NCBI RefSeq assembly: GCF_900142465.1
Contig: NZ_FRAX01000015.1
Coordinates: 1-64,000 of the forward strand
Direction: 5' to 3'
DNA from: Fibrobacter sp. UWH6
Lineage (GTDB): Bacteria > Fibrobacterota > Fibrobacteria > Fibrobacterales > Fibrobacteraceae
Length of the DNA stretch: 64,000 nucleotides
The notes beneath the pieces were generated by a model. That model saw only the letters and a program-made list of their open reading frames with translations, made no database searches and was not told the DNA's origin. The position numbers and the translations under genes are program-made. Positions 1-64,000 of the stretch are shown here, piece by piece (positions within the stretch are counted from its first letter, which is position 1; each line of letters begins with the position of its first letter).

Positions 1-193
1 ATGGATTTGTATAATTTTGACATGGGCTTTTTCTTCTGTTTTTTTTGGCGATTAAATTTTAGAAAATAGCCCATTTTTTGTTTAATTTAGGCGAATGTCA
101 ACAAAAAAGGGTGGCGAAGCCACCCACACATGTTGATGAAGAGCCTAATTTTTTCTTATTTGGAGGACCCATTGTAGAATATGATTATCTGGA
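1..193. other. AT-rich leader with a GC hairpin
   Basis: No supported gene lies here. The stretch is very AT-rich. It holds one perfect stem-loop, GGGTGGC-GAA-GCCACCC, at 109-125, directly preceded by six A. Read on the minus strand this is a stem followed by a T-run, the form of an intrinsic terminator, but no minus-strand gene to the right would use it. It may be a 5' leader structure of the lipoprotein gene that follows or a leftover from an earlier arrangement. Confidence 0.4.
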
Positions 194-2926
194 GTGGCTG
201 AAAAACTTATTTTTGTGGATATGGCAGAATTTAGGTTTTCAAAATTTGCGTTTTTCCCTGTTTTTCAGGTGCTTTTCTCTGTTTCGCTTCTGTTGGGGTG
301 CGATGACGGTGGAAGTTCTAGCCCGTTGGGGGAAGAGGATTCTGAACGCCCTGGTTTTGTAAGGGTTCTTTCTTCAGGGAAATCAACTGTTCTTGGAACT
401 GATGTCGGTACGGCCAAGGCTAATGAACGTCCGAAAATGACGGTCACCTTTGATTATGATTACTCCATCCAAGATCATGAGGTCACTTGCGGCGAATACA
501 AATCCTTTGACAAGTCGGTAAATTGCCAAAAGGATAGTCTGCCTGTTTCCAATGTCAATTATTATGATGCGGTTCTTTATGCCAATGCCAAGAGCAAGAA
601 CGAAAAGCTGGATACGGCATACACCTATGTCAAGGCCTCCTATGACGGCGAAGGTCATTGCAATGGTATAGAAGGTTTGATTTTTCATCCGGAAGTGAAT
701 GCCTACCGATTGCCTACCGAAGCGGAATGGATTTTTGCCGCGAACATGGATTGGAATGTCCGTAACAGTTGGACTGCAGATGATGACGTTGATTCTCCTA
801 AAAAAGTATGCTCCAGGAAAAAATCCATGGTCTGCGATATGGAGGGTAACGTGTCCGAATGGGTGAACGACTGGTTGGGCCTGTTCAGGGATACCACTAT
901 CTCAAATTATGTGGGGGCTCCCAATGGGGGGAGTCTTGGGGAACGTGTTCTGAAGGGCGGAAGTTTTCGCAACGAGTCCTCCTTTGTTAACCGCTACAGC
1001 CGCGGGGATGTGTATGTCGTGACTTCGACGACCCGGGCGTCCTATGTGGGTTTCCGTCTTGCGTTCGGTGCAATTCCCAATGCGGTGTGGTTGTCTGAAA
1101 CAGGATTGGCTCAGAATAGCTTTGTGGCTCCTCTAGCCAGTTCTGCGACAGTTCGAAAACTTTCGGGGGCGTATCGGGCCAAGTTGGTTTTTCGAGATGA
1201 CAGCCGCGGGAGCCTGGCCTATGTGGATTACTCGAATGCGTTCCTTTCTGTTGTTGAAATAAAAGATTCCATTGATTCCTACCATCCGGAAATTTCGCCA
1301 GATGGAAAGTGGGTGGCGTTCTGCACGGGGCTTGAAGGTGTTTCTGGAAAATCCTCTGTCTATGTTCGCAAGCTGAATGCAAGCGGCGAGCCTGCGATAA
1401 GACTGGATGTTGAATCGGCGGCCATACCTAGGTGGAATGTTCTTGAAAGCGGAGATACCGTTATCGTGTACGTTTCGGATGCCGGCGATAATAGCGATGA
1501 ATCTACCTTTATGAAAAAGTCAACATGGCGTGTTCCTTTTTCTGGTGGAAAATTTGGCAAGCCTAAAAAACTGTTTGACGGATCCTATCATGGTGGCGTC
1601 CAGGGAAATTTTGCCGTTTCTGGATCGAAACTTTTGCGAGCTCACAAGAAAGATGTTGATACCGTCTGGTTTGATTCGAAACAGGCCTGCAATGTATCTT
1701 TGTCGAAATCCGGAAATGGGCAGACCCTGTTCCTTGATTTTGGGGACAAGACCGACAAGAATTTTGTGGGCGAAAAATATGGCGTTCACGAACGGATCCT
1801 GATTGCGGATAGTACCGGTGAACTGGTGAATTCTATTGGCGCTCCTTCGGGTTATGCATTTGACCATACCGAATGGGCCTCGTCAAATTTGATCGCTGCA
1901 ACTTTGACTAACGGGGATGGCGCCCATTCCAAGGTTGTTGCCGTGAATACAAAAGATTCCAGCGTGACTGAACTGGTTGAAGGTGTAGAATTATGGCACC
2001 CTTCCCTATGGACTGAAAAACTGGATGCAGAACTGGATCAGAAACTCAGCTTGGATAGTGCGGCCGCTTATTATAGCGAAGATCAGGCTACCCACTATCT
2101 TTCGTACAAGTTAAGGCTGTTCTGGAATTACAAGGACTCCCTTGAAATTGTGGGCTTGGGCAATTCCCACATGAATGCGGGATTCTCTTCCAGTCTTTTG
2201 AGAAATGCCTTGAATATGGCTGTCATTCCTTGCGATATGTATTGCAGTCGTTATCTAATTGAAAATTATGTGCTGAACCATTGCCGTAATATTAAGTTCC
2301 TTGTTGTAGGTATTGATTTTGATTTGTGGAGGGATAGAGATGGGGTTGCTATTCTAGAAAACCAGGGCTCAGCTCTGGGGTACAAGTACGATATCAATCA
2401 TGACTTCTGGAAGGATGGTTTGCTCAAGGGTTTTGTGGATGTTTCCCAGAAAAGCATGGTGGAAAATGAAGATATTATGACGACCTTTGATTATTACAGA
2501 GGGCAGGCGGCAACTGATGTTCAGAATGGCTGGTATGGCGAAGATGGTACTGCTGAAATTCTGGAACAAGGGTGGGATAAGGATAGCCCGAATCCAGAAG
2601 GAAACTACCAGGAACTTTTGAATATTTTGAAAATGGCAAAAAAAAATGGAGTGTATGTAATAGGTGTTGTTTTCCCCATCAGCCCCTACTATAAGAAAAC
2701 AGACCAGTATGGTCGTCATGGTATGCTTCGCAGCACGGCAAAAAATTTCATCAAACGTTTAAAAGAACTGGATGAACTTGAAAAGTATTTTGTCCTGTTT
2801 GATGAAAATAAGATGGGGGATCATGATTACCCGTCTTCCATGGCGTATGATTATGACCACCTGAATATCTATGGATCCAAGCAGCTGACGGCACGACTGG
2901 ACTCTCTTCTCAAGACTCTGGAGTAG
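194..2926 (+). CDS. TIGR02171-type lipoprotein: SUMF1 + beta-propeller + SGNH-like domain
   Basis: Seen: an N-terminal hydrophobic stretch ends in LLLGC, a lipobox, so the mature protein is probably a lipoprotein. Residues about 60-300 form a formylglycine-generating-enzyme (SUMF1) fold with YRLPTEAEW, MEGNVSEW, LKGGSF and VGFRLAF. A TolB/WD40-like propeller follows (HPEISPDGKWVAF near 365). The C-terminus has GNSHMNAG near 655 and DYDHLNIYG near 888, placed like blocks I and V of SGNH/GDSL esterases. Known: this layout and length (about 910 residues) match the F. succinogenes paralogous family TIGR02171, of unknown function. Inferred: an outer-surface protein, perhaps an acyl-ester hydrolase. 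The start is uncertain: GTG at 194 or ATG at 221, both in frame before the signal peptide. It converges on uvrC with 5 bases between. Confidence 0.8.
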   Translation: MAEKLIFVDMAEFRFSKFAFFPVFQVLFSVSLLLGCDDGGSSSPLGEEDSERPGFVRVLSSGKSTVLGTDVGTAKANERPKMTVTFDYDYSIQDHEVTCGEYKSFDKSVNCQKDSLPVSNVNYYDAVLYANAKSKNEKLDTAYTYVKASYDGEGHCNGIEGLIFHPEVNAYRLPTEAEWIFAANMDWNVRNSWTADDDVDSPKKVCSRKKSMVCDMEGNVSEWVNDWLGLFRDTTISNYVGAPNGGSLGERVLKGGSFRNESSFVNRYSRGDVYVVTSTTRASYVGFRLAFGAIPNAVWLSETGLAQNSFVAPLASSATVRKLSGAYRAKLVFRDDSRGSLAYVDYSNAFLSVVEIKDSIDSYHPEISPDGKWVAFCTGLEGVSGKSSVYVRKLNASGEPAIRLDVESAAIPRWNVLESGDTVIVYVSDAGDNSDESTFMKKSTWRVPFSGGKFGKPKKLFDGSYHGGVQGNFAVSGSKLLRAHKKDVDTVWFDSKQACNVSLSKSGNGQTLFLDFGDKTDKNFVGEKYGVHERILIADSTGELVNSIGAPSGYAFDHTEWASSNLIAATLTNGDGAHSKVVAVNTKDSSVTELVEGVELWHPSLWTEKLDAELDQKLSLDSAAAYYSEDQATHYLSYKLRLFWNYKDSLEIVGLGNSHMNAGFSSSLLRNALNMAVIPCDMYCSRYLIENYVLNHCRNIKFLVVGIDFDLWRDRDGVAILENQGSALGYKYDINHDFWKDGLLKGFVDVSQKSMVENEDIMTTFDYYRGQAATDVQNGWYGEDGTAEILEQGWDKDSPNPEGNYQELLNILKMAKKNGVYVIGVVFPISPYYKKTDQYGRHGMLRSTAKNFIKRLKELDELEKYFVLFDENKMGDHDYPSSMAYDYDHLNIYGSKQLTARLDSLLKTLE

Positions 2927-2931
2927 TCCCT

Positions 2932-4812
2932 TTAAGATTGATCCTGTTCTGGATCCTTATCAAAGTCAGGTGTAATAAAGTCGGCGCAATATTGAGCAAT
3001 CTGTTCGCGGAGTTTGTTTCCGCGGACTTTTCCCAACAGGATTTCTATATCTTCGAGCGGAGCGGCCATAAAGGCTTCTGCACTCTTGTATTTGCTTAGA
3101 ATCTTGATGCGGGTTTCATGGCCGACGCCAGGCTGCTTTAGCCATTCCACTTCCAGATCCTTCTTGCGTTTGCTGCGCTGGTAGGTGATGGCGAAACGGT
3201 GGGCTTCGTCACGGGCGTTCTGCAGGAGTTTTAGGGCGGGGCTAGTTCTGTGCAGCACGATGCTCTTTCGGTCATCGGGGAATACGATTTCTTCGAGACG
3301 TTTGGCGAGACCGATTAGCGGTAAATCCTGATCGTGTCCCAGCTCCTTCAGAATTTGCATGGTGGCGTCCACCTGACCTTTACCGCCATCGCATACCCAC
3401 AGGTCGGGCATGGGTGTGCCTTCATCTTCGAGACGGCGGATACGTCGGGTCATGACTTCACGCATGCTGGCGAAATCGTCTACACCCTCTACGGTCTTGA
3501 TGATGAACTTGCGGTAGTTGGACTTGTCTGGTTTCCCGTTCTTGAAGGCCACGAGACTTGCCACCGTGTTGGTGCCGCTCAAGTGAGAAATGTCTACGCA
3601 CTCGATTCTGAAAGGAGTCTTCTTGAGACCTAGAACTTTTTGCAGTTCGAAGACGCTCTGGTCGATTTCACTGTACTTCTGTACTTCGGCCCGCATTTCT
3701 ACGAGGATCATGTCGGCGTTGGCACCTGCCAATTTCAGGAAGCCCAGTTTTTCACCTCGCTGTGGGTTGTTGAAATAGACCTTGTGTTTTGCTTGCTGCG
3801 TCAGGGCGTCTTGCAAAAGAGCCGCATCTTCGGGGAGGGCGATGTCTGTGGCGATTTCTCCGGGAATGAATTCCGCTTCGGCGTACCAGGTGAGAATCAT
3901 CTGACGGAAAATTTCGGATTCGTCATCTTCAAGTTCGCATTTCAGCCGATAGTGGCGTCTGCCTGTAAGAACGCCTGCACGGTACTCCAGGATGACTGCG
4001 GCGGCTAGGCTTCCGTTGCGGCGCAGCGTCAGAATATCCAGGGAAAGGTTCGGGTCGGAAGTGTCGGTCTTGGCGTGGATACCTGTGGACTGAAGGGCTT
4101 GAATGGCGTCCCTTTTTTTGGCTGCCATTTCAAAGTCCAGGTTGGCGGCAGCCTCGTTCATCTCACGAGTCCAGATTTCCTGCAGGTCATCCCGCTTGCC
4201 TTCTAGCAGGAGTCTTGCCTGCATGACGTCCTTGTAGTAATCTTCGCGGCTGACGAGTCCTGCGCAGGGGGCCTTGCACCTTCCGATATGGTAATTCAGG
4301 CAGGGGCGTTGAGGCGTTCGTGCCGGCAGTTCCATATTGCATTCGCGGATCTTGAACAGCCTGGCGCAAATATCCTTCAGCTTGTCCACATAGCGGGAAC
4401 TCATATAGGGTCCGTAATACTGATTGGAGTCCTTCCTGACGGATCGGGTCAGGAACAGCCTGGGGAATGGCTCGCGCACACTGAATGCCAAGTATGGGAA
4501 ATGCTTGTCATCTTTCAGCAAGACGTTGTACTTGGGCGTGTGTTTACGAACAAGATTTGCTTCTAGGATCAGTGCTTCTTCTTCGGTCTCGGTAATGATC
4601 CATTCGATGTCGCGAATGTAGGGGAGCATCAGGGTGGCGGCACGGTGGCCCTGATGGTCGCTACCGTCGAAGTAGCTTCGCACGCGGTTCTTTAAAACCT
4701 TGGCCTTTCCGATGTAGATGATCTTACCGGAGGCATTCTTCATGATGTACACACCCGGTCGATCGGGCAGTTCGTTCAGTCTGCGCTGGATGTGTTCACT
4801 AACCGAAATCAT
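2932..4812 (-). CDS. uvrC: excinuclease ABC subunit C
   Basis: UvrC makes the 3' and 5' incisions in nucleotide excision repair, acting with UvrA and UvrB. All parts of the family are visible in order: an N-terminal GIY-YIG nuclease (RPGVYIMKN, IIYIGKAK), the conserved cysteine region with RPCLNYHIGRCKAPC near 175, a UVR motif near 205-240 that contacts UvrB, the RNase H-like nuclease core starting near 395 (ECVDISHLSG), and C-terminal helix-hairpin-helix repeats (QPGVGHETRIKIL). At 626 residues it is slightly longer than the usual 600. It is divergent from the ZapA pair. A 14-base palindrome lies in the shared upstream region. Confidence 0.97.
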   Translation of the reverse strand: MISVSEHIQRRLNELPDRPGVYIMKNASGKIIYIGKAKVLKNRVRSYFDGSDHQGHRAATLMLPYIRDIEWIITETEEEALILEANLVRKHTPKYNVLLKDDKHFPYLAFSVREPFPRLFLTRSVRKDSNQYYGPYMSSRYVDKLKDICARLFKIRECNMELPARTPQRPCLNYHIGRCKAPCAGLVSREDYYKDVMQARLLLEGKRDDLQEIWTREMNEAAANLDFEMAAKKRDAIQALQSTGIHAKTDTSDPNLSLDILTLRRNGSLAAAVILEYRAGVLTGRRHYRLKCELEDDESEIFRQMILTWYAEAEFIPGEIATDIALPEDAALLQDALTQQAKHKVYFNNPQRGEKLGFLKLAGANADMILVEMRAEVQKYSEIDQSVFELQKVLGLKKTPFRIECVDISHLSGTNTVASLVAFKNGKPDKSNYRKFIIKTVEGVDDFASMREVMTRRIRRLEDEGTPMPDLWVCDGGKGQVDATMQILKELGHDQDLPLIGLAKRLEEIVFPDDRKSIVLHRTSPALKLLQNARDEAHRFAITYQRSKRKKDLEVEWLKQPGVGHETRIKILSKYKSAEAFMAAPLEDIEILLGKVRGNKLREQIAQYCADFITPDFDKDPEQDQS

Positions 4813-4863
4813 GAAGGTTTTTCCCCGAAATTTTCAAGTACATTTTTTATAAAAATCAGCGGT

Positions 4864-4877
4864 AACTTCTAGAAGTT
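4864..4877. promoter_or_regulatory. AACTTCTAGAAGTT palindrome between divergent genes
   Basis: A perfect 14-base palindrome sits between uvrC (minus) and the coiled-coil/zapA pair (plus), about 50 bases before the uvrC start and 66 bases before the other. Position and symmetry suit an operator. No regulator can be named, and a chance palindrome in AT-rich DNA is possible. Confidence 0.3.
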
Positions 4878-4942
4878 CCAATGAAAATTTAGTTATCTTA
4901 TGATAGGAAAAGTTTCAAAGAATTTCAACTTATGGAGCGAAG

Positions 4943-5704
4943 ATGAATTTTGAAAATATGAATGCGCTTTCCCAGAAGGTCGAAGGTGTCCTGGGGACTG
5001 TGCGCACCCTCAAACAGGAAAACGCCAAGGTTCGTAAGGAACTGGAAAATGCCAAGGCACAGCTGCAGGACAAGAGCATTTTGCTGGATACCGCAAACGC
5101 CAACATTGCGTCCCTGAAGTCTAACCTTAGCGATACCAATGCCAAGCTGACCGCTGTGGGTGCAAGTCTTACAGACGCCAAGGCTGCCCTGGACGCTCGC
5201 GTCAATCAGGTGAATGCACAGGAACAGGCTCTGAACGAAAAGCTGGTGAGCATTGCCAACCTCAAGAATCTTGCTGCCGAAAAGGATCGCGACATTGCGG
5301 CTCTGAATGGCATTATCAACGAAAAGATTGAATTGCTGAACGCCCTGAATGCAAAGGTGGAAGAAAAGGACGCCATCATTGCTAAACTCATGGATCAGCT
5401 CCAGGCTCAGTCCGACGAAATCGCTGACGCCCAGGAAAAGTTCAATCAGCTGGTGGCCACCATCGAAAACGAACTGGGCACCGACTTGAGCATCGAGGAA
5501 CCTTCTGTAGAAACTGACGACGTTCAGGAAGCGGAAGAATCTGTCGAAGCCGTTGAAGAAGCTGTTGAAGAAGTTGCCGACGAGGTGGAACAGGCTCCTG
5601 CTCAAGAGGATCTGCCCACCATCGAAGTTCATGGCGCAGAAGAAAAGGAAGAATCCAAGAGTCGTGCGAGCGGGGAGGGCTCGCAGACAAGTTTTTTCGA
5701 CTAA
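4943..5704 (+). CDS. coiled-coil protein upstream of ZapA
   Basis: This 253-residue protein is almost entirely heptad-like and alanine/leucine/lysine-rich from residue 1 to about 180, without a signal peptide, so it should be a cytoplasmic coiled coil. The last 70 residues are strongly acidic (repeated EEAVEE, EVEQ). A good ribosome site, GGAGCGAAG, precedes the ATG. The ZapA-like gene follows after 45 bases, so the two are probably co-transcribed. Inferred: a ZapB-like or other coiled-coil partner at the division ring; ZapB itself is much shorter, so this is only a role analogy. Confidence 0.75.
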   Translation: MNFENMNALSQKVEGVLGTVRTLKQENAKVRKELENAKAQLQDKSILLDTANANIASLKSNLSDTNAKLTAVGASLTDAKAALDARVNQVNAQEQALNEKLVSIANLKNLAAEKDRDIAALNGIINEKIELLNALNAKVEEKDAIIAKLMDQLQAQSDEIADAQEKFNQLVATIENELGTDLSIEEPSVETDDVQEAEESVEAVEEAVEEVADEVEQAPAQEDLPTIEVHGAEEKEESKSRASGEGSQTSFFD

Positions 5705-5749
5705 ACTGGCTGATGGATGAAGATCCATTCGGCGTGGGGATGAAGTAAA

Positions 5750-6073
5750 ATGGCAGAAATCGCACCTCTTAGATCAGTTAGCGTTTCCGTTGCTCAGGAA
5801 CATATCCAGATCCGTACGGATTTGCCTGATGCGGAACTTAAGGAGATCGGTGATTTTATCGATCAGCGCTTTGAACGTTCGGCAAAGTTCCAGATGGATA
5901 ACCGCAAGCGTCTAGCCTTGCTGTCTGTGGAACTGACGTCTGAAATCTTTGAGTTGCGAAAGCAGCTTCGCCGTGCCAAGGCCTACTACGAGCAGATGGA
6001 AAAGGATCTCAAGAACCTGAACCTTCTGCTTGACGAAGGTATGGAACGGTCTAACAGAAATGAAGAACTTTAA
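5750..6073 (+). CDS. zapA: ZapA-like cell division protein
   Basis: A 107-residue protein with the size and layout of ZapA, the FtsZ-ring stabiliser: an N-terminal beta-rich part (VSVAQEHIQIRTDLPDAEL), the linker helix that sets ring-protein dimers (IGDFIDQRFE), then a long coiled-coil helix (LRKQLRRAKAYYEQMEKDL). It follows the coiled-coil gene and is closed by a strong terminator, so the two form a short operon. The family is weakly conserved in sequence, so the assignment rests on fold pattern, length and context. Confidence 0.75.
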   Translation: MAEIAPLRSVSVSVAQEHIQIRTDLPDAELKEIGDFIDQRFERSAKFQMDNRKRLALLSVELTSEIFELRKQLRRAKAYYEQMEKDLKNLNLLLDEGMERSNRNEEL

Positions 6074-6091
6074 TCCCATTAAAGATTAAAA

Positions 6092-6127
6092 AAGGGGTCC
6101 TGATAAAAATCAGGATCCCGTTTTTTT
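6092..6127 (+). terminator. intrinsic terminator after zapA
   Basis: A stem formed by GGGGTCCTGAT and ATCAGGATCCC is followed by seven T. A-rich bases on the left let it work in both directions for the converging zapA and Hpt genes. Confidence 0.85.
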
Positions 6128-6160
6128 AAACTGTTCTTTCGCCTTGCTCGTTTGCAAAGC

Positions 6161-6517
6161 CTACTTGCTGGCGTTGTATTCGTTCAATGCGGCTACAACC
6201 TTTTCGTGGGCCACCTTGAGGACTTCTACCATGGCGGCGTCGGCGGGAGCCGTCTGGGGACGGAGCTGCTCTGTCAGTTCAGAGGCTGCCTGCTGCAATT
6301 CTGTAAAGGCCAGATTGGCTGCAACACCTTTCAGAGTGTGTGCGGCACGGAAGCAGTCGGGAATAGACCCTGCGCTGATGGCGTTCTGCAAGGAAACAAA
6401 GCTGTCGTCTTTCAGATACATCAAGGCGAACTTTTCGATGAAGGATTCCTTCATCAGTCGGTTCTGGGCTTCGGCGTAGTTGCCGTTGATCTTTGCGTAC
6501 AATTCCTGGAGTGTCAT
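6161..6517 (-). CDS. Hpt domain phosphotransfer protein
   Basis: A 118-residue single-domain histidine phosphotransferase. The active-site helix reads AAHTLKGVAANL, with the conserved H-x-L-K-G around the phospho-accepting histidine. It should relay phosphate between a hybrid sensor kinase and a receiver. The start was placed at the ATG that overlaps the stop of the upstream REC-GGDEF-EAL gene (TAATG), not the in-frame codon 24 bases earlier. That overlap implies translational coupling and makes the neighbour's REC domain its likely partner. No histidine kinase is in the window. Confidence 0.9.
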   Translation of the reverse strand: MTLQELYAKINGNYAEAQNRLMKESFIEKFALMYLKDDSFVSLQNAISAGSIPDCFRAAHTLKGVAANLAFTELQQAASELTEQLRPQTAPADAAMVEVLKVAHEKVVAALNEYNASK

Positions 6518-8172
6518 TATATCTTTCCTTCGGCCTTGCACTTGGCAAGGAACTGCTTAAAGTCTTCTTCGGGGAGGGGCTTGCTGAAATAGTAACCCTG
6601 GATGTAGTCGCAGTTATCCTCGCGGAGTATGTTGACCTGGGTTTCTGTTTCGGCGCCTTCGGCCACAACTTTCATTCCAAGAAGATGGCACATGTCGATA
6701 ATCATCTTGACGATGTGCTTGACATCGGGATTGTTTTCCAGCTGGCGCACGAAGCTCATGTCGATTTTCAGGATATCGAACTTGTAGTGCATCAACATGC
6801 CCAGGGAGGAATAACCGCTGCCGAAGTCATCCATCAGGAGCCATGCCCCCTGTTCACGCAGGGCGCTCAAAACGTCTCCGCGATTTTCCTTGAGGGCGGC
6901 GAAAGAGGATTCGGTAATTTCGTAACGTACGGAACCAGGTGCTGTGACGCGCTGTGCCACATGGTCAAGAATATTCTGGATCATGTCCTGGTCATAGAAG
7001 TCCATCCAGGAAAGGTTCACGGAAACGGGCACGGTCGGAAGTCCCTGATCATGCCAGCGTCGCATAACCTGGTTTACCTTGCGGTCTACGAACAGGTCTA
7101 GCTTAGAGATGAAGCCGTCTTTTTCGAGGACTGGGATGAACAGGTCGGGGCGTACGAAACCGCGAACGGGGTGAATCCAGCGAATAAGGGCTTCTGCAGA
7201 AGCGATCTTTCCGGTAGCGGCTTCCATGATCGGCTGGTAATAGACCTTGAATTCTTCGTTGGCCATACTGGTGTCGAATTCTGAAGTCACGGAAGCGGCG
7301 TTGATATAGTTGTTGGCCATCTTGTCGTCGAAGATGGCGTAAGGCTTAAGATATTCGTCTTCGATGTAGCTAAGGGACAGCTTGGCGCGGTCCACAAAGT
7401 TGATGACGTCTCCATCGCTGTCGATATAGCTGATGCCGGTACGGAAACGGAACTGCATGCTGCGTCCGGTCCAATCCAGAACCTGGTTGTTCTCGTGCAT
7501 CATCGCATCGATGTTGATCTTGTCGGCCTCGACTAGGCACACGAAGTGGTCTGCCTCGAATCGAGAAACGAAAATGGGTTCCAGGCCGGCGCCCGACATT
7601 CCTCTGTAGGTCTGCTTTAAGACTGCGTCTCCGCCTTCTGTTCCGAGGACAGAGTTAATGGCCTTGAAATTCTTAACGTCAAAGAACATGACGGCGTACT
7701 TGGTACGGTCTTCGCACTTTTGCAAGAAATTGTTGGCCATCTGGAGGAAGCCAGATCGGTTATAGGCTCCGGTAAGTAAATCTCTATAGGAGTATTCGCG
7801 GCTGGCGATTACGTTCATTACACGGCGCAGAACGATCTGCGGGTTGTAAGGCTTGGCAAAAAAGTCTGCGGCGCCTAGATCGTATGCTCTAGACAGGGCT
7901 TCGTCGGTGGAGTCGCCGGAAATGATGATGACGGGGAGCTTGTGTTGCCACCCCCTCTTGTTGAATTCCTGTAAGGTTTCGTATCCGTTTAGGACGGGCA
8001 TGACCAAATCCAGAAGTACCAAGCGAAATACGTGGTCGCCCTTTTCGATTATATCAATGGCTTCTTGGCCGTTGCTTGCCTCTACGATGTCGTACTCGTC
8101 TTCAAGAATCAGCCGCAACATCTCGCGGTTGATTTCGGAGTCATCGACAATCAAAATTTCATTTTTTACCAT
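6517..8172 (-). CDS. response regulator with REC, degenerate GGDEF and EAL domains
   Basis: This 551-residue protein should be a phosphorylation-controlled c-di-GMP phosphodiesterase. REC (residues 1-120) has the acidic pair D10/D11, phospho-acceptor D55 in LLDLVMP and K107. The GGDEF-like domain is degenerate: the signature reads FEADHF, so cyclase activity is unlikely; it may bind GTP or serve as a scaffold. The EAL domain keeps the catalytic set: AEALIRW, VSVNLS, YEITES, DDFGSGYSS, LKIDMSFV, AEGAE and YIQGYYFSKP. The start is at MVKNEILIVDD; a longer frame to 8436 would run into the divergent sigma factor gene. It overlaps the Hpt gene by one base. Confidence 0.93.
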   Translation of the reverse strand: MVKNEILIVDDSEINREMLRLILEDEYDIVEASNGQEAIDIIEKGDHVFRLVLLDLVMPVLNGYETLQEFNKRGWQHKLPVIIISGDSTDEALSRAYDLGAADFFAKPYNPQIVLRRVMNVIASREYSYRDLLTGAYNRSGFLQMANNFLQKCEDRTKYAVMFFDVKNFKAINSVLGTEGGDAVLKQTYRGMSGAGLEPIFVSRFEADHFVCLVEADKINIDAMMHENNQVLDWTGRSMQFRFRTGISYIDSDGDVINFVDRAKLSLSYIEDEYLKPYAIFDDKMANNYINAASVTSEFDTSMANEEFKVYYQPIMEAATGKIASAEALIRWIHPVRGFVRPDLFIPVLEKDGFISKLDLFVDRKVNQVMRRWHDQGLPTVPVSVNLSWMDFYDQDMIQNILDHVAQRVTAPGSVRYEITESSFAALKENRGDVLSALREQGAWLLMDDFGSGYSSLGMLMHYKFDILKIDMSFVRQLENNPDVKHIVKMIIDMCHLLGMKVVAEGAETETQVNILREDNCDYIQGYYFSKPLPEEDFKQFLAKCKAEGKI

Positions 8173-8372
8173 TTCGTACTCATGTAAAAAATTTAGATAC
8201 GGGCTGGTCAGGGGGGCTTGGCTCCCTTCGCTCTCAATAAATCTAACCAAAAAAAACAAGTTTTGTGAGAAAAAAATAACAAAATGAGGATTATCACATT
8301 GTTTTCGTGTATAGAGGGGCAAAACTTCTAAATTTGGGTGACATTTTTGATCTCCAGTAGTGTTACACGGGT
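8173..8372. promoter_or_regulatory. divergent promoter region
   Basis: These 200 non-coding bases separate the minus-strand REC-GGDEF-EAL gene from the plus-strand ECF sigma operon and must hold promoters for both. ECF operons are often self-controlled, so the segment around 8335-8372 is a likely site, but I could not define a promoter convincingly. Confidence 0.4.
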
Positions 8373-8876
8373 ATGAATAGGCAAGAAATCGCAAGCAAGA
8401 TGGCTTTTTCCAGGCTTTATGAAAGCTATGGGCCAATGGTGTTTCGCCGATGCGTCGCCTTGTTGAAAGATGATGCGGAGGCTAGTGACATGATGCAGAA
8501 CGTATTTTTGCGGATTTACGAACGTCGTGACTCGCTGGATTTGTCCTCTCCATCTAGTCTGCTGTGGAATACGGCAACCAGGTTATGCCTGAATCGGATC
8601 CGTGATAAGGCCCGCCGTGGCGTAAATACCTGCAGTGAAGACTTGCTTCTGCAGTTGGCGTCTTTAGACGATGAGGTGGATGCCTACGAAGCCGGCAGTG
8701 TCCTGAAAAAGATTTTTTCGAAGGAGCCCGAGTCTACCCGTACCATGGCCGTACTTCACTTTGTGGATGGAATGACTCTGGAAGAGACGGCCGAAGCTGT
8801 TGGACTTTCTGTAAGCGGAGTTCGTAAACGTTTACGCACACTGCAATCCAAGGTTAAGAATTTGGAGGTCAAATAA
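8373..8876 (+). CDS. ECF-type RNA polymerase sigma factor
   Basis: A 167-residue sigma-70 family protein with only regions 2 and 4, as in extracytoplasmic-function sigmas. Region 2 spans about 12-75 (YGPMVFRRC, DAEASDMMQNVFLRIY, LLWNTATRLCLNRIRDKARR). Region 4 spans about 110-162 with a helix-turn-helix (MTLEETAEAVGLSVSGVRKRL). Its stop overlaps the next start as TAATG, tying it to the membrane anti-sigma-like protein and the caspase-like protein. Inferred: it directs transcription of this operon and of an unknown regulon in response to an envelope or surface cue. Confidence 0.92.
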   Translation: MNRQEIASKMAFSRLYESYGPMVFRRCVALLKDDAEASDMMQNVFLRIYERRDSLDLSSPSSLLWNTATRLCLNRIRDKARRGVNTCSEDLLLQLASLDDEVDAYEAGSVLKKIFSKEPESTRTMAVLHFVDGMTLEETAEAVGLSVSGVRKRLRTLQSKVKNLEVK

Positions 8877-9661
8877 TGAAAACGAAAATGAATGTATCCG
8901 ATTTGAAATTGGAACAGTATTTGACAGGGGACCTGCCTTCTGATGAAATGCAGGAACTGCGTCGTCGTGAAGCGACTGATGAAATTTTCCGTGCTCGTCT
9001 GCAGGCAATGCGTGACGAAAATGCCAAAATTTTGGCGGACAATCCCTTTAGCAATTTGTCACCCCGACTTGATGAAATCGATAGGGGAATGTCCGGTGAT
9101 TCTCGCATGGTGGCTCCCAGTCTGTTTTTGAAGGTTGCCGCCGTCATGGTTATCGCCCTGGGCATTTTTGCTGCAGTTTTTGTATCGGGTGGCGAAAGGA
9201 ATCTTGGCGTGAAGGGTGTTGACGGTTCAACTTCTGAAGTCGCTATGGTTTCGGTTGATGATGGAACCCGCATCAAGGGGCTGGAAGCTCGGATGGAAGT
9301 CTGGAAGAAAAATGGTGAAACCGCTGTCCAGATGGAAAATCTGGGTGCCGCTAGCGAAGGCGATGAATTGCAACTCCGCTACTCGGTCCCTGAGAAGTGT
9401 TACGGCATTCTCTTTAGCATGGACGGTAACGGCGTCTTGACGGTGCACTTGGGTAATGGATCTGGATCCATCGCTCTGGAACCGGGTAAAATGGTGACTT
9501 TGCCTTTTGCGTATAAACTAGATGACGCTCCTCATTTTGAAAAGTTCTTTTTGATGACGTCCAGGAATACGTTTGCCATTGATGGAAATGATATTGATGC
9601 ATCCTTGAAGCAGGAAGGCATTAAGGTTGTTGAATTTACGGTAAGCAAATTGGAAAAGTAG
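8876..9661 (+). CDS. membrane anti-sigma-like protein with DUF4384-type domain
   Basis: This 261-residue protein has an N-terminal cytoplasmic segment of about 80 residues shaped like an anti-sigma domain (LEQYLTGDLPSDEMQELRRR), one membrane span at about 82-104 (VAAVMVIALGIFAAVFV), and an outer domain whose pattern (GDELQLRYSVPEKCYGILF, LDDAPHFEKFFLM) resembles DUF4384. DUF4384 domains commonly accompany caspase-like proteins. Inferred: it holds the sigma factor at the membrane until released. There is no zinc-binding HxxxCxxC motif, so it is not a classical ZAS anti-sigma. It overlaps the sigma gene by one base and precedes the caspase gene by 12. Confidence 0.75.
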   Translation: MKTKMNVSDLKLEQYLTGDLPSDEMQELRRREATDEIFRARLQAMRDENAKILADNPFSNLSPRLDEIDRGMSGDSRMVAPSLFLKVAAVMVIALGIFAAVFVSGGERNLGVKGVDGSTSEVAMVSVDDGTRIKGLEARMEVWKKNGETAVQMENLGAASEGDELQLRYSVPEKCYGILFSMDGNGVLTVHLGNGSGSIALEPGKMVTLPFAYKLDDAPHFEKFFLMTSRNTFAIDGNDIDASLKQEGIKVVEFTVSKLEK

Positions 9662-9673
9662 CGGGGGTTGAAA

Positions 9674-11971
9674 ATGAAAAAGGTGTTGATTAAGGTTTTT
9701 GATAGTGTGGTTGGTGCGGGACCATGGAAAAGTATGATTGGTCTTTGCCTGCTTTCCTTTGCCATGTTGTTCCTTATGGTGGGTCGCATTCATGCTGCTG
9801 CCGCAGTTGCTCCGGGGTTGCCTTCGACGACCATCGATCGCTATGTGATTGCCATTAGCGCCAACAATGGCGGTAAGGGACGACCTGTTCTTCGCTATGC
9901 GGAATCCGATGCCAAATCTTTCGCGGCGGTGCTTAAGGATATGGGTGGAGTCAGTCAGAAGAATGTCTACCTGATCCAGGAACCTAGTGTGGCTTTTTTG
10001 AATGCCCACTTTGACAATGTTGACAAAATCCTGGCGAAGGGCAAGGGGAAAAGCGGCCGTGAGGAAGTGCTTGTCTATTACAGTGGCCATGCCGACGAAA
10101 AGGGACTGCATCTAGGTGAAGAAACTTACAGCTGGCAGGAATTCCGCAAACGTGTAGATGCCCTGAATGCCGATGTGAAGATTGCTGTCATCGATGCCTG
10201 TGGTTCCGGTGCCATTACCCGAGCCAAGGGAGGTGTGGCTGTTCCTGCCTTCATGGTAGACCAGAGTAGCGACATGAAGGGCTATGCCTTTATTACCAGC
10301 AGTACCCAGGATGAAGCTAGCCAGGAAAGCGATAAGTTGAGGGGTTCCTTTTTTACCCATTCCCTGGTGAGCGGTCTACGCGGTGCGGGAGACTTGAGCG
10401 GCGATGGCAAGGTGACATTGTCCGAGGCTTACCAGTTTGCCTTTAACGAAACTTTGCAGAAGACGGAGACCACCATGGGTGGAGCTCAGCACCCCAGTCG
10501 AGACATGAATCTGACGGGTACGGGTGATGTGGTGATGACGGACCTGCGCAGTACTAGTGCCGGTATGATTTTGGATGAAGGTATAGAAGGCCGAGTTTTT
10601 ATTCGTGACGCCTCGAACGAACTGGTAGCTGAACTTTATAAGAAGTCCGGTAGATCGATGAGCCTTGGTCTTCCTGCAGGAAAGTACACGGTTCGTCTAG
10701 AAAGGAATGCTGACCTGAATGAAACGAATGTTGAACTTACCAATGGAAAACAGCAGAAAGTGACCGTTCGAGACTTTAAGGCTGTATCCGCCGAAAAGAC
10801 GGTGGCTCGTGGCGAAATCAAGTCTTCTGTTGTTGATGAGAATATGGAAGCCCGCTTTGATTCCCTGGATCATAATAGTAGATTTAGAACAACATTTAAT
10901 GCGGCGGATAAAGCCCACGAACCTCGTAAGGGCCTGATGATGGGTGTGTTCCTGTCGAAGTCGGATGATATTATGATTGGCGCTCAGGCAAGCCTGATTG
11001 GAAACCTGGCTAAAAATGATATGCACGGTATGCAGGTTTCCCCGATATTCAATATCGGCAAGAAAAATTTCCAGGGGGTGCAACTTTCCGGTGGCTTTAA
11101 TTATGCGGGACATATGGATGGTCCGCAAATCGGTCCTGTGAATGTCATAACGAATACAAGTCCCAATGCGGTTCAGGTAGGTGCCGTTAACGTAGCAAGG
11201 AGCGCACGAGTTCAGGTTAGCTCAATTAATATCGCCAGGGATACCGTAAGTGCAACCCAGGTGGGTGCCATCAACATTGTAGGAACGACTAACGTTCAGG
11301 TGAGTGCGATAAATGTCGCTAGGGATGCCCATGTTCAGGTTGGCGCCATCAACGTGGCAAAGAAGGTTGACGATACCCAGATTGCTGTTATCAATGTAGC
11401 CGGTAAGGCGACGGGCCGCCAGTGGGGTGTCATCAACGTGGTGGGTCACGCCGAAAAGACTCCTATCGGTCTTATCAATATCGTTGGAAATGGTGTATGG
11501 AGTTTTACCGGATCCATCAACGAGATGAATGCCCCCGCCATGTCCGTTCATTTTGGTACGGCCTACCTGTTTACGGCACTTGAATTCTCCCGAGCCCTTC
11601 AGAAAGGTTTTGATGAATTCGAGGATGTCTATGAGAACGGCATCGGTCTCGGAACCCAGTTCGGCCAGTACGGTACTCATCTTGAACTGGAGTACATGTT
11701 CCTCCATGTTACGGATAAGTACGGCGAAGACCGTGAGGAAGAGGACTATAAGGGAAATTTCCACCATCGTATCCGTCTTGGCGGTACCGCCAGGCTGATT
11801 CAGGGAATCGGACTTTCCGCCGGCGCAACTTTGAATCTGGCCACGGAGGGTTATGGCGAAAGAATCCTCGTGGAACCCAAGGGAAAGTGGCATGACGACT
11901 GGAATTATCACGGTCATAAGGCGAAATTCTGGCCTGGAATGTATGCCGGTATAACATTTGGGCGATTCTAA
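9674..11971 (+). CDS. caspase-family protein with GAINVA-type surface repeats
   Basis: This 765-residue exported protein begins with a membrane span/signal at about 18-40. Residues about 55-290 are a caspase (C14) fold: an N-terminal strand (DRYVIAISANN), catalytic H139 in VYYSGHAD, and catalytic C176 in AVIDACGSG, all intact. A short beta domain follows (about 297-375). Residues about 485-610 hold nine repeats of the type xGAINVA (GPVNVI, GAVNVA, SSINIA, GAINIV and so on), as in the LA_2272 surface-repeat family. The tail looks like a beta-barrel end. ATG 9674 was chosen because GGGGG lies 6 bases ahead; a TTG at 9668 is in frame. It is the third gene of the sigma/anti-sigma operon. Inferred: an envelope protease or sensor under its own sigma factor. 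Confidence 0.85.
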   Translation: MKKVLIKVFDSVVGAGPWKSMIGLCLLSFAMLFLMVGRIHAAAAVAPGLPSTTIDRYVIAISANNGGKGRPVLRYAESDAKSFAAVLKDMGGVSQKNVYLIQEPSVAFLNAHFDNVDKILAKGKGKSGREEVLVYYSGHADEKGLHLGEETYSWQEFRKRVDALNADVKIAVIDACGSGAITRAKGGVAVPAFMVDQSSDMKGYAFITSSTQDEASQESDKLRGSFFTHSLVSGLRGAGDLSGDGKVTLSEAYQFAFNETLQKTETTMGGAQHPSRDMNLTGTGDVVMTDLRSTSAGMILDEGIEGRVFIRDASNELVAELYKKSGRSMSLGLPAGKYTVRLERNADLNETNVELTNGKQQKVTVRDFKAVSAEKTVARGEIKSSVVDENMEARFDSLDHNSRFRTTFNAADKAHEPRKGLMMGVFLSKSDDIMIGAQASLIGNLAKNDMHGMQVSPIFNIGKKNFQGVQLSGGFNYAGHMDGPQIGPVNVITNTSPNAVQVGAVNVARSARVQVSSINIARDTVSATQVGAINIVGTTNVQVSAINVARDAHVQVGAINVAKKVDDTQIAVINVAGKATGRQWGVINVVGHAEKTPIGLINIVGNGVWSFTGSINEMNAPAMSVHFGTAYLFTALEFSRALQKGFDEFEDVYENGIGLGTQFGQYGTHLELEYMFLHVTDKYGEDREEEDYKGNFHHRIRLGGTARLIQGIGLSAGATLNLATEGYGERILVEPKGKWHDDWNYHGHKAKFWPGMYAGITFGRF

Positions 11972-12014
11972 ATCCTCAAAATCTTCAAAAATCCTCAAAA
12001 AACGTGAAAAATGC

Positions 12015-12046
12015 AAAAAAGTCCCTCTTTTCGAGAGACTTTTTTA
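12015..12046 (+). terminator. intrinsic terminator after the caspase operon
   Basis: The stem AAAAAAGTCCCTC / GAGAGACTTTTTT pairs fully (one G-U), loop TTTTC, ending in a T-run. Just before it, at about 11971-12005, the word AATCCTCAAAA recurs in slightly changed form. Confidence 0.85.
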
Positions 12047-12116
12047 TTTTCTTACAAAAAACATACGCGAAGAAATGTAAATTCTGCCTATCATTTAGTT
12101 TTAGTTTAGGTATGGT

Positions 12117-13334
12117 ATGGCTAAGCATAGTGATTTTATAGTACGTCAGAACGAGGCCGAAGCTAATAGAATTGTGGCTAGAGTGCTTCGGATGACTCTT
12201 TGCATTTTCTCTCTGGTGTTGATCCTGAACCTTTGCAGGGTATTCATTATCGACCAGAAGGTGATGCTTTCTGCCTTTGGTTTGAGTGCCCTGCTGCTTT
12301 TGGCTCCTACAGTCATTAACCGTTTTGTGGATAATGCCAACCCGAATTTAAAGTATCTGTATGTGATTCTGTCCAGCCTGTTCTTGCTGGTTATCGAAAC
12401 CACCCTTTCGTTCCATGCGGTGGTGGTGTATGCGTTTCCTATCGCCCTGGCCTGCCTTTACTTTTCTAGGAAGCTGACTTTGCATATTTGGTTCCTGACG
12501 GTGGGCGTTTCCATTGTGGGGCAATTTGCCGGTTTCTATATGGGTTGCGTTCCCGACCAGAACTTCCTGGTCTTTAAACGTCTGGTGCTGTTCAGCATTT
12601 TGCCTAGAACCCTCTGCATTTTTAGTATCGGTAGCTTGATCTATTTTATTTCTGCCCGTACCACAAAGCTGGTGGATCGGCAGATTGCAGATACGGCGAG
12701 AATCAAGGAACTGAATACGGACATGGTGATGGGTTTTGCGAACCTGGTTGAAAACCGTGACGAAAATACGGGTGGTCATGTCAAGCGCACTAGCCGTTAT
12801 GTGGAATTGCTGGTGAAGGAACTGCACCGTCGTGGTGTGTACAAGGATATTATTAACCACGACTTTATTCACGACTTGGTGAATGCGGCTCCTATGCACG
12901 ATATTGGAAAAATTGCCATTCCCGATCATATTTTGCAGAAGCCGGGAAAGCTGACCGACGAGGAATATGCCATTATGAAAACCCATGCGGAACAGGGTGG
13001 CCGAATTATTCGTCAGACCTTCTCCCATATTGGTAATGCCGGGTATAGGCAGATCGTTTATGACGTGGCTCAGTTCCATCACGAAAAATGGAATGGTCGC
13101 GGTTACCCGGAAGGCCGAAAGGGACAGGATATTCCCCTGGCTGCTCGCATTATGGCTGTTGCCGACGTATTCGATGCAGTTTCGCAGAAACGCTGTTACC
13201 GCGATGCAATCCCTCTTGATGAATGTTTTTCCATTATTGAAAAGGGCCGCGGAACGGATTTTGAGCCTATCCTTGTTGACGTATTTTTGGGGATGAAGGA
13301 TCCTATCCGTCAGACCATGGATGAAATTGCCTAA
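12117..13334 (+). CDS. membrane HD-GYP c-di-GMP phosphodiesterase
   Basis: A 405-residue protein. Residues about 25-185 contain five or six hydrophobic segments. The HD-GYP domain occupies about 195-390 with ENRDENTGGHVKRT, the metal-binding MHDIGKIAIPDHIL, then FHHEKWNGRGYPEG, which includes the GYP triad, so it should hydrolyse c-di-GMP to pGpG or GMP. No separate sensor domain is seen; the membrane part may be the input. It stands alone, after a strong terminator and before the TonB-dependent receptor gene. Confidence 0.92.
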   Translation: MAKHSDFIVRQNEAEANRIVARVLRMTLCIFSLVLILNLCRVFIIDQKVMLSAFGLSALLLLAPTVINRFVDNANPNLKYLYVILSSLFLLVIETTLSFHAVVVYAFPIALACLYFSRKLTLHIWFLTVGVSIVGQFAGFYMGCVPDQNFLVFKRLVLFSILPRTLCIFSIGSLIYFISARTTKLVDRQIADTARIKELNTDMVMGFANLVENRDENTGGHVKRTSRYVELLVKELHRRGVYKDIINHDFIHDLVNAAPMHDIGKIAIPDHILQKPGKLTDEEYAIMKTHAEQGGRIIRQTFSHIGNAGYRQIVYDVAQFHHEKWNGRGYPEGRKGQDIPLAARIMAVADVFDAVSQKRCYRDAIPLDECFSIIEKGRGTDFEPILVDVFLGMKDPIRQTMDEIA

Positions 13335-13427
13335 TTATTAGGTGACACTTATCGTTCTTTCTGGTGTTTAACGGTTTAGAATAGTAATTGCTAATTTCTA
13401 AATTGGTAGACAAGCGCGAGAGACGAT

Positions 13428-15935
13428 TTGAAAAAACTTCTTTTATACCTTGCAATGTTTTTGTTGCCTGTCTTGGCAGTGGCGCAGGAAGCCGCTGGTG
13501 AGGGGGCGTCTCTTGCTGCACAGAAAGGGATTCTGTTTTACGGCATGGTTCAGGATTCTTCCTTTGCTCCCGGTGAAAAACTGAATGTGGAAATTCTTGA
13601 AACTGGCGAAGCCCTGCAAACGGTCGTGGGTGAAAATTTCCAGGTGATGCTTCCCGAAGATACCCTGTGGAATGTTTGCGTTACCAATTCCGACACCAGT
13701 GGCGCCGAAAAGGAAAAATGCTATGAGTTGGTCTACCATGGCCAGGATAGTGTTTTTAGCTCAGTCATTGGCGATGCCGGGTTGACGGAATCTGTTGCCG
13801 AGGCTAATGAGGGAACTACTGGTACGGCTGATGGTGACGATTCCAAGACTGCTGTGGCAGCAGCAGATTCCGTGGAACCGCGAAACGACTCGCTACAGAA
13901 CGATCCTCAGGAAAAAGATGTAGATGTGGATGCCCTTTTGGCTGCAGGAAGCAACGGCAAGGTGACCGAAATGAAGAAGGTGGTGGTGCAGTTACGTCGT
14001 CGCCCCAAGCGCAAACCTGGTGAGTCCGTTGTTAGCGCCAAGAGTATCAAGCGCATGCCCGGCCTAGGCGAAGCGGATGTGATCCGCAGTATCCAGCAGT
14101 TGCCCGGTGTGGTTGCCAGTTCTGACTTCAGTACGAAAATTTATGTGCGCGGTGGGGCCGCCGACCAGAACCTGTTCCTGTATGATAACGCGGTGGTGTA
14201 TTCTCCAACCCATTTCTTCGGATTGTTCAGTACCTTCCTGGTGGAAACCATTGACGGTGTGCAGTTCTACAAGAGTGGATTCCCTGCCCAGTACGGCAAC
14301 CGTCTGAGTTCCGTTTTGAAAATGGATGGTCGCGCCGGAGGTAGCGATACTACGGAGGAATGGTTCAGCCGTAGCAGCTTTAAGATTAGCACTTTTGCCG
14401 CCCAGCTCCATACCGAAGGCCATGTGGGTGATGCCCGTTGGGTGATCGCTGGCCGTACCACTTACATCGGCTATATGCTGGATTTGTGCCGCGCCCTGGG
14501 TATTCTGGATTTGGCCATCGATTACGAGTTTACCGATTTGCAGGGAACGTTCATGTATGATTTCGATCAGGATACCCGATTGAAGTTCAGCTTCTACACC
14601 GGCAAGGACGTTCTTGAATTTGATCCCCTTTATGTGGACTGGGGTAATGTGGCTGTTCCCATTAATTTCTACCACCGCTTTGGCGATTGGGATTATAATG
14701 CCACTTTGGCGTACAGCCGTTTTTACCAGACAATGAAATTGACGGACTTGATTAATATCGGTCAGGACCTTTATACCTTTGCGGCAAAGCAGTGGCTCAA
14801 TTTCCGCGGAATCGATAATCATGTTCTAACCTTTGGCTATGAACTGGAATATGACTGGGATAAGTTCTATGAATACATTTCCAGTATGAGGGTGGAAGAT
14901 GTCCAGAAGCCTTTGCACCATGTTCTTTATGGGCAGGATGCCTGGCGCCTGAATGAGGACTGGCTGTTTACTTATGGGTTGCGTCTGAATTATCAGGACC
15001 TGTCCAAGGATTTTGGAATTGAACCTCGCCTGTCTCTGGTGTGGAACATCGATGATCGGAAGACTTTGGAATTTTATGCTGGACACTACCTGCAGTATAT
15101 GAACTCCATTATGTTCGGTGACGGCGAAGCTCTTAACGAATTCTACTACCCGTCGGTAACTACCAGCAAGGGTAAGCACTTGAAGCCCGCTCGATCCAAC
15201 CTCTTTGCGGTGGAATACAAACAGGCCCAGATTGCAGATGAACTTGATTTTATTGCAGGCGCCTATTTCAAGACGCAGAACAACTTGAACACCTTCATGA
15301 TGGTTCAGGATTCAACAGATGAAACCGCTTCTGCGGACTTTTTGATGGCGGATAATTTCGGAACGGCCGAAGGTTATTCCATGGGCTACGAACTTTCACT
15401 CCGTCGTGAAAAGGGTGCGATCTTCGGTGGCATTAACTGGAGCCAGAGTCTCAGCGTTCTTAAAAGCAATGACGGTACTAAACCCTATTTCCCCAGTTGG
15501 CACCAGCCCTATGCCTTAAAGCTGGATGCGGGTATTAACTGGAGGGGTGAAGATGGATTAAAGCCTCACAAGGTTAAGGGACGTTACTTTAGGTCTTCTG
15601 TGGTCATGAAGTATTCTGCAGGCATGCCTATCAGTGAATATCTAGGCTATTTCTACCAGCAGAAAATGGAAGATCAGAAGTATACCGATAATATCCAGGT
15701 TATCCCTGGTTCCCGCAATGCAGGCCGCCAGACGCCCTACTTCCGTATTGACGTAAAGGCCATCGATATTGGACGTGAAAACAAGTGGAACTTCAGCTGG
15801 ACCATTATCAATCTGACGGACCACGAAAACATGTTCTATTCCTACTACGATACCGACAAGAACCCGCCGGAGTATAGCTCGATTTCTCAGTTCCCCTTTT
15901 TGCCGATCATGATCAATTATGAGTATTACTTCTAA
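13428..15935 (+). CDS. TonB-dependent outer membrane receptor
   Basis: This 835-residue protein has a signal peptide (LLLYLAMFLLPVLAVAQ), a small N-terminal beta domain like the carboxypeptidase-regulatory type (about 30-105), a low-complexity linker, a plug domain (about 190-300: RSIQQLPGVVASSDFS, IYVRGGAADQNLFLYDN), and a long beta-barrel ending in an aromatic residue (MINYEYYF). It should import a bulky ligand with energy from TonB, and the ExbB/ExbD/TonB genes lie downstream in the same direction. The start is TTG at 13428, with GAGAG a few bases ahead. It overlaps the following lipoprotein gene by 17 bases. The substrate is unknown. Confidence 0.9.
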   Translation: MKKLLLYLAMFLLPVLAVAQEAAGEGASLAAQKGILFYGMVQDSSFAPGEKLNVEILETGEALQTVVGENFQVMLPEDTLWNVCVTNSDTSGAEKEKCYELVYHGQDSVFSSVIGDAGLTESVAEANEGTTGTADGDDSKTAVAAADSVEPRNDSLQNDPQEKDVDVDALLAAGSNGKVTEMKKVVVQLRRRPKRKPGESVVSAKSIKRMPGLGEADVIRSIQQLPGVVASSDFSTKIYVRGGAADQNLFLYDNAVVYSPTHFFGLFSTFLVETIDGVQFYKSGFPAQYGNRLSSVLKMDGRAGGSDTTEEWFSRSSFKISTFAAQLHTEGHVGDARWVIAGRTTYIGYMLDLCRALGILDLAIDYEFTDLQGTFMYDFDQDTRLKFSFYTGKDVLEFDPLYVDWGNVAVPINFYHRFGDWDYNATLAYSRFYQTMKLTDLINIGQDLYTFAAKQWLNFRGIDNHVLTFGYELEYDWDKFYEYISSMRVEDVQKPLHHVLYGQDAWRLNEDWLFTYGLRLNYQDLSKDFGIEPRLSLVWNIDDRKTLEFYAGHYLQYMNSIMFGDGEALNEFYYPSVTTSKGKHLKPARSNLFAVEYKQAQIADELDFIAGAYFKTQNNLNTFMMVQDSTDETASADFLMADNFGTAEGYSMGYELSLRREKGAIFGGINWSQSLSVLKSNDGTKPYFPSWHQPYALKLDAGINWRGEDGLKPHKVKGRYFRSSVVMKYSAGMPISEYLGYFYQQKMEDQKYTDNIQVIPGSRNAGRQTPYFRIDVKAIDIGRENKWNFSWTIINLTDHENMFYSYYDTDKNPPEYSSISQFPFLPIMINYEYYF

Positions 15936-17592
15936 TAGGTGTGAGGCTTCTCGGACAAGAAAAGCCTTAACTCGTGTTTTGCTTCCTACTGTTTACTTCC
16001 TACTATCTACTATTCTCGCGGCCTGTGATTTTCAGGGGCCTTGGACTTACTATCCGGAAGAGACGGAAGTGTACCGCGGTATCTATACTTTCGGCTATAT
16101 CGTAGCCGATGAATCGCCCTATGTCTGCTTTTCCAAGGTGTATGAATTGGACGAAACCTCTGCGGAAAATTTCGCTTTCTATGATAGTGCCAGTGTGACG
16201 GTGTCAGGAAATTTTGGCCGTGCAGAAGGGGATTCTGTAGCCCAGTTGCAATCTCTGGAATCCAAAGGAAAGCCTAATTGCTTTGGTATGGATGAAGTGG
16301 GTTATGCAGGTATTCCTGGCAAATCCTACACTATGAATGCAACCTTCAAGTGGGATAGCGCGGGCCACAAGGTGACTTCCAAGATGAAGGCTGAAACGAA
16401 TATTCCTACCAAGATTCATGCTAAGGGCGTCATTCCGCCTAGTGTCAAGGATGATGCCGCCTTTGTCAAAAATGATTACAGCTACTTGCCTTTTGAATTC
16501 CTGGGATTTCCCAATGATGTGAAGACCTATAAAATTCCCATGGAGTATGACGAAAGTGTCCGTGGTGTTCTTATGACCATGTCCTACGATAAGATGGAAG
16601 GTGGAGAGTCCATGAATACCACCATAAACAATATGCTGGGTTCGTTCTTGGATCCCGACTCCACTGGTTATGGCGGCGTTTCAACAAAGAAGCCTGAAGA
16701 AAGTACGGCTAGCATGGGCTTTATGACCCGTATGATGGTGGCCGGTCGAAATTCGTTGGACACAATGGAGTATCCCGGAATGACTGTTCCTGTCGGCAAG
16801 TCTACCATTTATTTCTATGCTACCGATCAGGCTTATTCGGATTATGTGAATACGGTGCTGGAGGCCATCAGTGATTCCCGTGTGGTGCCCAAGAGCAACG
16901 TGAACGGAGGAACGGGCGTGTTTAGCGGCATGCTGAAGGATTCCTTGCTGATGGAAGTGTCTGCAGAAAATTATGTGACGTACACGCATATGCGTGGCTG
17001 GGATTGCCTGCAGGAAGGTGGCATGGCGGAACATGTTCCGTTTGAAACGAAGTGGTGCCGCTTAATAGAGGAATCGGTTTGTGTTGAGAAAGAGCAGACG
17101 GATGATGGTGTAAAGGTAAATCTCCTCGCAATCAAGAGCCATTGTGTTTCTGTTGCCGAAAAGGTCAGAATTGAATTGTCTGACACTTATGATTTTAAGG
17201 TGGCGTGGAATGACTACATCGATGAAATTGCCAAGAACGATGATGAATGGTGGTGGGGCCGTGGAAACCGTGATAAGATTGTTTCTCAGAAGGGTTCCAT
17301 CAATGATAAGGCTTTGTTCATGTTCTGCGCAAACAGCGATTTTGTAAGCAACCGTGTGGCCAGTTGCGATAGTCTGCTTGAACAGTGCCAGATAAATCTG
17401 GAAAAAAATAAGTGCAAGGAATCCCTTTGGGAATGGTGTTCTGACCGTGACTGGAATATTTCTGAATATCCTCAGTGCGGGACCGCCTTGGTTAGCCGTT
17501 ATTATCTTGAAGAAATCCAGTCTCCGATTTTGAAAAGGGTGGTGGACAATTGGTGCAAGGAACACCCCAAGGATGCACAGTGCAAGCGGTAA
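15919..17592 (+). CDS. lipoprotein partner of the TonB-dependent receptor
   Basis: A 557-residue protein with lipobox ILAAC near residue 35. Its start overlaps the receptor gene. An outer-membrane lipoprotein encoded directly after a TonB receptor resembles the SusD-like or DUF4249 partners of Bacteroidota. The N-terminal mature part (GIYTFGYIVADESPYVCF) loosely recalls DUF4249, but I cannot confirm the family. The C-terminal third is cysteine-rich, with repeated C-x(6-10)-C spacing. The hydrophobic core of the signal peptide is encoded by a repetitive stretch (15983-16015) built from TTCCTACT-like words, which may be an inserted repeat. Confidence 0.75.
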   Translation: MSITSNRCEASRTRKALTRVLLPTVYFLLSTILAACDFQGPWTYYPEETEVYRGIYTFGYIVADESPYVCFSKVYELDETSAENFAFYDSASVTVSGNFGRAEGDSVAQLQSLESKGKPNCFGMDEVGYAGIPGKSYTMNATFKWDSAGHKVTSKMKAETNIPTKIHAKGVIPPSVKDDAAFVKNDYSYLPFEFLGFPNDVKTYKIPMEYDESVRGVLMTMSYDKMEGGESMNTTINNMLGSFLDPDSTGYGGVSTKKPEESTASMGFMTRMMVAGRNSLDTMEYPGMTVPVGKSTIYFYATDQAYSDYVNTVLEAISDSRVVPKSNVNGGTGVFSGMLKDSLLMEVSAENYVTYTHMRGWDCLQEGGMAEHVPFETKWCRLIEESVCVEKEQTDDGVKVNLLAIKSHCVSVAEKVRIELSDTYDFKVAWNDYIDEIAKNDDEWWWGRGNRDKIVSQKGSINDKALFMFCANSDFVSNRVASCDSLLEQCQINLEKNKCKESLWEWCSDRDWNISEYPQCGTALVSRYYLEEIQSPILKRVVDNWCKEHPKDAQCKR

Positions 17593-17628
17593 CAGAATTT
17601 GTAATTTGAAGTGTTTAAGAGAACGAGT

Positions 17629-18486
17629 ATGAATATGAAAATAAAAACACTGGCTTTTTTAATGTTCGTTGCGGTGTTTGCCGGTAACGTCTTCGCCGAC
17701 GTGGATTCCGACATTCGGGATCTGCAACTGCAGAAGGAAACCCTTAACAGCGAAATCGCAAAATTGAATTCGCAGATTTCCGCTACGGATTCCATGCTGA
17801 AGGCAGACGAAAAACGCTATAAGACTTTGCAGGATCGCTATAAGTCGGACTCGGAACGTCGTAAGGCTGAAATCGATTCCTTGAATACCAAGATCAAGGC
17901 TGTTGCCGCTCAGCTGAATGATGAACGCAACAAGCAGGCTCGTGCCAAGAACCGTAGCGACAATGTGGCCGCCAAGCGCAAGGCGCTCATGACCACGTTG
18001 GCTTCCCTCAGCAAGCAGCTGGAATTTCAGGTGGGGCAGACTTTGCCTTGGAATCGTGACGTTCGCCTGGACCGTGTAAAGTCCCTGACCCGCGATATAG
18101 AAAGTGGAAACGCTTCTGCCGAAGAATCTTTCTCCCGCCTCAAGGCGCTCATTGCCGAAGAGACCAAGTTTGGTGATGAAGTGGCCATCATCAATTCTCC
18201 GCTGACCCGTAAAAATGGTGAACTGATCAACGCACAGATTTTGCGTATCGGAAATCAGTGGATGGTCTACGCCGATGAAAATGCAACGGTTTTCGGTTCC
18301 CTGGTTCGCAAGTGTGCCGGCGATGCGGGCAAGGGCTGTGCTTCTGTAGAATACGAATGGAATGAAGACCTGAATTTGGAAGAACGTGCCGCAGTAAAGT
18401 TTGCCATCGATGTGAAACAGGCCAAGAAGCCGCCTCAGATGGTAACGCTGCCCGTAAGCCTCTCTATTGTGAAGGAGGGCAAGTAA
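17629..18486 (+). CDS. DUF3450-like periplasmic coiled-coil protein
   Basis: A 285-residue protein with a signal peptide (LAFLMFVAVFAGNVFA), a long coiled coil (about 20-125: DLQLQKETLNSEIAKLNSQ) and a C-terminal globular part. Length, layout and position match DUF3450 proteins, which open the TonB2-type operons of Vibrio and relatives. The upstream in-frame GTG at 17611 is less likely than ATG 17629, which follows an AGAGAACGAG purine stretch. Its stop overlaps the next start (TAATG), so it should be made together with the TtpC-like protein. Inferred: an accessory part of TonB energy transfer. Confidence 0.8.
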   Translation: MNMKIKTLAFLMFVAVFAGNVFADVDSDIRDLQLQKETLNSEIAKLNSQISATDSMLKADEKRYKTLQDRYKSDSERRKAEIDSLNTKIKAVAAQLNDERNKQARAKNRSDNVAAKRKALMTTLASLSKQLEFQVGQTLPWNRDVRLDRVKSLTRDIESGNASAEESFSRLKALIAEETKFGDEVAIINSPLTRKNGELINAQILRIGNQWMVYADENATVFGSLVRKCAGDAGKGCASVEYEWNEDLNLEERAAVKFAIDVKQAKKPPQMVTLPVSLSIVKEGK

Positions 18487-20021
18487 TGAAGAACTTGATT
18501 CTGATTGCCTTGTTGTGCGTTTCCTCTGCTTTTGCCTGGCCTTGGTCCAGCGACAAGAAGTCTGCCGCCGTCGATAGCGCCTTGATTTTGGATTCCCTGA
18601 AACGTGAGGAATTCAAGAACTTGCAGCGTGAAGTGGATGCCCTTACCCGCATTCGTTTGCAGAAGGCCGATTCCCTTGAAAAACTGGAAGCTGAACATTG
18701 GCGTAAGCGATATAATGAAACTCAGCTGACAGAAGAACATCAAACTGAAACCCGAGAATTGGATGGCCGCTATTCCAAGCTTTCTACGGATTTAGGCCGC
18801 GTCAACGAAGAAGTTCAGGCCAGCAAGGATCTGACTACGGATGCGGAAGAAAAGGCAAAGTCCGATGAAGGGGCTTACGATAATTTTAATACCCAGGTGA
18901 AACTGGCCGTTGAAAAATCCCTGGGCGAAGTGACGGGTGATTATCCGGTGGGAATGAACGATCGTCTGTTGCGCCTGAAGAAAGCCCAGAATGATGCGGA
19001 TGCCAAGAATCCCAATACGCTTGCCGCCATGCGTGCCTACCTGGAAGATGTTCTGGGTCGACATGAACTGACCTACACTCAGTCTTACGGTAACGAAAAA
19101 TCCCAGGTGGGAAGCCGCCCCGATGTTAACGTGAACCGCCTGCGTCTGGGTACGGTGTTTCTGGGCGAAGTGGCTACAGACGGATCTGCCGATGGTCTTG
19201 GCGAAGTTCAGGCCCTGCTCCGTTCCGGTGCTCTGCAGGGTAAGATTTTCGAATGGAATTCAACCTTGCCCATGGAACTTTCTGCAGGTATTCGTGGTGC
19301 TGTAAACGAAGCCGGTTCCGCTCCGGCCGTGGTCAGCGTCCCGCTGGATGTTCTCCAGAATAAGGCTGTAAAGAATTCCATTACCGATACCAAGGAATTG
19401 ACCTGGAAAGAGGAACTGCAGGCTTTCTTCAAGAAGGGTGGCATTGTGATGTACCCCTTGATGCTGGTGGCCGCTTTCGCCTTGCTCCTGTGCCTGGAAC
19501 GTTTTATCATGCTCACAGTCCGTGGTCGCGTCGGTCGCCGTTTTGTGAAGAAGGTGCATTCCCTGGTTGATGAAAAGCGTTATGATGATGCCGCCAATTA
19601 TTGCCTGAAGCATATGAATAGCCTTTCCATGGTTATGTTTGCGGTGGTGAATCGCGCCAGGGATTCCCGTGAAACGGCGGAGCGTGCCTTGCAGGAAGCC
19701 TTGCTTCGTGAACAGCCGAAACTGGAACGCAGAATGGGATTGCTTGCCGCCATGGGTTCCATCGCCCCGCTGTTGGGCTTGCTGGGTACTGTGACCGGTA
19801 TTATCACCTTGTTCAACGTGATTACGGAAGTGGGAACTAATGATGCCCGCGTTTTGGCTGGAGGTATTTCTGAAGCCCTTGTTACGACAGAAACCGGTTT
19901 GATTATTGCCATTCCCGTGATGATTCTGCATGGCCTTCTCAGTGAAAAAATCGAGAAGGTGACCAGCGAACTTTATGTGCAGAGTACGACCTTGTTGAAT
20001 AAGATTTTCCCCAAGGCATAG
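18486..20021 (+). CDS. TtpC-like MotA/TolQ/ExbB proton channel protein
   Basis: This 511-residue protein fuses a signal peptide and a 300-residue periplasmic coiled-coil region to a C-terminal ExbB/TolQ domain (about 315-505) with three membrane spans. The channel core is well kept: LLAAMGSIAPLLGLLGTVTGII and GISEALVTTETGLIIAIPV. This architecture is TtpC, the fourth component of the Vibrio TonB2 system; ordinary ExbB lacks the extension. The ordinary ExbB gene starts 3 bases after this stop. Inferred: it links the proton channel to a periplasmic partner. Confidence 0.88.
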   Translation: MKNLILIALLCVSSAFAWPWSSDKKSAAVDSALILDSLKREEFKNLQREVDALTRIRLQKADSLEKLEAEHWRKRYNETQLTEEHQTETRELDGRYSKLSTDLGRVNEEVQASKDLTTDAEEKAKSDEGAYDNFNTQVKLAVEKSLGEVTGDYPVGMNDRLLRLKKAQNDADAKNPNTLAAMRAYLEDVLGRHELTYTQSYGNEKSQVGSRPDVNVNRLRLGTVFLGEVATDGSADGLGEVQALLRSGALQGKIFEWNSTLPMELSAGIRGAVNEAGSAPAVVSVPLDVLQNKAVKNSITDTKELTWKEELQAFFKKGGIVMYPLMLVAAFALLLCLERFIMLTVRGRVGRRFVKKVHSLVDEKRYDDAANYCLKHMNSLSMVMFAVVNRARDSRETAERALQEALLREQPKLERRMGLLAAMGSIAPLLGLLGTVTGIITLFNVITEVGTNDARVLAGGISEALVTTETGLIIAIPVMILHGLLSEKIEKVTSELYVQSTTLLNKIFPKA

Positions 20022-20023
20022 AA

Positions 20024-20677
20024 TTGAATAACAGTTGGTACATATTCATAGAAGCTTTGCAGAGCACTTATGGCGCCGGCGGCGTCGTGATGCTCCCTAT
20101 TCTGCTGTGCGGTGCCATCGGATTCTATTTTCTGTATTCTACCTGGATTCGCATTGGCCGAGATATCTTCCGTAAGGATGTCCACAAGGTTGTGGATCGC
20201 CTTCGCAAGGACTTGCATGAAAGTGTAAGCGGCCGCGGTTTAACCGCCCGTAGGCATTTGAAGAAACGTGGCGGAATTGTGGCCCGTGAACTTCATTTGG
20301 CCTTGAAGGTGGCTATCGATACTCCGGCAGATTATCAGGACTACATGCAAGTGCGCATGATCAAGACCGTGCGCTATATGCAGCAGGGAACTCACATTGT
20401 TTCGGTGATGGCGGCTGCGGCTCCGTTGTTGGGTTTGCTTGGAACCGTTACCGGCATGGTGTCTACCTTTGAAGTTATTACCCTTTACGGAAACCAGAAT
20501 CCGGTCCTTATGGCAGACGGTATTTCTGAAGCTCTAATTTCTACACAGAGCGGTTTGCTCATTGCGTTTCCGCTGACCTTGTTAAAACAGCGCCTGGACG
20601 AGCGTATTGAATACCTGACTCAACAGTTAGAACTTGGCGCTACGATTATTGAAAACTGGACCTCTGGTCGGGAATAA
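20024..20677 (+). CDS. exbB: ExbB/TolQ-type proton channel subunit
   Basis: A 217-residue ExbB with the usual three spans: one near 15-40 and two near 125-195. The conserved core (MAAAAPLLGLLGTVTGMVSTF, then ISEALISTQSGLLIAFP) is intact. It should form the pentameric channel around ExbD and power TonB. The start is TTG at 20024, three bases behind the previous stop, and its own stop overlaps the next start as TAATG, so it sits in a tightly coupled series. Confidence 0.92.
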   Translation: MNNSWYIFIEALQSTYGAGGVVMLPILLCGAIGFYFLYSTWIRIGRDIFRKDVHKVVDRLRKDLHESVSGRGLTARRHLKKRGGIVARELHLALKVAIDTPADYQDYMQVRMIKTVRYMQQGTHIVSVMAAAAPLLGLLGTVTGMVSTFEVITLYGNQNPVLMADGISEALISTQSGLLIAFPLTLLKQRLDERIEYLTQQLELGATIIENWTSGRE

Positions 20678-21327
20678 TGAGGCTGATTATGAAATTCAAA
20701 TTTTTTGTTTTGCTCGCCCTGGGCCTCGTTTCAATGAGCTGCTCTTCTAAGGAATCCGCTGAAGAGTATAAGGCGGGAAAAAACGAAGTGACGGCTGAAC
20801 CCGCGGTTGAAATTTCCATGGAAATCGTAAATGGGGAATCCTTCGTAGATGCCCGCGATAACCAGGTGTACCGCTATGTGAAAATTGGCGACGCTGTCTG
20901 GATGAAGGATAATCTGAGGTTCGCTTCCGAAAAAAGTTTCTGCAATCAGGAATATGGCGGCTGCGACAAGGTGGGCCGTTATTACACCATCGAGGAATTG
21001 TCGACCTTGTGCCCTGAAGGCTGGAGGATTCCCAAGGCTAAGGATTTTGCGGCCATGCAGAAGGCCTGCAAGAAAAATCCGGGATTCTGTCTATGGCACG
21101 AATTTGAAAAGCAGGGCTCTGACGAAATTGGGTTCTCTGCCTTGGCGCTGGGACGTTACGACTTGCACGTCTCCAAATTTTCTGAGGTTGGAACGCGGGC
21201 TTATTTCTGGAGCGAAACGAACGGAAAGGCGAAAGATGTATTTACCCTTAAAAAAGGGGAGTATGCCAGCAGCATCAACCGTGCCGAAAAATCAGATGCC
21301 TTTGCGGTTCGCTGTGTGAAGATGTAG
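20677..21327 (+). CDS. FISUMP-type lipoprotein inside the TonB operon
   Basis: This 216-residue lipoprotein has hydrophobic segment FFVLLALGLVSMSC, with C as lipid site. The body shows the F. succinogenes major paralogous domain (FISUMP, TIGR02145): YRYVKIGDAVWMKDNLRF, GRYYTIEELSTLCPEGWRIP, FWSETNG and AFAVRCVK. The domain's function is unknown. It starts either at the TAATG overlap (20677) or, equally well, at ATG 20689, which has GAGG six bases ahead. Placed between exbB and exbD, it is an unexpected extra part of a TonB system and may be an outer-membrane or surface partner of it. Confidence 0.85.
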   Translation: MRLIMKFKFFVLLALGLVSMSCSSKESAEEYKAGKNEVTAEPAVEISMEIVNGESFVDARDNQVYRYVKIGDAVWMKDNLRFASEKSFCNQEYGGCDKVGRYYTIEELSTLCPEGWRIPKAKDFAAMQKACKKNPGFCLWHEFEKQGSDEIGFSALALGRYDLHVSKFSEVGTRAYFWSETNGKAKDVFTLKKGEYASSINRAEKSDAFAVRCVKM

Positions 21328-21380
21328 GATTTTGGGTTCGCAAAAAAAACAAAGCATACCTTTAGAGTAAGAGTTAAAAA

Positions 21381-21785
21381 ATGGATTTTAATTTACCTCG
21401 CCGAAAGCAAAAGGATATGGGCATCGATATGGGCCCTTTGATGGACATTGTGTTCATCTTGCTGATTTTCTTTGTGGTGACTTCTAGCTTTACTCGCGAA
21501 ACTGGCGTGGATGTGACAAAGCCCGAAGCCCAGAGTGCCTCGCAGCTGGAAAAGGAAAACATCCTGGTGGCCATTACCCGCGAAGGTACAATCCACATTA
21601 ACGAACGTCAGGTGGATTTGGCCAGCCTGCAGGATATTCTAAAGCAGACTCTTGCAAAGACGCCTGATCGTGAAGCCGTGATTATTGCGGATAAAGGTGC
21701 GGAAACTGGGGTGCTGGTTCAAGTAATCGACGCCTGTAATTTAAGTGGAGTGAAAAAAGTGTCAATCGCTGCACAAGCGGACTAA
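21381..21785 (+). CDS. exbD: ExbD/TolR-type biopolymer transport protein
   Basis: A 134-residue protein with a short cytoplasmic N-terminus, one membrane span with the proton-carrying aspartate (MGPLMDIVFILLIFFVV), and a small periplasmic domain (about 50-134) ending in VKKVSIAAQAD. It should work with the ExbB just upstream. A 53-base gap separates it from the FISUMP gene and a 142-base repeat island from tonB. Confidence 0.92.
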   Translation: MDFNLPRRKQKDMGIDMGPLMDIVFILLIFFVVTSSFTRETGVDVTKPEAQSASQLEKENILVAITREGTIHINERQVDLASLQDILKQTLAKTPDREAVIIADKGAETGVLVQVIDACNLSGVKKVSIAAQAD

Positions 21786-21927
21786 ACAATGAATTATGAG
21801 ATATGAATTACGAGATACGAAAGAAGTGAGCTGTGTGGACAGTCGTTCTGAACTTGTTTCAGAATCCCATGAATGCACGAGACCCTAAATATCTCATATC
21901 TCGTAACTCATATTTGCCTTTCGCCTT
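21786..21927. repeat. repeat island A inside the TonB operon
   Basis: This non-coding gap between exbD and tonB is built of repeat modules. One arm at 21796-21819 carries words ATGAGATATG and ATTACGAGATACG. The inverted arm at 21891-21913 carries ATCTCATATCTCGTAACTCA. Between them, at 21842-21868, is a core beginning GTCGTTCTGAACTTG and ending TTTCAGAATCCC. The core recurs inverted at 43122-43148 and the arms recur at 43028-43046 and 43091-43108. No protein is encoded. Confidence 0.8.
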
Positions 21928-22575
21928 ATGATAAAGTTTGTTCTAAAACTGGTTAAACGTTTTTCTGTGCTGATTGTTGCAGTACTCAGCAGCCTTCTGC
22001 TGGTGTTTTCGGTGACGGTCGCAAACTTGTTCATTTCTGGAAAGATGAATGCCCAGAAGAAATTCGTAAAAACAGAAGTTGCCGTAAAGAAACCCGAAGA
22101 AGTCCAGAAGAAACAGGAACAGAAAAAGCCTGCCCGCAAACCTAACCGTCAGAAGTCCAATTCCCGTTCCCCCAAGGCGGGCCCCCGCATGGCCATGAAT
22201 CTTGGGGTTGCTGGAGGCGGTGGCGGTGCGGCCATTAGCGAGGAACTGGTCTCTGATTTTCGCGGTGGCGCCATGGCCAATCAGTCTGGCGATGTCGACA
22301 AGAAACCTAATAGCAGATCTATGCCCCAGTTTGAAGTCCCCGCCCAGATTCGTGATCGCGAAATTGACGCCAGCCTGCGTTTGACTTTCTGCGTCGATGC
22401 CAGCGGGCGTGCCTATGATATCCGCATTGTGGAGGAATCTCCGGCGGGATCTGGCCTTGGCCAGGCTGGTAAGGATGCCTTGAGCCGTATGACTTTTGAA
22501 CCTGCAGAAAAAGATGGTAAGGCGGTGCCTTTCTGCGGAATGGAACAACCGTTCGAGGTGAAGTTCCATGATTAG
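21928..22575 (+). CDS. tonB: TonB family energy transducer
   Basis: A 215-residue protein with a single N-terminal membrane span (about 11-35), a lysine/proline/glutamine-rich linker (about 45-75), a glycine-rich patch, and a C-terminal TonB domain (about 130-215: ASLRLTFCVDASGRAYDIRIVEES broken at its centre by a turn, then KDALSRMTFEPAEKDGK). The linker is short and poor in proline compared with E. coli TonB, closer to TonB2. It overlaps the following TPR gene by 8 bases. It should couple inner-membrane proton flow to the receptor at 13428 and others. Confidence 0.88.
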   Translation: MIKFVLKLVKRFSVLIVAVLSSLLLVFSVTVANLFISGKMNAQKKFVKTEVAVKKPEEVQKKQEQKKPARKPNRQKSNSRSPKAGPRMAMNLGVAGGGGGAAISEELVSDFRGGAMANQSGDVDKKPNSRSMPQFEVPAQIRDREIDASLRLTFCVDASGRAYDIRIVEESPAGSGLGQAGKDALSRMTFEPAEKDGKAVPFCGMEQPFEVKFHD

Positions 22576-23620
22576 GACTAAACGAGCCTTGAAGGGCCTG
22601 ATTATTCTTTTCGCATTTGTTCTAGCGATTTCTGCATTTGCGGCACAGTCTGCATCGGATGTTATGGATCGCGCCAATGCTCTTTATCGTGAAGGCCGCT
22701 TTAAGCAGGCCATCACATTGTATCGCAAGGCGGCTGACCGCGGGGCTGATCCCGTTGCGGTAAGTTTCAATATTGCCAATTCCTATTATCAGTCCGAAAA
22801 GTATCCCGAGGCTGCAGCAAGCTACCGTAAGGCGGTAGACTATTCCAATGGAACTTTCGCTCCGGCACTGTTTAATATGGCCAGCGTTTACTTTAGATTG
22901 AAGCAGTTCCCAGAATGCGTGGCCGCTTATCATCGTGCGTTAAAGCTGGAACCTAATAACATTAGCGGCTGGCTTTATCTTGGCGAAGCCTACAGCAAGA
23001 CGGGCGATAAGATTGGCGCCTTGAAGGCAGTAGAAAAAGCCTATGCCTTGGACAAGTCCGACATTAGCATTGTGTACCAGCTATCAGAAGCGAACATTGC
23101 TGTAGACGATTTTGATCGCGCTGTTGCCGTGATTCGCGAAGGCTATACTTCCCACCCGGAAGAAATTGACTTCCTGGTTTACCTGGGTGATGTTTTCCGC
23201 CTGCAGAAAAATTATGAGCAGAGCGCAGGCGCTTACCGCGAAGCCCTTTCCATTCGTCCCGACGATGTGAATACCATGTATAAGCTTGCCGACGTCCTTG
23301 TTGAAGACAACAAGCAGTTTGTGGCCATGGATATTCTGAATAATGTCTTGCAGATCAAGCCGGATTTTGTGGATGCGGCCATCTTCCTCGGGAACCTGGC
23401 TTATGACGCCAAGTTCCTGGAACGTGCAGAATCTGCTTATGAGATTGCAGCGAAACATGGCAACGCCGAAGCGGTTTATGGTTTCAAGAATCTGGCTTAT
23501 GACGCCCACGCCCAGAAACGGGATGACGAAGCCCTTCGAATTCTGAATCTCGCTCTTAAGTATTATCCTGACGATGCCACAATTCAGGTTGACATTCTGG
23601 ATCTGACGTCCAGCCAATAA
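22568..23620 (+). CDS. TPR protein closing the TonB2-like operon
   Basis: A 350-residue protein with a signal peptide (LIILFAFVLAISAFA) followed by about nine tetratricopeptide repeats (for example YREGRFKQAITLYRKAADRG, AVAYHRALKLEPNNISGWLY-type units). A TPR gene directly after tonB is also the last gene of Vibrio TonB2 clusters, which supports the assignment of the whole operon. Inferred: a periplasmic scaffold for the TonB machine. It overlaps tonB by 8 bases and converges on a GGDEF gene 26 bases away. Confidence 0.88.
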   Translation: MIRTKRALKGLIILFAFVLAISAFAAQSASDVMDRANALYREGRFKQAITLYRKAADRGADPVAVSFNIANSYYQSEKYPEAAASYRKAVDYSNGTFAPALFNMASVYFRLKQFPECVAAYHRALKLEPNNISGWLYLGEAYSKTGDKIGALKAVEKAYALDKSDISIVYQLSEANIAVDDFDRAVAVIREGYTSHPEEIDFLVYLGDVFRLQKNYEQSAGAYREALSIRPDDVNTMYKLADVLVEDNKQFVAMDILNNVLQIKPDFVDAAIFLGNLAYDAKFLERAESAYEIAAKHGNAEAVYGFKNLAYDAHAQKRDDEALRILNLALKYYPDDATIQVDILDLTSSQ

Positions 23621-23646
23621 ATCAACCAAAAATTCAACCAATAATT

Positions 23647-24705
23647 CTATTCTTCGAATAGAACCACGTTGTTCCTGCCGGCGGCCTTAGCTTTATAAAG
23701 GGCTTGGTCCGCCTGGTCAATGGCTTTCTTGTAATCCATTCCGTCGTATCGGGAAACCCCTGCCGAAATGGTGATGGGGCAAACCTTGCTTTTAGCCTGG
23801 GATACTTTTTTGCGAATTCCCTCGACGAGACTCATGGCGTGTTTAATGGAGGTGTTGGGCATCAGCAGCACAAATTCTTCGCCACCCCATCGGATGAAAT
23901 AATCGCCCTGTCTCATGTTCTTCTTTACGATCGCGGTAAAATCCTTTAGGACGATGTCGCCCTTGGCGTGACCGTAGTTATCATTGACGGCCTTGAAAAA
24001 ATCGATGTCGAACATGGCGACGCATAGGGGTCTTGTCAAGTCATCGATGAACTGGTTGTTTTCTTCCTTGATCAGATTCTGGATGGCATTTCGGCTGTTG
24101 GCTCCGGTAAGCTGGTCGTACATAGAAATGTACTCGAGCATCTTCTGAGCCCTGAAATGCTTGATGTAGAGTTTCTGCATAAAGAAGTGGGCTACCGTCG
24201 TTCCTATAAGGCAGGGGAGATTCAGGGAAATAAGGATGTCAAAATTGGGGTAGTGGATAATGCAGTCTGTGCCCAGAATAGAAACGAGTACAATCCCGCT
24301 GACGGCGACTACATAGTGCCAGGGGGCCGCAAATCCAACTGCAAAAAACAGGAACTGGTTGATGACGGAACCTTCACCAAAATGAGTCTTGTCGGGAAGG
24401 TAATAGACGACCCAGATTGTACACCACAACACCGAAAGGACCGTCAGGTAGGTGGCGACGGTCATAATCTTGTAGTTGGTGGTCTTTCGGCTAAGGATGG
24501 CGAGTCCCGCTGCTATGACCAGAGGGAACAAGCGCATGGGCAGAACTTCCCAGGCTGTGTATCCGAAAATCTGACAGTCCGAAACGAAGTAGGTTACCAT
24601 GCAGAAGGATGCGATGATTGCAACCCAAAAAGTGAACCTGTGGTAGAACAAGTACTTGGACTTATAAAATTCCTGGGGGTCGATATCTATTGGCAGTAAA
24701 CGCAT
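23647..24705 (-). CDS. membrane diguanylate cyclase (GGDEF)
   Basis: A 352-residue protein. The N-terminal 185 residues contain about six hydrophobic segments. The GGDEF domain (about 190-350) has LTGANSRNAI, the intact signature RWGGEEFVLL, and an inhibitory RxxD site (RQGD) exactly five residues before it. It should therefore make c-di-GMP and be limited by product feedback. It is followed on the same strand by nothing within 26 bases and converges with the TonB operon. The upstream minus-strand GGDEF gene ends 68 bases before its start. Confidence 0.93.
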   Translation of the reverse strand: MRLLPIDIDPQEFYKSKYLFYHRFTFWVAIIASFCMVTYFVSDCQIFGYTAWEVLPMRLFPLVIAAGLAILSRKTTNYKIMTVATYLTVLSVLWCTIWVVYYLPDKTHFGEGSVINQFLFFAVGFAAPWHYVVAVSGIVLVSILGTDCIIHYPNFDILISLNLPCLIGTTVAHFFMQKLYIKHFRAQKMLEYISMYDQLTGANSRNAIQNLIKEENNQFIDDLTRPLCVAMFDIDFFKAVNDNYGHAKGDIVLKDFTAIVKKNMRQGDYFIRWGGEEFVLLMPNTSIKHAMSLVEGIRKKVSQAKSKVCPITISAGVSRYDGMDYKKAIDQADQALYKAKAAGRNNVVLFEE

Positions 24706-24773
24706 CTAGGAAAAACTAAATAACCAAACTTTTTTTTTGATGGTTTGCAGAAATAAATAAGTTCCAAGTTGGA

Positions 24774-25913
24774 CTATGCTCGCCGGCGATTATTTTCACC
24801 TTGACTGTAGAAGTCAGCCTTTTCTTCTAGCATACGTTTGCTGATTTCATCAAGGAATGCGGAAATGTCGTTTTCCGGGTTGATGTTGCAGCTGCTGAAA
24901 CAGGCGGACATTTTATAGGAGTTTCTGGGATCCCTGTTAAATTCGCTGAAAGCGGACTTGATGCTGGCAATACACATGTTGATGGCCATTTCGTCTTGCG
25001 TGTTCACGATGGCGATGAATTCATCGCTGGCATATCTGACCACTGTTCCTAATTCACCGATGGAATGGGCTATAATCTTGGCTGCGTCCTTGAGGGCATT
25101 GTTTGCGGTCGATCGTCCCAGTTCCTTGTTCATTTTCTTGAACCCGTTCAGGTTGATCATGATTCCCGATACGTTATGGCGGGTGTTGCCTATATATTGC
25201 CCTTCGAGTACGTCTAGGTAGGCAAAGTTATAGATGCCGGTCAATTTATCCCTGTAAATGCGTTCGCGCTGGAGGCTGGCCATGAGGCCTGCAATAGAAA
25301 TGGTAAAACAGGAAGAGATGGTTGAAATGCCGTAAATCAGGGACTGAGCCACATTACCTGCCAGGAGGGGGAGTAGGTAGACTATGATGGGGAAGTTTTT
25401 CATGTAACCGCCGCGATGCCTGCAGATCAGGTAAAGGACGATGCTGTCAATCATGAATCCATAGTCAATGACACAGAAGAACCAGTAACCTGCCCGACGG
25501 ATATAGGTGTTGGAATCCGATATTTCGAAAATAATCGGGAGGAAAAAGTTAACCAGGATAATGGCTATACCCAGCATCAGGGCGCAATTGAGAATGTACT
25601 TGTGGGTCAGGGAGAGCTTGATTTTGAGATGGCTTTTCAGGAATATTAACCAGAAGAAGGAGCCGAACATGTCGGTTGCGTAAAGCAGGGAATTGCCCGC
25701 CTGTACGACAAAACGGTTTAATGTTCCAGGCTGGCCATCGCATGCGAAAACGAAGGGGTCGATGACGCAACCCATGAATGCCGAAATCATCATTAGGAGC
25801 AGACAACAGCTTTCTATGTTTTTTTCGCGCAGACGGCTCCAATTGCTTATAAGCAGAATGCCGATAAGCATGATGCCGAAGCTATTGGCGACATAGATTG
25901 CTGTAAGATTCAA
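24774..25913 (-). CDS. seven-span membrane protein with ASDEF-type GGDEF domain
   Basis: A 379-residue protein with about seven hydrophobic segments in residues 1-215 and a GGDEF-fold domain (about 220-370). The signature is changed to YASDEFIAIV; both glycines are lost, and there is no RxxD site. Cyclase activity is doubtful, so it may be a GTP or c-di-GMP binding sensor. It is clearly paralogous to the protein at 29105-30226: same length, same membrane layout, shared phrases such as LTGIYNFAYLD versus LTGLFNRPFLD and MIN/MIS-x-x-x-F. Its 5' side faces the GH/CBM6 gene across a 204-base divergent region. Confidence 0.85.
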   Translation of the reverse strand: MNLTAIYVANSFGIMLIGILLISNWSRLREKNIESCCLLLMMISAFMGCVIDPFVFACDGQPGTLNRFVVQAGNSLLYATDMFGSFFWLIFLKSHLKIKLSLTHKYILNCALMLGIAIILVNFFLPIIFEISDSNTYIRRAGYWFFCVIDYGFMIDSIVLYLICRHRGGYMKNFPIIVYLLPLLAGNVAQSLIYGISTISSCFTISIAGLMASLQRERIYRDKLTGIYNFAYLDVLEGQYIGNTRHNVSGIMINLNGFKKMNKELGRSTANNALKDAAKIIAHSIGELGTVVRYASDEFIAIVNTQDEMAINMCIASIKSAFSEFNRDPRNSYKMSACFSSCNINPENDISAFLDEISKRMLEEKADFYSQGENNRRRA

Positions 25914-26117
25914 ACCTTTTTCCGTAAAAAACCGTCCTGTTGTAAGAAAAATATAATATCAAATTGTTTAAATGTTGCACTTTTGCAAAAAAATGTAAAG
26001 ATGGATGTGAGGTTTGGTTTTTGCAAAAACTGCAAAAGTGTTTTTGGAGAGGTAATGGTTATAGGGGGGCTTGAAATTTATGTTTAGACTATAACGAAAC
26101 GTAAAAAAAGAGGATGT
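25914..26117. promoter_or_regulatory. divergent control region with TTTTGCAAAA palindromes
   Basis: This region lies between the ASDEF membrane gene and the GH/CBM6 gene. It contains TTTTGCAAAA at 25981-25990, a 14-base perfect palindrome GTTTTTGCAAAAAC at 26017-26030, and an inverted pair CACTTTTGCA (25978-25987) / TGCAAAAGTG (26031-26040). Such nested symmetry fits binding of a dimeric regulator. It is about 80-140 bases before the hydrolase start. A TATAAC hexamer near 26091 and AGAGG just before the ATG may be the -10 and ribosome site. Confidence 0.5.
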
Positions 26118-28109
26118 ATGGGATTGCGTTTTTCTGTAAAGGGTGCGTTGGCGGTTGTGGCTTTCGCCGGCATGGGGGTGGCAAGTGCGGCTACTTCTCT
26201 TTCTGTGAATTTGGGGGATAGCATAAGACCCGTGACCCATGTGGCCACGGGCTCCCTTTACGGTCTAACTGAAACATATCCGCTGGATATCGACAAGGAT
26301 GTGGCTCCCCTGAAGCCCAACGTCTTCCTGGCTCCTGCCCGCAGCGGACAGGGACGTCAGCAGCCCATTGGAGGCGCGTTCCTGGTGTCTCCCCGTATTA
26401 AGAACACCACGGGAAAGGTGCAGATCCGCCTGGCGGACATTTTGCCTGGTTGGCCCTATCGGTTCAAGGATATGAATTCCTGGAAGCAGGAAGTGACCGC
26501 CGTGGTGAACGACAAGAAGGCCTCTGAAGTTCAGAATTTTGACGGTTACGAAATCTGGAACGAACCTAACGATACCTGGAAATCCACTACCATTGACTTT
26601 AATTCGGGTTTGTGGAAGCAGACTTATGATTTGCTCCGTCAGCTGGATCCCAAAGAAAGGATTGTGGGACCTTCTTACTCTTGGTATAACGCTTCCAAGA
26701 TGGAAGAATTCGTGAAGTACTGTTCCGCCAACAACTGTATGCCCGATGTGATTAGCTGGCATCAGTGGGGTTCTGAAGGCTTGGCTGGAGCGATCGAGAA
26801 TTACCGCAATCTGGAAAAAAAGTATAACGTTACTCCTCGTGCAATCAGTATCAATGAATACTCTTCCAATGAACATCTGGAAGAAGGATGCCCGGGTGTT
26901 TCTGTTCCCTTCATCGCGAAGTTTGAACGCCATGGTGTAGAAAGTGCCATGATTTCCTGGTGGTTCACCAACTTGCCGGGTCGTCTGGGAAGCTTGCTTA
27001 CCGCCAAGAACGAACGCGGTGGTGGCTGGCATCTGTACAAGTGGTATGGCGACATGAGTGGCTATATGGCCAAGGTGACTCCTCCTAACGACAAGAGCGA
27101 TGGCGTGGATGGATTTGCCGCTGTCGACGTGAAGAAAAATTTTGCCAGCATCGTTGTAGGTGGAAATACCCTCGGCGATGTAACCGTGGATATTGCCGGT
27201 GTCCCTGCCGCTTTCGGAAGCAAGGTGAATGTGGCTGTGGAATATGTGACCTGGAAAGATAAGGATACCGCCGTTCCCTCGACGACTCCGGAATCCAGCA
27301 AGGAATATACCGTAAGCAACGGAAAGATTACGGTTCCCATCAAGATTACCAATGTCTATAACGCCTACCGTATTTACGTGACACCCATTATTCCCCAGAA
27401 GCCTTTTGGCTCCGAGGCTATCAAGCTCCCCGGAAAGATCCAGGCTGAAAACTACGATGTGAACGGCTCTGGCGAAAACAATACTTCCTATTATGATGCC
27501 GATGACGAGAACAAGGGCAACGTCTATCGCGAAGACGGTGTAGACCTGGAAGAAATTGAAGAAGGTAATTATGTTGTCGGTTATACCATTGCCGGTGAAT
27601 GGCTGGAATATACGGTGGATGTGGATGCCGATGGCGAATACCCGCTAACGATCCGTGCCGCTGCCGGCGGCACCAGCGGAAGTGTGCAGCTCTTTGTCGA
27701 TGGCAAGGCTGTGACTGATACCGTCGCCATTCCCCAAACTGCAGACAACAAGTGGGATGTCTATGAAAATGTGGACGCAGGAAAGGTTACGCTAACTGTC
27801 GGGGAACATATAATCAAGTTGGCCATTACCGGAAGCTACGCCAATATTGACTGGTTTATGCTGGGCGAAATTCCCCAGGAAATTGTGGAACAAGATTCCA
27901 TTGAAAGCCTGAAGGAAATGAACCTGCGTCTGGATAATGGTAGAGAGGCTTACACCCTGTTCGATATGCAGGGCAACCGAGTTGGACAATTCATGGCTGC
28001 AAATCTGGGCGAGGCTTACGCTACTGCCAGTCTGCAGGCTCGTAAGTCCGGAGTCTATATTATGAAATCCGCTAGAGGCAAGGCTCTGCGGATATCAGTA
28101 AAGAAGTAA
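26118..28109 (+). CDS. secreted clan GH-A glycoside hydrolase with CBM6 and sorting tail
   Basis: A 663-residue protein with a signal peptide (ALAVVAFAGMGVASA). The catalytic domain (about 30-420) has YEIWNEPND near 149 as likely acid/base and ISINEYSS near 248 as likely nucleophile, the spacing of clan GH-A; GH39-like beta-xylosidase is my best guess, not certain. A CBM6 (about 430-575: IQAENYDVNG, AGEWLEYTVDV, ANIDWFML) should bind xylan or cellulose. The last 60 residues (YTLFDMQGNRVGQF, SGVYIMKSARGKALRISVKK) look like a type IX secretion sorting domain. Inferred: cell-surface hemicellulose degradation. Upstream palindromes suggest specific regulation. Confidence 0.85.
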   Translation: MGLRFSVKGALAVVAFAGMGVASAATSLSVNLGDSIRPVTHVATGSLYGLTETYPLDIDKDVAPLKPNVFLAPARSGQGRQQPIGGAFLVSPRIKNTTGKVQIRLADILPGWPYRFKDMNSWKQEVTAVVNDKKASEVQNFDGYEIWNEPNDTWKSTTIDFNSGLWKQTYDLLRQLDPKERIVGPSYSWYNASKMEEFVKYCSANNCMPDVISWHQWGSEGLAGAIENYRNLEKKYNVTPRAISINEYSSNEHLEEGCPGVSVPFIAKFERHGVESAMISWWFTNLPGRLGSLLTAKNERGGGWHLYKWYGDMSGYMAKVTPPNDKSDGVDGFAAVDVKKNFASIVVGGNTLGDVTVDIAGVPAAFGSKVNVAVEYVTWKDKDTAVPSTTPESSKEYTVSNGKITVPIKITNVYNAYRIYVTPIIPQKPFGSEAIKLPGKIQAENYDVNGSGENNTSYYDADDENKGNVYREDGVDLEEIEEGNYVVGYTIAGEWLEYTVDVDADGEYPLTIRAAAGGTSGSVQLFVDGKAVTDTVAIPQTADNKWDVYENVDAGKVTLTVGEHIIKLAITGSYANIDWFMLGEIPQEIVEQDSIESLKEMNLRLDNGREAYTLFDMQGNRVGQFMAANLGEAYATASLQARKSGVYIMKSARGKALRISVKK

Positions 28110-28132
28110 GAAGTTTCACTCCTACAACCCAC

Positions 28133-28158
28133 CGGCCCCGCAGTAATGCGGGGTCATT
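28133..28158 (+). terminator. intrinsic terminator after the GH/CBM6 gene
   Basis: The stem GCCCCGCA-GTAA-TGCGGGGT is followed by CATTTTGGTTT. It lies between the converging hydrolase and nrnA genes. The T-run is short but the stem is strong. Confidence 0.75.
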
Positions 28159-28163
28159 TTGGT

Positions 28164-29108
28164 TTAAAGCTGTTCCTTGATCAGGTCGATGATTTGGTTG
28201 ATTGCTTCTTCGGGAGGCAATTCTGTGTCGCCACCTGCAGCGCGGACATGGCCGCCACCGCCAAAGGTGCTGACGACCTTGTTGACATCGACATAGTAAT
28301 TGGAACGAAGACTGATCTTGTATTTGCCGTTGACGGGGTAGAGGAAGACGGTGACTTCGGTTCCACTGACTTCGCGGAGGGTGTCTACTACGGTTCCCAT
28401 TTCAAAGGGCTTCACATCGTAGCGTTCCATGTCGGCGGGAGTGACGTAAGAGTAAACGACTTTACCGTCCAAGGCCAGTTTGGATTTTTCTAGGGCGAAA
28501 CCTGTAATCAGGGTTTGCTTGTAGCTACGGGTATAATAAGTCTCGTTGACAATCTTTGCAAAGTCGCAACCCTTGTCGATGAAGTCTCCAACGGCGTTCA
28601 TGGTGCGCTTGCTGGTGCAGCTGAATTTGAAGGCTCCGGTATCGTGGACGACACCGAGGTACATGCAGTTGGCGGCGTTCTTGCTGATCTTATTCTTGTC
28701 TAGCTGATAGAACAGAACCTCGCTGGCGGAACTGGCTTCGGGTTCCACGATGTTCACGTTGCAGAGGTTTAGCGGGTTACTAATGTGGTGGTCAATGTTG
28801 CAGGTAAACTTGGCCTTGGCTAGGCACTCTGCGCCCTTGGCTCCACAACGTTCAAAACTGGGGGTGTCCAGCAGGAATGCCAAATCCACGTCACGGCCGT
28901 CGTATTCTGGCAGCGTCTGGTCGGACCCGCTTAAAAGGCGATAGCTTTCCGGAAAACCTTCGACAAAAACCGTGGCGCTGATTTGCGGATAGTTGTCCTT
29001 GATGTAATTGAAGAGGCCGAGGGTTGAGCCAATGCAGTCTCCGTCTGGGCGAACATGTCCAAAAATGGCTACGGTATTCGCCTGGGAAAGCATTTCGTCG
29101 ATGGTCAT
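28164..29108 (-). CDS. nrnA: DHH-DHHA1 phosphoesterase, NrnA-like
   Basis: A 314-residue DHH-family phosphodiesterase. Motifs in order: GHVRPDGDCIGS, FLLDTPSF, IDHHISN, a second aspartate region (HDTGAFKFS), and the DHHA1 substrate motif GGGGHVRAAGG near the C-terminus. NrnA proteins degrade 2-5 base nanoRNAs and pGpG and dephosphorylate pAp. Its ATG overlaps the stop of the upstream membrane GGDEF gene (ATGA), so the two are translated together. That pairing suggests it clears pGpG or linear dinucleotides for the signalling pathway. Confidence 0.93.
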   Translation of the reverse strand: MTIDEMLSQANTVAIFGHVRPDGDCIGSTLGLFNYIKDNYPQISATVFVEGFPESYRLLSGSDQTLPEYDGRDVDLAFLLDTPSFERCGAKGAECLAKAKFTCNIDHHISNPLNLCNVNIVEPEASSASEVLFYQLDKNKISKNAANCMYLGVVHDTGAFKFSCTSKRTMNAVGDFIDKGCDFAKIVNETYYTRSYKQTLITGFALEKSKLALDGKVVYSYVTPADMERYDVKPFEMGTVVDTLREVSGTEVTVFLYPVNGKYKISLRSNYYVDVNKVVSTFGGGGHVRAAGGDTELPPEEAINQIIDLIKEQL

Positions 29109-30226
29109 GTCAGTTCCTTTTTTGCTGCCTTTACAGAAATCTTCAGACCGTCCAGGAAGTCGTCTACGGTTTCCTTGCTGGCTTCGTGTTTCTTAAAGCC
29201 GATGGCGGCCTTGATCTTGTAGGGCGTCGTGTTTTCTCGGTTGAACTTGTCGAAGTTCATCTTGAGTTTTTCAATGCAGTTTGAAATATGCATTTCTTCC
29301 TGAGAATCCACCATGATGATGAATTCGTCGCCGGCATAACGTAGGATAGATCCCCACTGTCCGACAGAGTCATGGATGATTTCTGCAGTTTTGCATAAGA
29401 CTTCGTCTCCGCCCTTGTGCCCCAATCTGTCGTTGATCTCTTCAAATTCGCAGAGGCTGATCATAATGCCTGTCGCCTTGCGTCCCTTCTGGGAATACAG
29501 ATTTAGTACGTAATCTAGGAACGGACGGTTGAAGAGACCGGTCAGGTGATCGCGGAAGACTCGTTCATTCTGCAGGCTTGTAAAGGCGCCTGCGATAGCG
29601 ACTGCGAAACTGGGCGCCATGATAGATACGCCGTAGAAAAGGGACTGGATTACGGTTGCCACAAAGATGGGAATTGCATAAAGCCAAATGGGGAAGAAGC
29701 GGATGGTGCCATCTTGCCTATAATTGAGGTAGTAGATGGACAGGGAATTTAGAATGATACTGTAGTTGACGCAGATATAGATCCAGTAGCCGAATTTGCG
29801 GATATAGACACCCTGGGCATCAACATCATAGATAAAAGGATGGATCGTATTGATCACCAGCATGGCGGGAAGAGTGATGATGGTAATCAGCATGCTCTTG
29901 CGTTGCAGGCTACCCAGTTCCACCTTGAAGTGTTCCTGGAGGAAGACAAACCAGCTGAGGGCGCAAAGGAAGTTGGAGGCGTAAAGCCAACTATTCATGT
30001 GGAAGACGATTAATCTGGCGTGGGGGCCTCCCATGCCGTCTGTTGCAAAGGAGAGCAGGTCTGCAAGACAGCACGAAAAACAGGTAGCAAGCATGGCAAT
30101 CAGCAGCTTACTTTCCTTGCTTTTCAAACGGAGACGCCAAATGTTGCCGATGATCATGATAATCACCAGAACCATACCGATAATATCGGTTCCTAGCGCC
30201 ATTCGGATGTCAATAGGTGATTCCAT
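29105..30226 (-). CDS. seven-span membrane protein with AGDEF-type GGDEF domain
   Basis: A 373-residue paralogue of the protein at 24774-25913: about seven membrane segments (residues 1-210), then a GGDEF-fold domain with LTGLFNRPFLD and the signature RYAGDEFIIMV. AGDEF is a variant for which activity has been reported in Vibrio cholerae VCA0965, so it could still be a cyclase. There is no RxxD inhibition site. It is the first gene of a two-gene unit with nrnA, joined by an ATGA overlap. The promoter should lie in the 122 bases facing the phosphohexomutase gene. Confidence 0.87.
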   Translation of the reverse strand: MESPIDIRMALGTDIIGMVLVIIMIIGNIWRLRLKSKESKLLIAMLATCFSCCLADLLSFATDGMGGPHARLIVFHMNSWLYASNFLCALSWFVFLQEHFKVELGSLQRKSMLITIITLPAMLVINTIHPFIYDVDAQGVYIRKFGYWIYICVNYSIILNSLSIYYLNYRQDGTIRFFPIWLYAIPIFVATVIQSLFYGVSIMAPSFAVAIAGAFTSLQNERVFRDHLTGLFNRPFLDYVLNLYSQKGRKATGIMISLCEFEEINDRLGHKGGDEVLCKTAEIIHDSVGQWGSILRYAGDEFIIMVDSQEEMHISNCIEKLKMNFDKFNRENTTPYKIKAAIGFKKHEASKETVDDFLDGLKISVKAAKKELT

Positions 30227-30348
30227 TAAGTACCCTTTTTTCCCAACCCTTTCTAAAATTATAATAATATCTAATCTGTGGTTTACTTGATGGACTGATT
30301 TTTGTATGAAAAATTTATATTTTCTGCAGTTCCAAATTGGAGTTTAAT

Positions 30349-31689
30349 ATGTCTAAGTTGATGCGTTCTATTTCGGGTATTCGCGGTATTGTGGGCGATA
30401 CCCTTACCCCCCAGGTTTTGCAGAGCCATGTTCGTGCTTTTTTGGAAATTACCCAGGCCAAGCGTATTGTCATCGGTCGCGATAGCCGTCCCACTGGCGA
30501 TGCCATTGTGCAGTATGTGGCAGGAATTTGCCGTCTTTCCGGTGTAGACGTGGTCGATGTTGGCCTTTCTACGACTCCTTCCGTGGAAATTTTGACTACC
30601 CATTTTAAGGCCGATGCAGGTATCATCATTACCGCTAGCCACAATCCCCTGGAATGGAACGCCCTGAAGTTCCTGAACAACAAGGGCCTCTTCCTGGGTC
30701 CCGATGATGTGAAGAAACTGTTTGAATTGGCCGACGCCAATCAGTTCAGCTACCCTGACTACCGCACCATGGGCAAGTACGAAGTGGCTCCCGATGCAGA
30801 CGGTATCCACATCGATGGTACCCTGGGCATCCCCTTTGTGGACGTTGAAGCCATCAAGGCCAAGAAGTTCAAGGTGGCCGTTGATGCCGTGAACGGTGCC
30901 GGTTCTTACATCGTGCCCCGCTTGCTGGAACAGTTGGGCTGCGAAGTGGTTCGCGTACACTGCGAACCTGACGGAACTTTCCCCCGCGGTGCAGAACCTC
31001 TGCCCGAAAATCTGGGCGACCTTCGCGAAGCTGTAAAGGCAAACGGATGTGCTGTTGGCTTTGCCGTAGACCCGGATGCAGACCGCTGCGCCCTGGTGGA
31101 TGGCCTTGGCCGCAGCATCGGTGAAGAATACACTCTCGCCATTGCTACCGAAGAAGTCCTTTCCCAGAAGAAGGGCTCCGTCTGCGTGAACCTCTCTACC
31201 AGCCGCATGAACGAAGATGTGGCTACCAAGTACGGTTGTGAATTCAGCCGTGCCAAGGTGGGTGAAATCAATGTTAGCCTGCAGATGATCGAAAACGGTT
31301 GCGTTATCGGTGGTGAAGGTAACGGCGGCGTGATTCTGCCGGCCCTCCATTATGGTCGCGATTCCCTGGTGGCAGCAGCCCTGGTCTTGAGCTGGATGGC
31401 TCACCACGATGGCGGTCCCGAAAAGTTCGTTGCAGAAAATCCGGCTTACTCCATGCCCAAGAAAAAGTTTGAACTGGGCGACAAGAGCGTTGCTGAAATC
31501 CTGCCCAAGGTGAAGGCTGAATTCGCCGGCTGGACCATGGATGAACGCGACGGCCTCTGGCTGGGTTCTGAAAAGTCCTGGGTTCATGTTCGCGCAAGCA
31601 ACACTGAACCTGTGATCCGCGTGATTGCCGAAGCCCCCACGGCGGAAGAGGCTGAAGCCCTCTGCTCTAAGGTGGAAAAGCTCATCTAA
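30349..31689 (+). CDS. glmM: phosphoglucosamine mutase / phosphomannomutase
   Basis: A 446-residue alpha-D-phosphohexomutase with all four domain signatures: SISGIRGIVGD at the start, the phosphoserine loop TASHNPLEWNALKF near 97, the metal loop FAVDPDADRC near 242, the sugar-binding GEGNGGVI near 323, and the phosphate loop VRASNTEPVIRV near the end. It should interconvert glucosamine-6-P and glucosamine-1-P for peptidoglycan precursors, though phosphomannomutase or phosphoglucomutase activity cannot be excluded from sequence. ATG 30349 was chosen because TTGGAG lies six bases ahead; the in-frame TTG at 30337 overlaps that site. A hairpin array follows. Confidence 0.9.
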   Translation: MSKLMRSISGIRGIVGDTLTPQVLQSHVRAFLEITQAKRIVIGRDSRPTGDAIVQYVAGICRLSGVDVVDVGLSTTPSVEILTTHFKADAGIIITASHNPLEWNALKFLNNKGLFLGPDDVKKLFELADANQFSYPDYRTMGKYEVAPDADGIHIDGTLGIPFVDVEAIKAKKFKVAVDAVNGAGSYIVPRLLEQLGCEVVRVHCEPDGTFPRGAEPLPENLGDLREAVKANGCAVGFAVDPDADRCALVDGLGRSIGEEYTLAIATEEVLSQKKGSVCVNLSTSRMNEDVATKYGCEFSRAKVGEINVSLQMIENGCVIGGEGNGGVILPALHYGRDSLVAAALVLSWMAHHDGGPEKFVAENPAYSMPKKKFELGDKSVAEILPKVKAEFAGWTMDERDGLWLGSEKSWVHVRASNTEPVIRVIAEAPTAEEAEALCSKVEKLI

Positions 31690-31969
31690 ACGCCACAATT
31701 GCTTGCCACTTACGGACAGAATTGCTCAAACGGGTTACTAAATGAGGCTAAAACCTCGATTTAGTAACCCGTTTTCTATACAAAGTAATTTACTTCTTGC
31801 TGAAATCTTGTTTTAGAGGTTACTAAATGACTTTTTTACTATTGTTTGGTAACCGTATTTCTCAATAGAAAATGTCAAATTGATTAATTTTATACGTACA
31901 AACTAAAATTTTGGTTACTAAACTTGTTTAGAATTATGTTTTAGTAACCTCATTTCAAAAAAGAGATAT
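31690..31969. repeat. array of three GGTTACTAAA hairpins (six motif copies)
   Basis: This 280-base gap holds six copies of one ten-base motif arranged as three facing pairs: GGTTACTAAA at 31733-31742 with TTTAGTAACC at 31760-31769; 31818-31827 with TTTGGTAACC at 31845-31854; and 31913-31922 with 31940-31949. In each pair the facing copies are 17 bases apart, giving hairpins of constant size. The first has the longest stem (extended by CG on one side and GAGG/CCTC inside) and a following GTTTTCTAT, so it may also terminate glmM. The third ends 20 bases before the next start codon. Confidence 0.9.
31729..31779 (+). terminator. possible terminator after glmM (first hairpin of the array)
   Basis: AACGGGTTACTAAAT-GAGG pairs with CCTC-GATTTAGTAACCCGTT, then TTCTATA. 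The stem is long and the T-run modest. It doubles as the first unit of the repeat array, so its role as terminator is inferred. Confidence 0.5.
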
Positions 31970-33064
31970 ATGCTTACCGCCATAATTCTTTCAATCCTAT
32001 TCTTGCTGGGGGATGCCGGTGTGTTGTTCTTAAGTCAGAAAAGTTTTGGCCGCCTGCCTCAGGGGGAACGCCTTGCCCGTATCAAACAGTCGCCGAATTA
32101 CAACGGCGAACAGTTTGTGAATCTTGATACCACCGTCAACTTGATTTACAAGAAAAGCAAACTGCAGGTATGGAAGGAATTCCTCTTTGACAATTCCGGC
32201 GTGCAGATCGCCCCTGCCAAGGGTGATTCGTTGACCGTTATCCGCACGGACTTGAAGGCGCTCCCTGCCGACAAGGATTGGTTGGTATGGTTCGGGCATT
32301 CCAGTTACCTGATGAACCTTTCTGGCAAGAAAGTCCTGGTAGACCCTGTTCTGTATGCGGGCTCCCCGGTTAGCTTTGTCAATAAGATGTTCAAGGGTAC
32401 CGATGTGTATAAACCCAAGGATTTCCCCTTCATCGATTATCTGGTCATTAGCCATGATCACTGGGATCACCTGGATTACGAGGCCGTTGTCGAGTTGGAA
32501 CCTAAAGTAGGCAAGGTCATTACTGGCCTTGGGGTGGGTGAACATTTTGAATATTGGGGTTATCCAAAGGAAAAGCTGATTGAACTAGACTGGTGGGAAG
32601 ATTCCGTCTTGCATCAGGAAAAGGACGTCTCTGGTAATGACCGCATTTTTAAGGTCGTCTCTACGCCGGCCCGACATTTCTCCGGTCGCGAACTCCATCA
32701 GAATAGAACCCTCTGGTCTTCTTTCTATTTCAAGACGCCTAAACGTAACGTATGGATCAGCGGTGACTCCGGTTACGGTTCCCATTTCAAGACCATAGGC
32801 GAAAAGTTCAAGGATATCGACTTGGCTGTTCTTGAAAACGGTCAGTACAATCCTGACTGGGCCTTCATACATACCATGCCTAAATATCTAGGTCAGGAAA
32901 TGAAGGAACTGAACGCCAACCGCTATCTGACCGTTCATCATTCCCGATTCGCCCTGTCGAAACACGATTACCGGGAACCTCTGGAAAACGCGAAGCAGGC
33001 TGCCAGCGAATCCGGCAAACCTGTTCTGATGCCCCAGTTGGGCGAAGTCCTCTATCTTGAATAA
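31970..33064 (+). CDS. metallo-beta-lactamase-fold hydrolase, NAPE-PLD/UlaG-like
   Basis: A 364-residue protein with an N-terminal hydrophobic anchor (IILSILFLLGDAGVLFL) that may be a signal or membrane span. The metallo-hydrolase core has GHSSYLMNLSGKKVLVDP, the metal motif SHDHWDHLDY near 161, ARHFSGRELHQN, then GDSGYGSHF and a late LTVHHSRFALSKH. The pattern is that of the NAPE-PLD-like, lipid-acting subgroup, but the substrate is unknown. The third hairpin of the upstream array sits almost on its ribosome site (AAAGAGATAT), suggesting control of translation or transcription. Confidence 0.85.
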   Translation: MLTAIILSILFLLGDAGVLFLSQKSFGRLPQGERLARIKQSPNYNGEQFVNLDTTVNLIYKKSKLQVWKEFLFDNSGVQIAPAKGDSLTVIRTDLKALPADKDWLVWFGHSSYLMNLSGKKVLVDPVLYAGSPVSFVNKMFKGTDVYKPKDFPFIDYLVISHDHWDHLDYEAVVELEPKVGKVITGLGVGEHFEYWGYPKEKLIELDWWEDSVLHQEKDVSGNDRIFKVVSTPARHFSGRELHQNRTLWSSFYFKTPKRNVWISGDSGYGSHFKTIGEKFKDIDLAVLENGQYNPDWAFIHTMPKYLGQEMKELNANRYLTVHHSRFALSKHDYREPLENAKQAASESGKPVLMPQLGEVLYLE

Positions 33065-33080
33065 TCGAAAGGATTGAATA

Positions 33081-33117
33081 AAAAAGGATTCCCTGCAACA
33101 AACAGGGAATCCTTTTT
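33081..33117. terminator. bidirectional terminator
   Basis: AAAAAGGATTCCCTG and CAGGGAATCCTTTTT form a perfect 15-base-pair stem with a seven-base loop between two converging genes. A and T runs flank it, so it can act on both strands. Confidence 0.92.
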
Positions 33118-33141
33118 AAATGAGAGAGGATTTAAGATTCT

Positions 33142-34500
33142 TTAGAACTGTTCAAAGAACTTGTGGACTTCTTCAGGTACCCAGGTGTTCTGCCAGCTGC
33201 CATTGTCGAAAGCAGTCCACTGATGGGAACCGTTCCAGCTGCACCACTTCACAGGGAAACGTTCATCGACCTGCTTGAAGTCATAGCAGAGGTGACCGGA
33301 ACCGCCCACTTCCTGGGGTTTTTCGGAACTGGCGTCAGTGAATTTGCTATCACCGTCAGATGCCTTGCCGTTCTTCTTGAGAACGCGGGGCAGTGCGCTT
33401 GTGAGGGCGGTGTTGTAGGGGCAGGTGCCGTCGTTCTTGCCGTGAACATTCATCCAGGCGATGGGCAGCTGCTTTTCAGTTCCGCTCTTGTGGGGTTCGT
33501 AAATGTTGTAGTCTGCTACAGCGTAGGTAACCACAGCACGGACTCTTTCCTGGAATTCTTCTGCCAGGGAGTAGCTGTACATGGAACCGAAGCTAAAGCC
33601 GGTGACAAACACGCGGGAGGTATCGATACAGTAGTTGTCTTCCATGGTGGTGAGGAGCTTGTCGAAGAACTTGTGGTCCTTGTCGCTGTACATGCTCCAG
33701 GGCATGCCATCGGTGTCACCGCGGGGAGCTACGAAGATGTAGTTTCCTTCGGTGTCCAGTTTCTGCTGACCGTAGTAGGGAGACGGATGGTCCTGATCTG
33801 CGAAGTGATGAACGAAATCTTCTGCATTGGAGCCCATGCAATGCATTGCGAAGAGCAACTTGTATGGCTTTTTGTTGTCGTAGTTAGACGGCAGGGTAAT
33901 GAAATATTCGCGGTTTTCGCCGTTGATGTTCATTTCGAAACGGTCACCGTTTTCAACGCTCTTGGTCTTCACCAAGGTAGAATTCTTGCCGCAGCCTTTG
34001 GAGGGGCGCGGAGCGTTCTTTAGGGCATAGCCAAATGCATAAGTCTTTTCGGTGGGGCCCAGGGCGACTTCGCTGGAACTTTCGATTACAGGTTCGCTAT
34101 CGGAGCTGGCGGGAGTGGGATCGCTATTGGAGCTTGTCGGGTTGGGTTCCTCGCCAGGGATGCCGGGGTTCACTTCTTCGCCGGGCTCGCCAGGAACAAC
34201 TTCTCCACCGGGCACAACTTCTTCGCCGGGAACGCCAGGATTGACATTTTCACCGGGATTAACTTCTTCACCGGGGATGCCGGGATCGACATTTTCGTTG
34301 CCGGAGCCAACTTCTTCGCCGGGGACGTCCGGGTTGACATCGGGGTTCAAGGCCGGATCGCCACCCAGTTCTTCACCGACGGAGGCGCTGGAGGCCAGCA
34401 GACTTTCGGTGTTTGTGATGGTGTTGGTAGAGTCTTCGCTGCAGGCCATTAGGGACATGGCGACCAATGTTGCGCAGGCCAGACCGAACTTCTTTTTCAT
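33142..34500 (-). CDS. CE1/PHB-depolymerase-like esterase lipoprotein
   Basis: A 452-residue secreted esterase. The signal ends in LVAMSLMAC, a lipobox. Residues about 40-145 are a low-complexity linker of repeated PG-x-PGEEV units, rich in proline, glycine and glutamate. The alpha/beta-hydrolase domain (about 165-450) has YFITLPSNYDNKKPYKLLFA, nucleophile S near 304 in TGFSFGSMYS, and a late histidine in NGSHQW. This resembles feruloyl/acetylxylan esterases of family CE1 and polyhydroxybutyrate depolymerases. In this organism removal of ferulate or acetate from xylan is most likely. The linker should hold the enzyme away from the membrane. Confidence 0.85.
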   Translation of the reverse strand: MKKKFGLACATLVAMSLMACSEDSTNTITNTESLLASSASVGEELGGDPALNPDVNPDVPGEEVGSGNENVDPGIPGEEVNPGENVNPGVPGEEVVPGGEVVPGEPGEEVNPGIPGEEPNPTSSNSDPTPASSDSEPVIESSSEVALGPTEKTYAFGYALKNAPRPSKGCGKNSTLVKTKSVENGDRFEMNINGENREYFITLPSNYDNKKPYKLLFAMHCMGSNAEDFVHHFADQDHPSPYYGQQKLDTEGNYIFVAPRGDTDGMPWSMYSDKDHKFFDKLLTTMEDNYCIDTSRVFVTGFSFGSMYSYSLAEEFQERVRAVVTYAVADYNIYEPHKSGTEKQLPIAWMNVHGKNDGTCPYNTALTSALPRVLKKNGKASDGDSKFTDASSEKPQEVGGSGHLCYDFKQVDERFPVKWCSWNGSHQWTAFDNGSWQNTWVPEEVHKFFEQF

Positions 34501-34834
34501 AACTACTCCTTTATAAATCGTACAACGAACTCAATGCCCGTAATACGCTCTATTTATATCTATTCAAAAAGGTGGATTATTCCTATAAGGAACACTTCCT
34601 TTTTATGGACAATATGTCCAAGCGCAAAGCGCCCCAAACCAGCTTAAATCTATGCCCAAAACTTCGCAAATGTTCCAATTCGGAATAAATGGTGTTGTTA
34701 AATGTTGTAAAGGGCGAAATATCGCGAAAAAAACGCAAAAAGGCCAATTTAATGCATAAAGAGGTTCCTCTGGGGAGGAACCTCTTGGTGGATTGGAGGA
34801 GTACGAATGAAGATAAAGAGCTGTTTTTTATGGC
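34501..34834. other. non-coding spacer: hsp20 terminator and esterase upstream region
   Basis: No gene is seen in these 334 bases. The right end holds the terminator hairpin for the minus-strand hsp20 gene (34759-34786). The left end must hold the promoter of the minus-strand esterase lipoprotein gene. The base composition is AT-rich with many A-runs; no clear -35/-10 pair was picked out. Confidence 0.5.
34759..34786 (-). terminator. terminator after hsp20
   Basis: AAGAGGTTCCTC-TGGG-GAGGAACCTCTT is a perfect 12-base-pair stem with a four-base loop. On the minus strand it is followed by TTTATGCATTAAATT, a weak T-rich tail. Confidence 0.75.
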
Positions 34835-35212
34835 CTAGGCCACGGTGAGCTTGCGGGCGGCGGCCTGCTGCTTTTTCACCAGGGAGAATGCCAGGATGCC
34901 GTTTTCCAGGGCGACCTTGATGTTTTCGCAGTCGATATCGTCGGCCAGGCGGAAGCTACGTTCGTAGGTGGTCTTGGTTTCCTTGCGGGTGCGGGAAGCC
35001 TTGACGGTGATGATGTTCTTTTCTACCTGGATGTCGATGTCTTCCTTCTTGACGCCCGGCAGTTCCACTTCCAGCATGAAACCATTCTCGACTTCGTAGT
35101 AGTCTGCCTTGGGAGAGTAGTTGCATTCGCCCTGGGCGTTGGCGGCGTTCAAGCTGTCCAGGAAGTTCTGGATGCCATAGAAAGCGGTGGGGATAACGTT
35201 TGCATTGATCAT
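34835..35212 (-). CDS. small heat shock protein, Hsp20 family
   Basis: A 125-residue alpha-crystallin-type chaperone. The core runs from about 35 to 120: NGFMLEVELPGVKKEDIDIQ, ITVKASR, TYERSFRLADDID, and the conserved ALENGILAFSL near the end. The N-terminal arm is short (about 33 residues) and the C-terminal tail lacks a clear I-x-I motif, having KLTVA instead. It should bind unfolding proteins without ATP. It is a single gene between a terminator and the MATE transporter; no CIRCE or other heat shock operator was identified. Confidence 0.95.
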   Translation of the reverse strand: MINANVIPTAFYGIQNFLDSLNAANAQGECNYSPKADYYEVENGFMLEVELPGVKKEDIDIQVEKNIITVKASRTRKETKTTYERSFRLADDIDCENIKVALENGILAFSLVKKQQAAARKLTVA

Positions 35213-35446
35213 GATTTTACCTCTTTTTTAATTTTTTTGCCCTTCGGCACTCGCCGTGGGTTTCTTTTTGTTTTTACACCCTGCCTATTGCAAAGGCCGT
35301 GCCAACTTTTTAAAAAGCGGTTCTTTTGGGCGAATTTTTTATAGTATGCGTTTTTTGTCTGCGTTCCCCATAAAACTCATTTCATCCCGAAACGTATGGT
35401 GTTTCAACCCTGCAACATCGGTCGTTTAATTTCTAAATTACCCCCT

Positions 35447-36793
35447 ATGCCGCGCAATCTATACGAAGGAAATATCCTAAAGAACATCGGACTTTTCTCG
35501 GTCCCGTTCTTGATTGCGAACTTTTTGCAGACCCTTTACGGCATGGCGGACCTGTTCATTATCGGTCAGTTTACCGATGCGGCGGGGATTACGGCTGTGG
35601 CTGTTGGCAGTCAGGTCATGCATTTCGTGACGGTAATTCTTATTGGGCTTACCATGGGGGCGACGGTCCTTATGGGGCAAGCCGTGGGGGCGAAGCGTCA
35701 TAGGAGCCTTAGCCGGATTCTCGGAAATACGGTGGTGATCTTTGCTGTGGTGGCCATCCTGTTTACGGCGGTGCTCCTGGCGACGGCTCCCCAGATTGTC
35801 TCGTTGCTTTCGACGCCTGCAGAGGCTGTGTCCGGAACAGTCCGTTACCTGGTTATATGTTTTCTGGGCGTTCCCTTTATTACGGCCTATAATGTCATTG
35901 CCGCCGCTTTCCGCGGTCTAGGCGATACCAAGAGCCCCATGTATTTTGTGACGGCTTCCTGCGTGGTGAATATTGCGCTGGATTACCTTTTTGTCGGGCC
36001 TCTGGGAATGGGGCCGACTGGGGCTGCGCTTGCCACGGTGTTTTCCCAGCTGTTCTGTGTGGTCGTTACCCTTGCGGCTATCCGGCTTGAACGGGTACGT
36101 TTTGGGGTGGGGCTGTGCCGACGGGATTTCCGCCTGAACAAGGCGCTTATGTGGTCCTTGCTGAAAATCGGATTCCCCGTGGCCTGCCAGGAAGGCTTTA
36201 TCCAGATTTCGTTCCTGTTTATTACGCTGATTGCCAACTCCCGCGGCCTTGAAATTGCCGCGGCGGTGGGGGTCGTCGAAAAGATAATCTGCTTCCTGTT
36301 TTTGGTGCCGTCGGCCATGCTCTCTACGGTTTCTGCCATTAGCGCCCAGTGCATCGGTGCCGACCGTTATGATCGTGCCCGACAGACGTTGTATTGCGGC
36401 ATCGGTATCGCTGCCGGTTTTGGCCTGGTCTGCGGAATCCTCTTCCAGTTCGTTTCGGAACCGGTCCTTGCCCTATTTACCGATGACCTCCAGGTTGTAA
36501 AGTTTGGGGCCCAGTATCTGCACGCTTACGTTTTTGACTGCATGGTGGCGGGAATTCATTTCTGCTTCAGCGGATACTTCTGTGCCTGCGGGCTTTCGCT
36601 TGTTTCGTTTATTCACAATGCCGTGTCCATTGTGACTCTCAGGGTGCCCGGAGCCTACCTCGCTTCGGTCTGGTATCCGGATACCCTGTTCCCTATGGGA
36701 ATCGCCACTTTGTCGGGGTCCTTCCTATCGGTTGTGATTTGCGTCACAGTCTACGCTTGGTTAGAACGTCGCCGCCGCCAGAAACAGAATTAA
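35447..36793 (+). CDS. MATE family efflux transporter
   Basis: A 448-residue protein with about twelve membrane spans and the two-fold repeat of the MATE family. Recognisable stretches are NILKNIGLFSVPFLIANFLQ, YGMADLFIIGQF, GLGDTKSPMYF, and in the second half KIGFPVACQEGFIQISF. MATE proteins export drugs or metabolites in exchange for sodium ions or protons; the substrate here is unknown. ATG 35447 was chosen because it places the usual short N-terminus before the first span; the frame is open upstream to 35396. The ribosome site is weak. Confidence 0.93.
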   Translation: MPRNLYEGNILKNIGLFSVPFLIANFLQTLYGMADLFIIGQFTDAAGITAVAVGSQVMHFVTVILIGLTMGATVLMGQAVGAKRHRSLSRILGNTVVIFAVVAILFTAVLLATAPQIVSLLSTPAEAVSGTVRYLVICFLGVPFITAYNVIAAAFRGLGDTKSPMYFVTASCVVNIALDYLFVGPLGMGPTGAALATVFSQLFCVVVTLAAIRLERVRFGVGLCRRDFRLNKALMWSLLKIGFPVACQEGFIQISFLFITLIANSRGLEIAAAVGVVEKIICFLFLVPSAMLSTVSAISAQCIGADRYDRARQTLYCGIGIAAGFGLVCGILFQFVSEPVLALFTDDLQVVKFGAQYLHAYVFDCMVAGIHFCFSGYFCACGLSLVSFIHNAVSIVTLRVPGAYLASVWYPDTLFPMGIATLSGSFLSVVICVTVYAWLERRRRQKQN

Positions 36794-36889
36794 AACACAA
36801 AAATTTCCCATTGTGGTAAACGCATTTTTTGCCACGAGATTTTATTTTTATACTTATAAATTGGGTGATTTTTGTTTTGCGGAGTTTTT

Positions 36890-39874
36890 TTGTCTAATTT
36901 CCTGATTGGATATATTGTTGCCTCGCTGTTTATTGCGGTGTTGGATTCTCTCCTGGCCATTGTCTCTTTTAGAAAGGGTGGCGTTCAGGGGAAGGCCTTG
37001 GGTGCGACCTGTGTTGGCTGCGCCTTTGTGGACTTGAGCTATCTGGTTAGCGTTCTTGTTGACGATTACTTCGTATATTCCTGCCTGTCCAGCGTCTATT
37101 TCGTGTGTATCGACATCATGCTGCTCTGCCTCGTGATGTTCATTCGTGATTTTTGCAAGTTTAGGAACTCGGCTGTTGGTAGGGGGCATTTCATGGCCGC
37201 CCATTTCATTATTCTTGTCGATATCATTGTCTTTGCCATTAATCCCTTCTGTGAAATCGCCATAAGCTATGTTCCCCGTGCAACGGAATTCGCCAAGTAC
37301 AGCTATAACATGCATGGCCTTTTCTACGTGCATCTGTTTTTCTGCTACGCCATGGTGGCGACTTGCGTTTACTTCTTGCTTTATAAGTTGGTCAGTGTTC
37401 CCCTGGAATATAAGAGGCAGTTCCTTTATGCCGTCGCAGGTGTAGTTTCCATTGTGGCGATCAATGCCGTATTCCTGTTCCTGCCGGGTCTTTCCAAGTA
37501 CAACTTCCTTGATTATTCCATTCTTGGCTATAGCATTGGCGCCTATGCGTTCTATTGGGCCTGCTTCCAGTATTCTATCAAGGGCATGACAAATCTGTTC
37601 AAGATGAGTGTCTTCGAGAATATCGACCAGGGACTCATGCTGTTTGATTACGAAAACCGTCTGATTCTCTACAACGATATGGTGTATAAGCAGTTCCCTA
37701 GGCTTAAATTTAGGGATATGCTGCCGCTGCGTGAATTCACCGATATGTGCGGCGTGAACATCAAGGACAATTACGAGAATTACGTGGTGCAGTGCTATGC
37801 CGAAACAGATGCCGGCAAGAAGCCTCTGCGTTGCGACTTTAGAACGTTGCGTAATAAGCGTGGCCGCATCATTGGCCGACTGTTCATGTTCTCCAATGCG
37901 GTTCTCGCGACGGATCCTCTGACCGGTTTCCATAACTGGGATGATTTCGTTTTCTATTCCGAAGAAAACAAGGACGTTGCTCGCGGAGACCTGGTTGTTC
38001 TTGCCTGCGACATTATGGGCTTGTCGTTTATTAACGGCTCTAAGGGCCGGCATGCCGGTGACCGTTGCATTAAGGAACTGGCAGACTTGATGCGTAACTA
38101 TTTCCCGGATGATGCCTATTTTGTTCGCGGTCAAGATGCTATTCTCATTGCATTCTGCGCCGGTGGGTCCGAAGAAATAGTTGTTGACTCCTTGAAGGCG
38201 CTGGAAGAAAAGTTTGAACCTAAAATCCAGTATGGTGTCAGCGTATGTAGAAGTTCCGACAATATGCTGGAAGGCATAGGTCTTGCCATAAAGGGACTTA
38301 AGCAGAAAAAACTGCTGTGTAAGGAATCCAACCATTCCGTAATCCTGAATTCCCTGGTGCAGGCCCTGCAGGAAAGTGACAACGATACCGAGGAACATGT
38401 CCGCAGAACTCAGCTGATGGGCGCGGAACTTGGCCGCCGTATCGGCCTGAACGACGTGCAGTTGAGCGACCTTTCCCTGCTGTGCCTCCTGCATGATATT
38501 GGCAAGATCGGTGTTCCCCTTGAAATTTTGAACAAGCCCGGCAAGCTGACTGCCGAAGAATGGGATACTCTGCGAACTCATCCGGTGAAGGGTTATCAGA
38601 TTGCCCAGAGTTCTCCGGAACTTTGCGGTATCGCCGATATGATTTTGCACCATCATGAACGTTGGGATGGTGCCGGTTACCCGGATGGTCTGGCCCGCGA
38701 ATCGATCCCCCTGCTTTCTAGAATTATTGCGGTGGTGGATGCCTTTGATGCCATGGTGAATACCCGTGCCTATCGTAAGGCCCTGCCTCAGGATGTGGCT
38801 ATCGAGGAACTGAAGCGCTGCGCCGGTACTCAGTTCGACCCCAACATTGTTTCTGAATTCATCCAGATGATCGAGGCGCTGCCTTCCAAGGCTTCGGAAG
38901 TGGCCGAGGCGGTTTCCGAAGAAGTCCGTGAAGTGGTCAGGGATGAATTGACTCAAGGTGCAAGTTCTGCCAATTCCTTCCATAGTGTGCATAACCTGCG
39001 CTATGTCCGCTATACCCTGGACGAGCAGAATAACATTATTGATTTTGACAAGGACTTTGAACGTCTAACTGGATTTAGTGCGTTGGATATTCAAAAGAAT
39101 CGCATGAACCAGACGGACTTGCTGCCGCCTGAAGACCGTACCGAATATGTCTGCCAGATTACAGAAGCGCTTGGCAAGAATCCCAGTGCGTTCTTTGAAC
39201 ATCGTATCATGCGTAAGGACGGTTCTGTTATTTACGTGCTGTGCTACGGTCGTCGTTATTTTGATTCTGCCACCAGGTCCGGTCGTGCCGAGGTCATTGT
39301 GGCCGATGTGGCGGACACCTATACTTTGCGTATCATGGCTGACATGGAACGTAACAAGGTTCGCCGTCAGCAGGCTCAGTGGGAAAATGCTTACCGCAGG
39401 GATTCCCTGACCGGCCTGTTGACCCGAAACGCCTTCAAGAGTGATACGGAATTCAAGTTGCTGGAAGGCAAGTGCAAGGTGATGCTGTTGATGCTGGATG
39501 TAGACAAATTCAAGGAATACAACGACACCTATGGCCATGTCGCCGGTGACGAGTTCCTGAATCTTATCGGTCAGACCTTGCTTTCTTCCTTGCGTCGAGA
39601 TGACATTGCCGGACGTATGGGCGGCGATGAATTTGCGGCAGCCCTGTTCTTTAAGAAAGAAAGCTCCGATGAATTTATGTATGAACGCGCCCAGCAGATT
39701 TTCGATAAGATCAACATGACCTTGAAGATGGCTGCAAAGGGAACCAGCCTTTCTATGGGTGCCATTATCTCTAACGAAGAGATGAACACCTTCAATGAAC
39801 TGTATCAGTCTGCTGATAAGCTTCTGTACAAGTCTAAGGAAAACGGTCGTTCCAGACTTTCTGTTCGCCAGTAA
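36890..39874 (+). CDS. multidomain c-di-GMP protein: 7TM-PAS-GGDEF*-HD-GYP-PAS-GGDEF
   Basis: A 994-residue protein. Residues 1-215 hold about seven membrane spans like the 7TM histidine-kinase input. A PAS-like part follows (about 220-325), then a degenerate GGDEF domain (about 335-460; signature site RGQDAIL). HD-GYP (about 490-670) is intact: LLHDIGKIGVPLEIL, LHHHERWDGAGYPDG. A PAS domain (about 705-815) precedes a C-terminal GGDEF (about 830-990) with RMGGDEFAAAL and an RxxD site (RRDD) five residues before it. It therefore should both make and break c-di-GMP. TTG 36890 is preferred: GGAG stands five bases ahead. It abuts the converging tolC-like gene with no spacer. Confidence 0.9.
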   Translation: MSNFLIGYIVASLFIAVLDSLLAIVSFRKGGVQGKALGATCVGCAFVDLSYLVSVLVDDYFVYSCLSSVYFVCIDIMLLCLVMFIRDFCKFRNSAVGRGHFMAAHFIILVDIIVFAINPFCEIAISYVPRATEFAKYSYNMHGLFYVHLFFCYAMVATCVYFLLYKLVSVPLEYKRQFLYAVAGVVSIVAINAVFLFLPGLSKYNFLDYSILGYSIGAYAFYWACFQYSIKGMTNLFKMSVFENIDQGLMLFDYENRLILYNDMVYKQFPRLKFRDMLPLREFTDMCGVNIKDNYENYVVQCYAETDAGKKPLRCDFRTLRNKRGRIIGRLFMFSNAVLATDPLTGFHNWDDFVFYSEENKDVARGDLVVLACDIMGLSFINGSKGRHAGDRCIKELADLMRNYFPDDAYFVRGQDAILIAFCAGGSEEIVVDSLKALEEKFEPKIQYGVSVCRSSDNMLEGIGLAIKGLKQKKLLCKESNHSVILNSLVQALQESDNDTEEHVRRTQLMGAELGRRIGLNDVQLSDLSLLCLLHDIGKIGVPLEILNKPGKLTAEEWDTLRTHPVKGYQIAQSSPELCGIADMILHHHERWDGAGYPDGLARESIPLLSRIIAVVDAFDAMVNTRAYRKALPQDVAIEELKRCAGTQFDPNIVSEFIQMIEALPSKASEVAEAVSEEVREVVRDELTQGASSANSFHSVHNLRYVRYTLDEQNNIIDFDKDFERLTGFSALDIQKNRMNQTDLLPPEDRTEYVCQITEALGKNPSAFFEHRIMRKDGSVIYVLCYGRRYFDSATRSGRAEVIVADVADTYTLRIMADMERNKVRRQQAQWENAYRRDSLTGLLTRNAFKSDTEFKLLEGKCKVMLLMLDVDKFKEYNDTYGHVAGDEFLNLIGQTLLSSLRRDDIAGRMGGDEFAAALFFKKESSDEFMYERAQQIFDKINMTLKMAAKGTSLSMGAIISNEEMNTFNELYQSADKLLYKSKENGRSRLSVRQ

Positions 39875-41176
39875 TTAGTCCAGCTTGCCCTGGTAAAGTT
39901 CCAGGAGCTTGCGGGCCAGAAGGCTTGTGTACTTGGCGTTGGTCAAGGTGACCTTGGCTTTTTCCAAGTTGTTTTTCTGGGAAAGATAATCGGTATAAGT
40001 GAGGGCGCCTGCGTTGCGCTGTTCTTCGGCGACGGCCAGGGCTTCTGTTTCGGCATCGACCTGGAGGCTGGCGGCCTTCCACTGCATATCGGCACTCATG
40101 GCGTTGATGTACAGCTTCTCGATGTTGTTCTCCAGATTTTTTGCGGATTCCTGGAGGGCTACCTGGGAAGAGGCTTCGTTCACCTGGGCCTGCAGCACCT
40201 TGTTTTCGGTGGAGCCGTTATCGATGATGGGAATATTGATGTTCAGGGAAAGCGTGTTTGTCCAGCCTTCCTTCATCTGTTTGCCGTACTGGTCTGACTC
40301 AAAACCTGTAAATCCTGTTGTGGAGCTTGCGCCCAGAGTGACGGTAATGGAGCTATTCTTGCCGGTCACTTCGGTGTTCTTCTTGGCGGCCTTCACGGAA
40401 ATACTGTCTGATTTTAGACCCGGGTTCGCAATACGTGCGTCTGCCTGTAATTGTTCGTAGGGCGGAAGAGCCTCTAGGGAGTCGGGGGTAGAAACGTTAG
40501 CCTCTAGGGCCACCACGTTCATGCTGTCGCTGGCGTCCACTTCCATAAGCTGGCGCAGGGTGGTCTTGGCGGTGCTGACATTCAGCTGGGCGGTCAGCTG
40601 GGAAACTTGTTTCTGCAAAACGCTGGACTGGGACTGGGTCAAATCCTTCTTGGTGACGGAGCCCGCTTCGTACAGCTTACCGTAATTTTCAAATTCGGCT
40701 TGGGCCAGTTCGACGGAGGCGTCGGCGGTGCGCAGGTTTTCCTGGGCGGCCAGCAGGCTCATGTAGGCGTTCAGCACACTTTCTTGAATGGAACGCTCGG
40801 TCTGCTTGGTGGCGAGGACTGTGGCTTCCTTGGACAGCTGAGACGCTTCGGTGTTCAGCTTGGAGGATCCGCCATCCCAGAGGGTATAGGAGCCGGAAAC
40901 GCCTACAGAAAAACGGTAGTGGTCCTGGGGGTGGGCGGCCAGGGGGCGGTCGTAAATGGAGTTGCCGATGCTTGCGCTGACAGTGGGGCCGCCGCTAGCC
41001 TGGGCCTGCCTTACAGAAATGTCGGCGGACTGTTCCCTGAGCTTGGCTGCTTCCAGGGAGAGGCTTGCCTTTTTGGCCTGATCAAGGCATTCTTCGAGGG
41101 TCCATGTGCCGTTTGCTGCCCAGAGCGCGGTTGCACTGGCGATAAATCCGTAGAAAAATGCTTTCGAGTTGATCAT
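39875..41176 (-). CDS. TolC-family outer membrane efflux protein
   Basis: A 433-residue protein with a signal peptide and the two long helical OEP repeats of TolC-type channel proteins: TLEECLDQAKKASLSLEAAK at the start, LNAYMSLLAAQENLRTADA, then in the second half LQAQVNEASSQVALQESAKN and LAVAEEQRNAGALTYTDYL. It forms the outer-membrane duct of type I secretion or RND/ABC efflux. No inner-membrane or adaptor gene is adjacent; the MacB-like pair at 56.5-58.5 kb could in principle use it. Its stop abuts that of the converging c-di-GMP gene. Confidence 0.92.
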   Translation of the reverse strand: MINSKAFFYGFIASATALWAANGTWTLEECLDQAKKASLSLEAAKLREQSADISVRQAQASGGPTVSASIGNSIYDRPLAAHPQDHYRFSVGVSGSYTLWDGGSSKLNTEASQLSKEATVLATKQTERSIQESVLNAYMSLLAAQENLRTADASVELAQAEFENYGKLYEAGSVTKKDLTQSQSSVLQKQVSQLTAQLNVSTAKTTLRQLMEVDASDSMNVVALEANVSTPDSLEALPPYEQLQADARIANPGLKSDSISVKAAKKNTEVTGKNSSITVTLGASSTTGFTGFESDQYGKQMKEGWTNTLSLNINIPIIDNGSTENKVLQAQVNEASSQVALQESAKNLENNIEKLYINAMSADMQWKAASLQVDAETEALAVAEEQRNAGALTYTDYLSQKNNLEKAKVTLTNAKYTSLLARKLLELYQGKLD

Positions 41177-41275
41177 GACCTTTGGATGCCTGAGGTGGCG
41201 GTTTCGTTGCCTCGGGCAATCGTGGCGAACGGCGAATACAAAATAGAAAAAGTGGTGTGGCTATGGTGGCAATAA

Positions 41276-41309
41276 GAAAAAGACCCGGCGTATTGCCAGG
41301 TCTTTTTTC
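41276..41309 (-). terminator. terminator after tRNA-Val
   Basis: On the minus strand AAAAAGACCTGGC-AATAC-GCCGGGTCTTTTT forms a 13-pair stem ending in T-run. It lies directly after the tRNA 3' end. Confidence 0.85.
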
Positions 41310-41311
41310 AG

Positions 41312-41386
41312 TGGACGGTATTGGATTTGAACCAATGACCTCTGCCGTGTGAAAGCAGCGCTCTAAACCAACTGAGCTAACCGTCC
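41312..41386 (-). tRNA. tRNA-Val (anticodon CAC)
   Basis: A 75-base cloverleaf on the minus strand. The acceptor stem GGACGGT/ACCGTCC is perfect; the D arm is GCTC...GAGC; the anticodon arm is CTGCT-TTCACAC-GGCAG, putting CAC at 34-36; the T arm is ATTGG-TTCAAAT-CCAAT; the discriminator is A. CCA is not encoded, so it must be added by nucleotidyltransferase. It reads GTG valine codons. A strong promoter and a terminator flank it closely, so it is a single-gene unit. Confidence 0.95.
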
Positions 41387-41399
41387 GAAGTGTGAGCCA

Positions 41400-41428
41400 A
41401 ATATATAAACAACTTTTGGGGTTGTCAA
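41400..41428 (-). promoter_or_regulatory. sigma-70-type promoter of tRNA-Val
   Basis: On the minus strand TTGACA (41423-41428), a 17-base spacer, and TATATT (41400-41405) stand 13 bases before the tRNA 5' end. This is close to a perfect vegetative promoter and the clearest one in the window. Confidence 0.8.
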
Positions 41429-41448
41429 GGGACAAGATGAGTTTTGCC

Positions 41449-41913
41449 TTACAGGTACTTATCTTCGGCGGCCTTGAGGATGGTCAGGAATTCAGCCGGG
41501 GTCTTGGAGGCAATCAAATCCTTACGGACGCCGCCATCGGCTAGCAGACGGCTGACGGAGGACAGGGCCTTCAGGTGGGGGCCAACGGTGTTGCCCGGGC
41601 TGACAATGAGGATGATCAGGTAGACCGGTTCGCCATCGAAAGAAGCGAAGTCCAGACCGTTTTCGATGGTGGCTGCCACCATGCACATGCGGTCCACGTA
41701 GTCAATCTTGGCGTGGGGTACGGCCAGTCCGCAACCGATACCGGTAGAACGGCTCTGCTCGCGGTTCCATACTGCATCGAAAATTTCGTTGCGGTGATCC
41801 AGTTTGTAGGCACTGCAGAGCGTGTCCACCAGCTCGTTCAGGATAGCTTCCTTGGTGGTGCTGGCGGAATTGATCAAGATGCAATTGTCAACAAATCTTT
41901 CGGAAAGACGCAT
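41449..41913 (-). CDS. PTS EIIA domain protein (PtsN/fructose type)
   Basis: A 154-residue single-domain EIIA of the fructose/mannitol-Ntr superfamily. The active-site histidine is in GCGLAVPHAKIDY near 69, with the family's STGIG just before. PtsN-type proteins usually regulate (nitrogen, potassium, carbon balance) rather than transport, and no EIIB or EIIC lies nearby, so a regulatory role is favoured. A transport role cannot be excluded from this window. Transcription would run toward tRNA-Val. Confidence 0.9.
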   Translation of the reverse strand: MRLSERFVDNCILINSASTTKEAILNELVDTLCSAYKLDHRNEIFDAVWNREQSRSTGIGCGLAVPHAKIDYVDRMCMVAATIENGLDFASFDGEPVYLIILIVSPGNTVGPHLKALSSVSRLLADGGVRKDLIASKTPAEFLTILKAAEDKYL

Positions 41914-42025
41914 ATTGTCCTTAGTCCTTTTGTAAATGTCTATAAATAGATATTTTAGAAAAAAAATCGCATTTGGGGAGTCCCCAAATGCAGATGTAGT
42001 CAGAAAATATTAAAAATTGCCGTTT

Positions 42026-42781
42026 TTAACGTAAAAAAGCCAATAATTCTGTCTGCGAGTTGAGTGCAGTTTCGCTTTCCAGGGCGTTTTTCATGGTCAA
42101 GACATCAATTTGGCCGGGTGCTTCGGCCTTTCCGATGGCGCCGTAGGTCAGATTTGCGCCCTCTTTTAGGCTCCAGAGGCGGCTGACCTTGCCGGTTTCG
42201 CCCATGCCGAAGGCGGCGAAAAGTTCGAATTTCTTGAAATTCTTCTTGATGAACTTGTAGAGGCGGTCGCAGTCGTTTTCGGAATTGCTCATGGCGGCGA
42301 TCTTCAGACCGGGTGCCTTGAACTGCAACAGTTCCTTGGCGTATTCTTCCAGTTCGGCGTCGCTAGGAACCCTTTCGAAGTTGTGTTCCGAAATGAGCAG
42401 CTTGACCCTGCGGAGGGCGGCCATGTCGTGCAGCTTGCTGTAGTTGGCCAGGTAGTCTCGTTCCAGGTCCAGCCATTCGGGGACTTCGGCGGCATCCAGA
42501 ATCTTGCTCCACAGTTCCATGCGGTCTACCACGCGGGCATCGGGGAAGGTGCCGCCGTCGTGCTTGAGACGGATGGTGCCGATCTGCAGCTTGCCGGGAG
42601 CTACCTTGCGGACGCGGGCGGAGAGGCCTGGCCACTGGCTTTCTTCAAAGAAATCGTAACGGATTTCTACGGCGGTGCAGCGGTCAAAATCCTTGCGAAC
42701 CGGATGGTTGGCGTCTTTTTCTGCGGCTTCTAGGGCGGCGGGGCCAATGAGGCCGACAAGATACTTGGTTGAACTGGTCAT
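42026..42781 (-). CDS. aroD: type I 3-dehydroquinate dehydratase
   Basis: A 251-residue class I dehydroquinase, the third step of the shikimate pathway, using a Schiff-base lysine. Visible: the substrate-binding EIRYDFFE near 40, catalytic histidine in LLISEHNFE near 132, and the lysine in LKIAAMSNSEND near 161. The end (YGAIGKAEAPGQID) matches the family's phosphate/carboxylate loop FGAxGxxSAPGQ. No other aro gene adjoins it; the 5' side borders a repeat island. Confidence 0.9.
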   Translation of the reverse strand: MTSSTKYLVGLIGPAALEAAEKDANHPVRKDFDRCTAVEIRYDFFEESQWPGLSARVRKVAPGKLQIGTIRLKHDGGTFPDARVVDRMELWSKILDAAEVPEWLDLERDYLANYSKLHDMAALRRVKLLISEHNFERVPSDAELEEYAKELLQFKAPGLKIAAMSNSENDCDRLYKFIKKNFKKFELFAAFGMGETGKVSRLWSLKEGANLTYGAIGKAEAPGQIDVLTMKNALESETALNSQTELLAFLR

Positions 42782-43180
42782 GGGCGTAAATATAGCAAAG
42801 GAGCGGGGGGAGGGGGCGCCTTTAGTGATGAGCGATGAGTTGTGAGCGGTGAGCTAGATAATCGCGCCGGAGGCGACTTGTTCAGCCATGAGCGTTCAGC
42901 TTTGAGCCATGAGTTTAATAATCGCGTCGGAGGCGCCGGAATTAGGTGTCAGGTATGAGGCAACAGGCTACAGGCGCTTGGCTGTCATCCTGAGCGAAGC
43001 GAAGGATCTAGATATCAGATACCAGATATGAGATACGAGATATGAGTTTTTATAATCGCGTCGGTGGTGCCTATCTTTATAATTTGCAATTCATATCTCG
43101 TAATTCATAATTAAAAACAGTGGGATCCTGAAACGAGTTCAGAATGACACCCTCCCTTCACTGTTCACTATTCACTCCTT
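42782..43180. repeat. repeat island B: modular word-like repeats
   Basis: About 400 non-coding bases made of several repeat modules. ATAATCGCG-type units with CGGAGGCG-like ends occur at 42858-42875, 42918-42935 and 43052-43069. Runs of GAGC/ATGAG words fill 42827-42915. GTCATCCTGAGCG continuing to GGATC is at 42984-43008, and its cousin, a GGGATCCTGAAACGAG core, at 43122-43148. Palindromic arms ATGAGATACGAGATATGAG (43028-43046) and TCATATCTCGTAATTCAT (43091-43108) are shared with island A. The first module recurs inverted at 52335-52352. Confidence 0.85.
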
Positions 43181-43181
43181 T

Positions 43182-43212
43182 TTGACAGTTCTTAAAAATC
43201 TGACGATATATA
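43182..43212 (+). promoter_or_regulatory. possible clpP promoter
   Basis: TTGACA at 43182-43187 is followed by an AT-rich GATATATAAA stretch; GATATA (43205-43210) lies at the ideal 17-base spacing. The clpP start is some 50 bases downstream. Confidence 0.45.
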
Positions 43213-43263
43213 AATTGCTAATATTAACCTTGAACAAAAAGATTGCATTAAAGGATGCTATTT

Positions 43264-43845
43264 ATGGCAGATTGTAACGAAAAGAAAGAAGCCCAGACTC
43301 CGGACATGATGAAGAAGGCCGAAGAATACTTGGCCAACAACCGTCGCATTTTCCTTTGGGGCGGCGTGGATGATGAAAGTGCCGAACGTATCGTGAAGCA
43401 GCTTCTTTACCTGGATTCCCTGAATCACGACGATATTACTCTTTATATCAACAGCCCCGGTGGCGTTATTTCTAGTGGTCTCGCTATTTATGACTGCATG
43501 AACGCCATCCAGAGCGATGTGGTTACCGTTTGCTGTGGCCAGGCTGCCTCTATGGGTGCCGTGTTGCTGACTTCCGGTGCCAAGGGCAAGCGCTATGCAT
43601 GGCCCAATGCCCGCATCATGATTCACCAGCCCCTGATCCACGGCGAAATCGTTGCCCCCGCAAGCGATATCCAGATTCAGGCCGAAGAAATGCTGCGCAT
43701 CCGTAACATCACCGGCAAGATTCTTGCAGAAACTTCTGGCCACACCATCGAAGAAATCGACCGCGATACAGAACGCGACAACTTCATGAGTGCCGAAGAG
43801 GCCAAGAAGTACGGCCTGGTTGATATCGTCGAAAGCAAGCTTTAA
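43264..43845 (+). CDS. clpP: ATP-dependent Clp protease proteolytic subunit
   Basis: A 193-residue ClpP serine peptidase. The catalytic triad is visible: S in GQAASMGAVLL, H in MIHQPL, and D in the later IDRDTERDNFMSAEEA stretch. The oxyanion region YINSPGGVISSGLAIYDCM is intact. It degrades proteins fed by ClpX or ClpA; no ATPase partner is adjacent. ATG 43264 is chosen over 43255 because AAAGGA touches the earlier ATG but is well spaced for the later one. ftsY follows after 21 bases. Confidence 0.96.
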   Translation: MADCNEKKEAQTPDMMKKAEEYLANNRRIFLWGGVDDESAERIVKQLLYLDSLNHDDITLYINSPGGVISSGLAIYDCMNAIQSDVVTVCCGQAASMGAVLLTSGAKGKRYAWPNARIMIHQPLIHGEIVAPASDIQIQAEEMLRIRNITGKILAETSGHTIEEIDRDTERDNFMSAEEAKKYGLVDIVESKL

Positions 43846-43866
43846 TTTATTGCCCGCGAGAAAACT

Positions 43867-44793
43867 ATGGGATTTTTTTCAGCCATTAAGAATGGTCTTG
43901 CCAAGACCCGCGACGCCCTGATCGGGGAGTTGAAGGGTATTGTTGGCGCCGGTAAGATTACCGACGACACCCTGGAAGATCTTGAAGAACATCTGATCAA
44001 GGCCGACGTTGGCGTGGAGGCGGCATTCCTCCTGACCGACGCCCTCCGCGAAAACGCCCTGGGCAAGTCCCTGACTACGGAGCAGGTCCTTGATATTATG
44101 CGTAACGAGGCGGAACGCCTTCTGAAGGATCCTCCCAAGTTCGAACTGAAGGGTAAGCCCCATGTGGTTCTGGTGATTGGCGTGAACGGCGCCGGAAAGA
44201 CCACGACCATCGGCAAGCTTGCGGCTCGTCTTATTGGCGAAGGCAAGAAGGTGATGATCGCTGCCTGCGATACCTTCCGTGCTGCTGCCATCGACCAGCT
44301 GGAAACCTGGGCCGAACGTTCCGGTGCGGAATTCGTGAAGCATCAGGAAGGCTCTGACCCGGCTGCGGTTGCCTATGACGCCTGCCAGGCTGCCCAGGCC
44401 CGCGGTTGCGACGTGGTTCTGATCGATACGGCTGGACGTCTGCACAATAAAGACTACCTGATGGAAGAACTGAAGAAGATTGTCCGCGTCATCAAGAAGG
44501 TAAATCCGGATATGCCCCACGACATGTGGCTAGTCATCGACGGCAATACCGGACAGAACACCATCAACCAGACCAAGATCTTCAACCAGAGTTTCCCGCT
44601 GACGGGCCTGGTGGTGACCAAGTTGGATGGTACTGCCCGCGGTGGCGCCGTGCTTTCTATCGCCAGCTCCCTGCAGATTCCTATCCGCTGGATTGGCATG
44701 GGCGAACGCATCGACCAGCTGGTGGAGTTCAACAAGCGTGAATACGTAGACGGACTCTTCGAAAACGCACTGGACGAAAAGAGCGAAGGCTAA
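43867..44793 (+). CDS. ftsY: signal recognition particle receptor FtsY
   Basis: A 308-residue SRP-type GTPase. The N domain (about 1-85) is followed by the G domain with G1 GVNGAGKTTTIGKL near 108, the insertion-box region DTFRAAAIDQL, DTAGR, TKLDGTARGG and GMGERIDQL. It lacks the long acidic A domain of E. coli FtsY, as in many other phyla. With SRP it brings ribosomes making membrane proteins to SecYEG. Its stop overlaps the next start (TAATG), so it heads a coupled run with a lipoprotein, a thioredoxin-like protein and a glycosyltransferase. Confidence 0.96.
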   Translation: MGFFSAIKNGLAKTRDALIGELKGIVGAGKITDDTLEDLEEHLIKADVGVEAAFLLTDALRENALGKSLTTEQVLDIMRNEAERLLKDPPKFELKGKPHVVLVIGVNGAGKTTTIGKLAARLIGEGKKVMIAACDTFRAAAIDQLETWAERSGAEFVKHQEGSDPAAVAYDACQAAQARGCDVVLIDTAGRLHNKDYLMEELKKIVRVIKKVNPDMPHDMWLVIDGNTGQNTINQTKIFNQSFPLTGLVVTKLDGTARGGAVLSIASSLQIPIRWIGMGERIDQLVEFNKREYVDGLFENALDEKSEG

Positions 44794-45266
44794 TGTTTTT
44801 GTCTTGCAAAAAAGCATGTTTTGAGGAGGGGCGTCTTGCCGCCCCTTCTTTTGCGTTTTTTGCTAGGCGCCTTGGCGCCGTTGTTTTATTGTTTGCGTTA
44901 CCCTTTCTGACGTCATGCCAAAAAGAAGAATCGTATAATTCGAATTTTGTGGACGCCTTTGTGGAAATGCGCGTGGTGGAAATGACGTTTGGGGCAGATT
45001 CTCCGTCGGCCCGTATTCTGCGTCAGGAAATCATCAAGAAGCATGGCTATACCCGCGAACAGTTCCTGGCCGAGACCGAAAAACTGCTGGACGATGAAAG
45101 GCAGTGGGTCGTATTCCAGAAGGCCGTGGTGGCTCAGTTAGACACTTTGTTGGCGGACCGCAAGGAAGATAATGTCAGGGCTTCCAAATCGGTTCCCCAT
45201 TCTCCTCCGGTTAAGCCCGCGAATCCTATGCTTCAGCAAAGGAAGCCTAAGGGAGGTGATGACTGA
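44793..45266 (+). CDS. small lipoprotein, DUF4296-like
   Basis: A 157-residue protein with a membrane/signal segment (AVVLLFALPFLTSC) ending in a lipobox cysteine. The mature part has a helical domain (ILRQEIIKKHGYTREQFLAE) in which a hydrophobic ILR-x(4)-KxHGYTREQF pattern resembles DUF4296 lipoproteins of Bacteroidota, a weak match. The C-terminus is lysine and proline-rich. It is coupled to ftsY upstream by TAATG and to the thioredoxin-like gene downstream by TGATG. Confidence 0.7.
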   Translation: MFLSCKKACFEEGRLAAPSFAFFARRLGAVVLLFALPFLTSCQKEESYNSNFVDAFVEMRVVEMTFGADSPSARILRQEIIKKHGYTREQFLAETEKLLDDERQWVVFQKAVVAQLDTLLADRKEDNVRASKSVPHSPPVKPANPMLQQRKPKGGDD

Positions 45267-45730
45267 TGCGACTCCTGTTCTTGATCTTGTTTGCTGCGGT
45301 CTGCGCCTTTGCCGACCCGCAGGAACCTAAGAGCCTGGTCCATTGGATGGGGTACAGCGAGGCCTTCGCGCTGGCTAAGTCCAAACCCAAGCTGGTGTTC
45401 GTGGACTTATATGCGGACTGGTGCGTTCCCTGTCGTGTCATGGACAAGAACGTGTATATGAATCCTATGGTGGCTGATGCGCTGAACCGGTACTTCTACC
45501 CGGTGAAGCTTGATGCGGATTCCCAGGATTCCATTATGTGCGACGGTCAGAAGAATACCGTGCAACGTTGTTATTTTGATGTGTGGGAGCTGAACGCATT
45601 GCCCGCCTTTGTGTTGGTGGCTCCGAAAGGCATGAGCATTCTGACGGTGACGGATTCCATGTCGCCCCAGGAGATGCTTGAATTGCTCCTCAAGTTTCTA
45701 GAAAAAGAAAAGGAATGGATATCCCGATGA
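45266..45730 (+). CDS. exported thioredoxin-fold protein
   Basis: A 154-residue protein with a signal peptide (LLFLILFAAVCAFA) and a thioredoxin fold of the DsbD-gamma/thioredoxin_7 kind: LVFVDLYADWCVPCRVMDKN holds the CxxC pair near 52-56 and WELNALPAFVLVAPKG the cis-proline. It should act as an envelope thiol-disulfide reductant or heme/metal-thiol carrier; its partner is unknown. It overlaps the genes on both sides (TGATG before, ATGA after), so it is one of a tightly coupled group. Confidence 0.88.
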   Translation: MRLLFLILFAAVCAFADPQEPKSLVHWMGYSEAFALAKSKPKLVFVDLYADWCVPCRVMDKNVYMNPMVADALNRYFYPVKLDADSQDSIMCDGQKNTVQRCYFDVWELNALPAFVLVAPKGMSILTVTDSMSPQEMLELLLKFLEKEKEWISR

Positions 45731-46896
45731 GCGAATTGATGGGTGAAGATTTCCTCTTTGGTGTTCAGATTGTCTTTTGGACGATGCTGGTGCTGTTGAT
45801 CCACTGCTATCTGCTGTTCCCTGTAACGCTTCCTTTTGTCAGCGAGCTTTTCAAGCGCAAGAAGTCCTGCGATGCCTCTGACGGTGAGCTGCCTACGGTG
45901 TCTATCCTGATTTCTGCCTACAACGAAGAGGCTGTTATCGAACGCAAGATCCAGAACATTCTTGAGATTGATTACCCCAAGGAAAAGCTGGAAGTTCTGA
46001 TCGGCGATGACGGTTCTGCGGACCGCACTGCAGAAATTGTCGCCCGCTATGCCGACCAGGGAATCACTTTGGTGAAGGCTCCCAAGAATGCAGGCAAGGC
46101 CGCCATGCTGAACCGTCTTAACGGAATCGCCAAGAATGACATCCTCTTGCTTTGCGATGCCAACACCATGTTTTTCCCTAACGTAGTCCGTAAACTTGTC
46201 CGCGCCTTCCAGGATGAAAAGATCGGCTGCGCCTGCGGTCACCTGATTCTTTCTGACAAGAGCGGAAGCGTTCTTGGCCGCGGCGAAAGCTCCTACTGGG
46301 ATCTGGAATCTGAAATCAAGAAGTTCGAAGGTGTGCTGGACCGTCTGATTGGCGGCAACGGCGCTCTCTATGCCATCCGCCGTAAACTTTATACGGAACT
46401 GCCGGTGAAGAAGAGCGTCATGGATGACTTCTTTATTGCCACCAAGGTCTTGCAGAAGGGTTACTATTGCACCTTCGTTTCTAGTGCTATCGGCACGGAA
46501 CAGACCTCCAAGGAATCTACAGGTGAATACCGCCGCAAGGTCCGTATCGGCCGCGCCAATTTCAACTTCCTGTTCTCCTACTTGCCTTTGCTGAACCCGT
46601 TCCGACCCCTGACCGCCTACCTCTTCTTTTCTCATAAAATTCTGCGTTGGTTCTCTGCGCACATCTTTATCTTGCTGTTTATCTCCAACGTTCTTCTGCT
46701 GACCAGCGGCCTGGTGTACCAGATTTTCTTTGGTGCCTTTGTCCTTGGACTTCTTGTGGCGATCTTCAAGATTGTTCCTAGCGGATACTATTTCCTCTTG
46801 ATGAACTTCGCCATGCTTAAGGGATTCTTTATGGCCTTTGGTCGCGAGAAAAGTGGCGGCTGGGCACGCGAAGCCCGAAGCGATGATGAAGCCTAG
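45727..46896 (+). CDS. membrane glycosyltransferase family 2
   Basis: A 389-residue processive-type GT2 enzyme. An N-terminal span (about 10-35) precedes the GT-A domain (about 55-290): VSILISAYNEEAVIE, IGDDGSADRT, LLCDANTMF as DxD-like site, GGNGALYAIRRKL, and the acceptor/catalytic DDFFIATKV, with RRKVRIGRAN in place of QxxRW. Three or four membrane spans follow. It resembles poly-N-acetylglucosamine and hyaluronan-type synthases, so it may make a surface polysaccharide. ATG 45727 overlapping the previous stop (ATGA) is preferred to 45715. Confidence 0.88.
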   Translation: MSELMGEDFLFGVQIVFWTMLVLLIHCYLLFPVTLPFVSELFKRKKSCDASDGELPTVSILISAYNEEAVIERKIQNILEIDYPKEKLEVLIGDDGSADRTAEIVARYADQGITLVKAPKNAGKAAMLNRLNGIAKNDILLLCDANTMFFPNVVRKLVRAFQDEKIGCACGHLILSDKSGSVLGRGESSYWDLESEIKKFEGVLDRLIGGNGALYAIRRKLYTELPVKKSVMDDFFIATKVLQKGYYCTFVSSAIGTEQTSKESTGEYRRKVRIGRANFNFLFSYLPLLNPFRPLTAYLFFSHKILRWFSAHIFILLFISNVLLLTSGLVYQIFFGAFVLGLLVAIFKIVPSGYYFLLMNFAMLKGFFMAFGREKSGGWAREARSDDEA

Positions 46897-46952
46897 TTTT
46901 TTGTGGAATCGCTAGATCGGAACGTCTGATTTTAAAACGAGAAGGAATTTGT

Positions 46953-47423
46953 ATGAAACGTCTGCTTGCGAGTCTTGCCTTGGCGCTCACACTGGTTGCC
47001 GGATTTGGCGTAACTCCTGCCCGAGCCTTTACCATGGATGTGCAGGGCGGTGTGGTAAACGCCTGGAGCGACATTACCAGCTTTAACCTGAACATTTACG
47101 GCCATTTCTGGTTCCCCATCGATCAGATGCTTTTTGTGGGTGTCGGTAGCGGCTATCAGGAACTGGACAATGTGTCCCTTGTGCCGATTGCGGCCAGTGC
47201 CTGGGTGCGCTTGCCTATTGGCAGTCAGATGCTTCCTGTGGCAACGGGCGATTGGGGCTACCTGATCGGATCGGACCATCAGATGTTCTGGCGCGCAGGG
47301 GGCGGCGTTGACATCAAGAATGGGGATTATTCCTCTATCATGCTGATGGGCGGCTACCAATTCCTGGAACACGACGGCCACGGATACGTTTACGTGCAAG
47401 CAGGAATTTTAGTTGAACTGTAA
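46953..47423 (+). CDS. small outer-membrane-like beta protein
   Basis: A 156-residue protein with a clear signal peptide (LLASLALALTLVAGFG...ARA) and a good ribosome site (GAGAAGGA). The mature part has alternating hydrophobic stretches and glycine/aromatic turns (FNLNIYGHFWFPIDQM, MLFVGVGSGYQEL, YVYVQAGILVEL), typical of a small eight-strand barrel. No family recognised. It stands alone, with a terminator behind it. Confidence 0.75.
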   Translation: MKRLLASLALALTLVAGFGVTPARAFTMDVQGGVVNAWSDITSFNLNIYGHFWFPIDQMLFVGVGSGYQELDNVSLVPIAASAWVRLPIGSQMLPVATGDWGYLIGSDHQMFWRAGGGVDIKNGDYSSIMLMGGYQFLEHDGHGYVYVQAGILVEL

Positions 47424-47458
47424 GCTGCGCTCCGCTAATCGGTAACGTTATTGCATTT

Positions 47459-47490
47459 AAAAAAGGGCTCCCGTGGGGGAGTCCTTTTTA
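47459..47490 (+). terminator. intrinsic terminator
   Basis: AAAAAGGGCTCCC and GGGAGTCCTTTTT pair with one mismatch around a GTGG loop and end in a T-run, 40 bases after the barrel gene. Confidence 0.8.
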
Positions 47491-47584
47491 AGTTTATAAA
47501 TGCGTGTGAAAAATTGCACTATTGTAAACAACTTAAGAAAAATTGTGCTATATTCTTTGTGCCAAATGATAAGGAGAACAAAGA

Positions 47585-47981
47585 ATGAAAAAAATAATTT
47601 ACTCTATTATGGCGTTATTGTGGTTATGATAGATATGAAAATTTTTCATGTGCAAAAACTTCCCATGGAACTGACCTGGACAAATGTTGTGATACGGAAG
47701 ATATTACTGTAAGATGTAAAATTACACCTTTTGTGGAATTTTCAACGGGGGACAGTCCTTCAAATCCGAATGAAGATTTAACTGGTTATAACCCGAATGC
47801 TAATACGCAATTGACTGGGAACGAAAAGAATACGAATTTTACTAAAGCATCTGAATACGGAGTGATTGGATTGCATTATGTAAAACATAAAGATTTGGAA
47901 TTTAAGGCTAAAACAAGCAAGAATTTAACAAGCGAAACTCGTAAAGCGGTTGTTTCAAAGTATACTCTTTCTTATCGCTGA
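47585..47981 (+). pseudogene. frameshifted small lipoprotein gene
   Basis: A strong ribosome site (AAGGAGAACAAAGA) precedes ATG 47585, which encodes MKKIIYSIMALLWL and then stops at 47627. A second frame is open from about 47598 to the stop at 47981 and continues sensibly: CGYDRYENFSCAKTSHG, DLDKCCDTEDITVRCKI, and further. A +1 shift near 47618 would join them, giving a signal peptide with lipobox LCG and a cysteine-rich mature part of about 115 residues. The region is clearly AT-richer than its neighbours. Either a recent mutation or a sequencing error explains it. Family unknown. Confidence 0.6.
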
Positions 47982-48005
47982 ATAATGTTGTGCTGGTGAG
48001 ACTCT

Positions 48006-48317
48006 ATGATGAAACCTATACAGATCTATTTTATGCTTTTGGTAGTTCTTTTTTTTCAAGGAATCTGCCTTGCGCAATTAATTAAAGTCGCTCCAAAAGA
48101 GGCTTCCGTGAAGTCGGATTCGTTGTCCGTAAATCTGTCTGGATTTTCTGATACGATAAAAGAATTTGTTTTTGATAGTTCTACGGTTATGGCTAATCAG
48201 CCCAAAAATGAAGCGAACTTATTACTACGCATGGGAATATGCGCGGCTTCGGCTTTTGCGTACAGGCCAGGAGGTACTCCAGCATTGTGTAACATAGTTC
48301 CGTCTTTAAAGCGTTAG
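48006..48317 (+). CDS. small secreted hypothetical protein
   Basis: A 103-residue protein with an N-terminal signal peptide (YFMLLVVLFFQGICLAQ). The rest has no recognisable domain; two cysteines near the end (GICAASAF, ALCNIV) could form a disulfide. Codon use is AT-rich like the broken gene before it. It lies 24 bases after that gene, so both may come from one transcript or one acquired segment. Its stop is 26 bases before the next start. Confidence 0.6.
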   Translation: MMKPIQIYFMLLVVLFFQGICLAQLIKVAPKEASVKSDSLSVNLSGFSDTIKEFVFDSSTVMANQPKNEANLLLRMGICAASAFAYRPGGTPALCNIVPSLKR

Positions 48318-48343
48318 TGGAAAAAATGAATAGGAGGTTGTTT

Positions 48344-48865
48344 ATGAGGAAACTTGTTTTCTTGCTATCGGTTCTTGCCAGTTTGAGTTTTGCCGGGATT
48401 GAGGCTTCTCTCGGTTTTGGGCCTTATCATGGAATAGTCGGTGTCGGGTACACCATGATGGATGATCATTTTTCTGCGAACATCCACTTGTCGAACTTTA
48501 GCACCGATTATGATTTTTTGGGTGGAATGGGTGTCGCCTATCGTTTCAGTGGACTGTCCGGCGCCTATGTATTCCATTCCTCCGATTGGATGACCGGTGA
48601 AGTGGAGGGCTTTAGGATTAGGTTGGAAGATGGTGAATTTGCCGATGTGGAGGAAACCTGCAGAAGGTTTGACTACTGGCGTCTGGTTTTCGGCCTGGGT
48701 TTTCAGTACCTGATAACAAAGCATCTGGGAGCCTATGTTGAAGTTGGGTTCCAGTTCCTTGCTGGAGATGGCGGCTACTATACAAATTTTGACGAGCTTT
48801 ATGGCAGACTCGATAATGATAAACTTGTTTTCCCCGTGGGTCTAGGTATCGTTGCTGACTTTTAA
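48344..48865 (+). CDS. outer-membrane-like beta-barrel protein
   Basis: A 173-residue protein with signal peptide (LVFLLSVLASLSFAG) and short alternating strands (GIVGVGYTMMDDHFSANIHL, GLGFQYLITKHLGAYVEVGF, VFPVGLGIVADF), ending in an aromatic residue as barrels do. No family recognised. ATG 48344 is chosen because AGGAGG lies seven bases ahead; an in-frame GTG at 48317 would overlap the previous stop. A terminator follows. Confidence 0.75.
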   Translation: MRKLVFLLSVLASLSFAGIEASLGFGPYHGIVGVGYTMMDDHFSANIHLSNFSTDYDFLGGMGVAYRFSGLSGAYVFHSSDWMTGEVEGFRIRLEDGEFADVEETCRRFDYWRLVFGLGFQYLITKHLGAYVEVGFQFLAGDGGYYTNFDELYGRLDNDKLVFPVGLGIVADF

Positions 48866-48866
48866 A

Positions 48867-48897
48867 AAAAAGACTCCAGTTTAACTGGAGCCTTTTC
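48867..48897 (+). terminator. intrinsic terminator
   Basis: CTCCAGTT-TAACTGGAG stem flanked by A8 on the left and CCTTTTCTAT on the right, between converging genes. Confidence 0.8.
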
Positions 48898-48899
48898 TA

Positions 48900-48947
48900 T
48901 GCGGCCTGGCGCCTGATACCTGATACCTAAATCCTGACGCCTGAATT
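48900..48947. repeat. repeat island C: CCTGATACCTG words
   Basis: This short non-coding gap is made of near-identical words: CGCCTGATACCTGATACCT, then AAATCCTGACGCCTGAAT. Related words (CATACCTCATACCTGAAGCCTG) occur in island D at 52397-52420. It lies exactly at the 3' end of the GH5 gene. Confidence 0.7.
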
Positions 48948-50021
48948 CTAGCCCTTTGCCAGCAGTTCCATGAGTTCGCTGTCGAGGCGTTCCGGATTGT
49001 TGTACTGGGCCAGGTTGTTGTGCAGGGATTCGCCCTTGGATACGATACCGAAGTCCAGGTTCTTGTAGTTCCAGTAGCTGTAGCCGACATCTGCGTCACG
49101 GAGGATTTCCATGAAGTCGCGCATCCAGGCCATCTGATACTGACGGGGCACCTGGACGTAGACGCCGAATTCGTTACAGGCGACGGGCAGGTCGTACTTG
49201 GCGCGGAAATCCAGAGCGTTCTGGATGCTTGCCTGCAGGCGGGCCTTGTCCCATTTGCCATATTCAACGTCGAGGCGGGTGCAACCGTCATCGACAGGGG
49301 CGGCATAGTCACCGGGCCAGGGGCGTTCCATGTGGAAGAACGGGTCCTTGATCCATGCGGCACCCTGGTGAGTGAATGTCACCGGAGTGTAGGTATGGAA
49401 GCTATAGATAGCGTTGTCGTCGTCCAGCGGAGTCAGGTACTGGAATTCGCGGGCGCTGTTCCACTTGTTGGCACCGACCACGATGGTGTTCTTGGGGGCG
49501 TGCTTACGGATGGTCCAGAAGATTTCATCCTTCACCTTGTCCCAGACCTTGGAGTCGCCTGCTGCAGGTTCGTTCAGCAGTTCCATCATGACGCGGGATT
49601 CACCGCTGTAGCGTTCTGCCAGATAAGACCAGACCTTGTTGGTGTCCTTGCGGGCGTCGGCGCTGACAAAGAAAGCCTGTTCTTCGTAGCTGGCCAGGTG
49701 GAAGTCATGGCCGGGGCACTTGTGCAGGTCCAGGATGACATCCAGGTCTGCAGCCTGGATTTCCTTGAGGGCCTTGTCCAGCAGGGCGAACATTTCTTCG
49801 TTGGGCTTCAGTTCTTCGCCGTCGAACATGTTGAAATAGTCCACCGGCAGACGGACGTGGTTGAACCCAGCATTGCGGATGCGCTTGAAATCTTCCACAC
49901 CGAGGAAGGTCTTTACGTGTTGGATGATCCCAGGGAAACCCACGGGATCTTTTTCCTGGATGCAGTCTACCTGACTGAACCAGCCGCCCAAATTAACTCC
50001 CCGCAGTCTTTCTTTAATCAT
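48948..50021 (-). CDS. glycoside hydrolase family 5 enzyme
   Basis: A 357-residue GH5 (cellulase family) domain with no signal peptide, so it appears cytoplasmic. Motifs: GVNLGGWF at the N-terminus, NHVRLPVDYFN, DVILDLHKCPGHDF, acid/base E in MMELLNEPAAGD near 147, FHTYTPVTFTHQG, and the nucleophile E in VACNEFGVYVQ near 283. The pattern GVNLGGW and length suggest a beta-1,3- or beta-1,4-glucan-acting member. Lack of export suggests action on imported oligosaccharides or an internal glucan. Its 3' end meets repeat island C; a small gene precedes it. Confidence 0.9.
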   Translation of the reverse strand: MIKERLRGVNLGGWFSQVDCIQEKDPVGFPGIIQHVKTFLGVEDFKRIRNAGFNHVRLPVDYFNMFDGEELKPNEEMFALLDKALKEIQAADLDVILDLHKCPGHDFHLASYEEQAFFVSADARKDTNKVWSYLAERYSGESRVMMELLNEPAAGDSKVWDKVKDEIFWTIRKHAPKNTIVVGANKWNSAREFQYLTPLDDDNAIYSFHTYTPVTFTHQGAAWIKDPFFHMERPWPGDYAAPVDDGCTRLDVEYGKWDKARLQASIQNALDFRAKYDLPVACNEFGVYVQVPRQYQMAWMRDFMEILRDADVGYSYWNYKNLDFGIVSKGESLHNNLAQYNNPERLDSELMELLAKG

Positions 50022-50075
50022 GTTACCATCCCATTTAAGTTGAGGCCGTCGGAATTGACGGCCGATTGAGAAACT

Positions 50076-50366
50076 TTACTCGTTAACGATATTCAGGTCT
50101 TCGTCTGCAATGTTCAGACCGAGAACTACTTCCATGTCGTCGGGAAGTCCGTTAAAGTCAACGATCAGGCCAACCTTCTTTTCGTCGTCCTTCTGCTTTT
50201 CGAACAGGGCGACATCATAAATCTTCATCTTTACCACAGCTTCCTGGGTAACGGGAATTTCGATGGTCATCCCCTTGCTGATGGGGCCTTCAATAATCTT
50301 ACCCTTGAACACCAGAGTATTCTGGTCTTCGCCAAGGGAGGTTTTCTTTACGTGAAATACAGCCAT
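50076..50366 (-). CDS. small beta-rich protein resembling EF-Tu domain II
   Basis: A 96-residue cytoplasmic protein without membrane segments. Its run GKIIEGPISKGMTIEIPV followed by MKIYDVALFEK and LGLNIADEDLNIV recalls the beta-barrel domain II of translation GTPases (VxGRVexGxIkvGd). It has no G domain. The match is by eye and may be only a fold analogy. It lies 54 bases before the GH5 gene on the same strand and could be co-transcribed. Function unknown. Confidence 0.65.
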   Translation of the reverse strand: MAVFHVKKTSLGEDQNTLVFKGKIIEGPISKGMTIEIPVTQEAVVKMKIYDVALFEKQKDDEKKVGLIVDFNGLPDDMEVVLGLNIADEDLNIVNE

Positions 50367-50456
50367 TGTACTTTAGCCACTATTTATACTTCAGTTAATC
50401 CTCAGTTTATTAAATCCAGCCTGTTGTAAGGCTTTGGGAAAAGTTAATTTTTTTAT

Positions 50457-51281
50457 ATGACTTTGCGAGTAGGACGAATTCCTTTTTTGGTCTGTGCACC
50501 CTTTTTTCACGACTTTTTGGGCCGCGAATCCGAATTTGGCGATGTAGATTTTGTGGATGGGCCACCTAGCGCCCATTGTGCGGGTCTAAAAGATGGATCT
50601 ATCCACCTTTCCCCGGCATCTTCCATTACTTTTGCCCAGAAACCGGGGGCTTTTGTGCTGTCTCCGACGCTCTGCACTTCCTGCTCCTTTGAAGTCCGTT
50701 CCGTTAAGTTGTTTTCAAATCTGCCGGTCCAGGAACTGTCGGGGAAGCGGGTGCGTATGACAGCCCAGAGCAAGACGTCCGTGACGCTTTTGCGGATCTT
50801 GCTGGAGACTCGCTTCGGTCTGCGTCCTGATTATGTGGATGGGGCGTATCAGCCTGGGGATGACGCCTGCCTGCTTATTGGCGATCAGGCCCTTGAAGAA
50901 AATGAACGTCGCCGGTTCGCCTACAGTTACGACCTTGGAACCTTGTGGCAGGACTGGCAGAAATTGCCCTTCGTCTTTGGCGCCTGGATTATTGCCAAGG
51001 AGGCTTTGTCCGACGAACTGCGCCCGACTCTCCTGCGGTACATGGATGCGACCAGGAACAGTATCGAAACATTTAGCGCTAGGCCTTCTGCGGCCCTAGA
51101 TAAATGGCTTGCCCGTTATCCTGTCAACTTGCCCCGCCCCGTTATTGAAAGTTACTACTCGGCCCTGGATTACCGTTTTACCGAGGAACGCAAGGAGTCC
51201 CTGAACCTTTTCTTTAGGTATGCCGCAGATTTGGGGCTTGTTCAGGCCGCTCCGGTATTGGAATTTTTACAAGAACGGTGA
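50457..51281 (+). CDS. mqnA: MqnA-like menaquinone (futalosine pathway) protein
   Basis: A 274-residue protein with the periplasmic-binding-protein-like fold of MqnA/MqnD: LRVGRIPFLVCAPFFHDF at the start, SAHCAGLKDGSIHLSPASSIT, LSGKRVRMTAQSKTSVTLLRIL, and LPFVFGAWIIAKEAL. MqnA is chorismate dehydratase, the first step of the futalosine route to menaquinone, the quinone that serves fumarate reduction in this type of organism. MqnD or a riboflavin/solute-binding relative cannot be excluded. No other mqn gene lies in the window. The start follows an AT-rich leader. Confidence 0.7.
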   Translation: MTLRVGRIPFLVCAPFFHDFLGRESEFGDVDFVDGPPSAHCAGLKDGSIHLSPASSITFAQKPGAFVLSPTLCTSCSFEVRSVKLFSNLPVQELSGKRVRMTAQSKTSVTLLRILLETRFGLRPDYVDGAYQPGDDACLLIGDQALEENERRRFAYSYDLGTLWQDWQKLPFVFGAWIIAKEALSDELRPTLLRYMDATRNSIETFSARPSAALDKWLARYPVNLPRPVIESYYSALDYRFTEERKESLNLFFRYAADLGLVQAAPVLEFLQER

Positions 51282-51365
51282 TGACTTTGGTCCCTTGAAA
51301 ATCTATTTTTAGTATGTCTCTGTTGGTGTGTGTGTAAAAGGTTAAGAGACAAAGATAGGGATAAA

Positions 51366-52232
51366 ATGGTCGAAGAAAAGATTCTCATCGTTGATGATAG
51401 TGCGGAAGTTCTTGAGCGTACCCGCAACCTTCTGACTCACGTGGGTTATAATGTTACTGCCTGTACCTCTGGCGAAGAGGCCCTGGAGTATTTGGAATTA
51501 AACTGCGTTGACCTGGTTCTTCTTGACATTAACATGCCTAGCATGAACGGGTACGAAGTCTGTCTTCGAATCCGTCAGCGTTATGCCTTGGATGATCTGC
51601 CGGTGATTTTCTTGACGAGCCGTGAAGATACCGAAAGCGTGACTAAGGGATTCCATTCAGGTGCGTCTGACTTTGTGAGCAAGAATGCCGTGGAAGACAT
51701 TCTGTTGGCCCGCGTCAATGTGCATATTCGACTGTCCCGTTCCCTGCGCTACCTGCGCGACATTTCCCTGACGGACGACATGACCGGCTGCTACAACAGA
51801 CGCCACGGTATGAATTCACTCCGCGAACTTTTCTCTCGCGCACGCCGTTATGGAACGCAGTTCTCCCTGATTTATTTTGACTTGAACGGACTTAAGCAGG
51901 TGAATGACCGCTATGGCCACCAGGCTGGCGATTTGATGCTCCGTTCCGTGGTGAATTCCGTCAAGGCTTTGCTCCGCGATTCCGACTTGTTCTTCCGCAT
52001 GGGCGGTGACGAGTTTATGATCCTCTGCCCCGAAACCGATAAGAAGGGGGCCTTCATTTGTGTCGAACGTATGGAAAGGGCTGCAAACGCAATTACCATC
52101 GTCGATCAGAAGGTGACTTTCGCTTATGGTATCGCACACTCTTCTGAAGACTACTCCGAAATGGACGACATGCTTCACAGTGCAGATGTATCTATGTACG
52201 AATGCAAGAAGAAGATGAAAAGCGAAAAATAG
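51366..52232 (+). CDS. PleD-like response regulator diguanylate cyclase (REC-GGDEF)
   Basis: A 288-residue protein. REC (1-120) has D10/D11, phospho-acceptor D54 in VLLDINMP and K106. GGDEF (about 130-285) has LTDDMTGCYNRRHG, the intact FRMGGDEFMIL and an RxxD inhibitory site (RDSD) five residues before. It should make c-di-GMP when phosphorylated. The start ATG 51366 has AGGGAT upstream; the open frame extends to 51330. No kinase is adjacent. A perfect terminator follows. Confidence 0.95.
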   Translation: MVEEKILIVDDSAEVLERTRNLLTHVGYNVTACTSGEEALEYLELNCVDLVLLDINMPSMNGYEVCLRIRQRYALDDLPVIFLTSREDTESVTKGFHSGASDFVSKNAVEDILLARVNVHIRLSRSLRYLRDISLTDDMTGCYNRRHGMNSLRELFSRARRYGTQFSLIYFDLNGLKQVNDRYGHQAGDLMLRSVVNSVKALLRDSDLFFRMGGDEFMILCPETDKKGAFICVERMERAANAITIVDQKVTFAYGIAHSSEDYSEMDDMLHSADVSMYECKKKMKSEK

Positions 52233-52260
52233 CGGAGAGCTTATAGCTGACAGTTTAAAG

Positions 52261-52287
52261 AAGGACCCGGAGAAATCCGGGTCCTTT
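52261..52287 (+). terminator. intrinsic terminator after REC-GGDEF gene
   Basis: AAGGACCCGGA-GAAA-TCCGGGTCCTT is a perfect 11-pair stem with a GAAA tetraloop, then TAATTGTG. It may also stop transcription from the minus-strand aldolase. Confidence 0.88.
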
Positions 52288-52299
52288 AATTGTGGGATG

Positions 52300-52439
52300 A
52301 TATAACTAGATATGAGTTATGAGTTAAAGTAAGGCGCCGTTGGCGCGATTATCTAGCTCATAGCTCACCGCTGAAAGGAGTCGCAGGCCCGAGCTCATAC
52401 CTCATACCTGAAGCCTGAAAGCGCGCTCCGCGCGCGCCC
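52300..52439. repeat. repeat island D
   Basis: Non-coding gap between the converging REC-GGDEF and KDPG aldolase genes. It begins with ATATGAGTTATGAGTTA words, then carries an inverted copy (52335-52352) of the ATAATCGCG module of island B, with its flank CTAGCTCATAGCTCACCGC, then CATACCTCATACCTGAAGCCTG words shared with island C, and ends in a GCGCGCTCCGCGCGCGC palindrome. Confidence 0.8.
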
Positions 52440-53081
52440 TCACTTAAGGGCTGCGCGTACAGCGTCCAGCAATTCTGTCAGGCGCTTGCCGATTTCTTCC
52501 CAGTTACCTTCTTTCATCAGCTTGGCGCTGAAGATGCTTCCGCCGAATGCCAGCAGGTTGGCGCCTGCCTTGATGTATTCACCGGCATTTTCGGCGTTCA
52601 CGCCGCTACAGGCCAGCAGGGGTATGTCGCGGAAGGGACCGCGCAAAGCCTTGATGTACTTGGGACCGCCAACGCAATCTACCGGGAAAATCTTGACGGC
52701 CGTTGCGCCCAGGTCGTAGGCCTTCTGCACTTCGGTGGGGGTCAGTGCTCCGGGGATAATCGGGGTCTTGGAGCCTGCCGCCGTGCGGATGATGTTGCTA
52801 CGGGTATTTGGGGTTACGATGAAGTTGGCGCCTGCGTGCATGGCCTTTTCCAGGTCGCTATCATGGCGCACGGTGCCTGCGCCGACGGTAATGCCGTAGG
52901 GCTTGCAGGCGGCCTTCAGTGCCGTAATGATTTCTGCGGCATTGTCGGTGTTCATGGTGACTTCAATAGCCTTAAGACCGCACTTGGCCGCAGTCTGTGC
53001 ACAGAGTTCTTCGGATCCCCGGGGGATATCGCGAAGGATGCCGATGACCGGCATGTCTTTCAAAAATTCAAGTAGTTCCAT
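52440..53081 (-). CDS. eda: KDPG/KHG aldolase
   Basis: A 213-residue class I aldolase that splits 2-keto-3-deoxy-6-phosphogluconate (Entner-Doudoroff and uronate pathways) or 4-hydroxy-2-oxoglutarate. Signs: VIGILRDI, catalytic E in IEVTMNTDNA, VGAGTVRH, the Schiff-base lysine in ATAVKIFPVD, and phosphate loop GVNAENAGEYIKAGA. ATG 53081 fits the family N-terminus; the frame is open to 53138. In a pectin/hemicellulose-exposed bacterium it likely serves uronate use. No edd or kdgK gene is adjacent. Confidence 0.93.
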   Translation of the reverse strand: MELLEFLKDMPVIGILRDIPRGSEELCAQTAAKCGLKAIEVTMNTDNAAEIITALKAACKPYGITVGAGTVRHDSDLEKAMHAGANFIVTPNTRSNIIRTAAGSKTPIIPGALTPTEVQKAYDLGATAVKIFPVDCVGGPKYIKALRGPFRDIPLLACSGVNAENAGEYIKAGANLLAFGGSIFSAKLMKEGNWEEIGKRLTELLDAVRAALK

Positions 53082-53189
53082 GGCAATAAATATAGTGCAA
53101 AAAAAATTGGATTGGATTTTTTGCATGAAAAATCTCACATGGGTCTAAGGGGATGTGGTTGTCGTTTTCTGCGACTTTTCCGCAAAATG

Positions 53190-53220
53190 AAAAACGCCGG
53201 CTTTTTTGTAGCCGACGTTC
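53190..53220 (-). terminator. terminator after the GH9 gene
   Basis: On the minus strand AACGTCGGCT-ACAAAAA-AGCCGGCGTT ends in TTTC. It lies 26 bases after the GH9 stop. Confidence 0.8.
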
Positions 53221-53245
53221 TTTACGCTTGATGTAATTTGATGGA

Positions 53246-56200
53246 TTACTTCAGTTTGAATGCCTTGGTGGCAAGAACCTTCTCGCCGGACATGAGACGT
53301 GCAACCATGGCGCTACGATGAGGAAGCTTTGCGAGGCTGACCTGTGCGGAAGTCCCTTCGAAGGTCTGTGCCATGAGCTGGTTGCCCAGCATGTCGAAGA
53401 CCTTCAGGGTCTTTGTGCCCTGTGCAGGTGCAACTACATAGAGGCCTCGGCCGTTGACGATCATCTTTGCATTTGCGGCAGGAGCGGCAATCTTGCGGAC
53501 TCCTACGCGGTCGCTGGTTTCGTCTGCGGGACCATAACCCCAGATGAGTTTGCCCTGGCTGCGGAGTACGATGTAGGGAGCATCAGGCGCTTCCTGGACT
53601 TCGATGTAATCCTTATCCTTGTCGGAAATTCCTTCGTAGGCGGGCATGCTGTTGCTTGCGGTATGCGACTTGAAGCTCCAGCCCTTGGTGAAGTCTACCT
53701 TTGCGGGCTCAAGAGCGTATTCGCAGGCTCCGCTAACCTTTGTACCGGAGGTTACGCTAAGGTCGAGACGGACATATCGGCCGATACCTAAGGAGTCCAG
53801 AACAATGGGGAGTGCCCAGGTGTAGGTCTTGGATTTCTTGTCGTAGGTATCCCCGATCTTCTGGGGATTGTTTTTTCTCAGTTCCTTGCGAATCTCGTCT
53901 TCGTTGCTGCAAGGCTTGTTGAATCCGCCCTGGTCGTAGGCCTGGCAGATTGACAGGTTGAACAGTACGTTGCAGTTTTCGACGTCATCTTCGGTTGCGT
54001 CGAAGTAGACGTATGTAACAACGCTGTCCATTCTCTTCAGGGTGCTGTTGCTGAAGCTGATGGTCAAGTAGTCCAGTTCGTTGAACTCGTAATGGTATGC
54101 ACCGACGTGAATGTTGTCTGCCTGGAAAATGTCGGGATTCTTGTTGCAGTTGTCGCACTTCTTTTCAAAGTAGTCGTCGCCGCCGTTGCTGACGATTGTC
54201 AAGGCAGAGACAAGTGCAGCAGATCCATCGAGGCAAGTCTCGGAAAGATGATAGTCTTCCCAGCTCAATGCGCTAGGACTAATGGAATTTTCTGCACCAG
54301 GAATGATTCCTCCGAAAAGACCTCCAACGGGTCGTACGTACTTGTATGCGACGCTACCTCGTGCATTACGTCCTTCGGGGTTTGATATTCTGTGGTGGGG
54401 ATGGTTGTCGTTCTTGTCGCCAACGCCGTAAATGAAGGAAACGTCCCAGGGGTTGACGCCTAGCATGTAGTTCAGCTGGTTGATACCCAACTGATGCAGT
54501 TTTTCGGAGTTCCAGTTCAAGGTGCCCAATGTCGGAAGCTTTACCTTTTCCAGGTCCTTGGCGATATCGGCAAGGGCGAGGACTTCAAAGATATTTCCCG
54601 CTTGATAGCGGTTATATATCCATGATTGATCCGTTTGCATGCTATACCATGCACCGTCATAGCTGATGGCTCCGGATTCGCTTGAGAGTTGGCTGACAGG
54701 AAGTTCGATGCTACTTGTGCCGGAGTTCGAAAGATTTTGCAGGTTGATGGCCATGGTGCTTGCCACCTTTTCTGCATATCCCAGACGTTTTTCATCGGAG
54801 ATGCCGTACTTGGTTGCGGTCTTTGAATCCTTCAGCAACAGTTTGTAGAAAGCATAGAGTGTCAGCGTGTTGACGTTTGCCCAGCTGGTGTTCCTGCTGG
54901 ACTTTAACATGCCGTTTCGACCATGGGCCATCCAGCCGCCATTGAAGGCGAAGCTTCTGCTCATCTGATCTGTCCCGATTTCCGTATCTTCGACGGCGTC
55001 GTTCAGGTAATCCATTTTGCCGGACTTTTCGTAAGTGGCGTAGTGGAGGGCGATCGCTGCCAGGGCGAGATCGTCGTGATATTCATTATTGCCGTTGTAG
55101 GCTGGGGTACTCCATCCTGCGGCCATTGTGTTGTAAACAAACTTCTTCCCCTTGTCATAGGAGTCGTTGCCAAGTGCCAGGTTCTTGGCGAAGTCGTACA
55201 TCTTTTCGGCGACCATCAGGCAGGAGTCGGCGAAGTCCTTGTCGTATTTGGCGTAGTCCTTGCTCAGGATGGCAAGGCCAGCCGCGATTTGACCGGAAAT
55301 ATTGGAACCCAGTTCGCCGAGACGGACGTCGCGATCTGCGGGACCGCCGCGCATCGAAATGACGATGTAGTCCTGAAGTTCAGGGCGAACCCATAAACCA
55401 TGATCGCTACCGAAGTTACCCACGGAAACGGCCATGTTGTCGACAACGCCATTGGCAGCCTTGAATGATCTCAGGAAGAAATCCGCACCGTGCTTTGCTT
55501 CGCGAAGAACGTCAGGAACGTTGTCGGTCTTTACGAATTCCCCGTGGTTGTATGCATAATGGTCAACGTCCTTGGAGGGGTTGGAGGCCGCGGCGACGGC
55601 AAGATTTGCAAATGCGTAAGCCTGGGTCTGGGATTCCTTCAGGTAGTCACCGCAGTCGTACCAGCCACCCTGCAGGTCGCCTTCATTGGTTGTTACACCG
55701 GAGACTACTTTTTCGTCGAGGACCACCTTGCCTGCGCCGTCCTTGACGTGGCTCGGGCCATGGAACCAGGAATCGGAATTGCCGCTGCGCTGGATGCCAA
55801 AGAATTTAATGGCCGCATCCTTCACCATGGTGTAGACGTCTTCGCTTACGATGAAGGTGCTGGAGATCTCGTCACCGACCTTGATGCGGAGGCGCTTGTC
55901 GGTGGGGACGGACTGGGGAATGTTTCCGACGAGGATACTTCCGGAGGGGCCGTTGAACTCGACAGAGTAGCGTTTATAATCGCTAATAGTTGCGTCAGTG
56001 CCTGCGACGATAAGCCAGCTGGAGGTGGTTTCTTCGGAAGTCTTCGTGAGGGTCCCGGTAATTTTCTTGCTTAAGGACTTGCCGTTCTCATCGACGACTT
56101 CGAATTCCTTGGCGGTGCCGATAAAATAGAACTGACGTTCCGTATCGCTCTTCAGGTAGCCGGCCTGGTTTACGCGAATGGGAGAGATGGTCGTGTTGAT

Positions 56201-56452
56201 GACGTCAAGATAGGCCTGGTCCAGGGTGTCGGGCATGAGGGCTCCGGCCTTGAAGTTTGCCGGGGTCTTTTCTTCGGGCAGGACGTTATCCTTTTTTGCA
56301 TTCGGCTCGAAATTGTCGAGAGCCTTGGCGTCCCAGGTCAGGGGCCAGGTGGGGCGAATCAGGTCATAGGGGGTGGTAGCTGCAAAGGCGGTTGCAGAAA
56401 GTGCTGCAATGGCGGAAGCGGCTATCAGGGTTTTCTTTTTGGGGTGACGCAT
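53246..56452 (-). CDS. glycoside hydrolase family 9 cellulase with sorting tail
   Basis: A 1068-residue secreted endoglucanase-type enzyme. A signal peptide (LIAASAIAALSATAFA) is followed by an N-terminal Ig-like domain (about 80-190) of the CelD type (IRVNQAGYLKSDTERQFYF), then the (alpha/alpha)6 catalytic domain (about 200-770): GGWYDCGDYLKESQ near 266 carries the catalytic aspartates, NHPHHRISNPEGR near 685 the conserved histidine, SETCLDGSAALV near 737 the acid glutamate. A second beta-rich part (about 790-960) is of unknown family, and the last 75 residues (VFDMLGNQLMAQTF...) look like a type IX sorting domain. ATG 56452 follows GAGGTATTA. The gene lies 66 bases after the macB-like permease. 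Confidence 0.93.
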   Translation of the reverse strand: MRHPKKKTLIAASAIAALSATAFAATTPYDLIRPTWPLTWDAKALDNFEPNAKKDNVLPEEKTPANFKAGALMPDTLDQAYLDVINTTISPIRVNQAGYLKSDTERQFYFIGTAKEFEVVDENGKSLSKKITGTLTKTSEETTSSWLIVAGTDATISDYKRYSVEFNGPSGSILVGNIPQSVPTDKRLRIKVGDEISSTFIVSEDVYTMVKDAAIKFFGIQRSGNSDSWFHGPSHVKDGAGKVVLDEKVVSGVTTNEGDLQGGWYDCGDYLKESQTQAYAFANLAVAAASNPSKDVDHYAYNHGEFVKTDNVPDVLREAKHGADFFLRSFKAANGVVDNMAVSVGNFGSDHGLWVRPELQDYIVISMRGGPADRDVRLGELGSNISGQIAAGLAILSKDYAKYDKDFADSCLMVAEKMYDFAKNLALGNDSYDKGKKFVYNTMAAGWSTPAYNGNNEYHDDLALAAIALHYATYEKSGKMDYLNDAVEDTEIGTDQMSRSFAFNGGWMAHGRNGMLKSSRNTSWANVNTLTLYAFYKLLLKDSKTATKYGISDEKRLGYAEKVASTMAINLQNLSNSGTSSIELPVSQLSSESGAISYDGAWYSMQTDQSWIYNRYQAGNIFEVLALADIAKDLEKVKLPTLGTLNWNSEKLHQLGINQLNYMLGVNPWDVSFIYGVGDKNDNHPHHRISNPEGRNARGSVAYKYVRPVGGLFGGIIPGAENSISPSALSWEDYHLSETCLDGSAALVSALTIVSNGGDDYFEKKCDNCNKNPDIFQADNIHVGAYHYEFNELDYLTISFSNSTLKRMDSVVTYVYFDATEDDVENCNVLFNLSICQAYDQGGFNKPCSNEDEIRKELRKNNPQKIGDTYDKKSKTYTWALPIVLDSLGIGRYVRLDLSVTSGTKVSGACEYALEPAKVDFTKGWSFKSHTASNSMPAYEGISDKDKDYIEVQEAPDAPYIVLRSQGKLIWGYGPADETSDRVGVRKIAAPAANAKMIVNGRGLYVVAPAQGTKTLKVFDMLGNQLMAQTFEGTSAQVSLAKLPHRSAMVARLMSGEKVLATKAFKLK

Positions 56453-56518
56453 TAATACCTCGTTGTTCACAAGGTAATAATAGCTAACCTTTTTAAAAGA
56501 ATGCAAGTAAAAAATATG

Positions 56519-57724
56519 TTACTCGAACCTTAAAGCATCTATGGGGTCCAGGCGGCTTGCCTTTCGTGCAGGGTACCAGCCGAAGAATACTCCAGTCACA
56601 AAACAGACGCCGAAACTGACCACCACGCTGGTAATGGAAACGCTCATGGGCCAGTTCAGTATGGACTTGACTGCCTGAGAGGCTCCGATGCCGAGACCGA
56701 TTCCGATGAGACCGCCCAGCAGGCTGATCATGACGGATTCAATCAGGAACTGCAAGAGTATATCGCGACCGCGTGCGCCAATAGCCATGCGCAGGCCGAT
56801 TTCCTTGGTACGTTCCGTAACGGAAACGTACATGATGTTCATGATGCCGATACCGCCAACCAGAAGGCTGATGCCCGCAATTGCCGTAAGGACTAAGGAC
56901 AACATATCGGACGTGTTGGTCATCATGGTAATCATTTCTTCCTGGGTGAAAATTCGGAAGGGGTCCGTGGGCTTTGTCCAGCTGCGACGTTCCTTCAGGA
57001 TACCCATGATTTCTTCTGTGGCCTGTTCCGCGTAGCCTTCGCCGATGGAGTTTGCGTAAATCTGGCGGATTTCCGTGGTGGCGTTAAAACGTTTCATTAC
57101 CGTCTGGTAGGGCGTGAAGATGACATCATCCTGGTCCTGCCCGAAATCACCGCTGCCTTTGGCCTTTAATGTGCCGATGACCTTCAGCGGGATGCTCTTG
57201 TATCGGATGGTCTTTCCGATGGGGTCTGTATCGGGGAACAGGTTCTTGATGACAGATTGGCCGATGACGCAGACTTTGGACATCCGGTCCGCTTCGTCGT
57301 CGAACATGACGCCGTCCTCGATTTCGTAGTTGCGGATCTTGAGGTAGTCGCTGGAAATTCCGCTGAGTTGGGTGGGGGAGTTGTTGTTTCCTGCAATGGC
57401 CTGGCCGTTGGCGGTAATCATGGGCGATACGCCATTGATGAACTGTGCCCTGTTGCGGATTTCGATAACGTCGTCTTCTTCTAGGGAGACCGCGGATTCC
57501 GTTTGCACGCCGCCGCGACGGTCGCGATTAGGCATGACGATAATGGCGTTGGTGCCCATGCTGGTCATCTGTTCCTTGATGGACTGCTTGGATCCTTCGC
57601 CCATGGCTACCATGGCAATCACGGCGGCCACACCGATGACGATGCCCAGCACCGAAAGGAAGGTTCGCATGCGGTTGCGGAACAGGGCCTTCACTGCAAT
57701 TTTAACAAGGGTTATAGGACCCAT
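56519..57724 (-). CDS. MacB-type ABC transporter permease
   Basis: A 401-residue permease with one N-terminal span (MRTFLSVLGIVIGVAAVIAM), a large periplasmic MacB_PCD domain (about 45-240) and three C-terminal FtsX-type spans (ISLLVGGIGIMNIMYVSVTERTKEIGLR is the conserved coupling region, split here by the span). Such proteins use ATP to drive a periplasmic partner, often moving lipoproteins, antibiotics or virulence factors through TolC. Its start overlaps the ATPase stop (TAATG). No adaptor (MacA) gene adjoins it. Confidence 0.92.
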   Translation of the reverse strand: MGPITLVKIAVKALFRNRMRTFLSVLGIVIGVAAVIAMVAMGEGSKQSIKEQMTSMGTNAIIVMPNRDRRGGVQTESAVSLEEDDVIEIRNRAQFINGVSPMITANGQAIAGNNNSPTQLSGISSDYLKIRNYEIEDGVMFDDEADRMSKVCVIGQSVIKNLFPDTDPIGKTIRYKSIPLKVIGTLKAKGSGDFGQDQDDVIFTPYQTVMKRFNATTEIRQIYANSIGEGYAEQATEEIMGILKERRSWTKPTDPFRIFTQEEMITMMTNTSDMLSLVLTAIAGISLLVGGIGIMNIMYVSVTERTKEIGLRMAIGARGRDILLQFLIESVMISLLGGLIGIGLGIGASQAVKSILNWPMSVSITSVVVSFGVCFVTGVFFGWYPARKASRLDPIDALRFE

Positions 57725-58509
57725 TATGCGCCCTCCCCGCGACGATCTTCTGAATCATCGTCAAAAACTTCCGGCGGGGGCAATGCCTCAAGGGCGGCCC
57801 TTGCGTCGGCCACATTCTCGTTGATGACGTCTTTTTTTAGAAGGCCATCTCGCAGCGTAATGGTGCGTCCGCTGAAGGTGGCGATATCCGGTTCGTGGGT
57901 CACGAAGGCGATAGTCTTCCCTTGCCTATGCAAGTCCTGGAAGATGCTCATGATTTCGTAACTGGTACGGGTGTCCAGGTTACCGGTGGCTTCGTCGGCA
58001 AGGATAATGACCGGATCGTTGACCAGGGCGCGGGCAATGGCCACTCGCTGCTGCTGACCGCCGGACATCTGGTTGGGCAGGTGATTCATGCGGTCGGAAA
58101 GCCCTACCATTTCAAGAGCGCGGACGGCTCGCTTGCGACGCTCCGAAGCAGAAACTTTTGAATTGTACAGGAGGGGCAGTTCCACATTTTCGAGAGCTGT
58201 AGTTCGGCTCAGCAAATTGTAACTCTGAAAGACAAAACCCAGCTTCTGGTTTCGGATTTTTGCCAGGGCGTCCCGCTTCAATTTTTCGGTATGCTCCCCG
58301 TCCAGAATGTAGTGGCCTGCGGTGGGCTTATCCATACAGCCAAGAATGTTCAACATGGTAGACTTGCCCGATCCGCTGGTTCCCATGATGGTGACGAACT
58401 CTCCCTTGTGAATGTCGAAGCTTACTCCGCGCAGGGCGTGTACAGTTTCATCGCCCATCTTGAAGTCGCGACGTAAGTTCTGTATAGAAAGGATAGGGGA
58501 GTTGTCCAT
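57724..58509 (-). CDS. MacB/LolD-type ABC transporter ATPase
   Basis: A 261-residue ATP-binding subunit. Walker A is [14 protein letters not shown], the Q-loop is VFQSYNLL, the signature is [19 protein letters not shown], Walker B is [14 protein letters not shown], and the switch histidine is in AFVTHEP. The pattern is LolD/MacB-like. ATG 58509 ([16 protein letters not shown]) matches the family start; the open frame to 58707 would cover the leader of the divergent OmpA-like gene. Together with the overlapping permease it forms an export or mechanotransmission pump. Confidence 0.93.
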
Positions 58510-58621
58510 AGTCGTAATTTTAGATGCTTTTACATTCCACGGGGTTGCAGCGGACGATAAAATACTAAATTTTGGAAGGCGAGTTAGTTTGGGTTTACTT
58601 AAGTTAAGTAATGGATTTTGG

Positions 58622-59392
58622 ATGAAAAGACTCGTTTCAATTTTGTTTGTATTTTGCGCCATGGTTGTAGCACAGCCTTTAGATGGCGATAGTGATGGTG
58701 TACCCAACGATATTGATCAGTGCCCCAATACAAGGCCGGGCACTCCCGTTGATTCCCTAGGTTGCCCCTTGGATTCTGACCATGACGGTGTTTACGATAC
58801 CAGGGATCTGTGCCCCGGTACGGAACCGGGAACTCCCGTAGATCAGACTGGCTGCCCCCTGGATACTGATGGGGATGGCGTTCCCGATTATCTGGATAAG
58901 TGCCCCAACAGTCCGGTAGGTGCTTTGGTGAATGAACGAGGCTGTGTCCGTGATGATGATGGGGACGGTGTTCCCGACCAGGTGGACAAGTGTCCCAATA
59001 CTCCCTACGATGCCATTGTAGATTCCGTTGGCTGCCCTGTTTCCAAGAATTCAACTCTGGATTATCTGAGGGGCCGAATTGATTTTCAGACTGGCTCTGC
59101 CAAGCTGACCAAGGCAAGTTTTTCTGCCTTGGATTCCCTGGTAGACATCCTGATCGGCGCTCCCACCATTAAACTTGAAATCGAGGGCCACGTGGATAAC
59201 GCCGGTCCCGAGAACATCAACTTGATGCTGTCTCAGGAACGTGCCCAGTCTGTGGTTGACTACTTGGTTGGCAAGGGGATTGATGCCCGTCGCCTGAAAG
59301 CGGTGGGGCTTGGATCTAGCCGTCCTGTTGCCGACAATGGAACCTTGCAGGGCCGCAAGGCGAATCGTCGCATCGAATTTATTGTTTGGTAA
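58622..59392 (+). CDS. OmpA-family protein with thrombospondin type-3 repeats
   Basis: A 256-residue outer-membrane protein. A signal peptide (LVSILFVFCAMVVAQ) leads to about four calcium-binding TSP3 repeats (DGDSDGVPNDIDQCPN, DTDGDGVPDYLDKCPN, etc.) at about 20-140. The C-terminal OmpA domain (about 145-256) has IDFQTGSAKL, EIEGHVDNAG, NLMLSQERAQSVVDYL and ANRRIEFIV, which binds peptidoglycan. No beta-barrel domain is present, so it is a periplasmic linker rather than a porin. It ends overlapping the converging gtrA-like gene by 14 bases. Confidence 0.93.
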   Translation: MKRLVSILFVFCAMVVAQPLDGDSDGVPNDIDQCPNTRPGTPVDSLGCPLDSDHDGVYDTRDLCPGTEPGTPVDQTGCPLDTDGDGVPDYLDKCPNSPVGALVNERGCVRDDDGDGVPDQVDKCPNTPYDAIVDSVGCPVSKNSTLDYLRGRIDFQTGSAKLTKASFSALDSLVDILIGAPTIKLEIEGHVDNAGPENINLMLSQERAQSVVDYLVGKGIDARRLKAVGLGSSRPVADNGTLQGRKANRRIEFIVW

Positions 59393-59798
59393 AGACCCAC
59401 TTCTTGTAGAGGGTGAAACTGGCCAATACGTAGACTACGTTTGCAACAATGTTTGCGAAGTAGCTGGGTTTCATGAACTTGGAAATCAAGTTTGCGCTTG
59501 AGGCCAGCGGACCCCAATTATCAAGGGCGTAGACGCATCCTTCCAGAACCAGAAGGTTCAGGCCGTAGGCACATAAAAATACAATGAGGAATCGGGTAAT
59601 TTCCGCAGACTTCTTGTTGGAACTTTTGAAATTCCAGATGCGGTTCATGATGTAGCTGTTGCAGCCCCCGGCCACAAAACCCAGGAAGTTGGAAAGCTCC
59701 AGATTCCAGTCCAGCAGCTGATGCAGCACCCAGACGACTGCCAGGGTAATCAAAGTGTTCATGATTCCGATCAGATTGTATTTGATAAAGTGAAGCAT
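59379..59798 (-). CDS. GtrA family membrane protein
   Basis: A 139-residue protein with four membrane spans and the GtrA signature: FIKYNLIGIMNTLITLAVVWVL, NFLGFVAGGCNSYIMNRIWNFK, and LASFTLYKKWVF near the end. GtrA-like proteins flip or help transfer lipid-linked sugars for surface glycans. ATG 59798 gives the usual short N-terminus, and a longer frame would run into the CoA-transferase gene on the opposite strand. The start codons of the two divergent genes nearly touch. Confidence 0.88.
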   Translation of the reverse strand: MLHFIKYNLIGIMNTLITLAVVWVLHQLLDWNLELSNFLGFVAGGCNSYIMNRIWNFKSSNKKSAEITRFLIVFLCAYGLNLLVLEGCVYALDNWGPLASSANLISKFMKPSYFANIVANVVYVLASFTLYKKWVFTKQ

Positions 59799-59829
59799 GG
59801 CCCGCAAAATAATTATTTTTGACCCCATT

Positions 59830-61317
59830 ATGTCATGGATCGAATCTAGAAAGTGCTCTGCGGCGGAAGCTGCCGAAATGATCAAGGATGGGGACGTTCT
59901 TGGCGTGTCCGGTTTTACCTTGGCGGGTTACCCTAAGGTGGTGCCGACCGCTCTTGCCGAACGTGCCGAAAGACTCCACGCCAATGGCGAGCCTTTCAAG
60001 ATTACGCTGTTCTCTGGCGCATCGACCGGCGATAGCTGCGATGGTGCGCTGGCCCGCGCCGATGCGGTCAGTTTCCGCATGCCGTACCAGTCCAATCCGG
60101 CGCTGCGCAAGGCGATTAATGGCGGTTCCATCAAGTATATTGACGCACACCTTGGAAAGATGGGCTACTGGATCCGTACCGGTGCGCTGCCCCGCCCCAC
60201 GGTAGCTATTGTGGAGGTGACCTGTATTCTTCCCGATGGTCGTGTATGCCTTTCTACGTCTGGCGGTAATTCCGTAACGTACCTGGAAATGGCAGACCGT
60301 GTTATCCTGGAACTGAATACCCGCTTTGGCGATGCTTGCGTGGGCATTCACGACGTGGCACTTCCGGATTTGCCGCCCCATGCCAAGTCCCTGGCTATCG
60401 ATGCGCCCGGTGATCGCGTGGGCGAGGCCTTTGCCTGCGTCAATCCCGAGAAGGTGGTGGCCATTGTAGAACAGTCCCGCTTCGACGAAGTGACTCCCTT
60501 TGTGGAGCCCGATGAAATTTCCCGCAACATTGGCGAACGCATCCTGGACTTTGTCCGCTTTGAGGAAAAGCGTGGCCGACTCCTGAAGGGGCTTGCTTAC
60601 CAGAGTGGCGTAGGCAAGGTGGCTAACGCTGTTCTTTCTGCCATGGCGGCGGATGATCGCCTGAGCAGGATTGACCTTTATACCGAAGTGATTCAGGAAG
60701 CGGTTCTTCCGCTGCTGAAGAATGGTAAGCTGGGGATTGCTTCCGGAACGGCTCTTACTTTGTCTGAAAGTACCCAGAAGGAATTCGTCGCCAATGCCGA
60801 GGAATGGAAAAAGCATCTGGTGATCCGTCAGCAGGAAGTGAGCAACAGCCCCGATGTTATCAAGCGCATCGGCGTTATCTCCATGAATACCGCCCTTGAA
60901 GTCGATATCTTCGGCAACGTGAACAGTTCCCTGGTGGCAGGCTCCGCCATGATGAATGGTATCGGCGGTTCCGCTGATTTTGCCCGCAACTGTCTGCTTG
61001 GATTTTTCATGACGCCCTCTGTGGCCAAGAATGGAACCATCAGTTCCGTGGTGCCTTATGTGAGCCATGTGGACCACCCCGATCACGATACCATGATTTT
61101 CGTGACGGAGCAGGGCTTGGCTGACCTTCGTGGCCTCCCCGCCGAAGAACGTGCCCGCCTGATTATCAAGAATTGCGCCCATCCCAATTTCAAGGAACCT
61201 CTGGCCGATTTCCTGGAATTCAGCCTGAAGCATGCCAAGGGCGTGCATGTGCCGCTGGCTCTTTCCCGGGCTTTCGAAATGCACGAGAAATTCCTGGAAA
61301 CGGGAAGCATGCTCTAA
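59830..61317 (+). CDS. succinate/acetate CoA-transferase (acetyl-CoA hydrolase family)
   Basis: A 495-residue class I CoA-transferase of the YgfH/AarC subfamily (TIGR03458). Signs: AEAAEMIKDGDVLGVSGFTLAGYP, FSGASTGDS, SFRMPYQSNPALRKAINGG, VISMNTALEVDIFGNVNSSLV, MMNGIGGSADFARN, and SHVDHPDHDTMIFVTEQGLADLRGL. It moves CoA between succinate (or propionate) and acetate, fitting a bacterium that makes both as main products. ATG 59830 matches the family N-terminus (compare E. coli ScpC); an in-frame ATG at 59797 would overlap the GtrA start. Confidence 0.93.
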   Translation: MSWIESRKCSAAEAAEMIKDGDVLGVSGFTLAGYPKVVPTALAERAERLHANGEPFKITLFSGASTGDSCDGALARADAVSFRMPYQSNPALRKAINGGSIKYIDAHLGKMGYWIRTGALPRPTVAIVEVTCILPDGRVCLSTSGGNSVTYLEMADRVILELNTRFGDACVGIHDVALPDLPPHAKSLAIDAPGDRVGEAFACVNPEKVVAIVEQSRFDEVTPFVEPDEISRNIGERILDFVRFEEKRGRLLKGLAYQSGVGKVANAVLSAMAADDRLSRIDLYTEVIQEAVLPLLKNGKLGIASGTALTLSESTQKEFVANAEEWKKHLVIRQQEVSNSPDVIKRIGVISMNTALEVDIFGNVNSSLVAGSAMMNGIGGSADFARNCLLGFFMTPSVAKNGTISSVVPYVSHVDHPDHDTMIFVTEQGLADLRGLPAEERARLIIKNCAHPNFKEPLADFLEFSLKHAKGVHVPLALSRAFEMHEKFLETGSML

Positions 61318-61349
61318 ATTTGCTGTTTTTGCCAAATTAGCACGTTTTT

Positions 61350-61378
61350 TTGACAGCGGATGTAATCATTGTAAGTAA
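61350..61378 (+). promoter_or_regulatory. possible promoter of the histidine-phosphatase lipoprotein
   Basis: TTGACA (61350-61355) is followed after 16 bases by TAAGTA. It stands 46 bases before the gene start and in an otherwise non-coding gap. Confidence 0.4.
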
Positions 61379-61423
61379 AAATTGATTTGGAAACATCGGG
61401 CTCACTTTTTTATATTAGGCCTG

Positions 61424-63637
61424 ATGTATCGTTTGGCTTTTTTGATTTTTCTGTCTGCTTTGTTCGTTGCCTGCGGCGACGATTCCTCGAATTTTACCCC
61501 GTCCGGAAACGATGATGAAATTCCGAATTCCGCAGATTCCCAGAATGGTAGTAGCGGATCCCAGAGTGAAGTTTCTGGCAATAGCTCCATTGGGGAAGTG
61601 GTTCCGGGGCCCGTGATTAGCGATGATCCCCCTGTAGAAGATTCCACCGTGGTCTCCGATTCCGATGACCTGCCTAAGTGTACTTCGGAAAATCAGGGTG
61701 AAGCGATGATGGTCGCTTCCGAGAATGCAATCTATTTCTGCTATGAAGGCGAATGGGTTACTGGCGTTGTGGAAGACATTGGCGTTTCTTGCGAAAACGG
61801 TTCTCTGATTGCGGGCATGCGGATGCCTCTGGATACGGTGTCTTCCATGTTCGGTTATGATACTGTTTCTGGCGAGTTCGTCTACCGCCGTCAGGATGTT
61901 TCTGTGGTTGGCATCGCCGAAAAGGGGCCCTTCCGTTTTGGTACCTCGGTGAAGGTGGTGGAACTGGATAGCATGAACCGTATGGCCGATTCCGACCGTA
62001 TACATGAAACTTGCGTTGTTACTGCCGACGGTTCCTATGGCTTCGATGCCTTTGACGTGGTTTCCCCCTATGTTCGAGTGGAGGCCGAAGGCTATTATAA
62101 AAACGAACTGACTGGTGGCCTGTCTTCGGAATTGATTAAGCTGAGGAACGTTACCGACCTTACGGAACGTGATTCCGTAAACGTGAACATCCTGACTCAT
62201 ATCGATGCCGTCGTGGTGATGAAGCTTGCGGAACAGGGTGGTTTCAATACGCCGATCCGTATGCTCAAGGAACAGTCCCTAAAGAAGGTGCTTTACGCTT
62301 TCGGCATCAAGATTGAAGGGTTCAATGACGACCTCTTTATGCAGGGCCAGGGTGGTATGTTCGGCCCGGGCACTTCTACAGTTTCGAAGATTTCCGACGA
62401 AGTCAACCTGTTTGACGGAGACGAATTCAGTGCCGCTCTCTTGGCTGTATCCGTAATGCTGCAACGTCATGGTTCTGGCCAGGAAATGCTCCTGTTTGCA
62501 GATTCCATTGCCCAGAAAGTCGCCAATACCGGAAACTGGGACGACTGGACTTCCAGGGCTCATTTGGCTGACTGGCTTATGTCTCTTGACATTAATGGTG
62601 ACTTTGAAAAAATCCGTAAGAACGTGGCTAGCTGGAAGCTGGGGGATGTTCCCGATTTCGACAAGCACTTGCGCAATTTCTGGACAAAGGAATTGAAGTT
62701 CCCCGAATGCAATGCGTCTACTGACGGAATGGTGTCTCATATTTCTGAAAGTCAGAGCTCTCTTTTTGGCTGTGATTACAGGGATACAACCAAGACCAAG
62801 CTCCGCTTTACCTGCGATGCTGAATTGGGCCGCTGGCGTGCCGCTACCGATATCGAAAAGGATACGGTGGGGCTGGGAGCCGATACCTCCAAGTACGATG
62901 GCGCTATTCGCCCCGGTGTGATCAACAAGGACAAGAATTACATCTATGAAACTTCTACCGGAAAATGGCGTGTTGCTACCGGCAACGATATCATGGATTT
63001 CTCTGACGTGGCCGATGTGTACCGCAATCTGGGTGCAGGCGAGTCCGTGGTGTTTGTACTCCGTCATGCAGAACGTACCAATGAAACTGGCTCCAAGGGG
63101 CATCTGACCGACAACGGCAAGGCTCAGGCTAAGAGTGTCGGTGCCAAGTTTAGTGGCGTCGGCAGGATTTACTTTGCCTATTCCGGTTACACCCGCACCC
63201 TGGAAACCTGCGAAGGAATTGCCGATGGGGCTGGGCAGGGTAGCATTAACCCCGATGTTCTTGATGGCCTCGATGGGGAATGGTATGTGAAGTCTGGCGA
63301 CCCCTCCATTATCGAGTTGTCTAGCTGGGCTTATAGGGGCGTGCCTGCCGGAAACTTCTACGACCTGGAAGACCGCACCAAGGAACTGGTGTCCGATTAC
63401 ATTCTGGCCAACCGCAGCAAGTTGCAGAAGGTCAACTTCTACATTTCCCATGACAGGATGGTCTTGCCCCTTGCGGTTTACGCTTCCCAGAAGAAGGTGG
63501 ACCTGCGTTACTTTGATGAGCAGGGTAATCGAAACTGGGTGAACTTCCTGGCAGGTGCCGCAATCATTTTTGACAATGCGGGCAACGTCCGTTACGTTCC
63601 TGTCCGCGGTCTGGAATCGGGAGTCATGAAGCTCTAG
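61424..63637 (+). CDS. lipoprotein with C-terminal histidine-phosphatase-like domain
   Basis: A 737-residue lipoprotein. The signal ends in LFVAC, a lipobox, and a low-complexity serine/aspartate segment follows (about 25-75). A long middle part (about 130-470) with VVGIAEKGPFRFGTSVKVVEL and SVNVNILTHIDAVVVMKLAEQ recurs in F. succinogenes lipoproteins, without assigned function. The C-terminal 190 residues have VFVLRHAERTN near 546, YSGYTRTLETCEGIA near 590 and FYISHDRMVLPL near 675, the RHG, Arg and His sites of the phosphoglycerate-mutase-like (histidine phosphatase) fold. A surface phosphatase such as a phytase-like enzyme is possible. ATG 61424 was chosen to start the signal peptide. Confidence 0.85.
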   Translation: MYRLAFLIFLSALFVACGDDSSNFTPSGNDDEIPNSADSQNGSSGSQSEVSGNSSIGEVVPGPVISDDPPVEDSTVVSDSDDLPKCTSENQGEAMMVASENAIYFCYEGEWVTGVVEDIGVSCENGSLIAGMRMPLDTVSSMFGYDTVSGEFVYRRQDVSVVGIAEKGPFRFGTSVKVVELDSMNRMADSDRIHETCVVTADGSYGFDAFDVVSPYVRVEAEGYYKNELTGGLSSELIKLRNVTDLTERDSVNVNILTHIDAVVVMKLAEQGGFNTPIRMLKEQSLKKVLYAFGIKIEGFNDDLFMQGQGGMFGPGTSTVSKISDEVNLFDGDEFSAALLAVSVMLQRHGSGQEMLLFADSIAQKVANTGNWDDWTSRAHLADWLMSLDINGDFEKIRKNVASWKLGDVPDFDKHLRNFWTKELKFPECNASTDGMVSHISESQSSLFGCDYRDTTKTKLRFTCDAELGRWRAATDIEKDTVGLGADTSKYDGAIRPGVINKDKNYIYETSTGKWRVATGNDIMDFSDVADVYRNLGAGESVVFVLRHAERTNETGSKGHLTDNGKAQAKSVGAKFSGVGRIYFAYSGYTRTLETCEGIADGAGQGSINPDVLDGLDGEWYVKSGDPSIIELSSWAYRGVPAGNFYDLEDRTKELVSDYILANRSKLQKVNFYISHDRMVLPLAVYASQKKVDLRYFDEQGNRNWVNFLAGAAIIFDNAGNVRYVPVRGLESGVMKL

Positions 63638-63690
63638 TCCCGGATTTTATAGGGCGGTTTACGTCTGATGTAAAGAAATGTTTATCAATG

Positions 63691-63718
63691 GGCGCCTGGT
63701 AAAAAAGGGCGCTTTTTT
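63691..63718 (+). terminator. intrinsic terminator
   Basis: GGGCGCC and GGGCGC form the stem around TGGTAAAAAA, ending in six T. It closes the lipoprotein gene; the remaining bases to 63847 are the AT-rich leader of the next gene. Confidence 0.75.
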
Positions 63719-63847
63719 AGTCTAAAAATTTCCCCCTCATTTGCCCTTATCTTTAACCTTTAACCTTTTCGCTTTCCGCTAATTAGTTAAATTTCCATCG
63801 TTGATTTTTATCAAAATGTTCACCTAAAAGAATGGATAAAATCCAAT

Positions 63848-64000
63848 ATGAATGAAACGCAAGAAATCACTGCAGAATCCCAGGTAGCTCCCGCTGCCGA
63901 AGAAGCTGTAGTTGCAACACCGGCTGCAAAGGCTAAGGGACGTTTCGACGAGCAGATCGCCTTGATGTCTCCTACTGATGCCGCTAAGGTTCAGGCTCAG
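63848..64000 (+). CDS. 5' part of an unidentified gene
   Basis: An open frame of 51 codons from ATG 63848 runs off the end of the window. It begins MNETQEITAESQVAP, then an alanine/valine-rich acidic linker (AAEEAVVATPAAKAKG) and FDEQIALMSPTDAAKVQAQ. There is no signal peptide, so a cytoplasmic protein is likely. The disordered alanine/proline start precedes probable helices. Family not identifiable from this part. Confidence 0.6.
   Translation, partial: MNETQEITAESQVAPAAEEAVVATPAAKAKGRFDEQIALMSPTDAAKVQAQ

Follow-up and report, generated by a model that had tools for sequence, protein, structure and literature searches.

A three-gene operon in the window (the whole stretch of 64,000 nucleotides of Fibrobacter sp. 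UWH6 DNA analyzed here) encodes an ECF sigma factor, a membrane anti-sigma and an exported caspase-fold protein, and very probably belongs to a regulon of which the caspase is a member. We estimate a probability of roughly 0.4 that the three proteins form a complete envelope-to-gene signalling chain in which the caspase cuts the anti-sigma. The features of the operon are as follows:

8338–8365, + strand: GTGACATTTTTGATCTCCAGTAGTGTTA, the ECF promoter predicted for this operon; the start codon follows after 7 bases, and no other PWM site in the window scores as high (29.2 bits)
8373–8876, + strand: ECF sigma factor, 167 aa (Sigma70_r2 E = 5e-12, TIGR02937 7e-21), conserved in the trio loci
8876–9661, + strand: membrane anti-sigma, 261 aa, with helices (9–54), a TM segment (85–103), a stalk and an outer DUF4384-like domain
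9674–11971, + strand: exported caspase-fold protein, 765 aa (PF00656 6e-11; metacaspase profile match 6e-6)
9824–10558, + strand: caspase domain, residues 51–295, with H139 at 10088–10090, C176 at 10199–10201 and the S1-type acids D79 and D174
10559–10786, + strand: small beta domain, residues 296–371, pLDDT 52–81 over most of its length, strands at 297–363
11126–11479, + strand: nine QVGAINVA-type repeats, residues 485–602, of the LA_2272/VC2662 surface-repeat type
11504–11968, + strand: beta-rich C-terminal tail ending in ...AGITFGRF, a putative outer-membrane barrel part with a C-terminal Phe and predicted strands

The stop codon of the sigma gene overlaps the start codon of the anti-sigma gene (TAATG), and 12 bases (9662–9673) separate the anti-sigma and caspase genes. 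The initial annotation had read these genes as an ECF sigma, a one-span anti-sigma and an exported caspase-fold protein, with which our analysis agrees, and the three genes co-occur throughout the Fibrobacterota (Fisher p = 5e-18) in a conserved order. Caspase and anti-sigma are both present in 119 genomes and both absent from 29, with 18 and 2 genomes carrying a single one. Both are missing in six Fibrobacter genomes; the trio is usually single-copy per Fibrobacter genome. Four genomes (G046, G048, G049, and G051), one of which is 92% complete, contain the caspase and no match to the anti-sigma. A scan of genome contigs yielded one relative (L002), the plasmid search gave no match with the anti-sigma as query and distant caspases only with the caspase domain, and no relative was found in the viral contigs searched. 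Metacaspase-sigma operons, including that of Fibrobacter, were reported in 2012, and the part of the report that deals with them gives no function (PMC3501461); the earlier statement that no function has been described for the arrangement still stands.

Within the short sigma protein both Sigma70_r2 and Sigma70_r4_2 score above cut-off, corresponding to regions 2 and 4. The anti-sigma has a single TM segment, preceded by N-terminal helices taken from a low-confidence structure model (mean pLDDT 39), which was built from a two-sequence alignment, as was the model of the caspase protein (mean pLDDT 35). For the window anti-sigma itself, zf-HC2 gives no match and the anti-sigma model of NCBIfam scores below cut-off. 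The zinc anti-sigma motif HxxxCxxC occurs in 13 of its 89 relatives, which are distant members, and is lost in the family of the window protein; zf-HC2 matches 5/22 relatives. These features of the distant members strengthen the identification as an anti-sigma, and inhibition of the sigma factor is predicted. The DUF4384 match of the outer domain (Pfam E = 0.0017) is below the curated cut-off. In cyanobacteria, DUF4384 is found alongside caspase homologues (PMC7475262), which suggests a domain able to partner a caspase. The outer domain begins with an invariant R-x-K134-G135 motif, with K134 in 89/89, G135 in 88/89 and R132 in 84/89 relatives. The domain also contains D183, D216, and E222, which are equally conserved, so the conservation of K134-G135 may be structural.

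The caspase-fold protein matches Peptidase_C14 and the profiles of solved metacaspases, including metacaspase-4. Its catalytic dyad, which had been called intact, is indeed present (H139 in YYSGHAD, C176 in DACGSG) and invariant in 81/81 homologues. D79 and D174 are likewise invariant in all 81 and align with metacaspase positions; we take them to be S1-pocket acids of the metacaspase type. The metacaspase alignment and these two residues suggest that the enzyme may prefer a basic residue (Lys/Arg) at P1; metacaspases, whose S1 pocket is acidic, cleave after Arg or Lys (PMC6657590). The nine repeats noted previously start at residues 485, 501, 514, 529, 542, 555, 569, 583, and 597, with a spacing of 13–16. 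The LA_2272 and VC2662 profiles match the window protein below their curated cut-offs; at E ≤ 1e-3, VC2662 is found in 13/24 relatives (best 8e-21) and LA_2272 in 8/24 (best 6e-22). The number of repeats varies between relatives and distant families have none; among the relatives compared, repeats and tail are far more variable than the caspase domain. The tail had been described as barrel-like, which agrees with its predicted beta-rich character and with the Phe that ends 53 of 55 Fibrobacteraceae-type caspase proteins. Structure prediction of the full protein was too poor to prove a barrel, the small beta domain being its only fairly confident part. The protein is probably anchored in the outer membrane by a putative barrel.

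Phylogenetic footprinting identified a conserved motif, GTRACAYTTT-N11-RGTGTTW, upstream of the sigma gene. The 16-base spacer is kept in 57/60 sites and the distance to the start codon in 51/60; the exact motif is present in all 44 Fibrobacter genomes searched (reversed control: 0). As the start codon lies at a fixed 7 bases from the promoter, the sigma mRNA is probably leaderless, and by this computed footprint the operon is predicted to be autoregulated through its own conserved promoter. We infer that the sigma of the trio recognizes the GTRACA/GTGTT motif. A reading of the near-palindrome GTAACAC...GTGTTAC as a repressor site was set aside: in distant families the 16-base spacing and the GTGT element persist, and TGAG[CT]G replaces GTAACA in 10/13, which favors a promoter. 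In genera g4 and g2 the caspase genes are unlinked and have the promoter exactly 7 bases before the start codon in 10/10 cases; one linked caspase gene (L062) has an internal promoter copy at the same distance from its start. The motif was found in none of eight trio-less genomes of other genera, of which the seven searched for a relative of the TonB-plug gene all retain one. A motif site without a detectable trio remains in two genomes (G088 and G086).

A second site in the window precedes a TonB gene set:

13342–13369, + strand: second promoter site, GTGACACTTATCGTTCTTTCTGGTGTTT, 1 mismatch; ranks second among the PWM sites of the window at 26.2 bits, the one after it reaching 7.5
13428–15935, + strand: TonB-dependent-receptor-like outer-membrane protein, regulon member (Plug E = 1e-7; motif upstream in 16 loci)
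15919–17592, + strand: DUF4249-like lipoprotein, regulon member (DUF4249 8e-4, sub-threshold; 1e-5 in a relative; own exact motif in relatives)
17611–18486, + strand: DUF3450 (TtpB-like) protein (3e-19; own exact motif in relatives, 13 loci; weak site here at 17589)
18486–20021, + strand: long MotA/TolQ/ExbB protein, TtpC-like by position (MotA_ExbB 4e-32)
20024–20677, + strand: ExbB-like proton channel (MotA_ExbB 2e-24)
21381–21785, + strand: ExbD-like protein, by sequence and position
21928–22575, + strand: TonB-like protein (TonB_C 3e-7)
22568–23620, + strand: TPR protein, last of the set, positioned like TtpD2 in the Vibrio tonB2 operon (PMC6957404)

The site at 13342 stands before the TonB-plug gene, followed by the whole TonB2-type set, and the gene directly behind it has the exact motif upstream in relatives. 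Recurrent targets of the motif are the TonB-dependent-receptor-like protein, the DUF4249-like lipoprotein, the DUF3450 protein and FMN reductases. Sites with two mismatches are about as frequent in the genome itself (13) as in the reversed control (12), and only those before genes with the motif in relatives were therefore used; an FMN reductase gene has such a site just upstream. A LiaF-like gene (L116) behind a one-mismatch site and the site C12:71021 were not counted as targets. The initial annotation had proposed a self-contained device. This is not borne out: the promoter of the sigma also precedes other genes, mainly those of the TonB uptake system and flavin reductases, which argues for an autoregulated regulon. 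With the operon on record since 2012, the regulon appears to be the new part; the literature searched gave no earlier Fibrobacter regulon assigned to an ECF sigma.

In the model that we propose, the anti-sigma would retain the sigma factor at the inner membrane, and the exported caspase would be attached to the outer membrane through the beta-rich C-terminal region, with the active site toward the periplasm. The outer-membrane part would sense the envelope or nutrient state, and the caspase, Lys/Arg-preferring like metacaspases, would cut the anti-sigma close to where the outer domain begins, with R132-I-K134|G135 as the candidate site. Sigma released by this cleavage would transcribe its own operon, caspase included, and the TonB uptake regulon (the plug-domain protein, the DUF4249-like lipoprotein, the TtpB/ExbB/ExbD/TonB set and the FMN reductases). 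That the caspase is anchored in the outer membrane and cuts the anti-sigma is inferred, as are the nature of the signal and the direction in which it runs; the conserved trio, the invariant catalytic and S1-type residues, the motif with the genes behind it, and its retention by the unlinked caspase come from sequence comparison. The model is supported by the joint presence or absence of caspase and anti-sigma, by the near-invariance of K134, G135, and R132 together with the invariant S1-type acids, and by the precedent of a caspase-fold CHAT protease whose cut in Csx30 frees an ECF-type sigma from inhibition (PMC10028731). It is weakened by the four caspase-bearing genomes with no anti-sigma match, by the two genomes that keep the motif site without the trio, and by the weak structural evidence for barrel and orientation. 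Only tentatively do we extend the proposal to a dedicated, periplasmic, outer-membrane-anchored caspase that cuts a DUF4384-bearing anti-sigma and switches on a TonB regulon phylum-wide from a leaderless, autoregulated message.

An unlinked caspase under control of the sigma would fit an output gene equally well, which further weakens the cleavage model. The caspase could then be a protease that is induced to process or remove other envelope proteins at the outer membrane, with another site-1 protease or a conformational signal freeing the sigma, an explanation that is possible and that we regard with some doubt. In other genera the caspase is indeed an unlinked regulon gene with its own promoter copy, like the TonB and FMN-reductase targets, and the variability of its repeats and tail, far above that of the caspase domain, is expected of a surface-facing protein. 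However, among all targets only the caspase persistently sits directly behind the anti-sigma across the phylum, and the outer domain of that anti-sigma resembles a companion of caspases elsewhere.

It is unlikely that the protein acts as a Fec-like transducer, contacting the periplasmic domain of the anti-sigma while a general protease cuts, and the caspase processes itself or cuts another substrate. The layout resembles FecA-FecR-FecI (a barrel with a periplasmic N-terminal part, an anti-sigma and an ECF sigma), with TonB genes as targets, but no Pfam match to a TonB-receptor plug or signalling domain was found in the window caspase or 23 relatives, and mere contact would not need a dyad invariant in 81/81 homologues. 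Many bacterial caspase homologues are discussed in the context of cell death or anti-phage defense (PMC8195603); that this caspase is such an executioner is very improbable, given a PADLOC search with no defense-model match for any of the three proteins, the phylum-wide conservation, usually as a single copy in each Fibrobacter genome, the uptake and redox genes of the regulon, and the export of the protein.

The comparisons thus point to a bacterial caspase that functions in signalling, not in cell death. Bacterial caspase homologues are numerous, their role is mostly not known, and they are commonly taken to be cell-death enzymes; here, conserved gene order, co-occurrence and a shared promoter tie one to an ECF switch and TonB import. 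If the cleavage model is true, the role of an exported bacterial caspase becomes directly testable, with the anti-sigma as a concrete substrate, K134-G135 as a candidate site and the GTRACA/GTGTT promoters as a readout. The model also proposes an ECF sigma regulon for Fibrobacter, an important fiber-degrading gut genus.

The FecI-FecR-FecA system consists of an ECF sigma, a membrane anti-sigma and an outer-membrane protein with a periplasmic N-terminal part, and has TonB-linked targets, whereas the outer-membrane partner in Fibrobacter would be a caspase domain with surface repeats and not a TonB-receptor transducer. In DegS-RseA-RpoE, which PMC10028731 also mentions, a periplasmic protease acts on a membrane anti-sigma; this likeness holds in the proposed model only, and the Fibrobacter protease has a caspase fold, a putative outer-membrane location and a place in the same operon. 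The gene set at 17611–23620 has a DUF3450 gene first and a TtpD2-type gene last, as in the TonB2 system of Vibrio vulnificus (DUF3450: TtpB2), but the latter is induced by iron depletion and has a Fur site, whereas Fibrobacter relatives have an ECF-type promoter before the DUF3450 gene (PMC6957404). The metacaspase-sigma-70 operons of Myxococcus, Anaeromyxobacter, Haliangium, Sorangium, Ralstonia, and Fibrobacter likewise unite a caspase homologue and a sigma-70 factor (PMC3501461); the part of that 2012 report concerned with them does not discuss anti-sigma partner, promoter, regulon, or function, which are added here, the function as a proposal. For ECF54-type sigmas with CHAT/peptidase neighbors, proteolytic control by a caspase-superfamily protease was also proposed from gene context (PMC8999054), but these are described without an anti-sigma, whereas the Fibrobacter trio has a membrane-bound one. 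In the Cas7-11/Csx29-Csx30-CASP-sigma system, similarly, an ECF-type sigma is under an inhibitor protein, and cleavage by a protease of the caspase fold (CHAT) lifts the inhibition (PMC10028731); the system is RNA-activated and CRISPR-borne, whereas the Fibrobacter caspase is exported and accompanied by a transmembrane anti-sigma and a TonB regulon.

The initial annotation described three coupled genes, and their coordinates, overlap and gap were all re-found, with Pfam and NCBIfam supporting the family assignments:
8373-8876, ECF sigma factor
8876-9661, anti-sigma factor, overlapping the sigma gene (TAATG)
9674-11971, caspase-fold protein, 12 bases after the anti-sigma gene
Divergent from this operon, on the minus strand, lies a gene for a response regulator-GGDEF-EAL protein (6517-8313). 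Apart from the window caspase, no Peptidase_C14 protein was found in the same genome.

Among 168 Fibrobacterota genomes, relatives of the caspase occur in 137 and of the anti-sigma in 121. The expected co-occurrence of the set in other Fibrobacterota was borne out, with both proteins in 119 genomes and neither in 29 (Fisher p = 5e-18, uncorrected for shared ancestry); as genome completeness is uneven, single absences count for little. At almost every locus examined the three genes are neighbours, in families as far out as f7-f11 as well as in close relatives. Metacaspase-sigma operons, including those of Fibrobacter, were noted in 2012 with no function assigned (PMC3501461). Searches of a set of open-licence papers gave no account of the promoter, of the regulon or of a membrane anti-sigma targeted by a caspase.

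Residues H139, C176, D79 and D174 are unchanged in all 81 aligned caspase proteins; the two aspartates line up with positions in metacaspases, and we take them to be the S1 pocket acids. Mean identity in the close group falls from 81% in the caspase domain to 48% in the repeat region and 52% in the tail, which ends in Phe in 53 of 55 proteins. The surface repeats vary in number and are absent from distant families, whose caspase proteins measure about 500-620 residues. Structure models of the caspase protein and of the anti-sigma were unreliable.

The anti-sigma has a single transmembrane segment at residue 85, and its outer domain begins with a near-invariant R-x-K-G (K134 in 89/89, G135 in 88/89, R132 in 84/89). 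The class I anti-sigma zinc motif, HxxxCxxC, is present in 13 of 89 proteins, all distant members, and zf-HC2 matches 5 of 22; the ligands are lost in Fibrobacteraceae, as in the window protein (8876-9661). The proposed DUF4384-like outer domain finds support in the wider family, in which 12 of 22 phylum-wide members match (best E = 3e-8), but the window protein itself falls short of the curated cut-off (E = 0.0017). DUF4384 is found alongside caspases in cyanobacteria (PMC7475262).

A predicted promoter, GTRACA-N16-GTGTT, precedes the sigma gene in 60 distinct loci, with a 16-base spacer in 57. In 51 of the 60 the start codon stands at one fixed distance from the motif, placing it at the expected transcription start, and by this spacing the sigma message is likely leaderless. 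Each of 44 Fibrobacter genomes contains between 1 and 6 matches to the longer pattern GTRACAYTTTN11RGTGTTW, against none to the reversed control pattern. The only strong window sites are at 8338 (29.2 bits) and 13342 (26.2 bits); the next best scores 7.5, and the highest of 20 shuffles 16.2. Distant families keep the geometry in 10 of 13 loci, with GTAACA replaced by TGAG[CT]G; the loci L102-L110 and L112, at the same 16-base spacing, indicate altered -35 recognition between families.

Among the fetched loci, a non-random sample, the genes downstream of motif sites encode sigma (44), FMN reductases of three types (17), TonB-plug protein (16), DUF3450 (13), caspase (8) and DUF4249-like lipoprotein (4), and six sites are unclassified. 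An FMN reductase of the window's own genome (contig C20, 37361) has a two-mismatch site immediately upstream. In five Fibrobacter loci (L037, L042, L044, L090, L149) the gene directly upstream of sigma encodes a flavodoxin-fold FMN reductase and carries a promoter copy of its own. Eight genomes from other genera that lack the trio also lack the motif; seven of these eight were searched for the TonB-plug gene, and all seven keep a relative of it. Genome G088 has an exact site before a TonB-plug gene (C67:106982), with anti-sigma, caspase and sigma not found there; G086 has the same site sequence (C8:18179), with no anti-sigma or caspase of the trio kind found. These sites may be read by another sigma, or the trio may be missing from the assembly.

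Topology would allow the exported caspase domain, N-terminal to the beta-rich tail, to meet the anti-sigma outer domain in the periplasm. The S1 pocket of metacaspases is acidic, and these enzymes cleave after Arg or Lys (PMC6657590). With such a protease encoded beside an anti-sigma bearing R-x-K-G on its outer-domain edge, site-1 cleavage there would be the most economical reading. The caspase could instead be a regulated output of the sigma factor. In genus g4 and in G043 (genus g2) it lies apart from any sigma/anti-sigma pair, which in several of these genomes is located elsewhere, and all ten unlinked genes carry a motif whose end lies 7 bases ahead of a start codon (three differ by one base, GTATCA); at locus L062, where the linkage persists, the caspase already has an internal motif copy. 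Because unlinked caspases thus resemble ordinary regulon targets, we give the whole chain, caspase cleavage of the anti-sigma included, a probability of about 0.42 on sequence grounds, and regard the output reading as a serious, if less probable, alternative. Cleavage of the anti-sigma would have a precedent in Csx29/Csx30, where a caspase-fold protease relieves sigma inhibition (PMC10028731).

Downstream of the caspase, the window encodes in order:
12117-13334, HD-domain (HD-GYP-like) protein, between caspase and TonB-plug genes
from 13428, TonB-plug protein, then DUF4249-like lipoprotein
17611-23620, TonB2-type six-gene set: DUF3450, two MotA/ExbB proteins (long ExbB, ExbB), ExbD-like protein, TonB, TPR protein
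20677-21327, Fib_succ_major lipoprotein, splitting the six-gene set
This split was not seen in the relatives L130 and L136. In several relatives (e.g., G150, L044) the TonB-plug gene directly follows the caspase. In its plan the six-gene set resembles the V. vulnificus tonB2 operon, which opens with a DUF3450 gene, closes with a TtpD2-type gene and is required in that species for siderophore-iron uptake (PMC6957404).
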